Positions 1 through 64,000 of a stretch of 64,000 bases of DNA are shown here, one piece after another. The position numbers and the translations under genes were made by a program. The DNA comes from Berberis thunbergii. Lineage: Eukaryota; Streptophyta; Magnoliopsida; Ranunculales; Berberidaceae. The stretch lies in contig QNQO01005888.1 of the NCBI GenBank assembly GCA_003290165.1, positions 248,001 through 312,000 on the forward strand, given 5' to 3'. Numbering within the stretch: position 1 is the stretch's first letter; every line of letters begins with the position of its first letter. The notes beneath the pieces were generated by a model. The model made no database searches. It saw nothing but the letters and a program-made list of their open reading frames with translations, and was not told the DNA's origin.

Positions 1-1411
1 AGTCGAATCAAAGTTTTTGTTTTAAGTTGACTCGTTCGTCTACTTTGACTTTGTTGGTTTGACGCTTTAGTCGACCCGAAGTCATTTTTACTTAGTTGAC
101 TCGTTTGTCCAACTTTTACTTCATTAACTCGACGTCTCAGTCGACTTGAAGTTTTTTTGTTAAGTTGACTCATTCATCTACTTTGACTTTATTGATTGAA
201 CGTTCTATTCGAGCCGAAGTCATTTTTACTTAGTTGACTCGTTCATCCAGTTTGACTTCGTTGGTTCGACGCTGTAGCCGACCCAATGTCGTTTTTACTT
301 AGTTGACTCATTCATCCAACTTTTATTTCGTTTACTCGACGTCTTAGTCGACTCGAAGTTTTGTGTTAAGTTGATTCATTCATTCAATTTTGATTTTGTT
401 GGTTCGACATTCTAGTCGACCTGAAGTCATTTTTACTTAGTTGACTAGTTCATCCAACTTTTACTTCATTAAATCGATGAATTAGTCGAATCGAAGTTTA
501 AGTGTTAAGTTGACTCGTTCATCCACTTTGATTTCGTTGGTTCGACGCTTTAGTTGACCCGGAGTCACTTTTACTTAGTTGACTTGTTCATCCAACTTTT
601 ACTTCGTTAACTCGACGTCTTAGCCGACTCAAAGTTTTTGTGTTAAGTTGACTCAATCATCCACTTTGACTTCGTTGGTTCGACGTTCTAGTAGACCCGA
701 AGTCATTTTTACTTAGTTGACTCATTTGTCCAACTTTTACTTGGTTAACTTCATGTCTCATTTGAATCAAAGTTTTTGTGTTAAGTTGACTCATTCTTCT
801 ACTTGAACTTCATTGGTTCGACGTTCTAGTCGATCCGAAGTCATTTTACTAAGTTGACTAATTCGTCCAACTTTTACTTCGTTAACTGGACATCTCAGTC
901 GAATCGAACTTTTTGTGTAAAATTGACTCGTTCGTCAACTTTGATTTTTTTGTTTGATGCTCTAGTCGACCCCAAGTCGTTTTTACTTATCTGACTCATT
1001 TGTCAAACTTTTACTTCATTAACTCGATGTTTCAGTTGACTTGTAATTTTTGTGTTAAGTTTACTCGTTCGTCCACTTTGACTTTGTTTGTTCGACGTTC
1101 TAGTCGACCCAAAGTCAATTTTACTTAGTTGACTCATTCTTCCAACATTTACTTTGTTAACTCGACTTCTCAGTCGAATCGAAGTTTATGTGTTAAGTTG
1201 GCTCATTCATCCACTTTGACTTTGTTGGTTTGACGTTCTAATCGTCCCGAAGTCTTTTTTACTTGGTTGGCTCGTTCGTCCAACTTTTACTGTGTTAACT
1301 CGCGTCTCAGTCGACTCAAAGTTTTTGTGTTAAGTTTATTCATTCGTCCACTTTGACTTCGTTGGTTCAGCGTTCTAGTCAACTCGAAGTCATTTTTACT
1401 TACTTGACAAG
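1..1411. repeat. Tandem array, 69-bp unit in an A/B dimer (138 bp)
   Basis: About 20 head-to-tail copies of a 69-bp unit that begins AGTTGACTCGTTCGTCCA. Two variants alternate: type A continues with CTTTGACTTCGTTGGTTCGACG and ends CATTTTTACTT; type B continues with ACTTTTACTTCGTTAACTCGACG and ends TTTTTGTGTTA. They form a 138-bp higher-order unit. The strict alternation slips once near 140-346, where two A-type units follow each other. Copies differ by scattered substitutions and small indels. The left end is cut by the window edge, and the array stops abruptly near 1411. It adjoins the gag remnant of a minus-strand LTR element, in the place where related elements here carry other tandem repeats. 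No coding potential. Confidence 0.93.
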
Positions 1412-1739
1412 TTGTTACTCTACATTGTGGAGGGATCACATGGTTGATGTCTATCCTCGCGTTAGGGGTTCACGCCTTTGTTGCTCTTTCTTGTTCAATT
1501 CACGACCTTTTTTGCTTGATTCACTATTGCTCCTTGCTTGGCATCACTTACTTAAACTTGATGATGTTTGTCGTTGTTATTTTTTTTGTTGGTAATTCGG
1601 ATTGAATTTTTATCCGTTGGTAGATTCCTCAAGTCGGTCAAGGTCTGCTCGAGTGGAGGATTTTTTTTGCTGGGGTAGGTGTAGTGTAAAGCGTATATCA
1701 GTTCCCTAGATTGTTTTCTGATCCTGCGACAGTGGTATC

Positions 1740-3060
1740 TGCCTTTTCTTTTCCTTTGAGTTGTTTGTCTATCATTCTAATGAATTCATCGAGTCGTCAT
1801 CTTTGGATCCAATGTTTGATTTCGCCTTTCTGCTTGTAGCAATCTTTGATATCATGTCCATGATCCTTGCGAAATGAACAATACCTGCTTTTGACTATTC
1901 CTTCTAGGTGTCCAGTTGACGTTCTCCCAACTCGCCATGTACTTTAGGATGTTGGTCCGGCTTATCTTTAGGGCCATGTATGGCATGGTTTGTATTCCTT
2001 TTTCATTATGTTGGTTATTCGTTCGCGATTGGGCCGTGCCAATTGTGACTTCCTGGATTTCTGCTGGTTGGACTCGATTATTTCGTCATTTCGATGTTTC
2101 TGTTATTGATCGTTTTCTTTTTGTGGTCCATCGTCTCGCTTTATTTCTTCTTTCCTTTCCCGTTTTCATGAATGGTTTTCCCTTTCCTGTTCATTTTTCC
2201 TCCTGACAGCTTTCATCTCTTCAAGAGAAATATGTTTTTGGGTTGTTTTCAACAAGACCGCCATGCTTTTTGGAGGCTTTAGGTTAAGGGCATAAAAAAA
2301 GGGGCATCTTCAATCCGGCGATAAAGGTCGCAGTGACTGTGTCATTGTTGTATACATTAATCATTGTCAAATCATTGGTAAAACGAGTGACGTATTCCCG
2401 TATTGTCTCTTCGGGTTTCTATTTGACATGCAGGAAGTAGTGTGGTCATTTCCTCATCCGCTGGCTCCCAATGAATCTGGTGATAAAATCGGTGGCTAAT
2501 GCTTGGAAAAAGTCTAGCATAAGATCGACTTCGTGGTTTCCATCAAGGCCATCATGTGGTGGAGGTGTCTCAGGTGATCAATTGAGTCGGTAGTACCATC
2601 GTATACTTCGAACTTTCGTGGAGAATGGCAGGTTGGCTAATTCGTATAATACGTTACTCCTATTCTAAACGAGATTTCAGCAAGCGTTCCATCACACTTT
2701 GGAGTCTTGCCTTGGGGGAGCTTGTTGCTTTTGAAGTTTCCCTATTGGGGTTTTGCTGGGACTTCGTCTCTTCCTTGAGTTCAGTTGGTGAAGTTTTGTT
2801 GGGGCGGTGCCAGAACAAGGTCAGCTGGATGCGCTATTGGGTGATTGTTTCCAACATATTTGTCATGTAATTCATCTGGTCCATGAACAGATCTAACTGA
2901 GGATCCGTAGCAAGGTTGCCAGATGTTTGGGCTGTCTAGGCTATTGCGTGTTGTGGATTCTAATTCTCGGGCGCCATCGGTTCGATGATCCGGGTTGCTT
3001 CTTATTCGTGAGTTGTCTGTGATGCATCGTTTCCAATAGGAGAGTTGTCGCGATCATCGC
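1740..3060 (-). pseudogene. Decayed gag of a Tat-like Ty3/Gypsy retrotransposon (element C)
   Basis: Read on the minus strand, several frames together give a Gypsy gag. Near 2,570-2,640 is RKFEVYDGTTDSIDHLR, close to YDGTTDPFDHLRNYQ in element A at 11.6 kb. Near 2,330-2,450 is IREYVTRFTNDLTMI followed by FIAGLKM, the hallmark of the retrotransposon gag domain. Near 2,220-2,270 is HISLEEMKAVRRK. At 1,790-1,900 is a zinc-knuckle-like stretch YCSFRKDHGHDIKDCYKQKG. Stops and frameshifts break the reading frame throughout, so the gene is dead. Gag would form the virus-like particle and bind the element RNA. It lies in the same orientation as the primer site and LTR at 3.17-4.7 kb. The 69-bp array follows it on the minus strand; no protease was seen between them. 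Confidence 0.8.
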
Positions 3061-3168
3061 TAGGTTGAGGATTTGTAGAGTGTCATTTATTCTAGCAACT
3101 TGTTAATCTTCTATCAGATTGTGGTGAGCTTTGTCACTGTGGATCTTGTTTTTATAAATGAAACTTAT

Positions 3169-3193
3169 CGTTCCCCACGGACAGAACCCAAAC
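3169..3193 (-). other. Primer-binding site region of element C
   Basis: On the minus strand the LTR end ...GGATGTATCA is followed by GTTTGGGTTCTGTCCGTGGGG and AACG. It matches in form and place the site after the element A LTR at 11,071-11,091 (TTTGGCACCGTCCGTGGGG). Tat/Athila elements usually prime with a tRNA whose 3' end pairs with TGGCGCCGT...GGGGA. This copy is mutated. Confidence 0.65.
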
Positions 3194-4711
3194 TGATACA
3201 TCCAAAAATCGTCCACCTGTTAGTTTGACTGCAAAACAGATGTTAGACTACCAACGACCACATTTTGGTGGCCGAAGGCACTTTGATGCTTAAGTTAGCA
3301 ACTATGTTTGAAGAATGAAGTAAATTTAGACTACTCAGTTAAAGTTACATACCTTTGTCGAATGTTCCCTTGACCTTTTATAATGGTCGCGGTTAATTCT
3401 CTACATGACTTAAGCATGTGAAGTGCAACGGACGGATATGTTTATTGTAACAGTCTCCTTCTTGATGAAGATGCGTTTGTGGAGGCGTAACTCCCTCCAT
3501 GACTCTTTTTGGTGCAACGTTCCTCTTGGATTTGGGCTTTCACTCGTTCAAGCCTGGATTCGGGTTTTGTTTATATCTTCTCGTTAGTGAACCTTATTTG
3601 GGCCTCTATGATTGGATTTATTCTTCTTGGTTTTTATTAAGGCTGGGCAAGTATGGGTAACCGGCCCAAAAGCTAAAAATCGAAAATCAGCCCGAAAAAT
3701 TCAGGCCAGTGTTTATGAGACCAGAAACCAGACCGAGTTGATCGAATAACTGAGGTCCCAGTTAACCGATTAACGGGCCTATTTCGGGCCGGTCTCGGTC
3801 CTAAGAGCAAAAAAATTCTACAGTAAAAAAAAAATTTCATCGTTCATCATACGTACAGAAATTATATCAAAAAATTACAAAAAAAAAACATACATCAAAT
3901 TACAACATCAGATCTGTAATACTTCATTCATCGTCTGTAACCATACAACAAAATTAAAAATTCATTCATTCATTCATCGAGATGATATCTGATTGAGAAA
4001 TGATCGAGATGATATCTGATCGAGAACTGATCGAGATGATATCTGATCGAGATCTCTGATCAGATCAGATCTAGGGAAAGGCGGGCAAGGGAGGGGAGAG
4101 GGAGGCGGCTCGGCCTCCGCCTTCGCTGAGAGAGGGAGGCAGTCGATCTTGTCCAAAACAACTCTGATCATCATCATCGCATCAGCATCAGCATAACCAT
4201 CGATCATCATCATCCATCGAGCATCAGCATCACCATCGAGCATCTCTGATATGAGATCTGGAAGAAGAAGGAGGAAATCTGATCAGGGAGAGATCTGGAA
4301 GAAGAAGGCGAAGCATCTCTGTGTGTGAGAGATCTGGAAGAAGAAGTGAGAGTGTGTGAGAGATCTTCGAATCTCTCTGTGAGGGGAGAGGGAGTGATCT
4401 TCGAGTGATCTTCAGAAATGAGAGAAGAGATGTGAGAATGAGAGAAGTTGAGGGGAGAGAGAATTAGTTAAGTGAAGGAGTCGGGCCGGGCCGGTTACCC
4501 GACGGGCTTCAGAAATAAAAAACGAGGCCCAGACCAGAAACTTTGGGTCGGGCCGGGCTTTTACAACCGAAAATATTTTAGTTAATTAAAATCGATCCAA
4601 ACCGACCCGATCGGTCAGGTTGTCGGTTCGGTCCGGGTTTTCGGTCCTAAATGCCCACCCCTAGTTTTTATGAGCTAGCCCAATATATTAGACGCCATAT
4701 CCTCATGATGG
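3194..4711 (-). repeat. 5' LTR of element C, reversed and split by a hAT element
   Basis: The reversed LTR begins TGATACATCC at 3194. It contains the block common to LTRs of this window (a GTGGCCGAAGGCACTTTGATGC-like stretch at 3,270-3,292). It runs to 3637, is interrupted by the hAT insertion at 3638-4663, and resumes with TGAGCTAGCC until about 4711, where similarity to the relative at 10.0-10.25 kb fades. The shared stretch GGCGTAACTCCCTCCATGACT (3,484-3,504) recurs near 10,000-10,020. The outer end is therefore not defined. Confidence 0.6.
3638..4663. mobile_element. Non-autonomous hAT element, 1,026 bp, 8-bp TSD
   Basis: The left end TAAGGCTGGGCA and the inverted right end TAGGGGTGGGCA are near-identical terminal inverted repeats. 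They are flanked by a perfect 8-bp duplication GTTTTTAT (3630-3637 and 4664-4671), the diagnostic target-site size for hAT transposons. The subterminal regions are rich in CCGG/GGGCCGGG motifs. The interior is low-complexity CATCATCAT and AGATCTGATC microrepeats with no transposase. The element inserted into the LTR of element C. Confidence 0.9.
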
Positions 4712-5388
4712 ATATTTTCTGCCATGTTTAGGAACGTGATGTACTACCAGGTTTCTTTTCACATCTCCATTTCCCATGCAACCAAACACACCTTAAATTT
4801 ATCATGCCCTCTCACAAGGGATATCAAAATGAATTTGAATAGTGTACTTCTTATGGTATTCTATGAGATAGGTAATATGTGGATATTAGAAAAGAACTGC
4901 AATAGTCAAATTAAAACAAACCTCAAATTTGAGGCTTTTGGGCTTTACACGATATTCCACTCGTTCTAAGCTAAAAAAAAAAAAATTCATGAGATAAGGT
5001 TCTCGTTTCTAAAAATATTACAACTCAATCGCAACGAAACTCTAGCTTAGCATACCATGAAATGGATGTTATTTAATTCACATTCTTAAATATCTTCATC
5101 TAACAAGATATTAATTTGGATTTCGCCAATTTCTATTTGTTATTAATAAATCAACAAATTGTTAATCGTCAAATATCTATAACTGTATGTAATTAACTTG
5201 GAAATTATATAAAACATACATTTGTTTTAGTTTGTGAACTTTATGTTGATAATTTATGAATGTCAAATGACATAATTAAGCATTGGGGGTGAAATTTGAT
5301 GATTTGGTCTAGGCGAGAGTTTAGGGTGAGGACACCTTTCTAACAGCATAACATAACAGGAGGTTCATGTAATTAAGGTTATTCCTAG
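4712..5388. other. AT-rich intergenic stretch
   Basis: No gene, RNA or element end could be recognised. Homopolymer A runs occur at 4,971-4,984, and the sequence is generally AT-rich. Confidence 0.5.
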
Positions 5389-5696
5389 CACTACACCAAA
5401 TTAGAATTTTTGTAACAACTCCCAAAACATTATCACTTTTGAGGTGTAACAATCCACCTAACAATTTTACATAAATTCACAAACAAAGTGATATAATAAT
5501 TGTATCACCATGAAGAGTATGGTCATAAAAGTGATAATATTCATGGTGATCCAACTTATTGTATCATTTTTTTTTGTAACTGTTTCATTTTTTTTTACTA
5601 AATTTAGTTTTGACTTGAAATTATTTGGTGGATTGTAACATCTCAAAAGTGATATTGTTTTGAGAGTTGTTACAAAAGTGTGAATTTGGTGTAGTG
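5389..5696. mobile_element. CACTA-type MITE, 308 bp, TSD TAG
   Basis: Both ends read CACTACACCAAATT inwards. The first and last roughly 60 bp form an inverted repeat: TTTGTAACAACTC, then AAAACA(T/A)TATCACTTTTGAG on each side. A 3-bp duplication TAG flanks it (5386-5388, 5697-5699), as expected for CACTA elements. No coding capacity. The terminal CACTACACCAAA is shared with the two large CACTA elements at 35-55 kb, but the subterminal repeats are different. Confidence 0.92.
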
Positions 5697-5780
5697 TAGG
5701 TTGGTTAAATAGAGGACAAATTTGGCTTTATGGATGTATGAATATGAATGAATGCCATCTATGTTGATTTTTTTTCCTGG

Positions 5781-6167
5781 TAGGGTGAAAACCAAACCGA
5801 CTATGGTCGGTTTCGAAATTTTCAAACCGAAATCGAACCGACCATTAATAAAATCGAACCGATTATAATTTATGCAAACCGTAACCGAACCAAACAGACT
5901 TAAATCGAGCTAAAACTAAACCGACCAACTATTTTAAACATATTATATTATTTTATATAGAATATATATTATTTGTTATATATAGTCGGTCGGTTCGATT
6001 TTGTCGGTTAAAATCACATAAAAACCAAAAACCAAACCGACCTCTTCGGTTTTGAAATTTTTAAAATCGAAACCGAACCAAACCAAACTTAAATCAAACC
6101 GGTCCGATTTGATTTTGATCGGTTCGATTGGTTTAATCGGTTATGCTGAATTTTTTGTTCAACCCTA
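5781..6167. mobile_element. hAT MITE, 387 bp, 8-bp TSD
   Basis: The ends TAGGGTGAAAACC and, inverted, TAGGGTTGAACAAAA are flanked by a perfect 8-bp duplication TTTCCTGG (5773-5780, 6168-6175). The subterminal sequence is built from many ACCGAACC / CGGTTCGATT motifs on both arms. There is no ORF. It lies about 330 bp upstream of the heparanase-like gene, so it forms part of its distal promoter region. Confidence 0.9.
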
Positions 6168-6416
6168 TTTCCTGGGATATTTAAAGATTGGGTTTTATTA
6201 ATCATCCAGCTAGATGGACATGAGACTTTAAAAGCCAATCCAAAAATAGCCATTAGAGACATTTTCTTTCATCACAAAATTTGACTAAAAATGTTACACT
6301 ATAAACATACAAAATACCTAATTCAGTTAAGGATCAAAACTTTCTTTAATATTGACTTAACCTTTAATTAGACTTGTATTAAATCTGATCCATTAATGGA
6401 TACCACAACTACCTCC

Positions 6417-6423
6417 TATAAAA
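6417..6423 (+). promoter_or_regulatory. TATA box of the heparanase-like gene
   Basis: TATAAAA lies 74 bp before the ATG at 6497. It is the only good TATA motif in the short stretch between the hAT MITE and the gene. Confidence 0.55.
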
Positions 6424-6496
6424 TGGTTGTATATCTTCACCACTTCTCATCCCCAATCCGCGGGAAAGAAAATCAACCCTCCTCATACTGCTGTCA

Positions 6497-9064
6497 ATGG
6501 GGGTTATGATTTTCTTTCTTCTTCCCCTTATTGTTTCACAGATTCTTTCAGGGGGTCTAGCAGCAGACGTGCTCCAACATGAAATTAAAGTACATTGTCA
6601 GTCTAAAAGTGGCACGACAGATGACACCTTTGTTTGTGCAACTTTAGATTGGTGGCCTCCTACAAAGTGCAACTATGATATGTGCCCCTGGGGTAATGCT
6701 GGCCTTTTCAACTTGGTAGGTTTTTTAATATTTTCATTTGTTCCTGTATGCATCTATGCATGTATATGTATACTACGGTGATAAAATTTGATGATGTGGT
6801 CTTAGACTCATGTGGGTGGCGACATCACCACCACCTGAAATACATGCCCCCAACGATAGTTATGAGTCAGTCTTACCTTGTGGACAGCTGAAATATATGC
6901 ATTTCAGATGCCTCACACCAAACAACCCGGCCACATCCTAATTTTTGTGTGTATATTTAGGCAAATGTTTTATTTATTATTTGATTTATCATTTTTAAGT
7001 GACTTGTGTGTTTGTTTCCTGTCCTCCTTGCAGGATTTGAACAACCAAATACTTGCAAATGCTATTAAGGGTAAGTTATCTCAGTTTCAGATATGCACCA
7101 TTACTAAATTCCCAGAAACAATGATGGATTCCCCCCCTCTCTCTTAATAATTTGAGTTCTGTTCTGATTTATAGCATTCAGTCCTCTAAGAATCAGAATA
7201 GGAGGTTCAGCACAAGACCAACTTGTATACAAAGTAGGAGCTAGTAAAATTAAAAAATGCCCGCACTTGAAAAAAGTGCCAAGGGGCTGTTTGGGTTTTC
7301 GACAGGATGCCTCAACGTGGAGAGATGGGATGCAATCAATAACTTGATCCAGAAGACCGGGTAAATACTTCACTCCCTAACATAATAATTTTTTATATTC
7401 ATTTGTTTTCTTAGTAAAATTTTCAAAGCTTATCAGAATACTTTTCCTTGCTTGGCAGAGCTACTGCAACATTTGGGTTGAATGCTCTCATTGGGAGGAA
7501 AAAAGTCTCAAGGGATGGTCTATTTGAAGGCGACTGGCATGAGCAAAACACTCGTGATCTAATAGAGTATACTCACTCAAAGGGATACAATATTGAAGGA
7601 TGGGAATTTGGTTAGTAAGATCATGCTTCAATTTTGTTATCAGTGCAAACCTAATATTTTATTGGCCGCTTTGTATTAACACCATTGCTTTTGTTGTCCT
7701 TAGGAAATGAGCTGTGTGGAAGTGGAGTTGAAGCGAAAGTGGAGGCTAACCAATATGCTAAAGATGCAATTAATTTGAGGAAGACTATCGATGAAGTATA
7801 TGGGGATTCTAAATCAAAACCTAAACTTCTAGCTCCGGGGGCTTCTATGATGAACACTGGTATAAGACATTCCTTCAAGCGTCAGGACCTGATGTTGTTG
7901 ACGTTGTAACCCATCATCTTTACCCCCTTGGTGCAGGTATCATCATGACCATTCTCCATATATATTACTAAATTACTAATAATTGATTTGGAATAGCATT
8001 TACATTGTATATATTGTGACGTTGTACTAAATTTGTTGTATATGTGTAGGTAATGATCCCAGTCTATTCACCAGAATGCAAGACCCTTTATTTCTTGCTG
8101 GAACGGCTCAGACTTACAAAGATGTCTATGGGATTGTTAAGAGTTACCCATGGACATCTGCTTGGGTTAGTGAATCTGGTGGTGCATTCAACAGTGGTGG
8201 TAGACTAGTATCAGATTCCTTTATCAATAGTTTCTGGTTAGTTATCCGTTTATTTCATTCTTTAATTATTTTTTTGGTTTTGTTTTGTGTGTGTGTTTTC
8301 TATGAACGATACCTGATGCATGGCAATTAATGAACAGGTACATTGATACACTTGGTACTGCAGCGAGGTTTGGTCATAAGTCCTTCTGCAGACAAACCTT
8401 TATTGGTGGAAACTATGGTCTGCTGAATACTACAACATTTGTTCCCAACCCTGATTACTACGGGTATATTCATTTTATGACATCAATATATGTACTACTG
8501 TTTGAATTTTTTTCCATCTTGTTTCAGTGTACTTATTTCTTTGTTTCTATCATCAGCGCTCTTTTGTGGCACCGACTGATGGGAAATCGTGTTCTTTCGG
8601 TGACTAACAAACGTTCGCCCTATATGATTGCATTCGCCCATTGCTCAAAGCAGGAGGTATATCTATCATGTTTCATTCAATTAAAATCTTTGTGTGTCTA
8701 TGATGGTACTAAGACTTCTATCTAATAATTTATTAGCTTCTATATTTTTATGCCTCAGGGAGGAGGAATTACTGTTGCAATGATCAACATGGACAAAGCA
8801 GTAACATTTGAGGTATCGGTGAAAACTGATTTGAACTTGCATCCAGGAGGAGAACAAAGAGAAGAATACCATTTGACACCCAAAGATGGTGATCTTTTAA
8901 GCAAAGTGGTATTGTTGAATGGGGTTCCCTTGGAACTCACACCAACATTGGATATTCCACCAATGAACCCTGTTCTTGTTAATCCTTCTTCCAGTATCCA
9001 AGCTGCTCCTCATTCAATCGTCTTCGCTGTTTTCAAGAACTTAAAGCCCCCTGCATGTGCTTGA
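6497..9064 (+). CDS. Heparanase-like protein (GH79 endo-beta-glucuronidase), nine exons, two frameshifts
   Basis: Exons read from splice sites and homology: 6497-6715, 7034-7070, 7175-7360, 7459-7610, 7704-7936, 8050-8236, 8338-8463, 8557-8656, 8759-9064. The product starts with a hydrophobic signal-peptide-like segment (MIFFLLPLIVSQIL) and has FVCATLDWWPP, FSPLRIRIGG, FGLNALIGR and GWEFGNELCGSG. The last holds the proton-donor Glu (codon 7709-7711). AWVSESGGA holds the nucleophile Glu (8172-8174), and the C-terminus ends PPACA. Plant members (AtGUS type, about 540 residues) are secreted or vacuolar and trim glucuronic acid from arabinogalactan glycans. The exons total 1,546 nt, two short of a full frame. 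One base is missing near the G run at 7283-7286 and another at the G run 7837-7841, each shifting the frame away from the family sequence. Everything else, including all GT-AG sites and both catalytic residues, is intact. It is either a very young pseudogene or a real gene with homopolymer sequencing errors. Confidence 0.92.
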
Positions 9065-9476
9065 ATTAGGGGATTGATATATATATGTGGGTTTCAATAC
9101 TTGGTGAAAACCAAAACCAAATGGTTACATGGGATTGTTGATGCAAATGCCCTTAGTTATTCGTTTAAAGGGCACTTACAATTGCTTTGATACAAAGCTT
9201 AATTATACCGATTTAAAGATTCATAAATCTCGTATATAAAAACTATTATTATCAATTATATGCATGGATTAAACTATTATTATGAGTTAATCTAGTTGGT
9301 TGAGGGGAGAAATGTAAATGTAGGCTCCGCTTGTTACATTGTATGGCGGTTAAATAAATTTAGGTGCTTGATTCACTTTATTGTGAATGTTTAATGTAAT
9401 TTAAATTTAGGTGCATCTCCATGTTATAAAATTTGTAAAACTTACTAGAGATGAAATCTCCTGCATTACTTTATAA
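9065..9476. other. 3' flank of the heparanase-like gene
   Basis: AT-rich 3' untranslated and downstream DNA with possible AATAAA-like polyadenylation signals (for example TTAAATAAATT near 9,350). No further gene was seen before the hAT end at 9477. Confidence 0.45.
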
Positions 9477-9724
9477 TAGGGGTCGGCACGGGACAAGATG
9501 TACATCTTCCCTATCCCATCCCATTTGGGACCGGGATGAGACGAGACGGGATGAGCATGTAATAGTTTTCGATTGAATATACAAAAAAATTCACCTCACA
9601 TAGCTCACACACCAATAATGCATCATTTATGTACATATAACTTTTATCATAACAATATAAAATGTCATACAAAATTTCATCTCAAATTGCTTGTAAGTGT
9701 ATCTTGTATGATTGACATAAGTTC

Positions 9725-10245
9725 TCAAGTTGCCTTAATATACGTGTATGGTTGTGATGTTGGTCTTATTCGATGTATCATCAACTACTCCCCCCTTAGT
9801 GGGCATGTTCACATGGCCACTAACTGTATGACGGTTGGATTTTTTATTCCACTGTCACAACGTATTTAATGCAGTTATCATCTGTTAGTGCTTCTGTCCT
9901 TCCGATGTCTCGTCCGCCAGTTCATTTCGGCGTGATTTATTGAATTTCGTCATCCGATTTTTGTAATAGTTCATCCTTTATGGATGATACGTCTGTGGAG
10001 ACGTAACTCCCTCCATGACTCATTTTCTATGTAACGTTCCTCCCTTTTGATGGAGAATTTTATTGGACCTAGATTTGGGCCTCTGATTATGATTTGTTCT
10101 AACGGACCCTGTTTAGGCTTTCTTTGACAGATTTACCCTTTTTGGGCTTTATACATCGGCCTGGTCTCAGGATACTTGATCCTTGTGATGGATAATTTCT
10201 ACTACGTGTACGGTTGTGATGTTGGTTTTATTCGACGTATCATCA
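9725..10245 (-). repeat. Heavily deleted LTR-element remnant
   Basis: The motif GGTTGTGATGTTGGT followed by TATTCGA(T/C)GTATCATCA occurs twice, at about 9,749-9,782 and 10,212-10,245. After the first copy comes ACTACTCCCCCC, a reversed polypurine tract. On the minus strand this reads 5' LTR start, deletion, PPT, 3' LTR start. The flanks carry AGTTC on both sides (9720-9724, 10246-10250), a possible 5-bp duplication. No ORF remains. Confidence 0.6.
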
Positions 10246-10392
10246 AGTTCAAAAATGAAAAATATTGCTCATTGACAAAATTTCCATCTACATAACTCAT
10301 AGTGCAAAACTAAATCAAACCAACATTTGCGTTTATTATCTAAAGAATAATTGTCCTATAACTAATCTAAAATGTGAAAAAAACATGGGCTC

Positions 10393-11070
10393 TGATGATA
10401 CTTAAAAACAATCACACCTCTAAGCCATACACATGTCATGATGATCTCGAGGAAATACTACCTCATCATCAGCCCAAACTGAACAGGCCTAAGCGGTTCT
10501 AGGCCCGCTCAATTTAGTTTGTCAAGCGAACCCGAACTCTCGCAGCATGCTAGGCCCACACGTCTCACAACTATCCTCAATACCCATAAGTCCCACTAAG
10601 GCAAGTATCTTGATAATCAACTTCGGACGGGCAATTGCACCTACTCTCCGCTTCCGACCAGGAAGCAAATACCAGAGTACATTCCACACAGGGAAACTCC
10701 CTTCCAGGGATTGCTCTTTGATTGGAAACTATCTCTTACGTATTTAGGAGCACAGAGCTAACATGGAACTTCCCTCCTACAACACGACTCCTAATTAAAA
10801 AAAGATATCCACAAAGATTTCCTTCTTAAACTACGCCTACGATGGCCTGGTAGAACTAGTATTCCTTGTACTATAAATAAGACATGAGGTTGGTAAGCTA
10901 AGGTATGCTACAAAATCATTGTTACAACATTACACCTTCCTCAGATCCCTGTCTGACTTTAGAATCGAAGTGTCATCGGCCCCCACAAAGGTGGTTTGTG
11001 GCTCACGTGTGTTACTTGTGCAGGTCAGCAAGAACCAGGTCAAAGCAGGAAGTGAAAAATGACTACAACA
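10393..11070 (+). repeat. 5' LTR of element A
   Basis: Runs from TGATGATACT to GACTACAACA, 678 bp, with TG...CA ends. It has a TATAAATA promoter motif at 10872-10879. A conserved block CATCGGCCCCCACAAAGGTGG and CTCACGTGTGTTACTTGTGCAGGTCAG follow in the 3' part. Homologous LTRs occur at 19071, 31793/33750 and, reversed, at 58026. Confidence 0.9.
10872..10879 (+). promoter_or_regulatory. LTR TATA box (element A)
   Basis: TATAAATA in the 5' LTR, conserved at 19556-19563 in the 3' LTR and at 34048-34055 in the LTR of element B. It is the likely RNA polymerase II start region of the retrotransposon transcript. Confidence 0.6.
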
Positions 11071-11073
11071 GTT

Positions 11074-11091
11074 TGGCACCGTCCGTGGGGA
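11074..11091 (+). other. Primer-binding site of element A
   Basis: TGGCACCGTCCGTGGGGA starts three bases after the 5' LTR. Plant Tat/Athila elements carry TGGCGCCGT...GGGGA here, complementary to a host tRNA 3' end (tRNA-Asp in described Athila copies). One or two positions are mutated. Confidence 0.75.
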
Positions 11092-11145
11092 CGATAAAGT
11101 TCTTAAGTTTACACTAAGAGTCGTATCCTTTCAAAACACAGAGAG

Positions 11146-12560
11146 ATGGTGACCACGAGGTCATGTAACAAAAAAGAATCAGTGGACACATCAAACGCTC
11201 AGGTTGTCCCTATACCACCTCCTTCAGTAGCTCTTGTCTTGCACGGGCAACCAACTCACGCTTTCACACCAACAGTAGCAACGACGGACCCCAAAATCGA
11301 TATGATGGCATCTCAAATACAATGGATTGCCAAGGCGGTGGAGGCTCTCACACGATAGAATCCACCACCCACTAATGGAGATCAGGTGCAGCACGAACCT
11401 CCTCATCCAAAAGATGATAGTGAGCAAGCGTATGAGAGCCAAGCCCCCGCTAGTTCACATTGGACTAGGGGAGGCTGTGCGGCTAACGCATAGCTCACCG
11501 CTAGGACAGAGAGGCTCGACCCAAGGAGCCTCCTCCGCAGAAGGGCACACGATCTGGACGTACTGTACTGCCTATCTATCCCACTATTTTTAGAGTGGAT
11601 CATGAATGAGGCCCTTCCGAGAAAGTTCGCTCTTCCGAATCTCGACTCCTATGATGGAACCACTGATCCTTTCGACCACCTGCGCAATTACCAGTACGTA
11701 ATGGCCCTTAAGAAGAACTTGAATCCGTCATGTGCAAGATCTTTCCCACTAGTCTGAAAAGCTTAGCACTGACGTCATTCCACAGCCTTCCGGCGAAGTC
11801 CATCGACTCCTTCAAAATGTTGGCAAAGAAATTCCTGACACGTTTCGTCGATAGCCAACATTTTCGAAAAGGCTCGCACTACATACTCTCCTTAAAGCAG
11901 AGGTCCAGCAAGACACTCTGAGAGTATGTCATGCGATTCAAAAATGAACTGATCCTCATCGACTGGTGTAGCGATGATAGTGACGGCCTTCACTGCAAGA
12001 CTCAAAGAGGGAAAGCTCTATGAGGACCTCACCCTAGAGCCCCTTCTAGACATGGCGGAGCTTCTCAAGAGTGTCCATAAACACATCACCCTGGAAGAGT
12101 CAAGGACCGTTAAAAGGGAAGCTGAAGGCGAGAAGAAGCTGTCCGCTCCTACGGACAAGAAGGAGGGAAATAGACGCGAGGATGAGGAACATTACAAAGG
12201 AAGCGCAACGACAATAGGCTGGACCCTGGTCGGTTCAGGCCGGAGAAATCGTCCAACTATGTTGGATCTAGAGCGGTGACACCCCTAAATTCTAACCTGT
12301 CAGATATACTAAACTCAATGAAAAACTGGGAGGAACTGAAGTGGCTTCCCAAAGACATGCAAAGACCCAACCAAGCGTGACAACGGCAAGTACTGCGCGT
12401 ACCACAATGAGGCGGCCACGACACCAATGACTACAAGAGTCTGAGGTATGGGAGTACTGGATTCGCAGAGGTAAACTGAAAGAGTTCCTGAAGTCTGAAA
12501 AGCGAACGAAAGAATCAAAAGACAGTAGGGAGTCAGTTAAAAAAATAGAGAAGGAGACTA
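11146..12560 (+). pseudogene. gag of element A, broken
   Basis: The first ATG after the primer site opens a short frame (MVTTRSCNKKES...) that stops at 11358; the rest continues in other frames. Recognisable parts are KFALPNLDSYDGTTDPFDHL (about 11,620-11,680), TLREYVMRFKNELILIDW followed by VTAFTARLKEGKLYEDL (11,915-12,030), and LLKSVHKHITLEESRTVKRE (about 12,060-12,120). A C-terminal part with NWEELKWLPKD and KYCAYHNE (12,320-12,410) corresponds to the zinc-knuckle region of Tat gag. Several stops and frameshifts make it non-functional. The family role is particle formation and RNA packaging. The same protein is present on the minus strand in elements C and D. Confidence 0.85.
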
Positions 12561-12739
12561 GGGATAATATACGTTTTTCATGGAGTTGGTCCAACTGAAA
12601 GCCAGCCATACAGGTCCTGCAAGCGGACTCTATTGGACATCAACCTGCGAATGATGGGCAAACACATCTGCCAGTCGATGATTTAGAGCCTCATTCCTAC
12701 CTTGAAGGAGTCTGAGCGCCACATAACGACGCCTTAGTC

Positions 12740-13100
12740 AACTCGGTCTCCATAGCAAGGTGGGAAGTAAAAAGAGCTCTAGTTGACACAGGAAGTTCTC
12801 TTAACGTTCTATTCTACAACTCGTTCTGCAGGATGGACCTCAAGGAGAAAAACCTGGCGTCTTCAGAACACCCGCTGATTGGATTCAGCGGGGAGAAGTG
12901 CTTCCCCATCAGAAAAGATAAGGTTAGCTACGGTAGTAGGGGAACCACAACTTAGGAAGGTCCTATTTCTGGACTTCATGGTGGTAGACGCACCGTCATC
13001 CTATAATCTCATCTTAGGAAGACCATGGCTCCACTAGATGTAAGCAATGGTCTCCACCCTTCACCAGTGTGTTAAGTATACTGCTAACTACTCTGAAGGA
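12740..13100 (+). pseudogene. Retropepsin-like protease remnant of element A
   Basis: KRALVDTGSSLNVLFYNSFC (around 12,770-12,830) carries an intact aspartic protease triad DTG (Asp codon 12785-12787). Further on, VVDAPSSYNLILGRPWLH (about 12,980-13,030) is the typical second half of a Ty3/Gypsy protease. An internal stop and a frameshift separate the two parts. A family-typical GTICGDQPTAR follows (about 13,097-13,130). After that no reverse transcriptase begins, unlike in autonomous Tat elements. Confidence 0.8.
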
Positions 13101-13439
13101 ACAATATGTGGAGACCAACCTACGGCACGAGGCTGTCACTACGCCTCGACAAATAGAGTGCTCCCAGATTCATCTACATCCTGCAGAACGGCTTGACCCA
13201 GTGCAAGGCCAAACGACGGCAAAGACATCATTCTCAAGCGGTATAGGAGCAATAAGCTCTTTCGCTCAGCGAGTCGAAAAGGCCATATGAAGTGGAAACA
13301 CATCCTCCCGACACTGCGTCGGCACAGAGATCTGCCCCTTACAAGGTCTACTCTTCAGTAACCTATGTAACGCCTCGACAGTCCGCTAAATGATCCGTGA
13401 GGGCAACCCAAATTCACTTCAAGGCCAAGATCAGTTTCT

Positions 13440-15170
13440 CTTTATCGACAGTTAGTTTGCTTTAAGTTATTTGTTTCCCTTTCCATAGTCAATATTGAGT
13501 TTTAGTTATTAAAAGATTTATGTGATTTGCAATCATTTAAGAAATAAATGAAGGATTACGAAAATAAACTCTATTGGTTATTCGAAAGATGTAACAACAA
13601 GCACCTATAGACAGATACAAAAAGCTACATATTACGAATGCCCTAAGACATATACAAAAGGCTACAAGCGTTTGAATACAATGCGACCTGAAGTAAGAAA
13701 CTCGCTTAGACAATTCTATTAAGGGAAGAATCCGACGAAAACTTGCAGACCCTACGATGCGAGCAATCTGCAAGTGACAACAAAGATAAGCGAACAAAAT
13801 TCACTCGACCCCTTCCGAAGATAAAGACGAAGTGTACGAGGGGATTAAAAGGACTGAGCAGTTTGATTACTCCGTCAAATCACCTCAAAAAGCGACCATA
13901 CAATAACGTTGTAGACCTCATGATGGACCACTGGTTTCCTCAAGAGACATCCCACCCCTCTCCTAACTTCCTCAAATAGCTTAGAAAAAGCAGATGAGGA
14001 TGGCCACAAGCAGCGACACAATCACGATCTTCCAGTGCTATCAAGCGAGGCCACATTTCACATGTGCGATACCAAGTGTGACTAAGAGCTACCACACTCG
14101 GAGACACCACACATCGACTAACACTTCGATCAGCCATTGGTTAGCAACGGAATTCAAGCACACGAAGGCAAAATTGGTATGGTTTAACACCAAGCATCTC
14201 CCTTGGTAGGAAATCCGTACTACTTCTCCGCGATGTGAGAAGAGATTACGAGACCTAAGCAGATCAACTACGTGCTCACCAACAACAGGTGACCACACAT
14301 AACAACAACTATCTTTGTGCTTGACCAGTGCAAATGTCGGAACATTCGGAGACTCCAAAGACGGAGATCCACCTTCAGCCTTTGGAAAATCCAAAGCATT
14401 TTCTTCAGCCTTTGGGAAACCCAAAGCGTTCTCTTCCAGCAAGAACATTATAGGAGATAAGCTCTGTGAAGGATAATGCCTACAACGATTGGAAAACACC
14501 ATTATGTAGACATGATGGTTCACCAAGCGGACACTCTAGCATTAACTGCCAAACATTGAATAAAGTATGGAAAACGAGAACATGATGGTTCCCAAGGAAA
14601 CTGCGCAGACAACATCATTCATATTGATGGCGCTACACGCAACCCCATCAATTGTAGGGGAGTAACCGATACTCAACCGTCATGCAGCCTACACCATACA
14701 CGTGTTACCGCATGATTTACGACGTACACACAGTGCACCCTGCCCTAGCTCTTCCTCTGCGGGCCCATGGGCTTGGCCTATTACTCAAACAATATTCTAT
14801 CACATGTTTGGCACGAGCACGATAGATCCTAGTCAACCCTAACATACAAATCGCACCTACAAATCACTAGTTGATTCAAGGTAACTTCGTCCACCCCATG
14901 CGCCAAACAGATGGACTAGGTTCGCACCCCCCTAGTAGGCGAAACCACTTTTCAAACCAGACAAGCTTAGTCGACCAAAACTGATGACAATGGCTTTTGT
15001 TTCAACCTGACACCTAGTTCGCTTAGCACAGGCATCGACGATTTAGGAAGTGGGAGTGTAATCAACGTTATCATGCCTGGTGACGACGACTTGCCAAGGA
15101 TCATTGCCCCCTTTGTGGTGAATGATCGCCGAACCTAATTAGGTAAGCTTAGCTGGTGACGACTAGCAAC
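13440..15170. other. Non-coding spacer of element A in place of pol
   Basis: No RT, RNase H or integrase motif is visible. The longest open stretch is 145 codons on the minus strand (14526-14089) without recognisable homology; it contains two near-copies of a peptide EENAL(G/D)FPKAE. The segment 14,655-14,800 is conserved, reversed, in element E at 62,800-62,960, so at least part of the spacer belongs to the family and is not a random insertion. Confidence 0.6.
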
Positions 15171-15179
15171 AAAAGCTTT

Positions 15180-15835
15180 TGATCAAAACCTTGACTTGTA
15201 GCCCCCACTGTGAGGGTGTAGATTGTCTAAAAGGATGGAGCCTAGTTAGTCCAAAACTTATTCCGACGAATTGCCACAGGACCATTGCTTTTCATAGTGG
15301 CTGCCAAATCACCAAACCTGGACTTGTAGCTTGCACTGCGAGGGTGTAGATAGTCTAGAAGGTTGGAGCCTAGTCAGCTACGACCTGATTCCGACGGCTT
15401 GCCATGGGACCACTGGTTTTTAGCGTGGCCGTCGAAAACTCCCACATTTGTAGCTTGATGCGCACAGATGTAGATGATTATAAAGGTGGGAGCCTAGTCA
15501 ATCTCGAACTAATTCCGATGGCTTGCCACGGGAACACTGTTTTTTCGCTTGGTCGCCAAACTCCTCTCTCTAATTCGTAGCCTCCACCATGTGGGGAGAG
15601 TGTAGATGATTCAAAATGTGGGATCCCAGTCAGTTCTAACTGATTCCGACGGCTTGCCACGGGACCACTGCTTTTCAGACTGGTCGCCAAACTTTTACTC
15701 CTCGAATCTGTAGTCCACTTTACTCGGTCATAAATGATTCAGAATGTGTGGCCTAGTCAGTCCTGAACTGATTCTAACGGCTTGCCACGAGACCACTGTT
15801 TTCAGCATAGTCGCCAAACATGAATCTAGCTGAGT
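15180..15835 (+). repeat. Tandem repeat of 124-132 bp in element A
   Basis: About five copies of a unit containing GAGCCTAGTCAG, CTGATTCCGACGGCTTGCCA, CGGGACCACTG and TTGTAGC...GTGTAGAT. Starts of the GAGCC motif are at about 15,238, 15,366, 15,490, 15,622 and 15,749. Elements B (27.9-28.6 kb) and E (61.7-62.6 kb, reversed) carry the same repeat in the same place. Tat-lineage elements are known to generate tandem repeats in this 3' region. Confidence 0.88.
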
Positions 15836-16357
15836 CAACGTCTTCACACTCAAACGGATCGACATTATAATATTAATGAAGGTTAATCGTGTCGATATAG
15901 AGATCGTATGGCCAGTGCCCAGATAAGAGCTACTTAGGATGCCAACCCGAGCTTATGGCGCCTGACTCGGCATGAACACTCTAACAAATACACTTGCCCA
16001 TCGCAACTCACTCATAGAAGCAAATGTAGCCAACTAGTAAGACCAACAAGGCGAGCCTCAAGCAGCTTACCTTGGGGACAAGACACAGCTTGGATTAATC
16101 AACCCTCAGCTAGACTGTCTGCAACATGCTCATTATCGGACATGACTACACAACAATGGCCATGAGTGTTCACAATACAAAGCGGTCAAACTCTCTATCG
16201 CGAACAGACCACTAAACATCTTATTGATTCAACCAGCCTATGCCAAAGCAACACGACAAAGTGAAATGAAGAAATGCAATAGATACAACAAGCACGAACA
16301 CAGATAAAACTGTTTTCATTAACGATCAAAACGGAAAGGGGTACAATCACAACAAGG

Positions 16358-18829
16358 TTACTCATTATTAGGAGAAGGTACAAAAATAGAAGAGCCAAGT
16401 CTAGTGAAAGATGGAGCAGGAGTAGCAACCACGCACACCACGGCCTGGACATCAAGGCCCAAACTATCGTCCTCGTCCGATGACGCAGAGGTAACAGACA
16501 AATCTACATATGACATCTTCTTTTAATGGCCAAGATCACACTCCGGGTGTTCCTCCTTCATCAGCGCCTGCAGCTCCAGCCAGCCATGTACAACCCAGAG
16601 GAACTCATACTTGCCCTGCTCCTGAAGAAGCTCTTCTTCTAGCACCTTTGCGTCAACAAATTCGCGCTCTAGTAGCTCTAACTTGCCAGTCAGCGCGTCG
16701 ATCTGAGACTGCTCGGTGGCCAGACTATTTTTCACAGTACTAAGCTCATGCAACTCCAATTCGAGTTGGTTCTCAGCCTTTCTCGGCCATCGAGCGTAGA
16801 ACTCCACATTGGATTCCAACTATTGCTTCTCAGCGGCCCAGTCGGCTTCCCTCGAAACACTCTCTTCAGCAAGAGACCTCAGTTCAGAACATGCCTTAGC
16901 CACAACTTCCTTTGCAACCTCAACTTTTCGGCAAATTCGGCTTGACTCCTACTTAAGTTTGACCTTCTCAGACACCACCTCTGACAGATTACGCTCAAGG
17001 TCATCCAAACGAGCCTTCTGAGTCCCAGCGATCACAGTTGACTGATCCAACCTCTTTTCCTCAGCCTGCTTCTTCAACTGCTCAATTTCATTGAGTGCAA
17101 CAGAATATACCTGCATGTGCTAGAAGACACGCTCCAAGGTGTATACCCTCTCAAGAGCCACCTCGACTTCCAACCCAGCAACAGTCGTGTGGTTCAAATG
17201 AGACATACCCAGCATAAGGTACTTCAAGCCCTTTTCCATACATCCTTCCAACGTATCCTCCTCAAGTTTTGGAGCGTGATCCATCAGCCAGCTATGACGC
17301 CTGCTTACATGCTTCCCCGAAGCATACTCTACGTTCGCTGCTTGGTGCTAGACCTGTGAACTCATCTTCACCAAGTTTGGAGCAAACCGGCTTATCCGTG
17401 CACCTTGATGAAACTTTCTCGGATCGGGGATTATGCCAGCGCCACCCTTCATGGTTGCCATTGTCCTCAGACTCTCCTCCATGGCCTTCCCATTATTACA
17501 AACAACCAACCCTTTTGTACAAGACGACTTAATGGGATTCGGAGGGAGAGGAGGAAGCACATTATCCAAAGGGCCCTCCAATACTTCTAGTTGTTGCCTA
17601 AAGTGAGACAGTAAGCAATTCTAACTACAGGATACATGGCCAGTACCGCGGCCACTCTCGGGCAAATCAGCAATGGGGTGATCAGGTTTTATAGCCTTAC
17701 GAAAATCTTTACAGAAGCCTTCGACAGGAATGGTCTCATACAAATCAACACTAGCCAAAGCTGCCATTGCAACCCGTACCAGGCGGTCATTCAGAGCTTT
17801 GACCTGCATGTCACTAAGGCTCGACCTATCTACAACTTCTACAAACCGCAAGTAATCATTCTCCAAGCCGGAAGTGTCTGTCTTCACCCCAACAGGCCTA
17901 GCAGATTCGCACTCTTCCCTCACTGGATCGAGTCGTGTCGAAGATGACCCCGTTCTAACACGGGACCTCTTCCTCACGAAAGAGGCCAGGATTTCAGAAG
18001 ACTCCTCAGCATCAAATATAATGGGAACTTTGGCTCCAGCAACCTTCCTCTTCCTTGAAGGCGCCCCATCTTCCACTTTAATTAACGACGTTCGGTACAG
18101 AGTGGGGGAAACACGCCAATTGTTCGACAGCCTACTATAGATGAAGTTGGAAACTCTTATTACATCGACTGTATTCCTTTTTGGAAAGTTGCGACACGTC
18201 TCCATGTGTTTTGCTCCGCTAAGGTATGATGAGTAGTAGAAAACTTTCCTGCAAGAAAACACAAGCAATGACCAGTCAGCCCGCTAACAAGCATATCAAA
18301 GTCATAAGAAAAGGGTTGAACTTAAGAAACAGCATGAACCGTCGCTCTAGCGAACGAACCTTGCATCGAAAATACTTCGAATCCGCCGAACCCAAAAAGC
18401 AGTATTTTTGCCGGAACTTAAAGTCATCAGGCAGAATAATGAAGTCAGCAACTGAACCCGCGGAGTCACGGTGACACCAGCCTCCTTGTCACTGAGCAGA
18501 ATCATTAGAGTGATCCTATATCCATTAGGCCCCAATTGGGCCGAAAAAATCCTTAAAAGATCCAGGAACTCCCAAATCACGTTCAGAACTCCAAAGCTCA
18601 CTCCGGTCTGAAGTATCCCATGATCCAAGTAGATGAAACCGGTCGGAGGTGACATTGGCGTTTGGTTACCCGTTAGGACATACAATGGCAGGTCCTCAAG
18701 AACTCCATACTTCGTACGGATTTCAGCAAGGTCAAGCTCAGACAACAACCTATCTTTGAAAAATTTCAGGCCCTTGGCCAAGATTGCGCCGTCAAGAAGG
18801 TTTTGTTGAGCCATAAAGAAGATAGACAA
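16358..18829 (-). pseudogene. Antisense ORF of element A (putative gypsy-type transposon protein)
   Basis: On the minus strand a start at 18829 (MSIFFMAQQNLL) opens 160 codons with EDLPLYVLTGNQTPM, IYLDHGILQTGV and AQLGPNGYRI. This resembles the plant family annotated as putative gypsy type transposon (Transposase_28), known as an antisense ORF between pol and 3' LTR in some Tat elements. A likely intron lies at about 18,340-18,170. The second part has a basic segment (APSRKRKVAGAKV), an acidic/serine middle with SRVRTGSSSTRLDPVREECE, and a C-terminal coiled-coil (QIDALTGKLELLEREFVDAK). It ends with an acidic tail SSDEDDSL and PSPNNE at 16358. Frameshifts break the frame. Elements B, D and E carry homologues with matching order and ending. 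The function is unknown; it is transcribed, if at all, against the element. Confidence 0.78.
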
Positions 18830-19053
18830 TCTTTTCTAGTTAGAGGAATATCCTCGAAAGCAAAAAAAGTAGAAGAGTCAGACTCTACACTACGGACGAC
18901 CTAAATAGAGGTTAGGTTCCCGCATCTTTTCCGTCGAACCATCATACGTTCCATTAATGTGGAGTGCGGCTCAAGCAACAATTCAGACTCAATCATCATA
19001 AGCACTGTATCCCTTCAGGAGATGACTTAACGAACCGATGTGACAACCCACTA

Positions 19054-19070
19054 ATTCCCGGGGGGGTAGC
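19054..19070 (+). other. Polypurine tract of element A
   Basis: A G run (19060-19066) followed by TAGC directly precedes the 3' LTR, as in element B (31782-31792). PPTs prime plus-strand DNA synthesis. Confidence 0.75.
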
Positions 19071-19754
19071 GATGATACATAAAAATGGTCACACCTCTAA
19101 GCTATACACATGTCATAATGATCTCGAGGAGTCGAGGGAATACGGACCACAACATCAGCCCAACACTTAACAGGCCCAAGCAATTCTAAGCCCGCTCAAT
19201 TTAGTCCGTCAGGCAGACTCGAACTCTCATTGCATGCTAGGCCCGCACATCTCACAACTATCCTCATTACCCATAAGTCCCACTAAGGCAAGTATCTCGA
19301 GGATCAGCTTCGAACGGGCAACTACAGTTGTTTTTCGCTTCCAACCAGGAAGCAAATACCGGAGTACATTCCACACAAGGAAACTCCTTTCCATGGATTG
19401 CTCTTGGATTGGAAACTATCTCCCGCGTATCTAGGAGCACAGGGCTAACATAAAACTTTTTTACTACAACATGACTCGTAATTACAGAAGGATCTCCACG
19501 ACCTCTTTCCTAAACTACGCCTACGATGGTTTGGTATAACCAAGACTCCTTGCACTATAAATAAGATATGAAGTTGGTAAGATAAAGTATGCTACAAATT
19601 CCCTATTACAGCATTACACCTTCCTTGGATCATTGTCCGACTTTAGAATCGGAGTGCCATCGGCTACCACAACGGTGGTCCGTGGCTCACGTGTGTTACT
19701 TGTGTAGGTCAGCAGAAATCAGGTCAAAGAAGAGAACAAAAAATGACTGCATCA
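19071..19754 (+). repeat. 3' LTR of element A
   Basis: Runs from GATGATACAT to GACTGCATCA; the first T of the LTR appears lost. It is colinear with the 5' LTR over its full length, with frequent substitutions and a TATAAATA at 19556-19563. Confidence 0.9.
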
Positions 19755-20134
19755 TCTATTTGACCTACAATATTGAAAATGAAGTTTCTATCTAAACAAA
19801 TAGTACCAAATCAAACAAGTTTTCAAACAATAGATGTTTTGATTTAAATTCAGCATATCCTATACATTCATTTAGAAGAGTAGTTTGATTAAAATTAATA
19901 GTAATAAATATTAAATAAATAAGTTTAGGAATGGACGGGATGGGCGAGATTGAAAATCTCTATCCCGATCCCATCTCACTCTAGATTAGGACGAAAGGGG
20001 ATCAGGATGAGTTTGATCAATTCTAAAAAGACCCGAAAAATTGAAACGGGATCGGGATTGCGAGATGGGATGCCTACACCTACATTACAAATATCTCATC
20101 GTTTTATCTTTCTCAAAATATGCTCCAAACTCCT

Positions 20135-20640
20135 TCATAAACACCCAAACCACCATAACATAACAATCGCAACAACCACGACCTTTAATGCTACCAATAT
20201 TCTCGCCATCGACACCATATCATAATTACCACAACCAATGTGATCTTCACTCAACCACAACCACAACTTCACTACTACCACAACCACCACCGTTCTCACC
20301 ACTATAACTACCATAGTCACTGCCGTCTCCACCACAACCTTCACTACTACCATGACTGCAACCACTATAATCGACGCCGCCACCACAACCACCACTACCA
20401 TAGCATAACTACCACCACCATTATTACTACTGTCACCATAACCACCATTGCATAAGCACCACAATTACCCTTATGATCGTAGTCACTGCCACAACAACCA
20501 CCATAGAATAACCAACACCATCTTTACAACATTTTTCCTTTGCCACCACTACCATTGCCTTTATTCACGATCACCGCCACCATGACCATACCACTATTAC
20601 TACTACCATCATCATGACCATGAACACCATGAAAATAAGT
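20135..20640. repeat. Imperfect CAC/ACC trinucleotide-rich low-complexity stretch
   Basis: Long degenerate run of ACCACCAT, CACCATAAC and similar triplets. The open frames across it (His/Thr-rich on plus, Val-rich on minus) are artefacts of composition. Confidence 0.85.
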
Positions 20641-21461
20641 TAAATACTTGCCCAATTTTGATTGTTTTCTTTAATTACTACCCAACGCTCATAAAGTAGT
20701 GCATTTTAAACCAATGCATATGCAAACTAATCCAATGTCATCATTTCATCATTTTACAAAATGAATTATTTTACAGTGCACCAAGTCGAGTCTTAGTTTG
20801 CTTAATTTATATGGGCAAATGTTGTATTGTAGAAAGCTAGGTATAAAATGTAATTTTTCCAACTTCATAGAAGAAATTGTAATTATCCATCGACTTTCGG
20901 ATTCGTAGTGTAAAAATCTCTAAAAATGTGTGGGTTGTAAATGTCACGTTGAAGAAACAACCACTAGACATTCTTTATATAAAAAACGAACATGGAAGTT
21001 TCCAAGATTCAGTAATATAGATAGCAATGACTATTGATCCTAATGGATTTTATTGTTTAACGTATATTGTTTGGCCAAGTTTTTATAGGTCCTCTTCACT
21101 TTGCATACTTCTCATCGGTTATCTGACGTTTCAGTCTGACTACTAACATTAGACTGCCAAAGAAGAAAAGCATGCTCCTATTAGCTGTAATTAACCTCAA
21201 GACACTTCTTTTTGTTGGAAAAGAAATACCCAAGTGTCGAGCACTAGGCATTTTTTAAACTCTTTCTAAGCACCATCTCATAAGCAGTGACTCACGCTCT
21301 TAGCACATGATGGCATAATCCTTCCCTTTATTTCAAACACTTGTTAGTTTCCAACCCTCACCCATGCGACCGTCACGTACAACGTCCTCTATGTGCCACT
21401 CGCGTAATGATGGAAAGTGTGGTACAAAACAGTAATTTATCGAGCTCTTAAGTTGCATGAC
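20641..21461. other. Unassigned stretch before element D
   Basis: AT-rich DNA with no gene, repeat unit or element end that I can recognise. It ends at the reversed LTR of element D. Confidence 0.45.
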
Positions 21462-22040
21462 TGATGCATCCAAATCCGTATTGATTGATTTTTGACCTGC
21501 AAAAATGAACAACACTGAGCCAAGGATCATCGTTGTGGTGGCAAAAAACACTCCGATGCTAAAATCAGGTGATTGAGTAAGGATGGATATAGACTGTAAA
21601 TTAGATTGATAGTGAATACCTTTTTCATCCCCCTTGTTCACCCTATATAGCTAGTATTTCACTCATTCATTAACTTTATTATTGAGACGTGATGGAGGGA
21701 GGAGATCCCTCACAGGATCTTACCTTTCCATGACTGAGTTTTGTTCGGCTCTTGGCTATATTTGGGACCCAATAATCGATTGGGTCGAGAGTTTTGCAAA
21801 TTGATCAAAGGTATGTGATAGCTCAAAAGTTTGTGTTTGAGCCTTATTGTATTGGGCAAAACTCCAAGATCCACACAATGCTAGGCCTGTATAATCTGAT
21901 CTTGAGCACCCGACTTATGGGCTGAATAGTGACTAGGCTAGTTGTGATCATGCTTGGGCCTGCGCTGAGGCCTTTCCGTATTAAGGTTGGCATGTGCCAC
22001 CTGTACGACAGTGATCAGATGGTTGTTTGATGTCATATCA
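21462..22040 (-). repeat. 3' LTR of element D (reversed)
   Basis: Runs from TGATGCATCC to TGTCATATCA (TG...CA), 579 bp, followed by a reversed polypurine tract. It shares the GTTGTGGTGGC...CACTCCGATGC block with the other LTRs but is otherwise a distinct family. Confidence 0.78.
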
Positions 22041-22060
22041 ACTATTCCCCCAGTTAGTGG
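22041..22060 (-). other. Polypurine tract of element D
   Basis: On the minus strand CCCACTAACTGGGGGAATAGT directly abuts the LTR end at 22040. Same arrangement as in A, B and E. Confidence 0.65.
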
Positions 22061-22313
22061 GGTTCATACAAGGCCACTAATCAAATGTGTGTGGGGGTCG
22101 TGTGATGCCATGATGGCATATTTTGGCGCCTTTTCGGCTTTGGCGCTGCAGTTAATGCTTATGCAGCGGTTAGGTGATTACTTATCCTACATGCTAGGCT
22201 TATGTAGGACTATTCTATGAGAGTTTTGATCTTTTCACCTTTCGGAGTTTGCTTCTATTCTCTATATTTTAAAGAACTCTCCAATTAATTTTTGTGCAAA
22301 TCTCCATCCAACC

Positions 22314-25300
22314 ATGTCGATGATATCCCAACAGTTTTCTCAAAAGCGACAAGCGGCTTGCCTTGAAGTCGTTGGAGAAAACTCGATGTCGAAAGGGGAT
22401 CTGGTTGACCTCCACAATGATGGTCAGGTTTCTGAGGACATGAGTCTATCACTCATAAAAAGAGGGCGAGTCTCCGCTAACCCAAAGGGAGGGGTATCGG
22501 CCTACACAAGGCCATATTCAAGGTAGGCTTGTGTTTCCTGTTTGTGACGCTATTTGGCAATTCTTGTCACCATTTGGCAATTCTTGTCTTACCACGGCAT
22601 TGCCCTGACCCACTTTGCGCCAAACGAGTGGAGGATTTTGATCGCTATGTTGGCTAAGGTGCATGAGGTTGGGCTCCATCTATCGCTTAAGTTAACCCAT
22701 TTGATGCCTCCTATTAGGGTGAACACACATGGCGCTTGCTAGCTTGTAAGGCTCACTTATCTAGACAAACTTCTAGATGATATGAAGAACTGGCATAGGA
22801 ACTGCTTTTTTGCTTCACTAAAGTATGGGTACTTTCTGTGTGGTGACCAACTAATCGTCCGTAGCTTAGTATTCCAAGTAAGTTTTTTGTATATTCCCTT
22901 CATTTTTTTGTTTTTAATACAACATTTGATATTGTTTGACTGGTCAACTATTTATTAAATAGGGGGCACAATCCTATCATTCTTTATCCTGATGAGGAGA
23001 AAGTGGAAGCTATTTTTCTCGCTTTGTCGTTGATGTACATTTTGGACACTCTTAAGTTTGAGAACATCAGGTGGAGTGGTCTATTCTTCATCGAGAACTC
23101 CAGAGTCGGGTGAGCTATAGCCGTTCATGTCGGCTCCTCTTCTGGAACCGATGTCTGAGCATCTGGTCGCAGAAGAAAAGGGTGGCGGAGCCACTTAGTT
23201 CATCTAAGAAGAAGACTGTGGAAGGTTTGCTTTTCAACTCTTGTAAGTCCAATAAGGTCAAGGTGGGAGTTGTCAAGGTTGCTTCGTTGTCTGGCTCGGA
23301 AAGAGAACTTGTGAAGCATTCTCAGTCGATAGTTCCTTACCATGTGAGTTAGGAAGCAATGGCTGAGCATGACAACCCTCTTCAATGGGTTATGAAAGAG
23401 TCTGCTAATCACCCTCTTCCTACTCCTGCTTCAATGTCAGAAATGGAAGTAGATCTCTTTTGAGCAGCAGGGATTGCTCACCTCGGTAAGTTGAGCACGA
23501 AACAGATTAAATGTGCATCCGACTTTATAATTTAGTCCACCATGAGAATTTCCACTAGTGCTGACAAGACCACAGAGTTGTCTGCCTTAGGAATGTTATC
23601 CTCCGTCTGTCTGCGGATTTGCATGCAACAGTGGAATAGCATACCTCGAATGACGCTGCTGGACAAAAGTTGTCCCAGTCGTTGTCTCCCAACCCGACCC
23701 CGAGTTCGCTCACTTTTTTTACCACCTGCTACTGACAAAGGGAATGAGGTTGTTGAGTTTCCTCTCTCTATGGAGGTTGCTAGAAGAGGGTTGAGACCGA
23801 TCCCTGACTCCAAGGTTCTTCATACCAAGGGATGGTAGTGGGGCGGATTTTCACAGATATCCGCCCCACACGCCCCGTTTGGGACGGATTTGGTAAAAGG
23901 TCCCTGGATCTTGGGGCGGATATGAATTTTCAATCTGTATCCGTTTATTAATCGAGGTGGATACGGATTTGGCCATATCCGCCTCATGAACATATGTTTA
24001 TCCAATAAATTTACAAAAATACCCTTCCCTATATAAAGGATTAAACCCTCTCACACGTAGAGACAAAGCACTCTTGTTTCTCCTCACAGCGAAGTTGTCC
24101 CCTTCCCTTTTTCTCTCACAGCGAAGGCCACCCTCCCTTCTTCTCTCACAGCGAAGGCGAAGGCCAAAGGGTTGCCCTTTCTTCTCTCTCACAGCGAAGG
24201 ACCCTCCCTTATTCTCTCTTACAGCGAAGGCCGAGGGGTTGTCTCATTCTCTTCTATCAGACACTCGAAGAAACCTCAGATCTGAAATCAAAGATCTCAG
24301 ATCTGAGATCAAAGTTCTGATATCAGAGATCGATTTTGATTTTTTTTTGTTATAATTTTTGTATATCAGAGATCGATTTTTTTTATATAATTTTTGTATG
24401 GATTCTTTGTAATTTTTGTAATTTCTTTGTAATTTGTGTATGGATTTTTATATCTTTGTAATTTTTTTTATAATTTCTGTAGTTAGATGGCTAACCGTAA
24501 ACGGATTGGCGGATCGGGGCAGATATCCGCCAATCCGCATGGGGCGGTTACGCATTTTAATAAAAATTGTAAACGGATTGGCGGGGCTGATTGGGGGATC
24601 CGTTATTCCTTACGGGTCGGGGATGTATTTGCTCAAATTGGCCCCAATCCGCTCCGTTGCCATCCCTATTCATACCGATGTTCGCGTCGACTTTCAAGCT
24701 CCAGACGCTATCCATCTCAGGTCTAGCAGTCAACACATGTGGCACTAGGAGGTAGACCAGTGGAATGGTTCCATGCAACTCCTGTGAAAATGGTTTTCCT
24801 GGCTGGTTGACCATCCACCCCTAGAGGAGATTCCTGCAGGGGACCATGTTAACAAAGGAGCACCTGAAGTAGGTAAGTTAGCAATTGTCTGACCGTTGTT
24901 TGATTCCTCGTCATTCTTATTATTCATAATATTGCATGTGTCTTTTCTCAAAGAGATGGCCCATTTGGTTTATGCTAGGATGGTGGACATCGAAGTAGAG
25001 TCTGCAAGAATAGAGTATATGCTCTGAAAAGGTTGTTCCCTGAGCAACAACTGCAACTTTCGGATGTCGTTTCCAAAGTGGATTCGATGGAGAAGAAAAT
25101 GATTGCTCAGTCCAATCCTAAGGTTGAGCTGGGCAGGGTTCAAGAGAGCCTTGGCTGTTAAGTTTAGACTTGGGGGCCAAGTTGGGAAAAGTCTAGGAAG
25201 ATCTGGACGAGGGCTTAACTACCTGCGCCGCTTTAACGATTGAGCTGAGAGAAGTCTGGGAAAGTCATGAAAGGTCGATTGTCGAGCAAACAACAACCAC

Positions 25301-25694
25301 TGATCACCTATCCTCTACTAAGAAATCTGTTGAGGTAGTGCGTAGGTCTTTCAGCTCAACCTGGAAGTGCTCGGGGCATTCAAGCCGAGCTGAGGCCGAT
25401 CGTAGGATTGCAAATTGTAAGAATGATCGGGCCAAGGTGATTGAAAAGCTGGCTAAATGAAAAACGCAATGGGGAAGGCCAAGGAAAAATATATTCTTGA
25501 CGCTGCTAACAACGCCCAAATTCAGCCAGGTTATCGTGGGTAGTCAAGAACTGCTTGACTATATTGAGCATGATAATGAGGATTGGGACTTTTTCTCTTA
25601 CAAGCAGTTTGTCTTTGCTCATTTAGAGGAGGTGGATGATGATGTATCTTCTTTCTTGCAGAGTGGCTCTGAAGCCGATCTGAGTACCACATAA
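22314..25694 (+). pseudogene. Antisense ORF of element D (putative gypsy-type transposon protein), interrupted by a hAT
   Basis: Relative to the element, which is on the minus strand, this ORF is antisense, like those of A, B and E. It begins MSMISQQFSQKR and includes FLSYHGIALTHFAPNEWRI followed by LIAMLAKVHEVGLHLSL (22,570-22,690), the core signature of the Transposase_28-like family. A likely intron sits at about 22,876-22,963 (GTAAGT ... AATAG). A lysine/serine-rich middle follows (KRVAEPLSSSKKKTVEG). The hAT element at 23827-24668 interrupts it. The 3' part has coiled-coil-like SKVDSMEKKMIAQSNPKVEL (around 25,072-25,130) and an acidic C-terminus ending SGSEADLSTT at 25694. Stops and frameshifts occur. 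The function is unknown. Confidence 0.72.
23827..24668. mobile_element. Non-autonomous hAT element, 842 bp, 8-bp TSD
   Basis: The left end AAGGGATGGTAGTGGGGCGG and inverted right end TAGGGATGGCAACGGAGCGG form the terminal inverted repeats. They are flanked by a perfect 8-bp duplication TTCATACC (23819-23826, 24669-24676). The arms are rich in GGGGCGGATAT and ATCCGC motifs. The interior has four CTCACAGCGAAGG repeats and palindromic AGATCTGAGATC stretches, and no transposase. It interrupts the antisense ORF of element D. Confidence 0.9.
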
Positions 25695-26214
25695 ATGACA
25701 ATCAATCTTGTCGATTTTAGCCTGCCACTGATGTCGTTGTCCATTAAGTTGTCCCTAACTCTACTCTATCTGACCACTCCGCTTGAGTGGTGTTTTGTAT
25801 AAGAAAAATTTGTCAATATAGAATTTTCACTTTTCTTGTTTCGTGTTTAAGTTATATCTGTCATACTCTCCATTTTTAACTTGTGCTTAGATTAAGACGA
25901 AAAGACTAATATGCTGCCAATATTTTAAGACTAGATTTAGGTCGTTGAGGCCCTTCCTGTCTTGTAGTAGTTCTTAGTCTGGACTGGAGCCTCTTCTTAG
26001 TTTGAATGGTTTGTCCATTGATAATAATGCTAACTTAATATTTAAGAAGGCTTAAGTCATACAATAATTTTCAATACCCCAGTGGATCGGGTTCTTGCAG
26101 TATCATAAGGTTTACTTTTAAAATGAGTTAAATCTTGTGCACAAGTTATCTAGGTTTGAAACGATCGGACTTTCACAATGAATTACATCCCCGCGTAGGA
26201 GTTTAGGCGCTTGA

Positions 26215-27115
26215 GCGGTGTGGACTTCCGCTACATATGAACCCTAATCTTGAATAGGAGTTAGACCATGGAGAAGTCATCAATATCTGAATGGACTAGA
26301 CTTTTTCAATAAACGGGCTCAATTCTGAAAAGGATCTGAGTTGTAGGGAAGTCGTTTCTCCCCAAGAGCTAGACTTCTATAAGGAATCCTAATCCTGAAC
26401 ATGAGTTAGGATGCAGAGAAGTCATATTTGTTTGAATAGATTGGACTTCTATAATATACAGACTCAATCTTGAAGAAGAGTTGAGATGCAGGGAAGTCAT
26501 CTTTGCCCGAGCGCTAGACTTCCGTAAGGAATCCTAATCCTGAACAAGAGTTAAGCTATGGAGAAGTCGCCTTCATTCAAATGGCCTTGACTTCTATAAT
26601 ATATGGGCTCAATCCTGAAGTAGAGTTGAGCTGTAAGGAAGTCGTATCTCCTAAGGGATAGACCTTCATTGGCCCAAATGGACTAGATTTCTATAATATA
26701 GAAGCTCAATCCTAATGAGGAACTGTAGGGAAGTTTTTTATGCTCGAGGGCCATACTTCCATAAGGAATCCTAATACCGAATAGTAGTTAAGCTTAAGAG
26801 AATTCACCTTCATCCGAATGGGCATGACTTCTATAATATACGGGCTCAAATCCTGAAGAGAAGCTGAGTTGTAGGGAAGTCGTCTTTGCTCTTGGGCTAG
26901 ACTTCCATAATGAATCCAAATCTCGAACAGGTTTTGGTTGCGGAGAAGTCACATTCGTCTGAATGGTTTTTACTTTTATAATATACAGGCTTAATTGTGA
27001 AGAGGAATTGAGCCATATGGAACTCGTCTCTACCCGAGGGCTAGACTTCCATAATGAATCCTAATCCCGAACTGGAGTTAGTCTGCAGAGAAGTCGCCTT
27101 CATCCTAATGGTTCA
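26215..27115 (-). repeat. Tandem repeat of about 145 bp (two half-units) in element D
   Basis: About six copies of a dimer. One half contains GAATCCTAATCCTGAACAGG, GAGAAGTCGCCTTCATCCGA and ATGG; the other contains GGGCTCAATCCTGAAGAGG, GGGAAGTCGTCTTTGCCCGA and GGGC. Starts at about 26,239, 26,384 and 26,529 give the 145-bp period; later copies are partly deleted. It lies between protease and antisense ORF, as the unrelated repeat does in A. Confidence 0.85.
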
Positions 27116-27118
27116 GTT

Positions 27119-27340
27119 GTGCGGCGAGCTGTCGTCACTAAATAGGATTAGGTCTGGCTCCACTACTACCATGGGCAGTCTAATGCTTTCGACTGGGTAG
27201 CTCCGCGCACCACTGAAGCCGATCATGGCCTAGTTGTGCAGCTTTAGCTCTTCTTCCCTCAACTGCTTCCTTCAGAATGCTTCCAAGAACGAGACGTTGC
27301 TCGAGCTCCCCGTAACCACTAGTAACCTATTCACACCCCA
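27119..27340 (-). pseudogene. Retropepsin-like protease remnant of element D
   Basis: On the minus strand RLLVVTGSSSNVSFLEAF corresponds to the protease motif of element A, but the catalytic Asp codon has become Val. IRLPMVVVEPDLI follows further on. The frame is broken. Confidence 0.7.
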
Positions 27341-27489
27341 TTTTACTATCATGATCGTGATGACCAAGGTGTCATTTTGGCGGGAGTTAGGCCGTGGAGA
27401 AGTCGTCTTCGTCCGAATGGTCGGATGTTTTATGCGGGCATGCAGGATAGGGCAATCTACGTGATCGATAGTCAGCTGCATTCCTCGAA

Positions 27490-27845
27490 CTGCTCTTTTC
27501 CTTGATCGGTTTGATCGTTCCGGTTCATTGTATTACTATGCAGGCATAAATAACGTCCTAAGTTTTCTCCTTTGCTTTTGGTGCATGCTTTTCCTTTTTT
27601 CTTTCCTTGGGCTGCATTTCTTCAGGATTCATGAATTCCTGGAGCCTCCCCTTTCTGCCCAGTAATCAATCTCGTTTTTGAGAATTTGGCAATCCTAGGT
27701 CATTATGATAAACGCAATACATGTTCTTATTGCACCTTGACGAGTCAATTTTGAGCTTCAAGGGCCACTTTAGGTCCTCCCAACTCTTCATGGCAAAAAA
27801 GACCTTGGACAGACTGGCGATGAGTGAGGTGCAGTTGGAGTACAT
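27490..27845 (-). pseudogene. gag C-terminal remnant of element D
   Basis: On the minus strand MKSWEDLKWPLKLKIDSSRC and MYCVYHNDLG, followed in another frame by LKNEIDYWAERG, match the end of Tat gag (compare NWEELKWLPKD and KYCAYHNE in A). The rest of gag and the 5' LTR are missing because the element is cut near 27845, where element B begins in the opposite orientation. Confidence 0.7.
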
Positions 27846-27889
27846 TCGTGGTCAATGATCGCCAAACTCGATCTGGTAAGTCAGGTCGG

Positions 27890-28600
27890 TGACGACTGGC
27901 AACGAAAGTTTCTGATCATAGCCCAAACCAGTATCCCCCACTGCGCATGTGTAGATGGTTTGGAAGGTGGGAGCCTAGTCAGTCCCAAACTGATTCTAAC
28001 GGCTTGACACAGGACCACTGCTTTCCAGCTTGGTCGCCGAATTACCAACCCTAGACTTGTAGCCTCACTATGCGAGTGTAGATAGTTTATAAGGTGGGAG
28101 CCTAGTAAGTCACGAACTGATTCCGACGGCTCACCACGGGACCACTGCTTTTCAGCGTGGCCACTGAATTTCCAACCTTGGACTTGTAGCCCCACTGAGC
28201 GGGTGTAGATATTTTAGAAGGCGGGAGCCTAGTTAGTCGCGAAATGATTTTGAAGGTTCGCCAAGGGACCACTACTCTTCAGCGTGATCTTCAAAAATTC
28301 CCAAATTTGTAGCTTGATGCTCATAGGTGTGGATGATTTGGAAGGTCGGAGTGTAGTCAATCCCAAACTGATTTTGACGACATGCCACGGGACCACTACT
28401 TTTCAGCTTGGTCACCAAACCTTTTTGACTCAAACTTGTAGCCCCCACTGCGCGGGCATAGATTGTTCGAAAAAAGGGAGACTTGCCAGGGGACTACTGC
28501 TCTTCAGCATAGTCGCCAAATCCTTACTCCCCGAACCTGTAGTCCACATTGTTTAAACATAGATGGCTCGGAAGGTGTGAGCCCCAAACAAATCACCACG
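27890..28600 (+). repeat. Tandem repeat of about 127 bp in element B
   Basis: Same unit as in element A at 15.2-15.8 kb (GGGAGCCTAGTCAGT, CTGATTC(C/T)(G/A)ACGGC, GGACCACTGCTTTTCAGC). Starts at about 27,971, 28,098, 28,225 and 28,349. Confidence 0.86.
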
Positions 28601-29110
28601 CGAGCACCGCTCTCCTATGAAATAGCAGCCGCAAAGTCAAATCTAGCTAAGTCAGTGTCTTCACGCTCAAACGGACTGGCATCCTATTACCAACAAAGAC
28701 AATTTGCACCGACACATAGATCATCCGGCCAGTACCCAAATAAATGCTTAGTGTGTCAGCCCGAGCTTACGACACTGACCTGGTACAAACGCGTACGCTT
28801 GGCTATCGCAACTCGCCCTTAGCAGCAACTACAGCCAACCAATCAGACAAGCGAAGCAAGCCTCCAGCAGCTTACCTCGAGGACAAGACACAACTTGGGC
28901 AAACCAACCCCAGGCGACAGTGACTCTGAGTCATTCACAACGTAAACGATCAAGCTCCTTGCAACAGACAAATCACTCGAGGTCCTAATGGTTCAACTAG
29001 GCTATTCCAAAGCAAGACGACAAGGCGAAATGAAAAACATACAATATAAACAACAACACAAAATGGATAAAACTGTTTTCATTAACGGTCAAACAAAATG
29101 GGTGCAGAGT

Positions 29111-31545
29111 TTACTCCTTATTAGGAGAAGGTACAGAAACAGAAGATCTAAGCTTAGGCATGGAAGGAGCAGGAGTTGCAACCACACGCATTACGGCCTG
29201 GGCATTAGGGTCCAAACTGTCATCCTCATCCGTTGATGCAAAGGCAAAAGACAAGTCTACAAACGACATCTTCTTATAGCGGTCGAGATTCCACTCCGGA
29301 TGCTCCTCCTTCATCAGCACCAGCATCTCCAGCCTATCGTGTACAACTCAGTGAGACTCACATCTGTCTTGTTCCTGGAGAAGTTCTTCCTCTTGTGCCT
29401 TCGCATCATCAAGTTCACTCTCCGACAGTTCCAAATTGTCTGTGAGCGCGTCAACCTAAGACTGCTCTGTGGCCATACTACTCTTCATAGCGCTGAGCTC
29501 ATGCCATCCCAATTCGAGCTGATCATTGGACTTCCTTTCCTTCTGGACATTGAACTCCACGTCATATTCCAATTGTTGCTTCTGAGCAACCCGGTTAGCC
29601 TCCTTCGAAGCATTCTCTTCAGCAAGAGACCGCAGTTTAGAACGCGCCTTAGCCGCAACTTCCTACGCAGCCTCCGCATCTCAAAGATCTGGTTCAACTC
29701 CTGTTTGAGTCCTTCTCTCTCAAATACCATTTCTGCCAGATCACGTTCAAAGGCCTCCAGATGAGCCCTCTGAGTCTCGGTGACCATGGCTGACTACTCC
29801 AGCCCCTTTTCCTCAACCTGCTTCTGTAGCCGATCAATTTCATATAGCGCATCAGAATACAACTGCATGTGCAAGAAGACACGTTCCATGGTGTATACCC
29901 TCTCACGAACCGCCTCGACGTTTGTCCATCAACGACCACCTAGCTCAAGTGAAACATACCCAACATAAGGTACTATAAACCCTTATCCATACACCCTTCT
30001 AATTATCCTCCTCGTGTTTTGGAGCACAATCCTTCAGCCAGCTATGATACCTGCTAATATGCTTCCTCGAAGCATACTGCACATCAACCTCTTGGTGCCA
30101 GACCTGAGTGCTCATCCTTACCAAGTCTGGTAAAAACAGGCTTATCCGCGCATCAGGATAAAGCTTTTTGGAATAGAAATCACGCATGCCCCACCCTTCG
30201 CAGTTGCCACTGTTCCCAGACTTTCGTTTGTGACATTTCCCTTGTCACGAATAGCCGACCCTTTAGTGCGATATTTCTTAACCGGGTCCGAAGGGAGAGG
30301 AGTAAGTGAATTATCCAAAAGACTCACCAACACTTCGAGTTGTGGCTTGGAACGAGACGGTGAACAATGCTGACTACATGAAACTTGGCCTATGCCACCA
30401 CGATCACTATCAGATAACGCACCAATGGGACGATCAGATTCCACAAACCTAGGTAGATCATCACAAAAACCTTTTATTGGAACAGTTCGTGTGAATCAAC
30501 ATCGGTAGAAGTCGTCGTTGCAACCCACACCAGCCGCTCATTCAAAGCTTCAGTCTATGCATCACTAAGATTCGACCTGTCTTCAAACCGCGTGTAATCT
30601 TTCTCGAAGCCAGATTCATCAGTTTCCGCCCTGACGGGCCGATCAGACTCGCGTTATTCTCTCACTGGAGCGGATCGTGCTGAAGGCAACCCAGTTATAA
30701 CACGAGACCTTTTCGAACTTACAAAATAGGCAAGCGTCTCAGACGGCTCCTCCACGTCAGAAAGAACAGAAGCTTTGGCACCAGCAGCATGCCTCTTCCT
30801 AGAAGAGGCCACATCTTCAAGCTTAACCTACGATGTTCAATATATAGTGGGGGCTATGTGCCAGTTGTCCTACGACCCATTATGGATGAAATTGGGGATG
30901 CTTATGACATCTACCATGTTCCTCTAGGGTAAGGGGAGTAGTAGGGAACCGTCCTGCAAAGAAACACAAGCAATGAATAGATAACCTACTATAAAATATA
31001 GTGAGGTCATAAGAAAAAACTACACTTACGACCCTTGAACTGGAAGTACTTTGAATTCGCAGGGGCCAAGAAGCAATATTTTTTCCCGGACTTGAAGTCG
31101 TCTGGAAAATTCGTGAAGCAGGTCGACGACATCATCTTACAGACGACATTACTCTTCAACCGAAGAGAAGTCAACAATAGGATTACCCGCGGAGTCACGT
31201 GGACGCCAACCTTCTTTGCTCTGATCAGAATGAGAAGGATAATCCAATATCCATTAGGTCCCAATTGGGATGGAGGAATTCCAAGGAGATCCAAGAATTG
31301 CCAAATCATTTCCAGAACCAAAAACACACTCCAGTATGAAGCATCCCACGATGCAAGCAGATGAACCCCGCCAGTGGCAACATTGGCGTTTGGTCACCCT
31401 TCAAGACATACAGCGACAAGTCCTTAGGGACCCCAAACTTTGTCGGGCTTAGAAAGCAACCTATTTTCGGAACAACTCCAGGCCCCTAGCTAAGGGTTGT
31501 GTCATCAAAAAGGTCTGGTTGAGCCACAAAAAAGACGTACAATTT
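29111..31545 (-). pseudogene. Antisense ORF of element B (putative gypsy-type transposon protein)
   Basis: Minus-strand homologue of the A antisense ORF. N-terminal parts include LGPNGYWIILLILIRAKKVG (near 31,270-31,210) and FKSGKKYCFLAPANSKYFQ (near 31,090-31,030), followed by a probable splice donor. The middle has a RKRHAAGAKA-like basic segment. The C-terminal half contains MRDFYSKKLYPDARISLFLP and a coiled-coil, then KMSFVDLSFAFASTDEDDSL and the terminal PSPNKE, with the stop at 29111. Frameshifts and stops interrupt it. Order and end match A and E closely. Confidence 0.75.
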
Positions 31546-31775
31546 TTTCTGATCAAAAGATTAAAAGAGAAGTATCTTCAAAACCAAAGAAAATAAAAGA
31601 GTCAGACTCTACACTACGGATGACCTAAATAGAATTAGGTTCCCGCCACTTTTCCACTAAAACCGATGCAAGTTCGATTAATGCAGCGTGCGGTTCAAAC
31701 AACGATTCAGACTCAATCATCATGAGCGGCGTATCTTTTCAAAAGATGACTTAGCAAACCGATGTGACGACCCAC

Positions 31776-31792
31776 AAACTCGGGGGGGTAGC
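31776..31792 (+). other. Polypurine tract of element B
   Basis: AACTCGGGGGGGTAGC immediately precedes the LTR start TAATGATAC at 31793. Confidence 0.72.
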
Positions 31793-32176
31793 TAATGATA
31801 CACAAAACGGGTCACATCCTTGAGCCATACACATGTCATGATGATCTAGAGGAATTAAGGGCCCCAGCGTCAGCCCAACATTGATAAGGCCCAAGCAGTT
31901 CCAAGCTCGCTTAATTCCAGTCTGCCAGATGGACCCGAACTCTTACAGAATGCTAGGCCCACTCATCTCAAAACTATCCTATATACCTGTAAGTCCTACT
32001 AAGGCAAGTATCTCAAGGATCAGCTTAAGACAGGCAATTACAGCAGCTCTCTGTTTTCATGTTGGAATCAAATACCAAAGTACATTCCACGCAGGAAAAC
32101 TTCCGTCAACGAATTGCTCTTGGATTGGGAACTATCTCCTGTGTATCTAGGAACACAAGGCTAACAAGGAACTTAT
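31793..32176 (+). repeat. LTR of element B, first piece
   Basis: Colinear with the first half of the element A LTR up to ACAAGGCTAACAAGGAACTT, then replaced by Athila-like pol sequence. Confidence 0.8.
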
Positions 32177-32186
32177 GCCACAAATA

Positions 32187-33745
32187 ATGAACTTGTGCCA
32201 CAAATAGTGAAAAAGGGGATGGAGAGTATGCATTGATTATCGTAAGGTGAACTCTAATACTCGAAAGGATCACTTTCTTTTTCTTTTTATTGATTAGATG
32301 CTTGAGTGGTTAGCGGTCATCTTTACTATTGTTTCTTGGATGGATATTCTGGATACAATCAAATCCCTATTGCACAGAAGGATCCAGAAAAAAACCACAT
32401 TCACTTGTCCTTTTGGTACCTACACATATCATCGCATGCCTTTTGGGATATGCAACGCACCTGCCCATTTCAAAAATGCATGTATAGCATATTTACTAAT
32501 ATGGTGGAAAACTTTCTTGAGATCTTATGGATGATTTTCAGTATTCGGCTCATTTTTTCACCAATGCCTCAACACCTCTCACTTGTCTTAGAGCATTGCG
32601 AAAAAAATGTCTTGTTATAAATTGGGAAGTATCGTTCATGATGAAGCAGGGCATTGTTCTTGGGCACGTTGTCTCTTCAAAAGGCATTGAAGTTGACAAA
32701 GCTAAGATTAATGTCATTTAATCTCTTCCAATTCAAAAATCTGTTAAAGATGTGATATTTTTCTTAAGGCATGCTTGATTGTATCGCCGCTTCATAAAAA
32801 ATTTCTCAAAGATTGCGCGCCCTTGAACAGTCTCTTTGCCAAGGATGTTCCCTTTTTTTTTAATGCAAGTGCATATCTACATTTCTGCATCTTAATTTGA
32901 ACTAGTCTCAACTCCTATTATTCAAGCTCCTTATTGGGCCCTACCTTTTGAGGTTATGTGTGATGCCTCTAACTACGCTGTAGGTGCAGTTTATGGTAAA
33001 AAAAGTTAGCAAACTTCCTTATGTCATCTACTATGCTAGCAAGACTCTAAATGAGGCTAACCTCAATTACTCGACCACGGAGAAAGAGATATTAGCCATT
33101 GTTTATGCATTAAATAAATTTCGTTCCTATCTTATTGGAGCTAAAGTCATTGTGTACACTGACCATGCAACAATTAGATACCTTCTCAATAAGAAGGACA
33201 CCAAACCTAATCTAATCCAATAAATTATTTACTTCAAGAATTTGATCTTGAAATACAAGATAAGTTAGGTATATAAAATAAGATCATCGACTACTTGTCT
33301 AGTTTAATATCACAATCACCTACTAGTATCTTGCCCATTCAAGAGGATTTCTCAGATGAACAACTTCTCTTTGTAGATCAAGAGCCTCATTGGTATGCCG
33401 ACATTGTCAATTTTTGGAAACTAAGGAACTCCCTTCACACTGGTCTAAGCCAGATCATGACAAGTTTTTGTCTATAGTCAAGTATTATTCTTGGGATGTG
33501 CCATATTTGTACAAATACTGCCTTGACCAACTTATTAGAAAATGTGTTCCAAAAATTGAACAATTGAGCATTATCTTCTTTTACCTTGATCAAGCTTGGG
33601 TGGGTATTTCAATTCAAAGAAAATCGTGGAAGAGGTTCTTCAATCAGGTTTTTATTGGCCTACCCTTTTTCGAGATGCCCATGAGTATTGTAAAGCCTTC
33701 ACCGATGTGAACAACTGGGGCGAATAAATCGTCGTTGAAGTTTTT
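32187..33745 (+). pseudogene. Athila-like pol fragment (RT, RNase H, start of integrase), copy 1
   Basis: On the plus strand, in shifting frames: RVCIDYRK-like start (32,222), YCFLDGYSGYNQIPI (32,330-32,375) with the first catalytic Asp intact, FGTYTYHRMPFGICNAPAHF (32,415-32,470) and DDF (about 32,528-32,536). RNase H follows with [20 protein letters not shown] and [20 protein letters not shown], then [15 protein letters not shown] (33,018-33,205). The zinc-binding start of integrase is partly present (33,590-33,720). Many stops. It corresponds to copy 2 at 34.2-56.7 kb but has neither CACTA insertion, and it is embedded in the LTR of element B. Confidence 0.85.
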
Positions 33746-33749
33746 GATG

Positions 33750-34245
33750 TTCCAAGCCCGCTTAATTCAGTCCGCCAGATGGACCCGAACTCTTAGTGCA
33801 TGCTAGGCCCACACGTCACACAACTATCCTCAATATCCGTAAGTCCTACTAAGGCAAGTATCTCAAGGATCAGCTTCAGACATGCAATTACAATAGCTCT
33901 CTATTTTCAACTAGGAATCAAATACCAGATTACATTCCACGCAGGGCTAACAAGGAACTTCCATCCTACATCACAACTTCTAATTAGATAAGGATCTCCT
34001 TCCTAAACTACGCTTTCGATGGCCGGATAGAACCAAAACTCATGTACTATAAATAAGACATGAGATTGGTAAGTTAAGGTATGCTACAAATTCCATGTTT
34101 ACAACATTACACTTTCCTCGAACCTTCCCCTGACTTTAGCATCAGAGTGCCATCGGCCACCACAAAAGTGGTATGTGACTCACGTGTGTTACTTGTGCAA
34201 GTCAGCAAGTCAGCGAGATTAGGTCAAAGCAGGGAGCGGAAAATG
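33750..34245 (+). repeat. LTR of element B, second piece
   Basis: Starts within the LTR (TTCCAAGCCCGCTTAATTC), overlaps the first piece by about 270 bp, has an internal deletion near 33,945, contains TATAAATA at 34048-34055, and ends GACTTCATCA at 34245. Confidence 0.8.
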
Positions 34246-35478
34246 ACTTCATCAGAACCTCTATTGTACCATGTTTCATTGGGAAAGACTTTGAAAGTCA
34301 TGCCTTGATCAACTTAGGAGCGAGTGTGAATATCTTATCTTATCATATATATTTAGAACTTGGGCAGAAGTTGATGCAACCAACAAAGGTAGTTCTTAAA
34401 TGCTAACAGATGAGTCAAAATGATACTGCTAAGAATAGTTCCAGATCAGATTGTCCAATTTGCAAATTTCTACTACCAGTTGATTTCATCATCCTAGACA
34501 CTAGCCCGAGCCCAAATAATCTAGGTCATGTCATCTTAGGGCGGCCCTTCTTAGGCAACTGCGGAGGACAAATCAATTATAGAAGCGATAACATGTCTGT
34601 TTCCTTTAGGAACCTAAATTTAATTGAATATTTTTAAGGCCTTTGAGGAAGAGGAAGAAAAAGTGTGTATGATTCGATCTTTTGATTCTAATAACTCAAT
34701 CCTCATCAAATGACGTATTGCTTCATTGTCAACAGTAATGTTGAAATATTGTGCCCATAATGCATATACATTGAATTTGAGCCATTATCACTTTATCAAT
34801 ATGAGGAAGATTTGTATTCCTCATCTTCCGTCAATAGAATAGAACAATCACAAGAAACTGACGCATCCACAAGCTCTCAAAATCACTAAAACTTTAAGCC
34901 TTTACCAAAATGAATTGAAATATGCCTTTCTCGGTCTTGAGGATAGTTATCCAGTGACTATTGCCTCGAATCTTATTGAAGAGCATACGTGACAAGTTGT
35001 TGGGAGTCCTTAAAATCTCCCAAGTCAGCCATTGCTTGGAATATCGGTGACATTAAGGGTGTTGACCCTATTGTCTATGAGCATCATATTTATTTCGAAA
35101 GTGAAACCAAAATCTCCAGAAAAGCCCCAGTGACGTTTTAAATCCCATTTTTGAAAAGATGTCGTAAAAGGAAGAAAGTATTGAAACTCCTTGATGAAAA
35201 CATCATCTATGCTACTTCTAATAGCCAATGGGTTAGCCCAATCCATGTGGTTCCTAAGAAATCGAGAATTTACAGTTGTTGAAAATGAAAATAATGAACA
35301 TGTGCCACAAAGAGTAAAAAGGGATGGAGAGTATGCATTGATTATCGTAAGCTGAACTCTAATACTCGTAAGGATCACTTTCTCCTTCCCTTTATTCATT
35401 AGATGCTTGAGAGGTTAGCTGGTCATCCTTACTATTGTTTCTTAAATGGATTATTTTGGAAACAATCAAATCCCTATT
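34246..35478 (+). pseudogene. Athila-like pol, copy 2, part 1 (protease and start of RT)
   Basis: SHALINLGASVNILSYHIYL (about 34,295-34,350) is the Athila protease motif with the catalytic Asp changed to Asn (GAC to AAC). PNNLGHVILGRPFLGNCGG (about 34,515-34,567) is its second half. The RT start DENIIYATSNSQWVSPIHVV (about 35,200-35,252), WRVCIDYRKLNSNTRKDHF and YCFLNGLFW follow. The last has the first RT catalytic Asp changed to Asn. The segment ends at the CACTA-1 insertion (target ATT 35476-35478). Confidence 0.82.
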
Positions 35479-35499
35479 CACTACACCCAAAAATCCCCA

Positions 35500-35560
35500 T
35501 TAGCAACGGTTCTAAAACCGTGGGGGCAAGATGCGACCACGGTTGTAAGCCGTTGGCAGT
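35500..35560. repeat. Subterminal repeats, CACTA-1 3' end
   Basis: AGCAACGGTTCTAAAACCGTGG and CCACGGTTGTAAGCCGTTGG. These imperfect palindromes are of the kind bound by CACTA accessory proteins. Confidence 0.75.
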
Positions 35561-35639
35561 TAAAACAAATAAAAAAAATCTGTTTGTTTGCGAAAATAAT
35601 ATAATACAAAAAAAAAATTTAATTGTTTTTTGCTGCTAG

Positions 35640-36680
35640 TGCAGAATTGAAACAATCCAATTTCAAACTAATAATGCAATCAAAGAAAATACTGGAATAT
35701 GATATTGCAGTTTTAGCATTAATCAAGCATTATCAAGAGAATCACAGAAAGGGAAGACAAAGAATTCACAAGAAGGAAAGATTTATTTGATTGGAATGTA
35801 AAGGTTACAATGGTCTGATAGACTAGAATGTATTAGGCACAATTCGAGATTGCCAATCTCCTACACTTGTACAATGTGTTTACAAAAATGAATCAATGCT
35901 TTCTGTTACAGACTCCCTACTTATATCAGTTCCTTAAAGTTCCTAATGCCTTTATAATTCTCCATAAAGCACAAGACACCACTGCATTGAATATAACAAC
36001 AATGCCACAACAGTTTGTGTAACCATCCAGACTTCCAGACTTGCTAACTTGCTAACAGATAACCCCCAGATTTCCAAGCTTGCTAACAGACTTGCTAACC
36101 ACTTGCAGACTTGCTAACAGAACCTGCTAAACAACCATAATGTAAATTATAACATGAGAATATACCTGCAAGAAATGAATCCAGCTCTTCAGCTGGGCAC
36201 ATCAAACACATCACTCTTCCAATCAGCTGTATAATAAATTTTAACCCTGCACAAGCCACACCTCAAGTTAATACTCTTATTTTGCTTATTTCACTTGTGA
36301 AAAAATAAATTTTAAAGCACTTACAGCTGTCTTTGCAAGTGCCTTTGCGAGCAGCTCCAGTGCTGAAAGGCCAGAATGAACTCAGAAGATCTTCATGCTG
36401 GCAGACTTGAATGCTGGAACCACACTGCATTTTAAGGTTGCTTAAACTATATGCAAGAAATGATTTTTATATTATAATAAGCAATCATCTATTACTAGTA
36501 ATATAAACTACAGAGAACAGTAAATGTTAGTGTTGAATAACAAATAGCAAACAGTTAGAAATCTAGAAATCTAAGAAAACAAGCTTACAAAAGTTTTGCG
36601 CCAACACATCTATGAACACAAAAAGCTATAAGTCACAGAATATGCTAGTAGCTAGAAACTCAATTACCATTTCATACTCT
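35640..36680. other. CACTA-1 3' non-coding region
   Basis: No ORF of note. A cluster of short repeats of CTTGCTAACAGACTTGCTAAC lies at 36,040-36,130. Confidence 0.5.
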
Positions 36681-36689
36681 ACTTCTGCA

Positions 36690-39600
36690 GCACTCTTTTG
36701 GCCACCCCCCCCCCCCATACATACTTTGAAGCCTTTTTGTTTTTTTGCATTTTGGGCTCTAATTGCCTTCGCTTCAGGGGTGCTCTCATAGCGAACAAAC
36801 TCCTTTCAATCCTCCTCTCTTACACCATTTGGAACATGCTTCTCTTGTTCCTCAATGGTAGGATACTTATCCAAATAATTCTTCCTAAGATCTGCCTTTA
36901 ACCTTCTATAATATTCAGGCATTTTCAAATGCACACTCCTTTTCACATAATTTGGGATGTCGTATTCACGCTGCAAATAACCCATTGAGATATAAGTTGA
37001 AAATAAAATAAGACATTATGAAAATCAATGATGGTAAATCTCAACTTGAGGGCCATTCCACACATCCTCTTTGTAGTTGTCGGAGTAACATGGTGCCAGC
37101 CCTTGAATTTGATGGGCACAAGGGGTTCAACAAGCTTTCCAATGTTTTTATTGAAATTTCTAGCACCAGGTCCAACTGCTAAACCGTGGAGGTTGAACTG
37201 TATGGTCTTTTTAACTTCGCTGTCATCATTTGTAGATGTAGTGACATTAATGGTGGAGAGATTGCCGCGAGTACTATCCATTTCTATCAATGGACAATTA
37301 TACATATTAACCATTATCAAACAAAAGAATAAGAAACAACTATATACACCACATTAATAGATAATTTCCTTCCACAACATATCACCACAAATAGATTTTA
37401 TAAAGCATTGGAAAACCAATCTGAATACATAGCTACAAAGCTTCCCTTTCCCAACTCAAAAGTCAAAATAAGAAACAAAGACAAAATATTTGGTCTCAAC
37501 CGAAGAGGATGACTATAAATAGCATTAGAAATGCATCAAAAAATATTGAAGTATAGTCAATTAAATTCCAGTAAGCTCTTCAGGTTGGGGTTGTCTTCAA
37601 GATGCTTTGATACACAGTGGGAGTTTCTTTTGTTTTATCGACATTAGTGTTCAAGCCTCTTTGAGTATGTAGAACTACATGGCCACCCGTCATTTGATTG
37701 ATCTTTCGAATAAAATAGCCCCTTGCTTCTTGAGCTAAAATGAATGGATCCTCTTCCACCTTTCTTTTGTCTTTTAGCTTCAACAAGTTTACCATTTCAT
37801 GGTTCCAAATTGGGTCCACCTTATATGCATTTTTCTTATCTTCCACTTTGACCCAATCAAATAGAAGACAGTTTCTTTGAAATCTATGTTAGTCTGAGCA
37901 CAAGTATGGCTCTAACAACTCCATACAAATTGACTAGTTGGTCCTTTGGCTCTTATCTTTCTTACTAGCAACAAAATGAGCAATGGGCATCCATGGAGAC
38001 ACCACTATCTTGTGACCCAAACATTCATCCAAAGAACTTGTCGCAAATGTGAAACAATTTACACAATATTTGGATATCGGGTTGCCAAAAATTGTGGACC
38101 ATTGGCTAACCTCCAAAGTGTGGGTATTTGTTTCCCCAGCCTTCTCCAACTACATTGTAAAACAAATCATCTTAGAACTGAAATCTGAAAAAAAATTATA
38201 TATGTATATATATATGAATAAATACACATTATAAAAACTCATTACACAACCAAGGAATAAAATCTGTAGCTTTCCTCAACATTTTTTCTTGACCCTTTTT
38301 TTACTTTGTGTAGCCAACTCCATGCAATATACAATGTATTTCTGCACAATTACCATATTATCATAATTCTATATTTCTAGTTATAAAAAAAGACTAAAAT
38401 ATTGTATATCTTACTCTTCCCAATCACTCGAATCAGCAAGTGCATTGAAACTCATCTTCGAGCTTGTTTAAATTGTACATTATTTAGCATATAGTTTTTC
38501 CTTTATCCAATGGCTTTTCATCGGCATACTCATCATTTACATCATGCCACTCCTCTTGACTGTGTTTGTAAGTTTCAAATCGTGGCTTGTCATATACTCC
38601 ATGCAGTATGTAACAGATTCATCTACAAGGTATGATTCTGTTATTGACCCCTTCTATGTATCTGAAAATTTTAGCATAGTCTTTGTATCGTTTCATTAAC
38701 CTATCAATCATAAATAAAATGATAAATTAGTATATAATATAATAAGATAACGTGATGACGTGCCACTAAAATTAGAAAAATTATTTACCGCTCAAGGGAT
38801 ACATCCATCGATATCGAACTGGACCACCAAGCATCGCTTCCTCGGTTAGATGAGCCATGCAATACACACTTATAACAAAGAATGAAGGCAGAAGCTTCTT
38901 TTCAAGGACACACATTGCCTCAATCACACCTTTGTGTGCCAACTGAAGATCTGTTTTGTTGATTACTTTAGCACATAAGATATTAAAGAATAAGTTAATT
39001 CTTTGAATAGCAATTCTTAAATCTTTATTTCTTCTTGTCATGAAAAACATGTCTAAGCAAAACTGTAAGTAAATGTTGCATAATGACATGGTAATCATGT
39101 GACTTCAGTCCTCTTAGCTCCAGGGGATTCGCCAAGAACGCAATTACTCAACTTTGGATGAAAATCCACTCGGCAATTTCAACTCTTTTAGTGTATTCAT
39201 AAATAATTTTTTTCTTTCTTGGTCAAGGCAAATGATGCTTTTGGCATTGAAGTTTTTCCCATTTCATTGTCATGGCTCAACCAATATCTCTTATGAGTTT
39301 CCATGTCTTCCATATCTTTTCGAGCATTCTCACCATCCTTTGTTTCTTAGAGACATTCAACAATATGTTCAATAAGTGTTCAATAACATTCTTTCAGCAT
39401 GCATCACATCAAATATTATGTCGTAGCTCAACAAACTTCCAGTACGGCAAATCAAATGAAATAGACCTTCTAGACCACGGTGGCGCAATGTTATTGATTG
39501 GTTCATCATTGACGTTATCATTATCAACCATATTCTTGCGCTTTTGCCACTACCCTACCTTGTTGTAGAACTACCTTCCAAAATTTCCACTATCCTTCGT

Positions 39601-41166
39601 TCACACTTCTCCGCAGATAATCGTCGTGGAGCACGACGATGTTCAAACATCTTTGTTGAATCCCTTGTCATCTCTAAACTTGTGTTTTGTAGGTAAAAAC
39701 GTCGATGGCCTCCTATAGCATATCTTCCTGACTGTTTGAAAGACGTTCAGATTCTACATCATCACACAAATAGGGCATGCATTATAACCATGAACATTAC
39801 AACCAGCTAGAGTCCCATAAGCAGAAAATCCATGGATACCCAAAAAAACATTGCTTTCAACCGAAATTGCTTTTAGTACACACATCCCAAATTGAAACAC
39901 CATCTGCTCACAATTCCTTCAACTCTTCTACTAATGGCTCCAGGTAAACATCAATATTCTTTCCGGGTGCTTTTGGCCCTGATATTAACAAGGTTAACAA
40001 ACAAACTCCTTTTCATGCATAAAGAATGTGGAAGATTCAAAGGTGCTATTATTATTGCCAACACTATAAGCATTACTTAGATTTCCCCGTGGGTTAAAAC
40101 ATCAGTCGATATTGCAGAGTCTCATATTCCTACTATCAGAGGCAAAACTCTGGCCATCTCATATTTGTTTAAAGTCCATTGTGCTGAATCACATGGATGT
40201 CTCATCAAATTCCCATCTGAACAAGCATCTTTGTGCGAAGTCATTGGCTGTCACCATCCACGGTATGCTAAAAATCTTTTCAACTTGGGAATCAATGGAA
40301 AATACTTTACAACCTTTTAGCTTCTTTCCTGTATACCTTGCCGGAGCGTTGTCATCGACATCCACATAAACCTATACCTACCAGAACCACATTTTGGACA
40401 AGCAACCAGACCTCATATTATTTCCAATACAGTATGCATCCATTGCACATGCATGTATTGTCTTACATTCCATCCCCATATCTTTTAATTGTGTTTTTCA
40501 TGTTTGGTAGTTTCTGGCAAATTACAATCATCCGGCAATAAGGTTTTTAGCCATTTTATTAACATCGTCACACTATACCACTCCAACTAAAACGAGTCTT
40601 GAAATTTTGCAATTCAATAATGGTGGACAACATGGTCTTATCCTTAGGACACCCATTGTACAAAGGCACAATCGCTTTTTCCTTATACTTTGATACTTCT
40701 TTTCATAATTGTCTCAAGTTCACAAGAAAGTCTAGACCACCTTCTGGATTACCGCCAAAACATTCTTCGACGGTGTCATTCAAGTCATTTATCCCATCAT
40801 CAGCCTCCACAGTTTGCATGTTGAGGAATACATCATCAACTAGCTCGCTCATCCTAGGATATTCAAAGGCATCATCAAGTTCAACCACTTCTGTCATAGG
40901 TACACCAATCACATGCTTGTTTATATTCTCTCCATGATGTATCCACGTGACATAATTGGTATCAATGCCATGGCTTAAAAATGAACACCTATGTCGTCAA
41001 CACTAATGTTTCCCCTCGAGTTCCTACATCGAACACATGGGCAAGGAAAAAGACTCTCTCCATTTGCATTATCCTCAACAAACTTTTGGAATTGTCTAAC
41101 GCCGTTTATATACATTGCACTTCCCCGTTTGTTCATCCATGACTTATCTAAAGGAATTGTTGACAT
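36690..41166 (-). pseudogene. CACTA-1 transposase (TNPD-like), decayed
   Basis: Read on the minus strand. MSTIPLDKSWMNKRGS followed by YINGVRQF and FPCPCVRCRN (41,166-41,010) is the transposase-associated domain. FRYPRM-like spacer and KEKAIVPLYNGCP follow. SLCMKRSLFVNLVN, IDVYLEPLVEELKEL (40,020-39,915) and KYFPLIPKLKRFL (40,300-40,260) belong to the Transposase_21 core. KKLLPSFFVISVYCMAHLTE and LGGPVRYRWMYP (38,920-38,790) form DUF4218. EEDPFILAQEARGYF (about 37,757-37,713) is DUF4216. IQFNLHGLAVGPGARNF and KGWHHVTPTTTKR (37,210-37,060), then VKRSVHLKMPEYYRRLKADL (about 36,945-36,890), form the plant Ptta/En/Spm C-terminal domain. Stops and frameshifts occur in most domains, and a C run of about 13 lies at 36,703-36,716. 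It is not functional as read. The protein would bind the ends and catalyse cut-and-paste transposition. Confidence 0.9.
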
Positions 41167-41229
41167 TTCTACACAAAAAAAAATTAAAAGATTAACTTTA
41201 GTCATTGACCAAAGGAATCTAAATTGCTA

Positions 41230-44200
41230 AATTCTTAAAATCATTGACCAATCTAATGAACTTCAATTCATCCAGTTGTGCTGTTGTATTTGTTATGGTA
41301 CCCTATACAATGTTTCATTGACCTTCTTTCTACATTCCCAATCCAACTCAATTACTTGAGTTACATTGGATCTCCTATCCAAACTAATTGTTTCTAAAAT
41401 ACCACAATCATGCTTATTGCTGATCTAGAAAAAAACAAATATATAAGACATATAAAATAAGAATTCATACAACCCATAAGAGTGCAAATAAAAGGAAGAT
41501 CGTTCTAGGATTTTAGCATATAAAACAAAGAACTAGATATCAAAAACCAAGAAAGAAAGGCAGTTTAACATCAATTACAGGATGCTTGAAATGGCAGGGA
41601 CGCAAATAAGAAATAGAATGAAGGAAAAAAGAAAAACCCTTGACTATGAATCAATCCAAGATGCACTGAACAATGAATAGGATCAAGTTTCCAGCTCAAT
41701 AATGTTGACGAGACATAGATGACATAATTACTAATAATGGCAGGACTCCACTAACATTCAATCTTTGAGCTGCGTTAACATTTGTATGTGAATCATATAG
41801 CCAGAGTATATCTAGTGTCATTAATTATGCACATTCCAGTTTTACTATTTGAGTAATCCTTTGGGGGTCAAATAATTTTGTACAGTCAACTAATTTTGTC
41901 ACTTCCCCCCTATCCAAGGTCACTCAACTAATTTTGTACAGTTTCAATGCTTCATCAGATTAATGGTAATTATTTGCCTTCCTGATTGGCTTTCAGACCT
42001 AGATTGCAGAAAACAACTTCCATTCACAAAATGTTTTCCAAGATCTAACTTCACCATAAGTTGAAAAGTGAAATGGCATCATCATAGTATAGCAGTAGTG
42101 ACAATAATGGCATACTATGCTTCCTCTTATAGTCGAAGTAGAGGCAATCTAATGATGATAAATTAAATTGTAAGAAACCACAAAATCCAAAGAGTTGAGT
42201 ACTCACGAGCAAGAACTTCTGTTTCTTTATCAAGCTTCCTCGTGTTCAAAGTAGTGCCACTGGAGCAGCCTTGTTTGTTCCTGCTGTAGCTGGAAGATAG
42301 ATAAAGCAACATTATCATTGGGAATCCCATGTCAAGATAATGAGATATTCAAGAAACCACGATGTTCTTCCAAAAAGAAGAATCATTGGTCTAGCACCAA
42401 CTTGAATGTACAGTTAACTCTTTCGAGCAGATTTGATCTTTGTCAACTACATGGTAAATATAACAAAAAATATCCTCACTTCTTTTGCATATTAAAGTGT
42501 CCAGCATAAAAATGCATTACAGCACTAAGCTAAACAAGTTAAGATTTGGTCATTAGACATGACCGCTGTCACCAACATATAGCTCCAATTCAACAAAAGA
42601 CCACTTGAGAGATGCTTCAGTTGATTAGAATAATTGGACAGATAAATGATATGACACTGACCAGTGATTAAAATGTATAAATTTGTGGCATACAATTTGA
42701 GATAGCAAAATTTAATATTTCTAAGTGAAAACGATTGACTGGAAACAATTAAAAGTTGAAAATCAAATAGAGTGAATGAAATCCATTAGCATCAACAAAA
42801 CAGAATTTGTGGACCACATACATATAAACATTTTGTTTTAAAATGCACATTACAAGTTAAAATTATCATTAAAGCTTCCTTGTAGGAGCAAATCTAGTCC
42901 AGAGACTAAACAACCAAAGGAAAGTGTAAAATTTGGTGGATGATACATACAATTCGCAATGCTAACTTGTTGGCAGATACATGAAAGCCTGAAAGTCATC
43001 GTACAAGTGAAGGAATATGAAACTAGTTTATATATTTATTGTTGTCAATGTCACTTATTATTTAAGTACAAACATGAGAAGCATCCTTGACTGTGAAAGC
43101 CTCCCTAATTCAGTTATCTATTAGTTCAACTACATACACACTGTTGCGATCAACAATTGGAAGAAACATATATATATACTCAATCGGTTGTTTGGGTTTT
43201 CTATAGAGTTAATAATAGCAGAGATGAAAAGTGTTTCATTAAAATGTGAAAAATGCAAGGTTGGTAGATCAAATAAAAAAGAAATCATTATCCTACCATG
43301 CATGCTCATATGCAAACAGTGGAAACTAAACAAAATATATATATATATATATATATAAGAATGGTGCCCAAAAAGAAAATTCCATGAGAAAAACAATCCA
43401 TAAGTGCCTAAAAGAAATGCCACAAGCACTCAAGTGTGTACACCTAAGAGCATCTCGCGAAGCTCAAAAGCTTGACAACTGTTAGAGCTTTGAGAGAAAA
43501 TTTTCATGCTACAAAGGAAAGCCTAAAACTCAATGGGCCTGAGCTTTCAACATAAACCATTGCTAGATAAGGGAATGGACTGGACAAGACAATCAAGAGT
43601 TGTGTGCAAAAAGAACTGTTCTAGGTGTCTAGCTCAAAGGATTACTCAAATAGTACAAAACTGGTTATTTGACCCCAAAGGTTGATTTTGATTCAATTTT
43701 TGCATATAAATCTTTGAGCTGCGCTAACATTTGTATGTAAATCAATATAGCAATGACTTAATTCTACTCTTAATCTATATTCCTGAGATGTATTACCTGG
43801 TTTCAAATTATATCAAGAATTTCATACAAAAATTAAAGATTCAAAAAATTAAATTATATCAGGAATTTATCAGGCATACGGTTTTGAGCCCTAGAGATTC
43901 AAACCCTAATTTCAAAAACCTCTAAATAAAACCTACAGATTCAAAAAACAATTAAGGAACCTAGAGATTCAAAACTCTAAATAAAATACTCTACATTCAG
44001 GAACCCTAATTTCATCAAAAATAAAACAAAAGAGAGAGAGAGTACATGTACGAGAGAATGGTTGCAGTGGCTGATCGATTCTACAATGGTTTGGAGGTTG
44101 AAGACGTTGAGTAAGGAGGGAAGACCAGGGAAGGAGGGGAGGAGGGAAGTCGAGGGAGGGAGCAGGGGAAGTCGAGTGGAGGAGAGTCGATGGAGGGAGC

Positions 44201-44330
44201 AGGGAAGGAGAGGGTCGATGTCGATGTCGAGTGGAGGGAGCAGGTTTGTGGAGGGGAGGGAAGGTTTGTCGATGGAAGTCGAGTGGAGGGAAGGTCAAGC
44301 GCCAAAATAGCCCGCCCAATTTTTTTCAGC
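41230..44330. other. CACTA-1 5' region
   Basis: Mostly non-coding on both strands, apart from the MBF1-like exon described separately. A segment near 41,760-41,810 (TTTGAGCTGCGTTAACATTTG) is repeated near 43,713-43,760. The part at 43,970-44,320 is homologous to 45,370-45,750 of CACTA-2, reversed, and looks like a shared 5' leader. Confidence 0.55.
42207..42283 (-). pseudogene. Captured exon of MBF1 (multiprotein bridging factor 1)
   Basis: On the minus strand, between an AG acceptor (CTACAG) and a GT donor (GTGAGT), 77 nt encode AGTNKAA and, after a one-base shift, SSGTTLNTRKLDKETEVLA. This matches the well-conserved MBF1 stretch (AGTNKAASS..SLNTRKLDEDTENLA). Both splice sites are retained, so the piece came from genomic DNA. 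It is on the same strand as the transposase. It is only one exon and cannot encode a working coactivator. Confidence 0.72.
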
Positions 44331-44337
44331 TTTTAAT

Positions 44338-44612
44338 GTAGCCACGGTTTTGAGCCGTTGCTACAATAGCCACGGGTTTGAACCGTTGCTAAAATTTTTT
44401 TTGCAACGGTTTTGAGCCGTTGCTAATAATACCCACGATTTTGAGCCGTTGCTACTAATAGCCACGGTTTTTTAGCCGTGCCAAATATACCAACGGTTTT
44501 AAGCCGTGGCCAGGTTTTTTTTACCCACGGTTTTAAGCCGTTGGTACTTATAGCTACGGTTTATGTCCGTGGCAAATAAACCAACGGTTTAGAACCATGG
44601 CAGCTCGGCGTA
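44338..44612. repeat. Subterminal repeats, CACTA-1 5' end
   Basis: About a dozen imperfect copies of GCCACGGTTTTGAGCCGTTGC, each nearly palindromic (ACGG...CCGT), spaced 20-35 bp. Confidence 0.88.
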
Positions 44613-44640
44613 GCTAAATTGGCCTTTTGGTGTAGTGATT

Positions 44641-44971
44641 TGCACAAGAGGATCTAGAAAAAACTACATTCACTTTCATTTTTGTACCTACATATATTGT
44701 CGCATGCCTTTTGGGTTATGCAATGCTGCCGCGACATTTCAAAGATGCATGTCTAGCATATTTACTGATATGGTGGAAAATTTTCTTGAGATCTTTAAGG
44801 ATGATTTTTCAGTATCGGCTCATCTTTTGACCAACGCCTACATCAACTCTCACTTTTCTTAGAGCATTGCGGAAAAATGTCTTATTATTTATTGGGAAGT
44901 GTCATTCATGATGAAGCAAGGAATTTTCCTTGGGCATGTTGTCTCTTCAAAAGGCATTGAAGTGGACCAAG
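44641..44971 (+). pseudogene. Athila-like pol, copy 2, part 2 (RT core) between the two CACTAs
   Basis: CRMPFGLCNAAATFQRCMSS, IFTDMVENFLEI and FKDDFSVSAHL continue the reverse transcriptase exactly where it stops at 35,478. The catalytic DD pair is kept. The piece ends at the CACTA-2 target AAG (44969-44971). Confidence 0.88.
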
Positions 44972-45008
44972 CACTACACCAAAGGCCAGTTTAGCTACGC
45001 CGAGCTGG

Positions 45009-45310
45009 ACACGGTTTTAAACCGTTGGTTTAGTTGCCACGGCTTAAAAGATCTTAAGCTAATACATGGGCACCAACGGCTTAAAACCGTGGAAAAAGAA
45101 TCTACGCAATGGGCTTAAAATCGATTGCTTATTAGGCCACGACAAATATCGTGGCGTATACCTAGCAATGGGCCACCAAAACGTGGGCTGACTCAGTAGC
45201 AACTGCCTTAAAACCGGTGTAGTAGTCAGTAGCAACGGTCTTAACCCATGCGGTAATAGTAGAAACAGCATGTAAAACCGATTGCAAGAAAAAACTGGCC
45301 TAATTAGTAG
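45009..45310. repeat. Subterminal repeats, CACTA-2 5' end
   Basis: Copies of ACGGTTTTAAACCGTTGG, CAACGGCTTAAAACCGTGG and decayed versions between 45,009 and about 45,320. Confidence 0.85.
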
Positions 45311-47207
45311 GCAACGGCTCCAAAACATGTATTGCTGGGTAAGCCCTAAAAAAGCTGAAAACAACTAAATTTGGGTGGAGCAATATTTTGGCACTCGACT
45401 TCAACCATTCCCCTCCCATCGGACCTTCCCCACACTCGACTTCCAACTCTCCCTGACCTCCCTCGACTTCCCTACTCCTTCCCTCGAGCTTGCCCTCCTC
45501 GCCTCCTCCCTGGTTTCCCTCCCTTACTCGGCGTCCTTCAACCTCCAAACCATTTGCAAAGATCGGAATCAGCGACTGCAACCTCAAAACCATTCTCTTG
45601 CCGTTAGGTACTCTCATCTCTCTCCTTGTTTTCTTTTTGATGAAATTAGGGTTCTTGAATCTAGAGTTTTTTTATTTAGAGGTTATGAATCTCTTGGGTT
45701 CCTGAATTGTTTTTTGAATCTAATAGGTTTATTTAGAGTTTTTTGAAATTAGGGTTTGTATCTGGAATTTGACGTTATTAAAGCTGATTTCAACTTGTAA
45801 TTCATAGATCGAGTTTGTAGTTCACAAGTTTCAATATGGATAAGAACCCTTAAAAACCACGAGGGGTTGCTAGAATAAGACAATGTTGCAGGTGATGAAT
45901 TAGCAGTGGGAGAGAAGTAGATTTTGAGGTCCTTGACTGGGACTATGTGTAGATCCAGTAGCCCTGGGGCTTGGTGTAATTAGGTTTTATCTCCATTGTA
46001 TCAATTGCATTTTCATGATTGGGCAAAGGTAAACAAAATCATATTTCAATGAGATTTGTGTTTCACCTTAGTTGTTTGAAATTCACAGTGAGTATGACTT
46101 GTTCATCCTTTGAAAAGTTAATTTTGCTACAATTAGATGGTGGTCGACAAGTTTCGTTCAGTCAAGTAAAGGAGAAAAACCAAGTAAAAATGTTTCTTAT
46201 AGGCCTTTTCGGTTAGGTTGTGTGTTTTCACCTACTTGGTTTTGTATGAAGCGTGGGGACTGGAAATACTATAAGGTTACTTGAATCTATTCATTTCTGG
46301 CTCAAGGTTTTAGCTAGGTTGAACCTCTTACTTAAAATTGGAGTCTCTTTCCTTTCCTTGTAGGAGAATTTTAATTATGTTGGTTGGTTATGATATTTAG
46401 AAGGGAATTCACATACTTACGTGGAACAGTTGTATTTAGTATGTTATATGGTACATGACATGGTACGTCGGACCTAATTTTGAACTTGCATGGTAGATAG
46501 TCAAATGTAGTTAGGACCTCAAGTGCCACCATTTTCTCAATTTGTTCATCCATTCTCATGATTCCAACCAACATATAAAGGAGTAGATATTCTTCTGAGT
46601 ATGAATGAGTACTACTCAACTCTTCCACCCTGTAGTAGTCTGAGTGTAACATCATATGAACATTCTAACTTGTAAAACACTTTGTTGGGAATCCAGGGTC
46701 TTAAGTTTGAACCTAGATTTAGATTTCTGCAATAAGTTTTTAGTGTGTGATGACTCGCACCATGGAAAATCTCTAACCAACCAATGGACTATAAACTTTG
46801 TCAATATGGGCAACTGGTATTACATCTTAAATTAATCTCTTATATATCAAACTGTTATCGCTTGTAAATGACTTTCCAATGAAAAGGCCATAAATGGTTT
46901 TCTTTCCTTGAAATATTATTTTGTTATTATCATGTCCAAGAGCTTATTTCTTTGAACTATCACCTTTAATTAGAAAATTTGAAGGTGATGACAACATTCA
47001 TGCTCATAGAAAAGTAATTGCTAACAAAATAATTGCTACACAACGAGCAAAATCAAACTTAATTGACATGAGAATCGGTATATTTGACAAGGATTCAATG
47101 TTTATTTTTTTTATGCTTTCCATTGCTATGTAGTGTGATTTTTGAATTTTATTCTTACCTTGGTGGATTTCTCAACAGAGATTGACTTTCCTTATGCTTC
47201 AAATTCA

Positions 47208-47398
47208 GGATTGAGGTGAAACTTTACAAGAGTGATCCAAAAGGAGACATGATGGGGGATTTGGACGTTGGTGATTTCTTCGTTATGGTGTAAAAATCAT
47301 GTGGAACTTGATGATTGATAGTTACAACTATGTTGGAAGCAATGTAATGATGGCAGCAAAAGAGGAGCTGAGTAAAATACACTACGGACACGTGATTG
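47208..47398 (+). pseudogene. Unidentified captured exon-like fragment
   Basis: Between an AG acceptor and a GT donor (AAG|GTAACT): IEVKLYKSDPKGDMMGDLDV then, after a stop and frameshift, AAKEELSKIHYGHVIVHFK. It looks like coding DNA, but I do not recognise the family. Confidence 0.4.
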
Positions 47399-47496
47399 TT
47401 CATTTTAAGGTAACTAGCTGAAGCTTAGTGCAAGATCTATAGACTTAAATTATGTTTGAGAACAAATTTTCAATTTTATGTCTGTATTTACTACAG

Positions 47497-47567
47497 TGAC
47501 CTTACTCAGAATCAACTCACTGGTGAGATTCCAAGGCTAATCTATTGGAATGAAGTCTTCAATATCT
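47497..47567 (+). pseudogene. Captured LRR exon of an ERECTA-family receptor kinase
   Basis: The exon between CTACAG and GTGAGT encodes DLTQNQLTGEIPRLIYWNEV, the ERECTA/ERL leucine-rich repeat that reads GEIPRLIYWNEVLQYL. ERECTA genes have 72-nt LRR exons; this one is 71 nt, with one base lost after GAAGTC. Splice sites are preserved, pointing to capture of genomic DNA. A single LRR exon has no receptor function. Confidence 0.75.
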
Positions 47568-48298
47568 GTGAGTATTCATCCATCACTACTAGTAGCTCTT
47601 AAACTGGTTTTCTTGTTTAACTGAAATATTACTGTTAGTTTGATCTTTAGTAGTCTTTTTATGCTAAAAGATACGTATTTTCATTCTTATACAACCAATT
47701 CCCAAAATATGACAGAGAAACATAATTCCTTATGTTGCAAACTCCATTTTGCAATTGCTGACTTGTAATTACCATGTATTGATATATACAAGTTATAATT
47801 ATCATATAGGTTGATTAGAACTATATGAAAGAAAGGTTTAGTTGTGAGTGCAATTACTGAACATTGTAGGCATTTCATTGACTTTATTTGCTTGTTGACC
47901 ATTAGTATTCAATGATTTCATTATTTGGAAGAACTTGCAATAATGATTTGCCAAGAATTAATCAGCTTATATCTTGATGTGGAAAGTGTAGAAAGTGTGG
48001 TTGTAGTGCAAGGAAGTTGTATTGATATGTGAAGGAAGGAAGTTTCCATTGCGTGGGCATATCACATATCTCCTTGGTCTATATAAATCCATCTGTTTGA
48101 GTTGGCTTCTAATTATTATTCCCTGTTAAGTCTTCTGCTTGACCACTTTGTTTTTCTCCAAAGTTCAAACAGCTAATTGTAAGTGAATGTTTATTCTTTC
48201 TTGTGAAGTTGAGTTTCCTAATTTCTAAAATTGATGAGTTGTATACTTGTTTTGCTAATTTCGGACTCTTCAGGCTGATGCTGTTGTTTTTTATGCAG

Positions 48299-48912
48299 GA
48301 GCGAGGATGCGCGTCGAGCAGGCTTGCAGCGCACCTACATACTTAACTATCTATTGTTACAAGACGACGATGAATCTGATTTATTTACCTCAGATATTGA
48401 TGACGATGATGAGATTGGAACCATATTTGGTAAGTCATGGATGTCATTTGGTCAAAGGGAACAAGGTCATGCTATGGAATGTTGTGTTGCTATTTTTGAT
48501 GGACATTCAGGTCGTCTTGTTGCAGATTACTTGCAGAGGCATCTTTTTGACAATATCTTAGACGAGGTACTTGCTTTTGACTTGAAGCTTGAAGCTTTCC
48601 TCTTTTTTTGGTTGTTGTTGTTTTAAAAGTAAAAAGTGGCTCCTTATTAACACCACTAACAAGGTTTTGGTTTAACTATTTTGCTATCAGTACATGAACC
48701 TTTCATAACATATTTGAAAATTAAAATGGATCACTGTTTTGATGTTATCACCACATTTGTATCATGACTAGCCCAATCTATGGACAAATACTGAGAAAGC
48801 AATCAAGAGGGCATATATGAAAATAAATGAAGAAATTCTGGACAGAGTTGTTGCTTCCCGTGGAGGGTCGACAACAGTTACAAACAATGATAGTTGTTGC
48901 TTCACGGGCTGT
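48299..48912 (+). pseudogene. Captured fragment of a protein phosphatase 2C
   Basis: The first exon (48299-48567, AG|...|GT) encodes an acidic stretch DDDESDLFTSDIDDDDEIG, then CCVAIFDGHSGRLVADYLQ and RHLFDNILDE, the PP2C motif with the metal-binding DGH. After an intron, KAIKRAYMKINEEILDRVVA and SRGGSTTV (48,790-48,880) continue into the conserved GGST motif, then the homology ends. PP2Cs remove phosphate from Ser/Thr in signalling. The catalytic C-terminal half is absent. Confidence 0.75.
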
Positions 48913-49305
48913 AGTTCGTTGGTCATGTTCAGTTCTTGACAATGGATTTTTATGTTTCAAATCTAGTAAATGTCTTTGAAGTGTTCCTTCCACAACTTCT
49001 TCTATACCCCATTGAATAGAGAGGCTGCAGCCTTGATGATGCGTGATAAAACTACATTTGACCAAAGAGTGAAAGGTTGTGTTCGTATATCTTCTTTGAT
49101 TATAAATGTTTTGCGTGCTAATTTGATATGATTGTAAATGTTTTTATAGATCTACTTTATTACTCAAATCGAATAAGTTTTTCAAGTTAAAATATTTGCA
49201 ACATTGATTCTACTTGCCTTCTACTGATGTTGAGAAATATTTGGCGAATTGCGCTTTTTTTATTTATTTATTTTAATCTTGTGGCGCTTTCCTTTTTTTC
49301 TGAAA

Positions 49306-50560
49306 TTTCACTCATGGGAGAAAACAATCGATCAATTTAAGCTAGGAGAAGGAGTAATGCCAGCGAGCTTCAAAGTACTTCATGATCCTGTTAGAAATAA
49401 TGAGACCTTATTTGCAGATTTGGTGAAAGTGCAATAGGAAGAGTTGCTCATGTTGACTCTAGATTTTGGTGGATTATTTGCTTCGTGCATACACAAAATC
49501 TACAGGAGACTCTTCCTTAGCTGATTTACCAGCTTGTCAGAAGGGCATGCGTCTCATTTTGAGTTTATGCCTATCAGAACAATTCGATACATTTCCTACT
49601 TTGCTATGTGCTGATGGTTGTTCCATGATTGATCGGTAGAATGGTGAGTTTCTCTTATCATCTTGTAATGTTCACTAGTCGTAGGTGTGTATGCTTTATG
49701 TTTTTAACTCTGCAATTTGAAATTTTGAAATAGATGAATTATTGACTCTTAAAGGCAATCTTCAATAACTTAGTTTCCTCAAGCTGAGATGTAAACCCTT
49801 ACTAATATGTTTTGTCTCTTTACTGCTTTAGGGTGTTTATGGGTATCCTGTTGAAATACAAGCTCTTTTCTTCATGGCTTTAAGATGCGCACTACCTTTA
49901 CTCAAGCAAGATGAAGAGGGTAAAGAGTTTGTGGAGAGAATCGTCAAACGCCTTCATTAACTAAGCTATCACATGAGAACTTATTTTTGACTTGACCTAA
50001 AGCAACTTAACGATATTTATCGGTTTTAAAACTGAGGAGTACTCTCACACTGCAGTCAACAAGTTTAATGTCATGCCTGATTCTCTTTTAGATTGGGTAT
50101 TTGATTTCATGCCGACACATGGTGGCTACTTCATTAGAAATGTTATTCCTGCAAGAATGGATTTCCCCTGGTTTTGCTTAGCTAACTTTATTGCAATTCT
50201 TTCATCCTTGGCAACCCCTGAGCAGTCTGCAGTTATTATGGATCCTATTGAGTCGCGCTGGGAAGAATTAGTTGGAGAAATGCCACTTAAGATTTGCTAT
50301 CCAGCCATAGAAAGTCATGAATGGCGGATTGTTACAGGCTGCAATCCAAAAAACACTAGATGGGGTTACCACAATGGAGGGTCTTGGCCAGGTAAGGAAT
50401 TTGATTATCGATATTACAAGTACTCAAATAGTTAACCATATGATCCCAAGTCATGACATTTGATCTATTTATTTTAGAATATTGATTATAAATGAGATTT
50501 TGCGTTTTTTTTTCCCTTGGACAGTTCTATTATGGCTCCTCAATTTGCTACTCCCTCCTT
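49306..50560 (+). pseudogene. Captured part of an alkaline/neutral invertase (GH100)
   Basis: Exon 1 (to 49643): [32 protein letters not shown], then in another frame [20 protein letters not shown] and ADGCSMIDR. Intron 49644-49831. Exon 2 (49832-50391): [20 protein letters not shown], later [60 protein letters not shown] and [13 protein letters not shown]. Intron to 50524, then VLLWLL as in GH100. The enzyme splits sucrose into glucose and fructose. Here there are premature stops (for example at 49436 and in the LKQLNDIYR region) and the N-terminal half is missing. Intron positions fit the family, so genomic DNA was captured. Confidence 0.88.
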
Positions 50561-51101
50561 TATCAGTAAACACTGGAGATAATCCGGCGATAACTGAAAG
50601 GAAAGGGATCATCCGAACACTGCAGCACAGAGCGCGTCCCAGGCAGGGTGCGCTGCAGTTTCAGCGTGCTCTGCATTGCAGACAGAGTGTGATTCAACGT
50701 GTTTGTTGTACGTGTTGTTTCTGGCTGCAACGGGTTTCAGCGTGCCCGGTTAGCACACCGGTTTTGAGCTATGGTTGAGGTCTACTGGGAGGCTTGCGGG
50801 TTTTTCTGCACGCTGCTGCGAAACAGAACTTGCGTTGGTGTTGTCCGAGTTGCTGGGAGCTAAATGCTTGGGCTGACTTCATTTTGTTATAATTTTATAT
50901 AACTTATTTTGTTTTGTTATCAATATGAAAGCTACAATGAGTGACATTTCCTTCTATCAATATTTATTGAGTTGTTTTTGTTATTGTTCAAAGTATACTT
51001 CTTTGTTTAGAGTCTTTCTGCATTATCACCACTAACATTTTACTAATGTGTCTTATGCATCACTTACAATAAGACAATGACATCTTAGATGGTTTATGCA
51101 G

Positions 51102-51256
51102 ATCCTGATTTGGGATCTGAAGATAACTTCGGGATTTGGAAGATTGATGATACAGACAACGGTTTTTATACGCAACCCTTTAGGATCAAATATGAAAGGC
51201 AGGATGTCCTGTTATCTGTTATGGTCTCTTTTGATCTCTCTCTTGGAAAACATGAG
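51102..51256 (+). pseudogene. Unidentified captured exon-like fragment
   Basis: Clean AG acceptor and GT donor around an open 154-nt exon encoding PDLGSEDNFGIWKI...FRIKYERQDVLLSVMVSF...SLGKHE. The frame is intact. Family not recognised. Confidence 0.45.
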
Positions 51257-51539
51257 GTACATTTTTTTCTTAAACACTTCCAGTGATCTATCTAGTCATT
51301 AGAAGCTCGTGTCTTCCACTTCCTGTTCTACATAGTAAAGCCATAGTAAGCAGATTCCTTCTCCTTGTTTAGGATGTGGAAATGGGAAAGTATAAGTATT
51401 TATGAAGTGTTGGTACTATCGTATTTTGAAAATATACAATTTGGCATAATACAGAGTCCAGATATCAACTATCAATGAGATGCTAAAATTGGCATGGACA
51501 CTTTTCAATGCTAATGCTTACTATCATCTCAAGATTTCA

Positions 51540-51653
51540 GGGAATCTGCAAATCCTTTTGTAGAACAAGCAGTGCAATACGCAGAAGAAACTGCACATGC
51601 AACACTAACCAACAATGATAAAAAGATGTACTACAGAAGCTGCTCTTGCAAGG
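51540..51653 (+). pseudogene. Unidentified captured exon-like fragment
   Basis: Between TTTCAG and GGTATT: ESANPFVEQAVQYAEETAHA and TLTNNDKKMYYR. Helical, coding-like; the family is not recognised. Confidence 0.35.
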
Positions 51654-52270
51654 TATTGCTGGTGTTTTTGTTCATTTGTTTAAGATTATGAACTTCGAGT
51701 ATCCTACTCTTTCTACTGTCTCTTTTATTTCAATTTTTTGCAAATGACTTTCTGGATTGGCTATTTTTCTTACAATCCACCATAACTAATATTGCTTATT
51801 AAATTTTAAGCCTTAAGCTCATATAGCACTTGTCTCTAAAGAATCTGAGAACTCATGTCTTATTCTCATTTATGGAAACTAATCTTTAAAATGCAGTTGC
51901 TCGGCATTGTAGTTCATATTCTATCCCTTTTGCAAATTTCATTCCATTTACCTATATTAGTATTTAGTATGTGAGTATAGCTCTAGAACAATTTAGTGCG
52001 AATACAGGAGGGAGAAAATACGGCAGTCACTATCTATAGTGGTCATTTTGGTGAAGTGGCGATCATTTTGGTGAAGTCACTATCTATATATGGTGCTTTA
52101 TGCTTCTAAGGTTCATTATCCTTGCATACATGTAAGTGGTGCAGCTTTTCTGTAGCACCGTAGCACCGTGTAGTTGGTGATAGTGTGTTTCTGCCATTAA
52201 CATTATCTGTCAGATTTTTAATGTTGTTTTATTATCAGTTAGTAACTTGTATCGTTTCATGTGACTGCAG

Positions 52271-52432
52271 CTGAAGAAACCTTCCCATCCAACTCGTGGC
52301 GTACCAGTTGCTATTAGTTGCTTAGCATCTTTGTTGAAAGAACCATTGGTTAGATCCTCTTTTGTAAAAGCAGATGAGGTGAAGCTGCTAGTTCCGTTGA
52401 TTTCTCCAGCATCTACTCAGCAATCTATCCAG
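52271..52432 (+). pseudogene. Captured exon of V-type ATPase subunit H
   Basis: The exon between ACTGCAG and GTGATT encodes [40 protein letters not shown] and PASTQQSIQ, a close match to the conserved middle of VHA-H (CLA.LL+[26 protein letters not shown]). The exon frame is open and both splice sites are kept. Subunit H couples the V1 and Vo parts of the proton pump. Only this exon is recognisable. Confidence 0.85.
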
Positions 52433-52609
52433 GTGATTTGGTCTTATTCACAATTAAGAGTTATGCTTTGAAAAGATTGGCTTCTCAAGGTGAATCTTAT
52501 TTGCAATATCCCAAAAGGTGAGTCTAATGTATTTGGGAATCTCCTTCTAGGATTATGATTTTTTTACCTCTAATATTTATTCAATCATGTTTATTTTCGG
52601 AACATGCAG

Positions 52610-52705
52610 AAACCTACTGCCACCCAAGCTAAAAAATTTCCAGTAGCCTCCAAAAAGAAAGATGAGTCAAGTGATGACTCTGAAAGTGAATCTGATGAAG
52701 ACGAG
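52610..52705 (+). pseudogene. Captured acidic exon, nucleolin-like
   Basis: A 96-nt exon between TGCAG and GTACAT: KPTATQAKKFPVASKKKDES followed by SDDSESESDEDE. The lysine-then-acidic pattern is typical of nucleolin-like N-terminal repeats, but low complexity makes the assignment weak. Confidence 0.45.
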
Positions 52706-53763
52706 GTACATGTTTAGTATTCTTTGCTTCAAAGCCTTACTTGTTGGATTGGCGTGGCTAAAATGTATATTTGTTTCAAACCAGCCATTACAACTGATTG
52801 AAAGTTTATGTTGTCTTTTGCAATAAAGAGTCTTATCGAAAAGGTGGTAAAAGCCAGGGACATAATATATTTGTTAAAGGTTTTGATACCCCCCTTGGCC
52901 ATGATGAGGTAAAAATCCATACAGAGTTGATTTTATATTAAAAATCCATACAGAGTTGACTCGTGAAGCTCTTTTCTTGATTTTGAACCATTTACAGCTA
53001 ATATTTTATATAAATAACAGTTAATAAAAGCTTAAAGATTAGTGATATGTTTATTGCAAACAAAGTCAAAGTGGCCTCTTTTCCTGAGCTCATGAACTTC
53101 AGCATTGGAGGTGTACACGTACTTAAAAATACGGCTTTATGGGAAGATCTGTTTTGTGACTTGTCTATGCCTTGATTAGTCCTTTCAGACATTGTCTTGG
53201 TACAATCATTTTCTCATAGACTTGTCTGCAGAGTTAATCTCTTAAAGACTTAAACTAGTTGGTACTTGTGTAGAAAATAAAGCAAAGAAAACTAAAGGAA
53301 AACAGAGTGAAAGTAAGTGGAACGACCCAAGTATAAAGGACCTAGGCATAGTTCCGTAGGCAGTATTTGAAAAAGTGAATAAGGAAGATGTTTTAAAGAG
53401 TGAAAGGAGGTGATAGGAAAGCCATGAAAAGTTGAAATATAATTGACAACAAAGGCTGTTATGGGCAATTTCTAAAACAGAGGACAATAATATATGTGCC
53501 TTCCAAGAGTTTTACTAGAATGAATCTTCTTCATTACGCCATTTCGTTCAGTCTCAACTATTCATATTGATCAAAATGATCTAGAAAGTTTCAAGATTCG
53601 CCAACTTGGGTTCCAGTTGGTAGGGTTATTAGTATTATAAATTGAGGAGTGCATGGTTTCTATTCAAATCAGCAAGAGTAGTACTCAGACTGTCAGGCGA
53701 CACTTCCACACATCATTTTTAGCTAACATTTGCTGTGTAGAACTAGTATAAGCAAGAACAGCA

Positions 53764-54000
53764 ATGGGGCAAAAGAAATCCTTCTCTATCTTAAGCATCT
53801 TCAAGTCTAGGAAGTCTCGCGATAGGTATGGTATGGGATGGGATGAAGCTGTTAATGTGAGAAAAGTACATCCTAGCGATGAAGACAGGGGGCATTGGGT
53901 AGCTAAACCAAACATTGACAGGAAAGCTTCAGCCTTCATTGCTAAATTCTATGAAAGTCGTGTGTCAGATCCTGATCGACAAACTGTTCCACCTATGTAA
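53764..54000 (+). CDS. Small 78-residue ORF, conserved-plant-protein-like
   Basis: An uninterrupted ORF starts MGQKKSFSILSIFKSRKSRD and contains VRKVHPSDEDRGHWVAKPNI, DRKASAFIAKFYESRVSDPD and RQTVPPM. I recall short uncharacterised plant proteins with a similar basic N-terminus and an IDRKASAFIAKFYE-type C-terminus, but cannot verify it here. It is the only host-like piece in CACTA-2 that is complete from ATG to stop. It lies near the 3' end of the element, on its sense strand. Function unknown. It could be expressed from an element transcript or be a recent, silent passenger. Confidence 0.55.
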   Translation: MGQKKSFSILSIFKSRKSRDRYGMGWDEAVNVRKVHPSDEDRGHWVAKPNIDRKASAFIAKFYESRVSDPDRQTVPPM

Positions 54001-54324
54001 ACTGTAATATAGGAGTCCCATTTGTTATGCACTTTTATTGTAATTTGCTTGTAAGTGTGCTCACTAGTTTGTGAATTACAATAATGAAAAAATAATACAA
54101 GATTTGTTCACATTCAATCTTAGTTTTTTTGTATTACAGCATATATGGCCTTTTCAATCTATCTATCCTCTCCTCCCGCTTCTTCCTATCTGGATTTGAA
54201 GTACTAATGAACAATGAACAAAATAGATTCAAATACTTTCCTGATTGTCAAGTTAATAACATGTACAGAAGTAGGTTCGTTGTTACATTTAAAAAAAAAT
54301 TTAAAATTTTTTTTTAAAATTTTG

Positions 54325-54700
54325 CCACTGCTTAAAACCGTGGCTAATTATTGCAACAGCTAAAAACCGTGGCTACCTTTCCACGGCTTATAACCTTGGC
54401 TAGTACTGGCCACGGCTTAAAACCGTTGCTAAAGCTATTGCAACGGCTTAGAACCGTGGCCATAACTTGCAACGGTTTTAAGTCGTTGCTACTCCTGGCC
54501 ACGGCTTAGAACCGTGGCTAAGATTGTTGCAACGGTTTATAACCGTGGCTAAATCATCAACCGTCCTCAAGATAAAACCATTGCTAATATTTTTGCCACG
54601 ATTTTTAGCCGTTACTAGGGATTTAGCGACGCCTCTACAGCCCACGGCTCTAAGCAATGACAATGGGTTACCCCCACGGTTTAGAACCGTTGCTAATGGG
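54325..54700. repeat. Subterminal repeats, CACTA-2 3' end
   Basis: About fifteen copies of CCACGGCTTAAAACCGTTGC-like imperfect palindromes in both polarities, spaced 20-30 bp. This end has many more copies than the matching end of CACTA-1. Confidence 0.88.
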
Positions 54701-54719
54701 TAATTTTGGTGTAGTGAAG

Positions 54720-56680
54720 CTAAGATTGATGTCATTTAATCTCTTTCGATTCCAAAATATTTTAAAGATGTGAGATATTTCTTAGGGCATGCTAGATTTT
54801 ATCACCGCTTCATTAAAGATTGCATGCCCTTTGAGCAGTCTTTTAGCCAAGGATGTTCACTTTCTTTTTGACAACAAGTGCATATCCACGTTTATGCATC
54901 TTAAATTTGAACTAGTCTCAACTCCTATCATCCGAGCCCCTGATTGGGCCCCTACCTTTTGAGATTTTGTGTGATGCCTCTAACTACGTTTTAGGTGTAG
55001 TTTTGGGTCAAAAAGTTAACAAACTTCCTCATGTCATCTACTATGCTACCAAGATTCTAAATGAGGCTCAACTCAATTACTTGACCACGGAGAAAAAAGA
55101 TATTAGCCATTGTTTATGGATTAGATAAATTTCATTCCTATCTCATTGGAGCTAAAGTCATTATGTACACTGACCATGCAACCCTTAGATACCTTCTCAA
55201 TAAGAAGGATATTGAACCTCATCTGATCTGATGATTTTTTTTGCTTGAAGAATTTGATCTTGAAATACGAGATAAGTCAGGTATAGAAAATGCGATCGTT
55301 GGCCACTTGTTTAGGCTAATATTACCGTCATCTACTAGTATCTTGCCCATTCAAGAGGATTTCTCAGACGACCAACTTCTCTTGGTAGAGATAGAGCTTC
55401 CTTGGTATGCCAACATTGTCAATTTTTTGGCATTTAAGGAACTCCCTTCACACTGGTCTAAGCGAGATCGTGACAAGTTTTTGTCTATAGTCAAGTATTG
55501 TTCTTGGGATGAGCCATATTTGTAGTACAATTACTACCCTGACCAACTTATTAGAAAATGTGTTCAAGAAGTTGAACAAATGAGCATTATCTTCTTTTAC
55601 CATGATCAAGTTTGTGGTGGGAATTTCAATTCAAAGAAAATCGTGGAGAAGGTTATCCAATCAGGTTTTTATTGGCCTACCCTTTTTCAAGATGCCCATG
55701 AGTATTGTAAAGTCTGTCACCGATGTCAACAACTGGGGTGAATAAATCGTCGTCAAATGATGCTTTTGAATATTATTCTAGTTGTTGAAGTTTTTTATGT
55801 TTGGGGCATCGATTTTATGAGACCGTTTACTTTCTCAAATGGGTATCAATACATCCTTCTTATAGTGTATTGCGCTTCTAAATGGATAGAGGCTATTTCC
55901 ACTATGACCAATAATCACAAAATTGTTGTTTCATTCATAAGGGAGTATATCTTAAGTAGATTTGGCACCCAAGGGTATCATTAATGATGGGAATAAGCAT
56001 TTCTTTAACAGTGTCCTTAAGCATCTTTTTAATAAGTATGCAGTTACTCACAGAGTTTCCCTTTCCTACCATCCTCAAACAAATGGTCAAGTTGAAGTCT
56101 CAAATTGTCAAATCAAGAACGTCCTCGAAAAGACTATCAATCAAAACCGGAAAGATTAGTATTTACGCCTTTTGGATGCCTTATGGGCAAACCGAACTGC
56201 ATTCAAGATGTCTTCCTATAGATTTTTCTTTGGTAAACCTTGTCACCTTCTATTCCAACTCCAACATAGAGCTTATTGGGCTACAAAGAGTCTAAACTTT
56301 GACCTCGACATGGCTAGCCAACAACGAAAGCTTCAGCTTGATGAGCTAGAAGAATTGAGGTATGATGCTTATGACTTATCCAAGAACTACAAAGATAAAA
56401 TGAAGTGGATACATGACAAAAACATCATGAGAAAATAGCTTCATCTTGCTCAAAAAGTCCTACTCTACAACTCTTGTCTTCATTTCTTTCCATGTAAGTT
56501 AAAACTCATTGGTTCGGTCCATTCATAGTTCGTGATGTTAAAGACAACGGTGCCATCACCGTAGAAAACCCTACAAATGGTAGTTTCTTTCAAGTAAACG
56601 AATGATGCCATACCATGAACTTCCCACAAGGTCAGTAGATACCATTCAGTTGATTGATCCTAATTATGAGGATTAATTGT
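54720..56680 (+). pseudogene. Athila-like pol, copy 2, part 3 (RT end, RNase H, integrase)
   Basis: Continues the pol after CACTA-2. RNase H: LCDASNY.LGVVLGQKVNKL-like start (54,970), [15 protein letters not shown] (55,165-55,210). Chromosome-proximal integrase: zinc-binding DAHEYCKVCHRCQQLG (about 55,690-55,740), catalytic core VWGIDFMRPFTFSNGYQYIL (55,798-55,860), ASKWIEAI, and NKHFFNSVLKHLFNKYAVTH with SYHPQTNGQVEVSN (55,990-56,105). Later NLALLGGSQV (around 56,755) resembles the region after integrase in Athila. Several stops; dead. Confidence 0.87.
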
Positions 56681-56689
56681 CACATCCAC

Positions 56690-58025
56690 AAATTCCTATT
56701 CCACTAAGCTTGTTTCGGGGTGGTATCCACCACCCCCATTGCGTTTGACCAATTTAAACTTAGCGCTACTGGGAGGCAGCCAAGTCAATTTATGCATTCA
56801 TTCAATAATAAAAAATATTAATAATAAGAAAAATATTAATAATACCGCCAAGGCCTGTTTGCGGGTGATGTATTTTTTTAATACATCACCCCCACCAACT
56901 AGATCTTTTTCATTGCAAGGACGGTACAGATGTTCAACAAATCACCTAAGGTGATAAGTTTCAATATTTATTTCAGCTCACTTTCTATTTCATTTGTTTA
57001 ACATTAGGAAAGTGTTTTATTTGTTTGGGGGTGGGGAGATTTATCAAAATTCAAACAACTTTTGAAAATCTTTTTCTAAAAGAAATAAAAAATGGTATGG
57101 GATCCTAACTATAATGAGATCAGATTATTTGATTTTCTACATTTAGGCAAAGAGATGTAGGAAGTTTATTACTAGCATAAACATAGCATTTGAGCGAAAC
57201 AAACCAATTTTTGCACAATGACCGCAGATGTAGTTTGGAATAGAGAAGCAAGTAACTTCTTGAGAATCTAGAGGAATAATCATGGAGACTTTAAACTTGT
57301 GATCTATCAGACCTTTCATTTTATTCAGAGAGTTTTTACACAACTCAGAGTCATATGATGACTTAAAATTTTATTGGATCACACATTAACTTGTTGGGAA
57401 GTCTCATTATTCTTCTTTTTGGTTGATCACTGCGGATGACATCTTTTTCGAGTTAAGAGAAACATAGGTCTTGTTGTCTATTTGAGACTTATAACGATTA
57501 CCAAACCTTAGAAGGTAAATTAGGCATCTCACGTCCATCTGAACCTTCTCAAAACCATCTTGCTAACTATTCCATCCAATACCAATGTGAGCCTTTGTCT
57601 TAGGTTATTAAACATATAAAAAAAACCATTTTTCCATTTACGTTTCTGAAAAGTGTTAGGAAGTTTTAGGAAGAAAAGGGGAGTGCAAAGTGAAATGAAA
57701 AGTCGAGGGTATTTCAAAAAAAAATTTGAAAAAAAAAGAAAAAAAAGTTTTGAAAAAGGAAACAATTAAAAAAAGGGATTGGAAGTGATTAATCAGCTCC
57801 TTATTAAGCTACTTGAAGACCCTACATTTTTTAGAAACATCTGTTTACTTACCATCTACCCCACTCTTCCTTTATAAAAAATAAAAACAAAATCAAGCCA
57901 AATTCATTTTTTTCTTAGAGAAGTCCTAATTAACCCTATGGTAAGACATGGTAAGAAGTAGAGAGTATATGAGAAGGCATTATGGTGGGTAACTTAACAT
58001 TCTTGCAACTGATCAACATTCTTTA
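56690..58025. other. Probable 3' non-coding part of the Athila-like element
   Basis: AT-rich, with TTTGTTTGGGGGTGGGGAGAT at 57,018-57,038, a purine tract of the kind seen downstream of Athila pol. No LTR could be delimited. No gene recognised. Confidence 0.4.
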
Positions 58026-58695
58026 TGTTGCAATCGATTTTCATTCCCTGCTTTACCTTGACCTGCTGAGCTGCACAAGGAATGCACGTGAGCCACGGAC
58101 AACTGTTGTGGTGGCCGATGGCACTCCGATGCAAAAGTCAGACATGGATCCGGGAAGGCCTAATGATGTAAACTGGAAATTTGTAGCGTATCTTAGCTTA
58201 CCAACCTCATGTCTTATTTCTAGTCGTGGAATCATGTTTCGACCAGGTCATTAGTGGCGTTGTTTTGGGAAGAAGATCTTCATCGAGATCCTTCTCTAAT
58301 TAGGAGTTGTGCTGTGAAGGGAAGTTTTTGTGTTAGACTTGTGCCCCTAGATACGCGGTTCCTAATCAAAGTGTTGTCTGTTGATAGAAGTTTCCATGTA
58401 CAATGTATACTCTAGTATTTGCTCCCTTGTTGGAAGCAAAGTGTTGATGTCTTGCATGTCCGAAGCCGATCCCTGAGATGTTTGCCTTAATATGGCTTAC
58501 TGGTATTGGGGATACCTATGTTACATGTGGGTTTAACAGGCTGTAGTGATTTAGGTTTGTTTGGTGGATTTCATTGTACGGGCTTGAAACCGCTTGGGCT
58601 GAATCAGTGTTGGGCTAACGCTTGGGTTTATTATTTATCGAGATCATCATGATACGTGTATGGTTTAGAAAAGATGATGTTTTTATGTATCATCA
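58026..58695 (-). repeat. 3' LTR of element E (reversed)
   Basis: Reversed copy of the element A LTR: starts TGTTGCAATCG, has the CACGTGAGCCACGGACAACTG and GATGGCACTCCGATGC blocks, and ends GTATCATCA at 58695. It is followed by a decayed reversed polypurine tract GCTACTCCCTCTGAG (58,696-58,710). Confidence 0.85.
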
Positions 58696-58713
58696 GCTAC
58701 TCCCTCTGAGTTA

Positions 58714-61119
58714 GTGGGCCATCGATACGCTGATATCCAAAAGACATTTGGGGTCCCTGAGGACCTGCCATTCTATACTTTGAGTGATGATCAAACGCCG
58801 ATGTTTCCTTTAGAAGTTTTCATCTATTTGCACCGTGGGATACTTCAAACCAGGGTCTATTTTCCTGTTCTTGATGAGATCTTGGGCTTCTTGGAATTTA
58901 TTGGAATCGCTCCTGCCCAGTTGGTACCTAATGGGTACAGGATTATCTTTTTAATTTTGATCAGGGCGAAGGATGTTGGTGTCTGCGTGACTCAAAGGGT
59001 AATCCAGTTGATGACTTCCCCTCGGCTGAATGATCACTTTGTTTGCAAGATGACGTCGTCGACTTACTTCTGGAAGTTGTTAAATGGATTCAAATTCAGG
59101 CAGAAATAATGCTTTTTGGCTCATTCGGATTCGAAGTACTTCAAGTTCAAGGGTTGTCGCTTGAGCTGGATTTCAAGCCACTCCATAAACATAGTTTCAC
59201 CCTTTGATTTTGTTGTGTTCGTTGTATGTTGGTCGTCACATGCGTTTCTTTTAGGGAGGTTCCCCACTACTCCTCTTTCATTGGAGGAGCAAGTCACAAT
59301 GAAGGCATTCCGTGACAAGTCGTGAATGAGTATGGAAGACGTTATCCATCCTACGTGGATTGTGGGGATACTAGCACGTGGCCCCAATCTTTACAGAGTG
59401 CCGAAGGTTAAATCTTAAGGTGGAGCCCCTTCCAGGAAAAGGAAGGCTCCCAAAGTTAAGGTTCCTACCTTGCCAGACATAGATGGGCTTTTTGAGACGT
59501 TTGCCTCCTTCATAAGCTCGAAGAGGTCTCGCGCTAGGGTTGAGTCGACTGCCAAACGATCTGCTCCAGTAAGGGAGGGGCTTGAACCTGACCAGCCTGC
59601 CAGGGAGAAGGTCAAAATATCTAGTTGGATGAAGGACCACTTGCAGTTAGCAGGGGTTGATGATGCATCATAGCTGAGTACTGAGCAGGTTGAGGTTTTG
59701 CGTGAGAAGCTAATGTTTGCTGATATGGCAGCTTCTACTGGTGCTAGCCAATCCATACCTGTTATAGTGGAAGGTTCTAATGAGGATTCGCCTGCAGTCT
59801 CAAAGTTCAATCGGTCTGTTGGTGGGTCGTCCGACAGTGGTCGTGGTGGCGTGGGCCATCCCTCTTGTAGTTTTCATTGTTCCCCATCTCGCTCCAGACC
59901 ACATATATAGGTAATGGAGGTTCTGTTGGACAATTTGCTTCCTTCTCTTCCTTCAGATTTCGTTGAGCCGACTCGCAATAAAGGGCGGTTGCTGGTGACA
60001 AAGGGAAGGCCTTGGTGAGGTAGAAACTACAAAGGGTGGTGCTGGCATGATTCTGCATCTGGGAGACATCCATCTGAATGCGCGAAAGAGTTTGTTTGCT
60101 CCGGAAGTGGTGAAGATGAGCAACCAGGCCTGGCACCAAGGGGTTGACATGGACCATGCTTCGAGTAAGCATATAAGCATGTGTTACAGCTGGCTGATGG
60201 ACCACACTTTGAAGCCCGAGGAGGATACACTGGAAAGGCGTGTGGATAGAGGTTTGAAACACCTTATGTTGGGGATGTCTCAATTGAACTAAGTGGTTGT
60301 CGCTGGGATGGAAGTTGAGGCGGCTCGTGAAAGGGTGTACACCATGGAGCGTCATCTCAACTCTGCAGAAGTTGTATTCTGATGCACTTTTTGAAATTGA
60401 GTGGCTGAGAAAGTAGATTGATGAAAGGAGGCTAGAACAATCAACTGTTGATGTTGAGACTCAGAGGGTTCATCTAGAGGCCCTTGAGTCAAATGTAACA
60501 GTGGCGGTGTCCTCAAGGGACAAATTCAGACAAGAGTTGAACTTGGTCCATCATGATATGAAAATTGCACAAGAGGTTGCAACTAAGATGCACTCTAAAT
60601 TATAGTCTTTTGTTAAAGAGAACACCATGAAGGAGTCTGAATGGGTTGCCCACGAACAACAGTTAGAGGTCGACGTGGAATTCAATGGTCAGGAAGCCAA
60701 GAAAGTTGCGAACCAACTTCTCTTGGAGCAACATGAGCTTAGTGAGTTAAGAGTAGCATGGTTACAAAAAGTCTCAGGTTGATGCGCTGACAGGCAATCT
60801 GGAGTTGTTGGAGCATGAACTTACTGAAGCAAAGGCACACGAGGATGAGCTTCTTAAAGTGCAAGCCAAGTGTGAATTCCGCTGGGTCGTGTATGGGAGA
60901 TTAGAACTGTTGGCGCTGATGAAGGAAGAGCACCAGAATGGGACCTTGCTTATTATAAGAAGATGTCTTACGCAGACTTCAGAATGGTCTCTGCGTCATC
61001 AGAAGAAGAGGGTGATCCGGATCATGGCACTCAGATTGAGGCATGTACAGATGCAACTCCTGCCTCTTCTTCTACCAAGCTTAGCCCCCGCATTTGTACC
61101 CCCTCCTGATGAGGAGTAG
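58714..61119 (+). pseudogene. Antisense ORF of element E (putative gypsy-type transposon protein)
   Basis: Plus strand, antisense to the element. The first exon (58714-59109 and beyond) has TFGVPEDLPFYTLSDDQTPM, FIYLHRGILQTRVYFPVLDE and AQLVPNGYRIIFLILIRAKD, then a stop before CFLAHSDSKYFKFKG. About 35 N-terminal residues present in A are missing, because the ORF abuts the polypurine tract directly. The second part has GGAPSRKRKAPKVKV (59,420-59,465), SSKRSRARVEST, SVGGSSDSGRGGVGHPSCSF and MILHLGDIHLNARKSLFAPE, then a long coiled-coil (59,900-60,870) with AHEDELLKVQAKCEFRW. It ends PPPDEE at 61119, as A ends PSPNNE. Several stops and frameshifts. Function unknown. Confidence 0.78.
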
Positions 61120-61739
61120 ATTTTGTACATTTGCACTTTCTGTTTCAATTGTTAATGAAAACAAGTTTATTTTGAGTATGTTTTCTACCCGCAGTATGTT
61201 CGGTCTCCCTGTTGTGAATTTTCAATTTTTCTTTGTCGTTTTACTTTAACACAGGTCTGGTTTGGTTAGCAGAAAGTTGAGTGGTCTGTCTGTTATTGAG
61301 AGTTTGACCATTTTATATCACGAATGATTCTGACATACTCCTCTGTAAAGTCTCAGAGTTGTTATCGCTCAGTTACATCCAATAGCGAGCGTTCTGTGGA
61401 TGGTTTGGCAGTGGGTTGCATTGTCCAAGCAATGGCTCATTCTTAAGGTAAGTCGTTGGAGACTTAAGTTGCGTATCTGACCGTCGGTTGTGGTTGCATG
61501 CATGAGTGAACTGTTGCAGTCGAGCACATGATTGTATTTGAGTTAGAGCGCTTGTCCCAAGTTAGGTTTTGTAACCTCAGGCTGACATCCTATGTAGCAT
61601 TCATCCACATGTCAGCGGGTTGATTTCTAAGCTGGCTCGAATGACCATTATTGATAGTAGAATGTCAGCCTGTGTTTGCGTAAGGACGTTGTTTGAGCTA
61701 TAATTTACTTCAGTGACCGCTGTCTTGAAAAAGAGCGAT

Positions 61740-62600
61740 GTCGCGTGGCGAGCAGTTGACATCACTTTGGCTGACTAGGCTCCCACCTTTCGAACCATCT
61801 ATACCCGCGCGGAGCGGATTATAGGTTTGGGATGTTAAAATTTGCGATCATGGTCTGTTGGAGAGCAATGATCCCGTGGCAAGCTGTCGACATCAGTCAG
61901 AGCTTACCAAACTCCTACCTTTCAAATCATCTACACATGCAAGGAGCGGGCTAAAAGTTTGGATGTGAAAATTAGGCAACCATGGTCTATAGAAGAGCAG
62001 TGGCAAGCTGACGACATCAGTCGGATCTAACTAGGCTCCCACCTTCCAAATCATCTACATCCATGGGCATCGAGCTACAAATTTGGGAGTTTTCAGCAAG
62101 TCGTCGACATCAGTTACCCGTGGGCATCTAACTAAGCTCCCACCTTCTAAATCACCTTACAAATTTGGCAAGCCGTCAGCATCAGTTCGAGACTGACTAG
62201 GCTCCCACCTTCAAAACCATCTACACCCACGCAGAGTGGGCTACAAGTCTGAGAGTTGGTAATTTGGCAACCATGTTCTGTAGAAGAGCAGCGGTCTCAT
62301 GGCAAACCGTCGACATCAGTCGAAACTGACTAGGCTCCCACCTTCCAAACCATCTAAACACACGTGCAGCGGGCTACAGGTCTGGGCTTTGACCAGAAGC
62401 TCTCATTGTAAGTCATCACTGACTAGGCTTACCTGTTCGGATTTGGCGACCGTTGTCCACGAAGGGGTCACCGGTCTCTGGCGAATCATCATCATCAGGC
62501 GTAAGAGTGCTGATTAGACTCTAACTTCCTAAGCCATTGGCATCTGCGCATGGCGAACTACGTGTCGAGATGAATCAGAAGTCGTCATCATCATTCAAAA
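61740..62600 (-). repeat. Tandem repeat of about 127 bp in element E (reversed)
   Basis: Copies of GACTAGGCTCCCACCTTCCA, ATCATCTACACCC, GCTACAAGTCTGGGAG and CATGGCAAGCCGTCGACATC are the reverse complement of the unit in A and B. About six copies, one or two truncated (near 62,100-62,170). Confidence 0.86.
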
Positions 62601-62639
62601 CTGACTAAGCTTTCTTGGATAGGTTGGGGCTCTGCCTGT

Positions 62640-62962
62640 TACGAGCGTGCGAGCCTACTTTCGCATGCAGAGTGCATCGTGCGGATTAGTTTCGTTTCGA
62701 AAATAAAGAAGTACCTTAAATAAGCTGGTGATATGCAGGTGTGATTTGTGTGTCAAAAGTGACTAGGGTTTCTACTGCTCATGTCAGTGCACGTGGTAGA
62801 AAGGCTTGAATAGTGGGTTGAGCCCTTGGGCCCGTAAAAGAATAACTAGGCCCTATCGTAGGATCAAGACGCTACATGTACATCGTAGATTGCATGGTGA
62901 CACGTACGGCATAGATCGCAAGACGGTTGAGTATCGGTTACCCCCTTCCAATTAAGCTTCAT
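62640..62962 (-). other. Spacer segment of element E
   Basis: The reverse complement of 62,800-62,960 matches 14,655-14,800 in element A (GGGGTAACCGATACTCAACCG, GGGCCCA.GGGCT). Similarity ends at about 62,962, where plus-strand RT sequence starts. Confidence 0.65.
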
Positions 62963-64000
62963 TGACGCCTACTCAGGCTACAACCGGATATTAATGCACC
63001 ACCCTGGACCAAGAAAATACCTCTTTCATAACTGAGAGAGGAATATAGTGCTACAGGGTCATGTCGTTCGGTTTGAAGAATGCAGGTGCTACATATCAAC
63101 AACTGGTAAATCAAATAACAAATCGATAGGAACATGGAGGTCTACATAAACAATATGCTGGTCAAGAGCCTCCACAGCCCCGACCACATAGGAGACCTCG
63201 CAAAATTATTCAGCCAGCTTAGAAACTATCATATGAAACTCAACCCACAAAAATGTACGTTCAGAGTTGAGTCTTGAAAATTCTTAGGCTACATAATGAA
63301 CAAGAGGGGAATCGAAGCTGATCCAAAACAGATTAAGGCCCTTCTCGACATGAAAGCCCCCGCCAACATCAGAGACATTTAGAGCCTGACTGGGAGGGTG
63401 GCAGCACTCAATCGGTTTATATCTAAATCATCCAACAAATACCTCCATTTCTTCAAAGTACTAAAGAAGAAGCAAAGGATTCTCATGGGACGAAGAGTGC
63501 GAACAAGCCTTTAAGAGTCGAAAAGCATACATGGGGAGCCCCGAACTGCTATCAAAATTGGCAACAGGGGAAACACTCTACTTATACTTATCCATTTCCA
63601 AGCATGTTGTCAGCTCAGCCATCGTGCAAGATGACCGGGGAGTCCAAAGACTGGTATAGTGCACTGGCAAAACCTTCATGGAAGCAGAGGCACGCTACCC
63701 AGAATTGGAGAAGTTATTCCTGGCACTATTCTGTCCTCGAGAAAACTGAGGCCTTATTTTCAGGCCCACTCTATAACAATTCTAACTAAGCACCTGGTCC
63801 GCACGGTACTGCACAAGCCCAATTATCCGGCAGGATGGTGAAATGGTCAGTGGAGGTCGGGCAGTTTGACATAAGCTATGCCCTAAGAACCACCATTAAA
63901 GCACAAGCGCTGGCAAACTTCATTCCCGAATTTACTGGCAGAGAATAACCCAAGACGGGCTTTCTAGCCTAAGAATCAAACATTTAGGGGTGGACTTTGC
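62963..64000 (+). pseudogene. Tat-type reverse transcriptase/RNase H fragment
   Basis: Starts inside RT motif A: DAYSGYNRILMHHPGPRKYL. Then SFGLKNAGATYQQLVNQITN, VYINNMLVKSLHSPDHIGDL (both catalytic Asp of YxDD changed to Asn), LRNYHMKLNPQKCTF, FLGYIMNKRGIEADPKQIKA, LTGRVAALNRFISKSSNKY, and RNase H parts KTFMEAEARYPELEKLFLAL. Stops and frameshifts throughout. Cut by the window end. The opposite orientation to element E shows it is a separate insertion or a rearrangement. The autonomous relatives of elements A-E would carry a pol of this type. Confidence 0.87.

Follow-up and report, generated by a model that had tools for sequence, protein, structure and literature searches.

Tgm-Express1, a CACTA transposon at the soybean wp locus, is 5.7 kb long, carries five gene fragments, lies in the intron of a host gene and gives rise to chimeric transcripts (PMC1947982). 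In wheat 3B, some of the genes captured by CACTA elements are reported to be under purifying selection (PMC4290129). Here we describe an element of Berberis thunbergii, R, that belongs to this known kind: it is a Pack-CACTA, as are Tgm-Express1 and the elements of the Pack-TYPE survey (PMC8903248). Among the papers listed on CACTA capture, Ranunculales, orientation and gap repair we found no earlier description of the R family, which is not proof of absence; PMC3742203 was set aside, as it mentions CACTA, capture and Ranunculales without connecting them. We are highly confident that R is a non-autonomous Pack-CACTA that holds several captured pieces of host genes with their introns kept; it would stem from an L-type CACTA (L being its neighbour) and would have been moved by a transposase supplied from outside.

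The window, that is, the whole stretch of 64,000 nucleotides analysed, had earlier been interpreted from its letters only (the sequence-only reading), with perfect CACTA ends and a 3-bp duplication placed at 44972..54716. These are exact: the inverted ends are perfect over 12 bp and the target duplication AAG stands on both sides (Table 1). With at most one mismatch the window contains the terminal 12-mer 7 times (0.31 expected), and the subterminal unit has 33 matches on the two strands of the window (0.03 expected), located at the termini of both R and L. Terminal inverted repeats, a 3-bp target duplication and subterminal direct and inverted repeats, three features of the CACTA superfamily, are thus all present in R. 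The insertion site is a decayed gypsy element, of which the RNase H and integrase domains score above cut-off and the reverse transcriptase below it; a gypsy relative within the window, 86-90% identical, is not interrupted at either insertion point.

Table 1. Features of element R, its neighbour L and their surroundings (positions in the window).
Feature	Position	Strand	Remarks
Uninterrupted gypsy relative across both insertion points	32182..33735	+	natural empty site
CACTA L	35479..44637	-	9159 bp; TSD ATT; decayed tnp2-type transposase and associated domains
Pack-CACTA element R	44972..54716	+	9745 bp; AAG flanks at 44969-44971 and 54717-54719
R 5' terminal inverted repeat CACTACACCAAA	44972..44983	+	
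R 5' subterminal repeat units	45009..45092	not assigned	
R stretch similar to 5' region of transposase-bearing neighbour L	45457..45763	+	83% identical
Exon-like piece with splice signals	47209..47409	+	block 47173-47475 common to relatives C131 and C135
ERECTA/ERL-type LRR exon	47497..47567	+	1 bp shorter than the 72 bp of other haplotypes
PP2C exon 1	48299..48566	+	
PP2C exon 2	48772..48882	+	homology apparently stops within the exon; end by inference
Neutral invertase pieces	49300..50391	+	corresponds to about residues 152-452 of CINV1; with introns; R copy has stops and frameshifts
Possible start of a further invertase exon	50525..50565	+	inferred from AG edge and reading only
FAM135-type exon	51102..51256	+	
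Exon-like piece with splice signals	51534..51652	+	
Captured V-ATPase subunit H stretch	51815..52515	+	exon 52271-52432 plus flanking intron
Acidic exon-like piece	52610..52705	+	
Complete DUF761-family ORF	53764..54000	+	78 aa
R 3' subterminal repeat units	54318..54696	not assigned	
R 3' terminal inverted repeat	54705..54716	-	reverse complement of CACTACACCAAA

None of the six frames of R gives a Pfam match to a transposase family at E <= 0.1, in agreement with the sequence-only reading, while its neighbour has a decayed one. L lies 334 bp to the left of R in the same gypsy element and in the opposite orientation. Its minus strand gives matches to tnp2 (PF02992), PF13963 and PF13960, and since these are spread across three frames we consider the transposase decayed; on the plus strand of L, Pfam finds nothing at E <= 0.1. 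L and R are similar over R 1-248 (75%) and R 486-792 (83%) and in the final 51 columns (90%). At about 47157/47173 the relatives C135, C264 and C37, and in part C131 (all contigs of the same genome), hold a block that R does not have; over 647 columns it is 94.9% identical to L, and inside it lies a weak match to Transposase_24, below cut-off. This L-like block of the relatives argues that the R family would be derived from L-like elements.

Six gene families can be named in R (ERECTA-type kinase, PP2C, neutral invertase, FAM135-type, V-ATPase subunit H and DUF761), where the sequence-only reading had counted at least four unrelated host genes. All six pieces lie on the plus strand, in line with its claim that every piece is in the sense orientation. 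Pfam gives a strong match to neutral invertase in the three sense frames, together with matches to V-ATPase H and DUF761 that stay under the respective cut-offs; the three antisense frames have no match, a limited control since the sense scan saw three of the six families and overlooked the PP2C, LRR and FAM135 pieces. A search of solved structures matched pieces of R to CINV1 (E down to 6e-71), V-ATPase H and ERL2. The neutral invertase proposed at 49306 was thus correctly named, but its extent is larger, 49300-50391. V-ATPase subunit H, proposed at 52271, is borne out by the structure match and by exon edges equal to those of a resident gene. For the LRR piece, 23 residues long, one significant stretch is seen in only 4 of the 59 rows listed, and as all four are ERL1 or ERL2 the ERECTA-type assignment at 47497 holds; other LRR kinases reach better summed scores through many weak repeats.

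A chimeric protein query made from R matched PP2C 28/58-type and FAM135-type proteins. Among 151 proteins at E <= 1, exon 1 of the PP2C piece is matched by 107 and exon 2 by 104, so that protein search recovers both exons of the PP2C predicted at 48299, the best match being from Macleaya and the next ones from other orders; when solved structures were searched directly for PP2C, no match fell below E = 0.11 and a kinesin ranked first. The FAM135 piece is matched by 21 of the 151 at E <= 1, at best with 67% identity over 51 residues. It is one of three exon-like pieces earlier left without identity, of which those at 47209 and 51534 still have no relative in the protein search but 51102-51256 is now a FAM135-type exon. 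The acidic piece at 52610 likewise found no relative in that search, and the nucleolin-like identity given to it is not supported: there is no Pfam match and no protein at E <= 10. The small ORF seen as complete at 53764 belongs to the DUF761 family. Searched alone it scores just at the DUF761 Pfam cut-off, it shares 81% identity with a protein of Macleaya cordata, and all 13 matches with a species name among its best 14 are from species that we take to belong to Ranunculales. The exon edges in R carry AG at 10 of 10 acceptors and GT at 9 of 9 donors, which serves as a consistency check only because the edges were placed with splice signals in view.

For one of the six named pieces we found a resident gene with matching introns. 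The V-ATPase H gene on C938 matches R 51815-52059 (81%) and 52094-52515 (86%), exon and intron alike, and has the same exon edges. Because the introns match, genomic DNA was captured, as the sequence-only reading had held. A second resident V-ATPase H gene lies on C714/C8832. Compared with the C938 gene, R and C4 lack about 370 bp of intron (at 52059/52094), and the exon differs from it by 7-8 silent and 0-4 coding changes across five copies. As the match is only 81-86% and the exon differences are mainly silent, the C938 gene was probably not the direct donor; to judge from these sequences, the true donor is probably a close paralogue of it. Four resident PP2C genes (C524, C828, C11 and C751; C1373 was left out of the comparison) have an intron at the same place as the PP2C piece in R, but its sequence is unlike that in R, and we consider them paralogues rather than donors. 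Of the intron comparisons proposed beforehand, that for V-ATPase H gave a match and that with the four PP2C genes none.

A search of the species' own genome (2.24 Gb) with the R 5' end scored 40 matches of 716 candidates, and ten copies were compared: C98, C4, C4782, C10001, C1205, C264, C7051, C37, C131 and C135. Both ends occur together, with matching triplets, in nine of the ten (AAG once, CAG twice, TCA twice, GAG twice, CCT once, TGT once), where the match in C10001 and C1205 takes the first element base as changed and the 3' end of C135 was not placed; that the two ends would never be met together elsewhere had been named beforehand as a refuting outcome, and it did not come about. C98 is a haplotig-like copy of R (98.2% over 9793 columns). 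The flanks of R/C98, C4/C4782, C10001/C1205 and C264/C7051 are 98.8-100% identical, and each pair therefore represents haplotigs or recent duplicates. Counting R's own, there are six sites, three with end-to-end R-type copies (R, C4, C10001) and three with relatives. R has thus moved as a unit, with end-to-end sisters at two further sites, C4/C4782 (CAG) and C10001/C1205 (TCA). R, C4, C1205, C6045 and C93, which we presume to be independent (the pairings C6045/C118 and C93/C5815 being assumed), are 94.9-96.7% identical over their best aligned stretches of 5.9-9.7 kb. That the pieces are instead resident genes, or arrived in a nested Helitron or Mutator and were not captured by the CACTA, is very improbable: similar pieces are known from Helitrons and Pack-MULEs (PMC1947982, PMC4290129), but here they stand between CACTA ends with 3-bp duplications at several sites.

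The relatives differ from R in which blocks they carry. The invertase block is absent from C264 and C7051 and the PP2C block from C37, and about 245 bp at R position 6735 (window 51706) are present in C4, C4782, C10001 and C1205 and absent from R. Other host domains occur in sense frames: C131 and C135 both have Ras and Arm, to which C131 adds Tim17, and C135 adds TPX2 and ABC transporter; weak matches are to a Na/H exchanger and ribosomal L15 (C131) and to starch synthase (C264), and invertase is the only domain found in the first 10 kb of C37. A search with the interior of R scored 38 of 5893 candidates, and among the matches listed, with haplotigs not removed, 12 contigs show block 45770-47157 alone and 18 show only parts from 51719 on. 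Such a list is no proof that a block is absent, since C37, one of the twelve, holds further blocks.

Two routes of capture have to be weighed. In the model of Catoni and Gisby, the outer ends of two CACTAs lying close together serve to mobilise both, along with the DNA that separates them. Such fusion of neighbouring elements is described in PMC8903248, two CACTAs stand 334 bp apart here, and R seems to be composite, its left part being common to C37 and C264, from which it diverges at about 50884, and its right part appearing without the left in the 18 contigs listed, although unlisted blocks may be present in these. Against this, L and R are in opposite orientation, whereas local hAT and PIF pairs are reported in the same survey to be mostly in equal orientation, and several pieces of R are single exons. 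The only candidate for an internal CACTA end, at 52041-52058, resembles a 3' end (a score reached by 17 of 1000 shuffles) but falls in the V-ATPase H intron, where the resident gene is nearly identical, and we rejected it. We hold fusion to be a real contender, at somewhat less than even chances. In the second route, gap repair is interrupted and switches template, and every event brings in a short stretch of some unrelated gene. This would suit the short intron-bearing pieces of unrelated genes seen in R, and we rate its chances as just short of even. However, that all six named pieces lie on the same strand is not expected at random (two-sided p 0.03 if they are independent), and donor junctions can be compared for one piece only.

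Returning to the Pack-CACTA reading, its course would be as follows. An L-type CACTA would have lost its coding region and host DNA would then have been taken in piece by piece, the members of the family reaching their different block sets, presumably, as copies suffered deletions, recombined or fused with their neighbours. The transposase of an intact relative would act on the common ends and move the whole element. By analogy with soybean Tgm-Express1, it is plausible that transcription from the R 5' region would yield chimeric RNAs into which captured exons are spliced.

The fate of the pieces differs. The ERECTA exon has 72 bp and is open in all nine other haplotypes found, R being one base short, and of 11 haplotypes 6 keep the large invertase exon open, R not being among them. 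In the four other exons 29 coding and 6 silent changes agree with the absence of selection (p 0.89). The DUF761 ORF is open in seven of eight haplotypes at four sites, and its 8 coding and 10 silent changes contrast with the 29:6 of those four exons (Fisher p 0.0098; p 0.0013 with the mutation spectrum of the flanks, uncorrected for five exons). Silent changes number 10 against 3.2 expected and coding changes 8 against 12.3; since the silent excess outweighs the coding deficit, the signal could stem from chance or from an exchange with some other gene. At 32 columns that are otherwise invariant the DUF761 protein carries 6 private changes, compared with 0-6 at 32-36 columns in 13 relatives (gaps counted), the highest being a truncated Aquilegia protein. 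The openness and the many silent changes are a hint of function. It is nevertheless improbable, in our estimate, that the R family carries in DUF761 one complete, still functional host gene which the transposon lineage amplifies, the remainder being exchangeable exon blocks.

R is thus an element of a known kind seen in unusual detail, a 9.7-kb transposon whose family occupies several genomic places, its members having gene pieces in common in varying combinations. Because varied block sets, a resident gene with matching introns and an adjoining transposase-bearing relative are found in one genome, the rival capture mechanisms can be tested there, and the order of gene capture could be worked out. 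CACTA capture is seen in both wheat 3B and R (PMC4290129), but host and gene families are different and the DUF761 signal comes from one ORF. Like Tgm-Express1, R is a CACTA that holds both exon and intron sequence from several unrelated host genes; unlike it (PMC1947982), R is 9.7 kb long, has six nameable families and sits in a gypsy element. With the Pack-CACTAs of the Pack-TYPE survey (PMC8903248) it has in common that it is non-autonomous, has CACTA ends and holds coding DNA from several loci. It differs from them in having a decayed transposase-bearing relative 334 bp away and relatives with different block combinations. What is new beside the known Pack-CACTAs is therefore the view of a family: varied combinations of blocks, a resident gene that matches in its introns, and a transposase-bearing relative alongside.

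The long match to contig C98 of the same genome (98.6% identity over a 29.4-kb stretch) takes in both the Pack-CACTA and the neighbouring CACTA, which carries a decayed tnp2-type transposase; the C98 counterpart is either a haplotig or a recent duplication. Within the Pack-CACTA, the stretch following the captured neutral invertase piece looks GC-rich by eye and is common to its relative on contig C37, with part of it present in C264. In a third relative, C135, we observe a weak Transposase_24 match, under the curated cut-off, the peptide of which also matches the neighbouring CACTA. The miniature CACTA-like element has the same 12-bp ends as the Pack-CACTA, and its arms are near-palindromic (52 of the 60 end bases matching).

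Coordinates of the features (in the window unless indicated)
Feature	Position	Details
Tandem arrays	11-1408	periods 69, 138, 207, 412 bp
Miniature CACTA-like element	5389-5696	308 bp; TSD TAG
Match to C98	34716-64000	
Stretch 3' of invertase piece	50570-50884	
Transposase_24 match	L025 (from C135) 4051-4353
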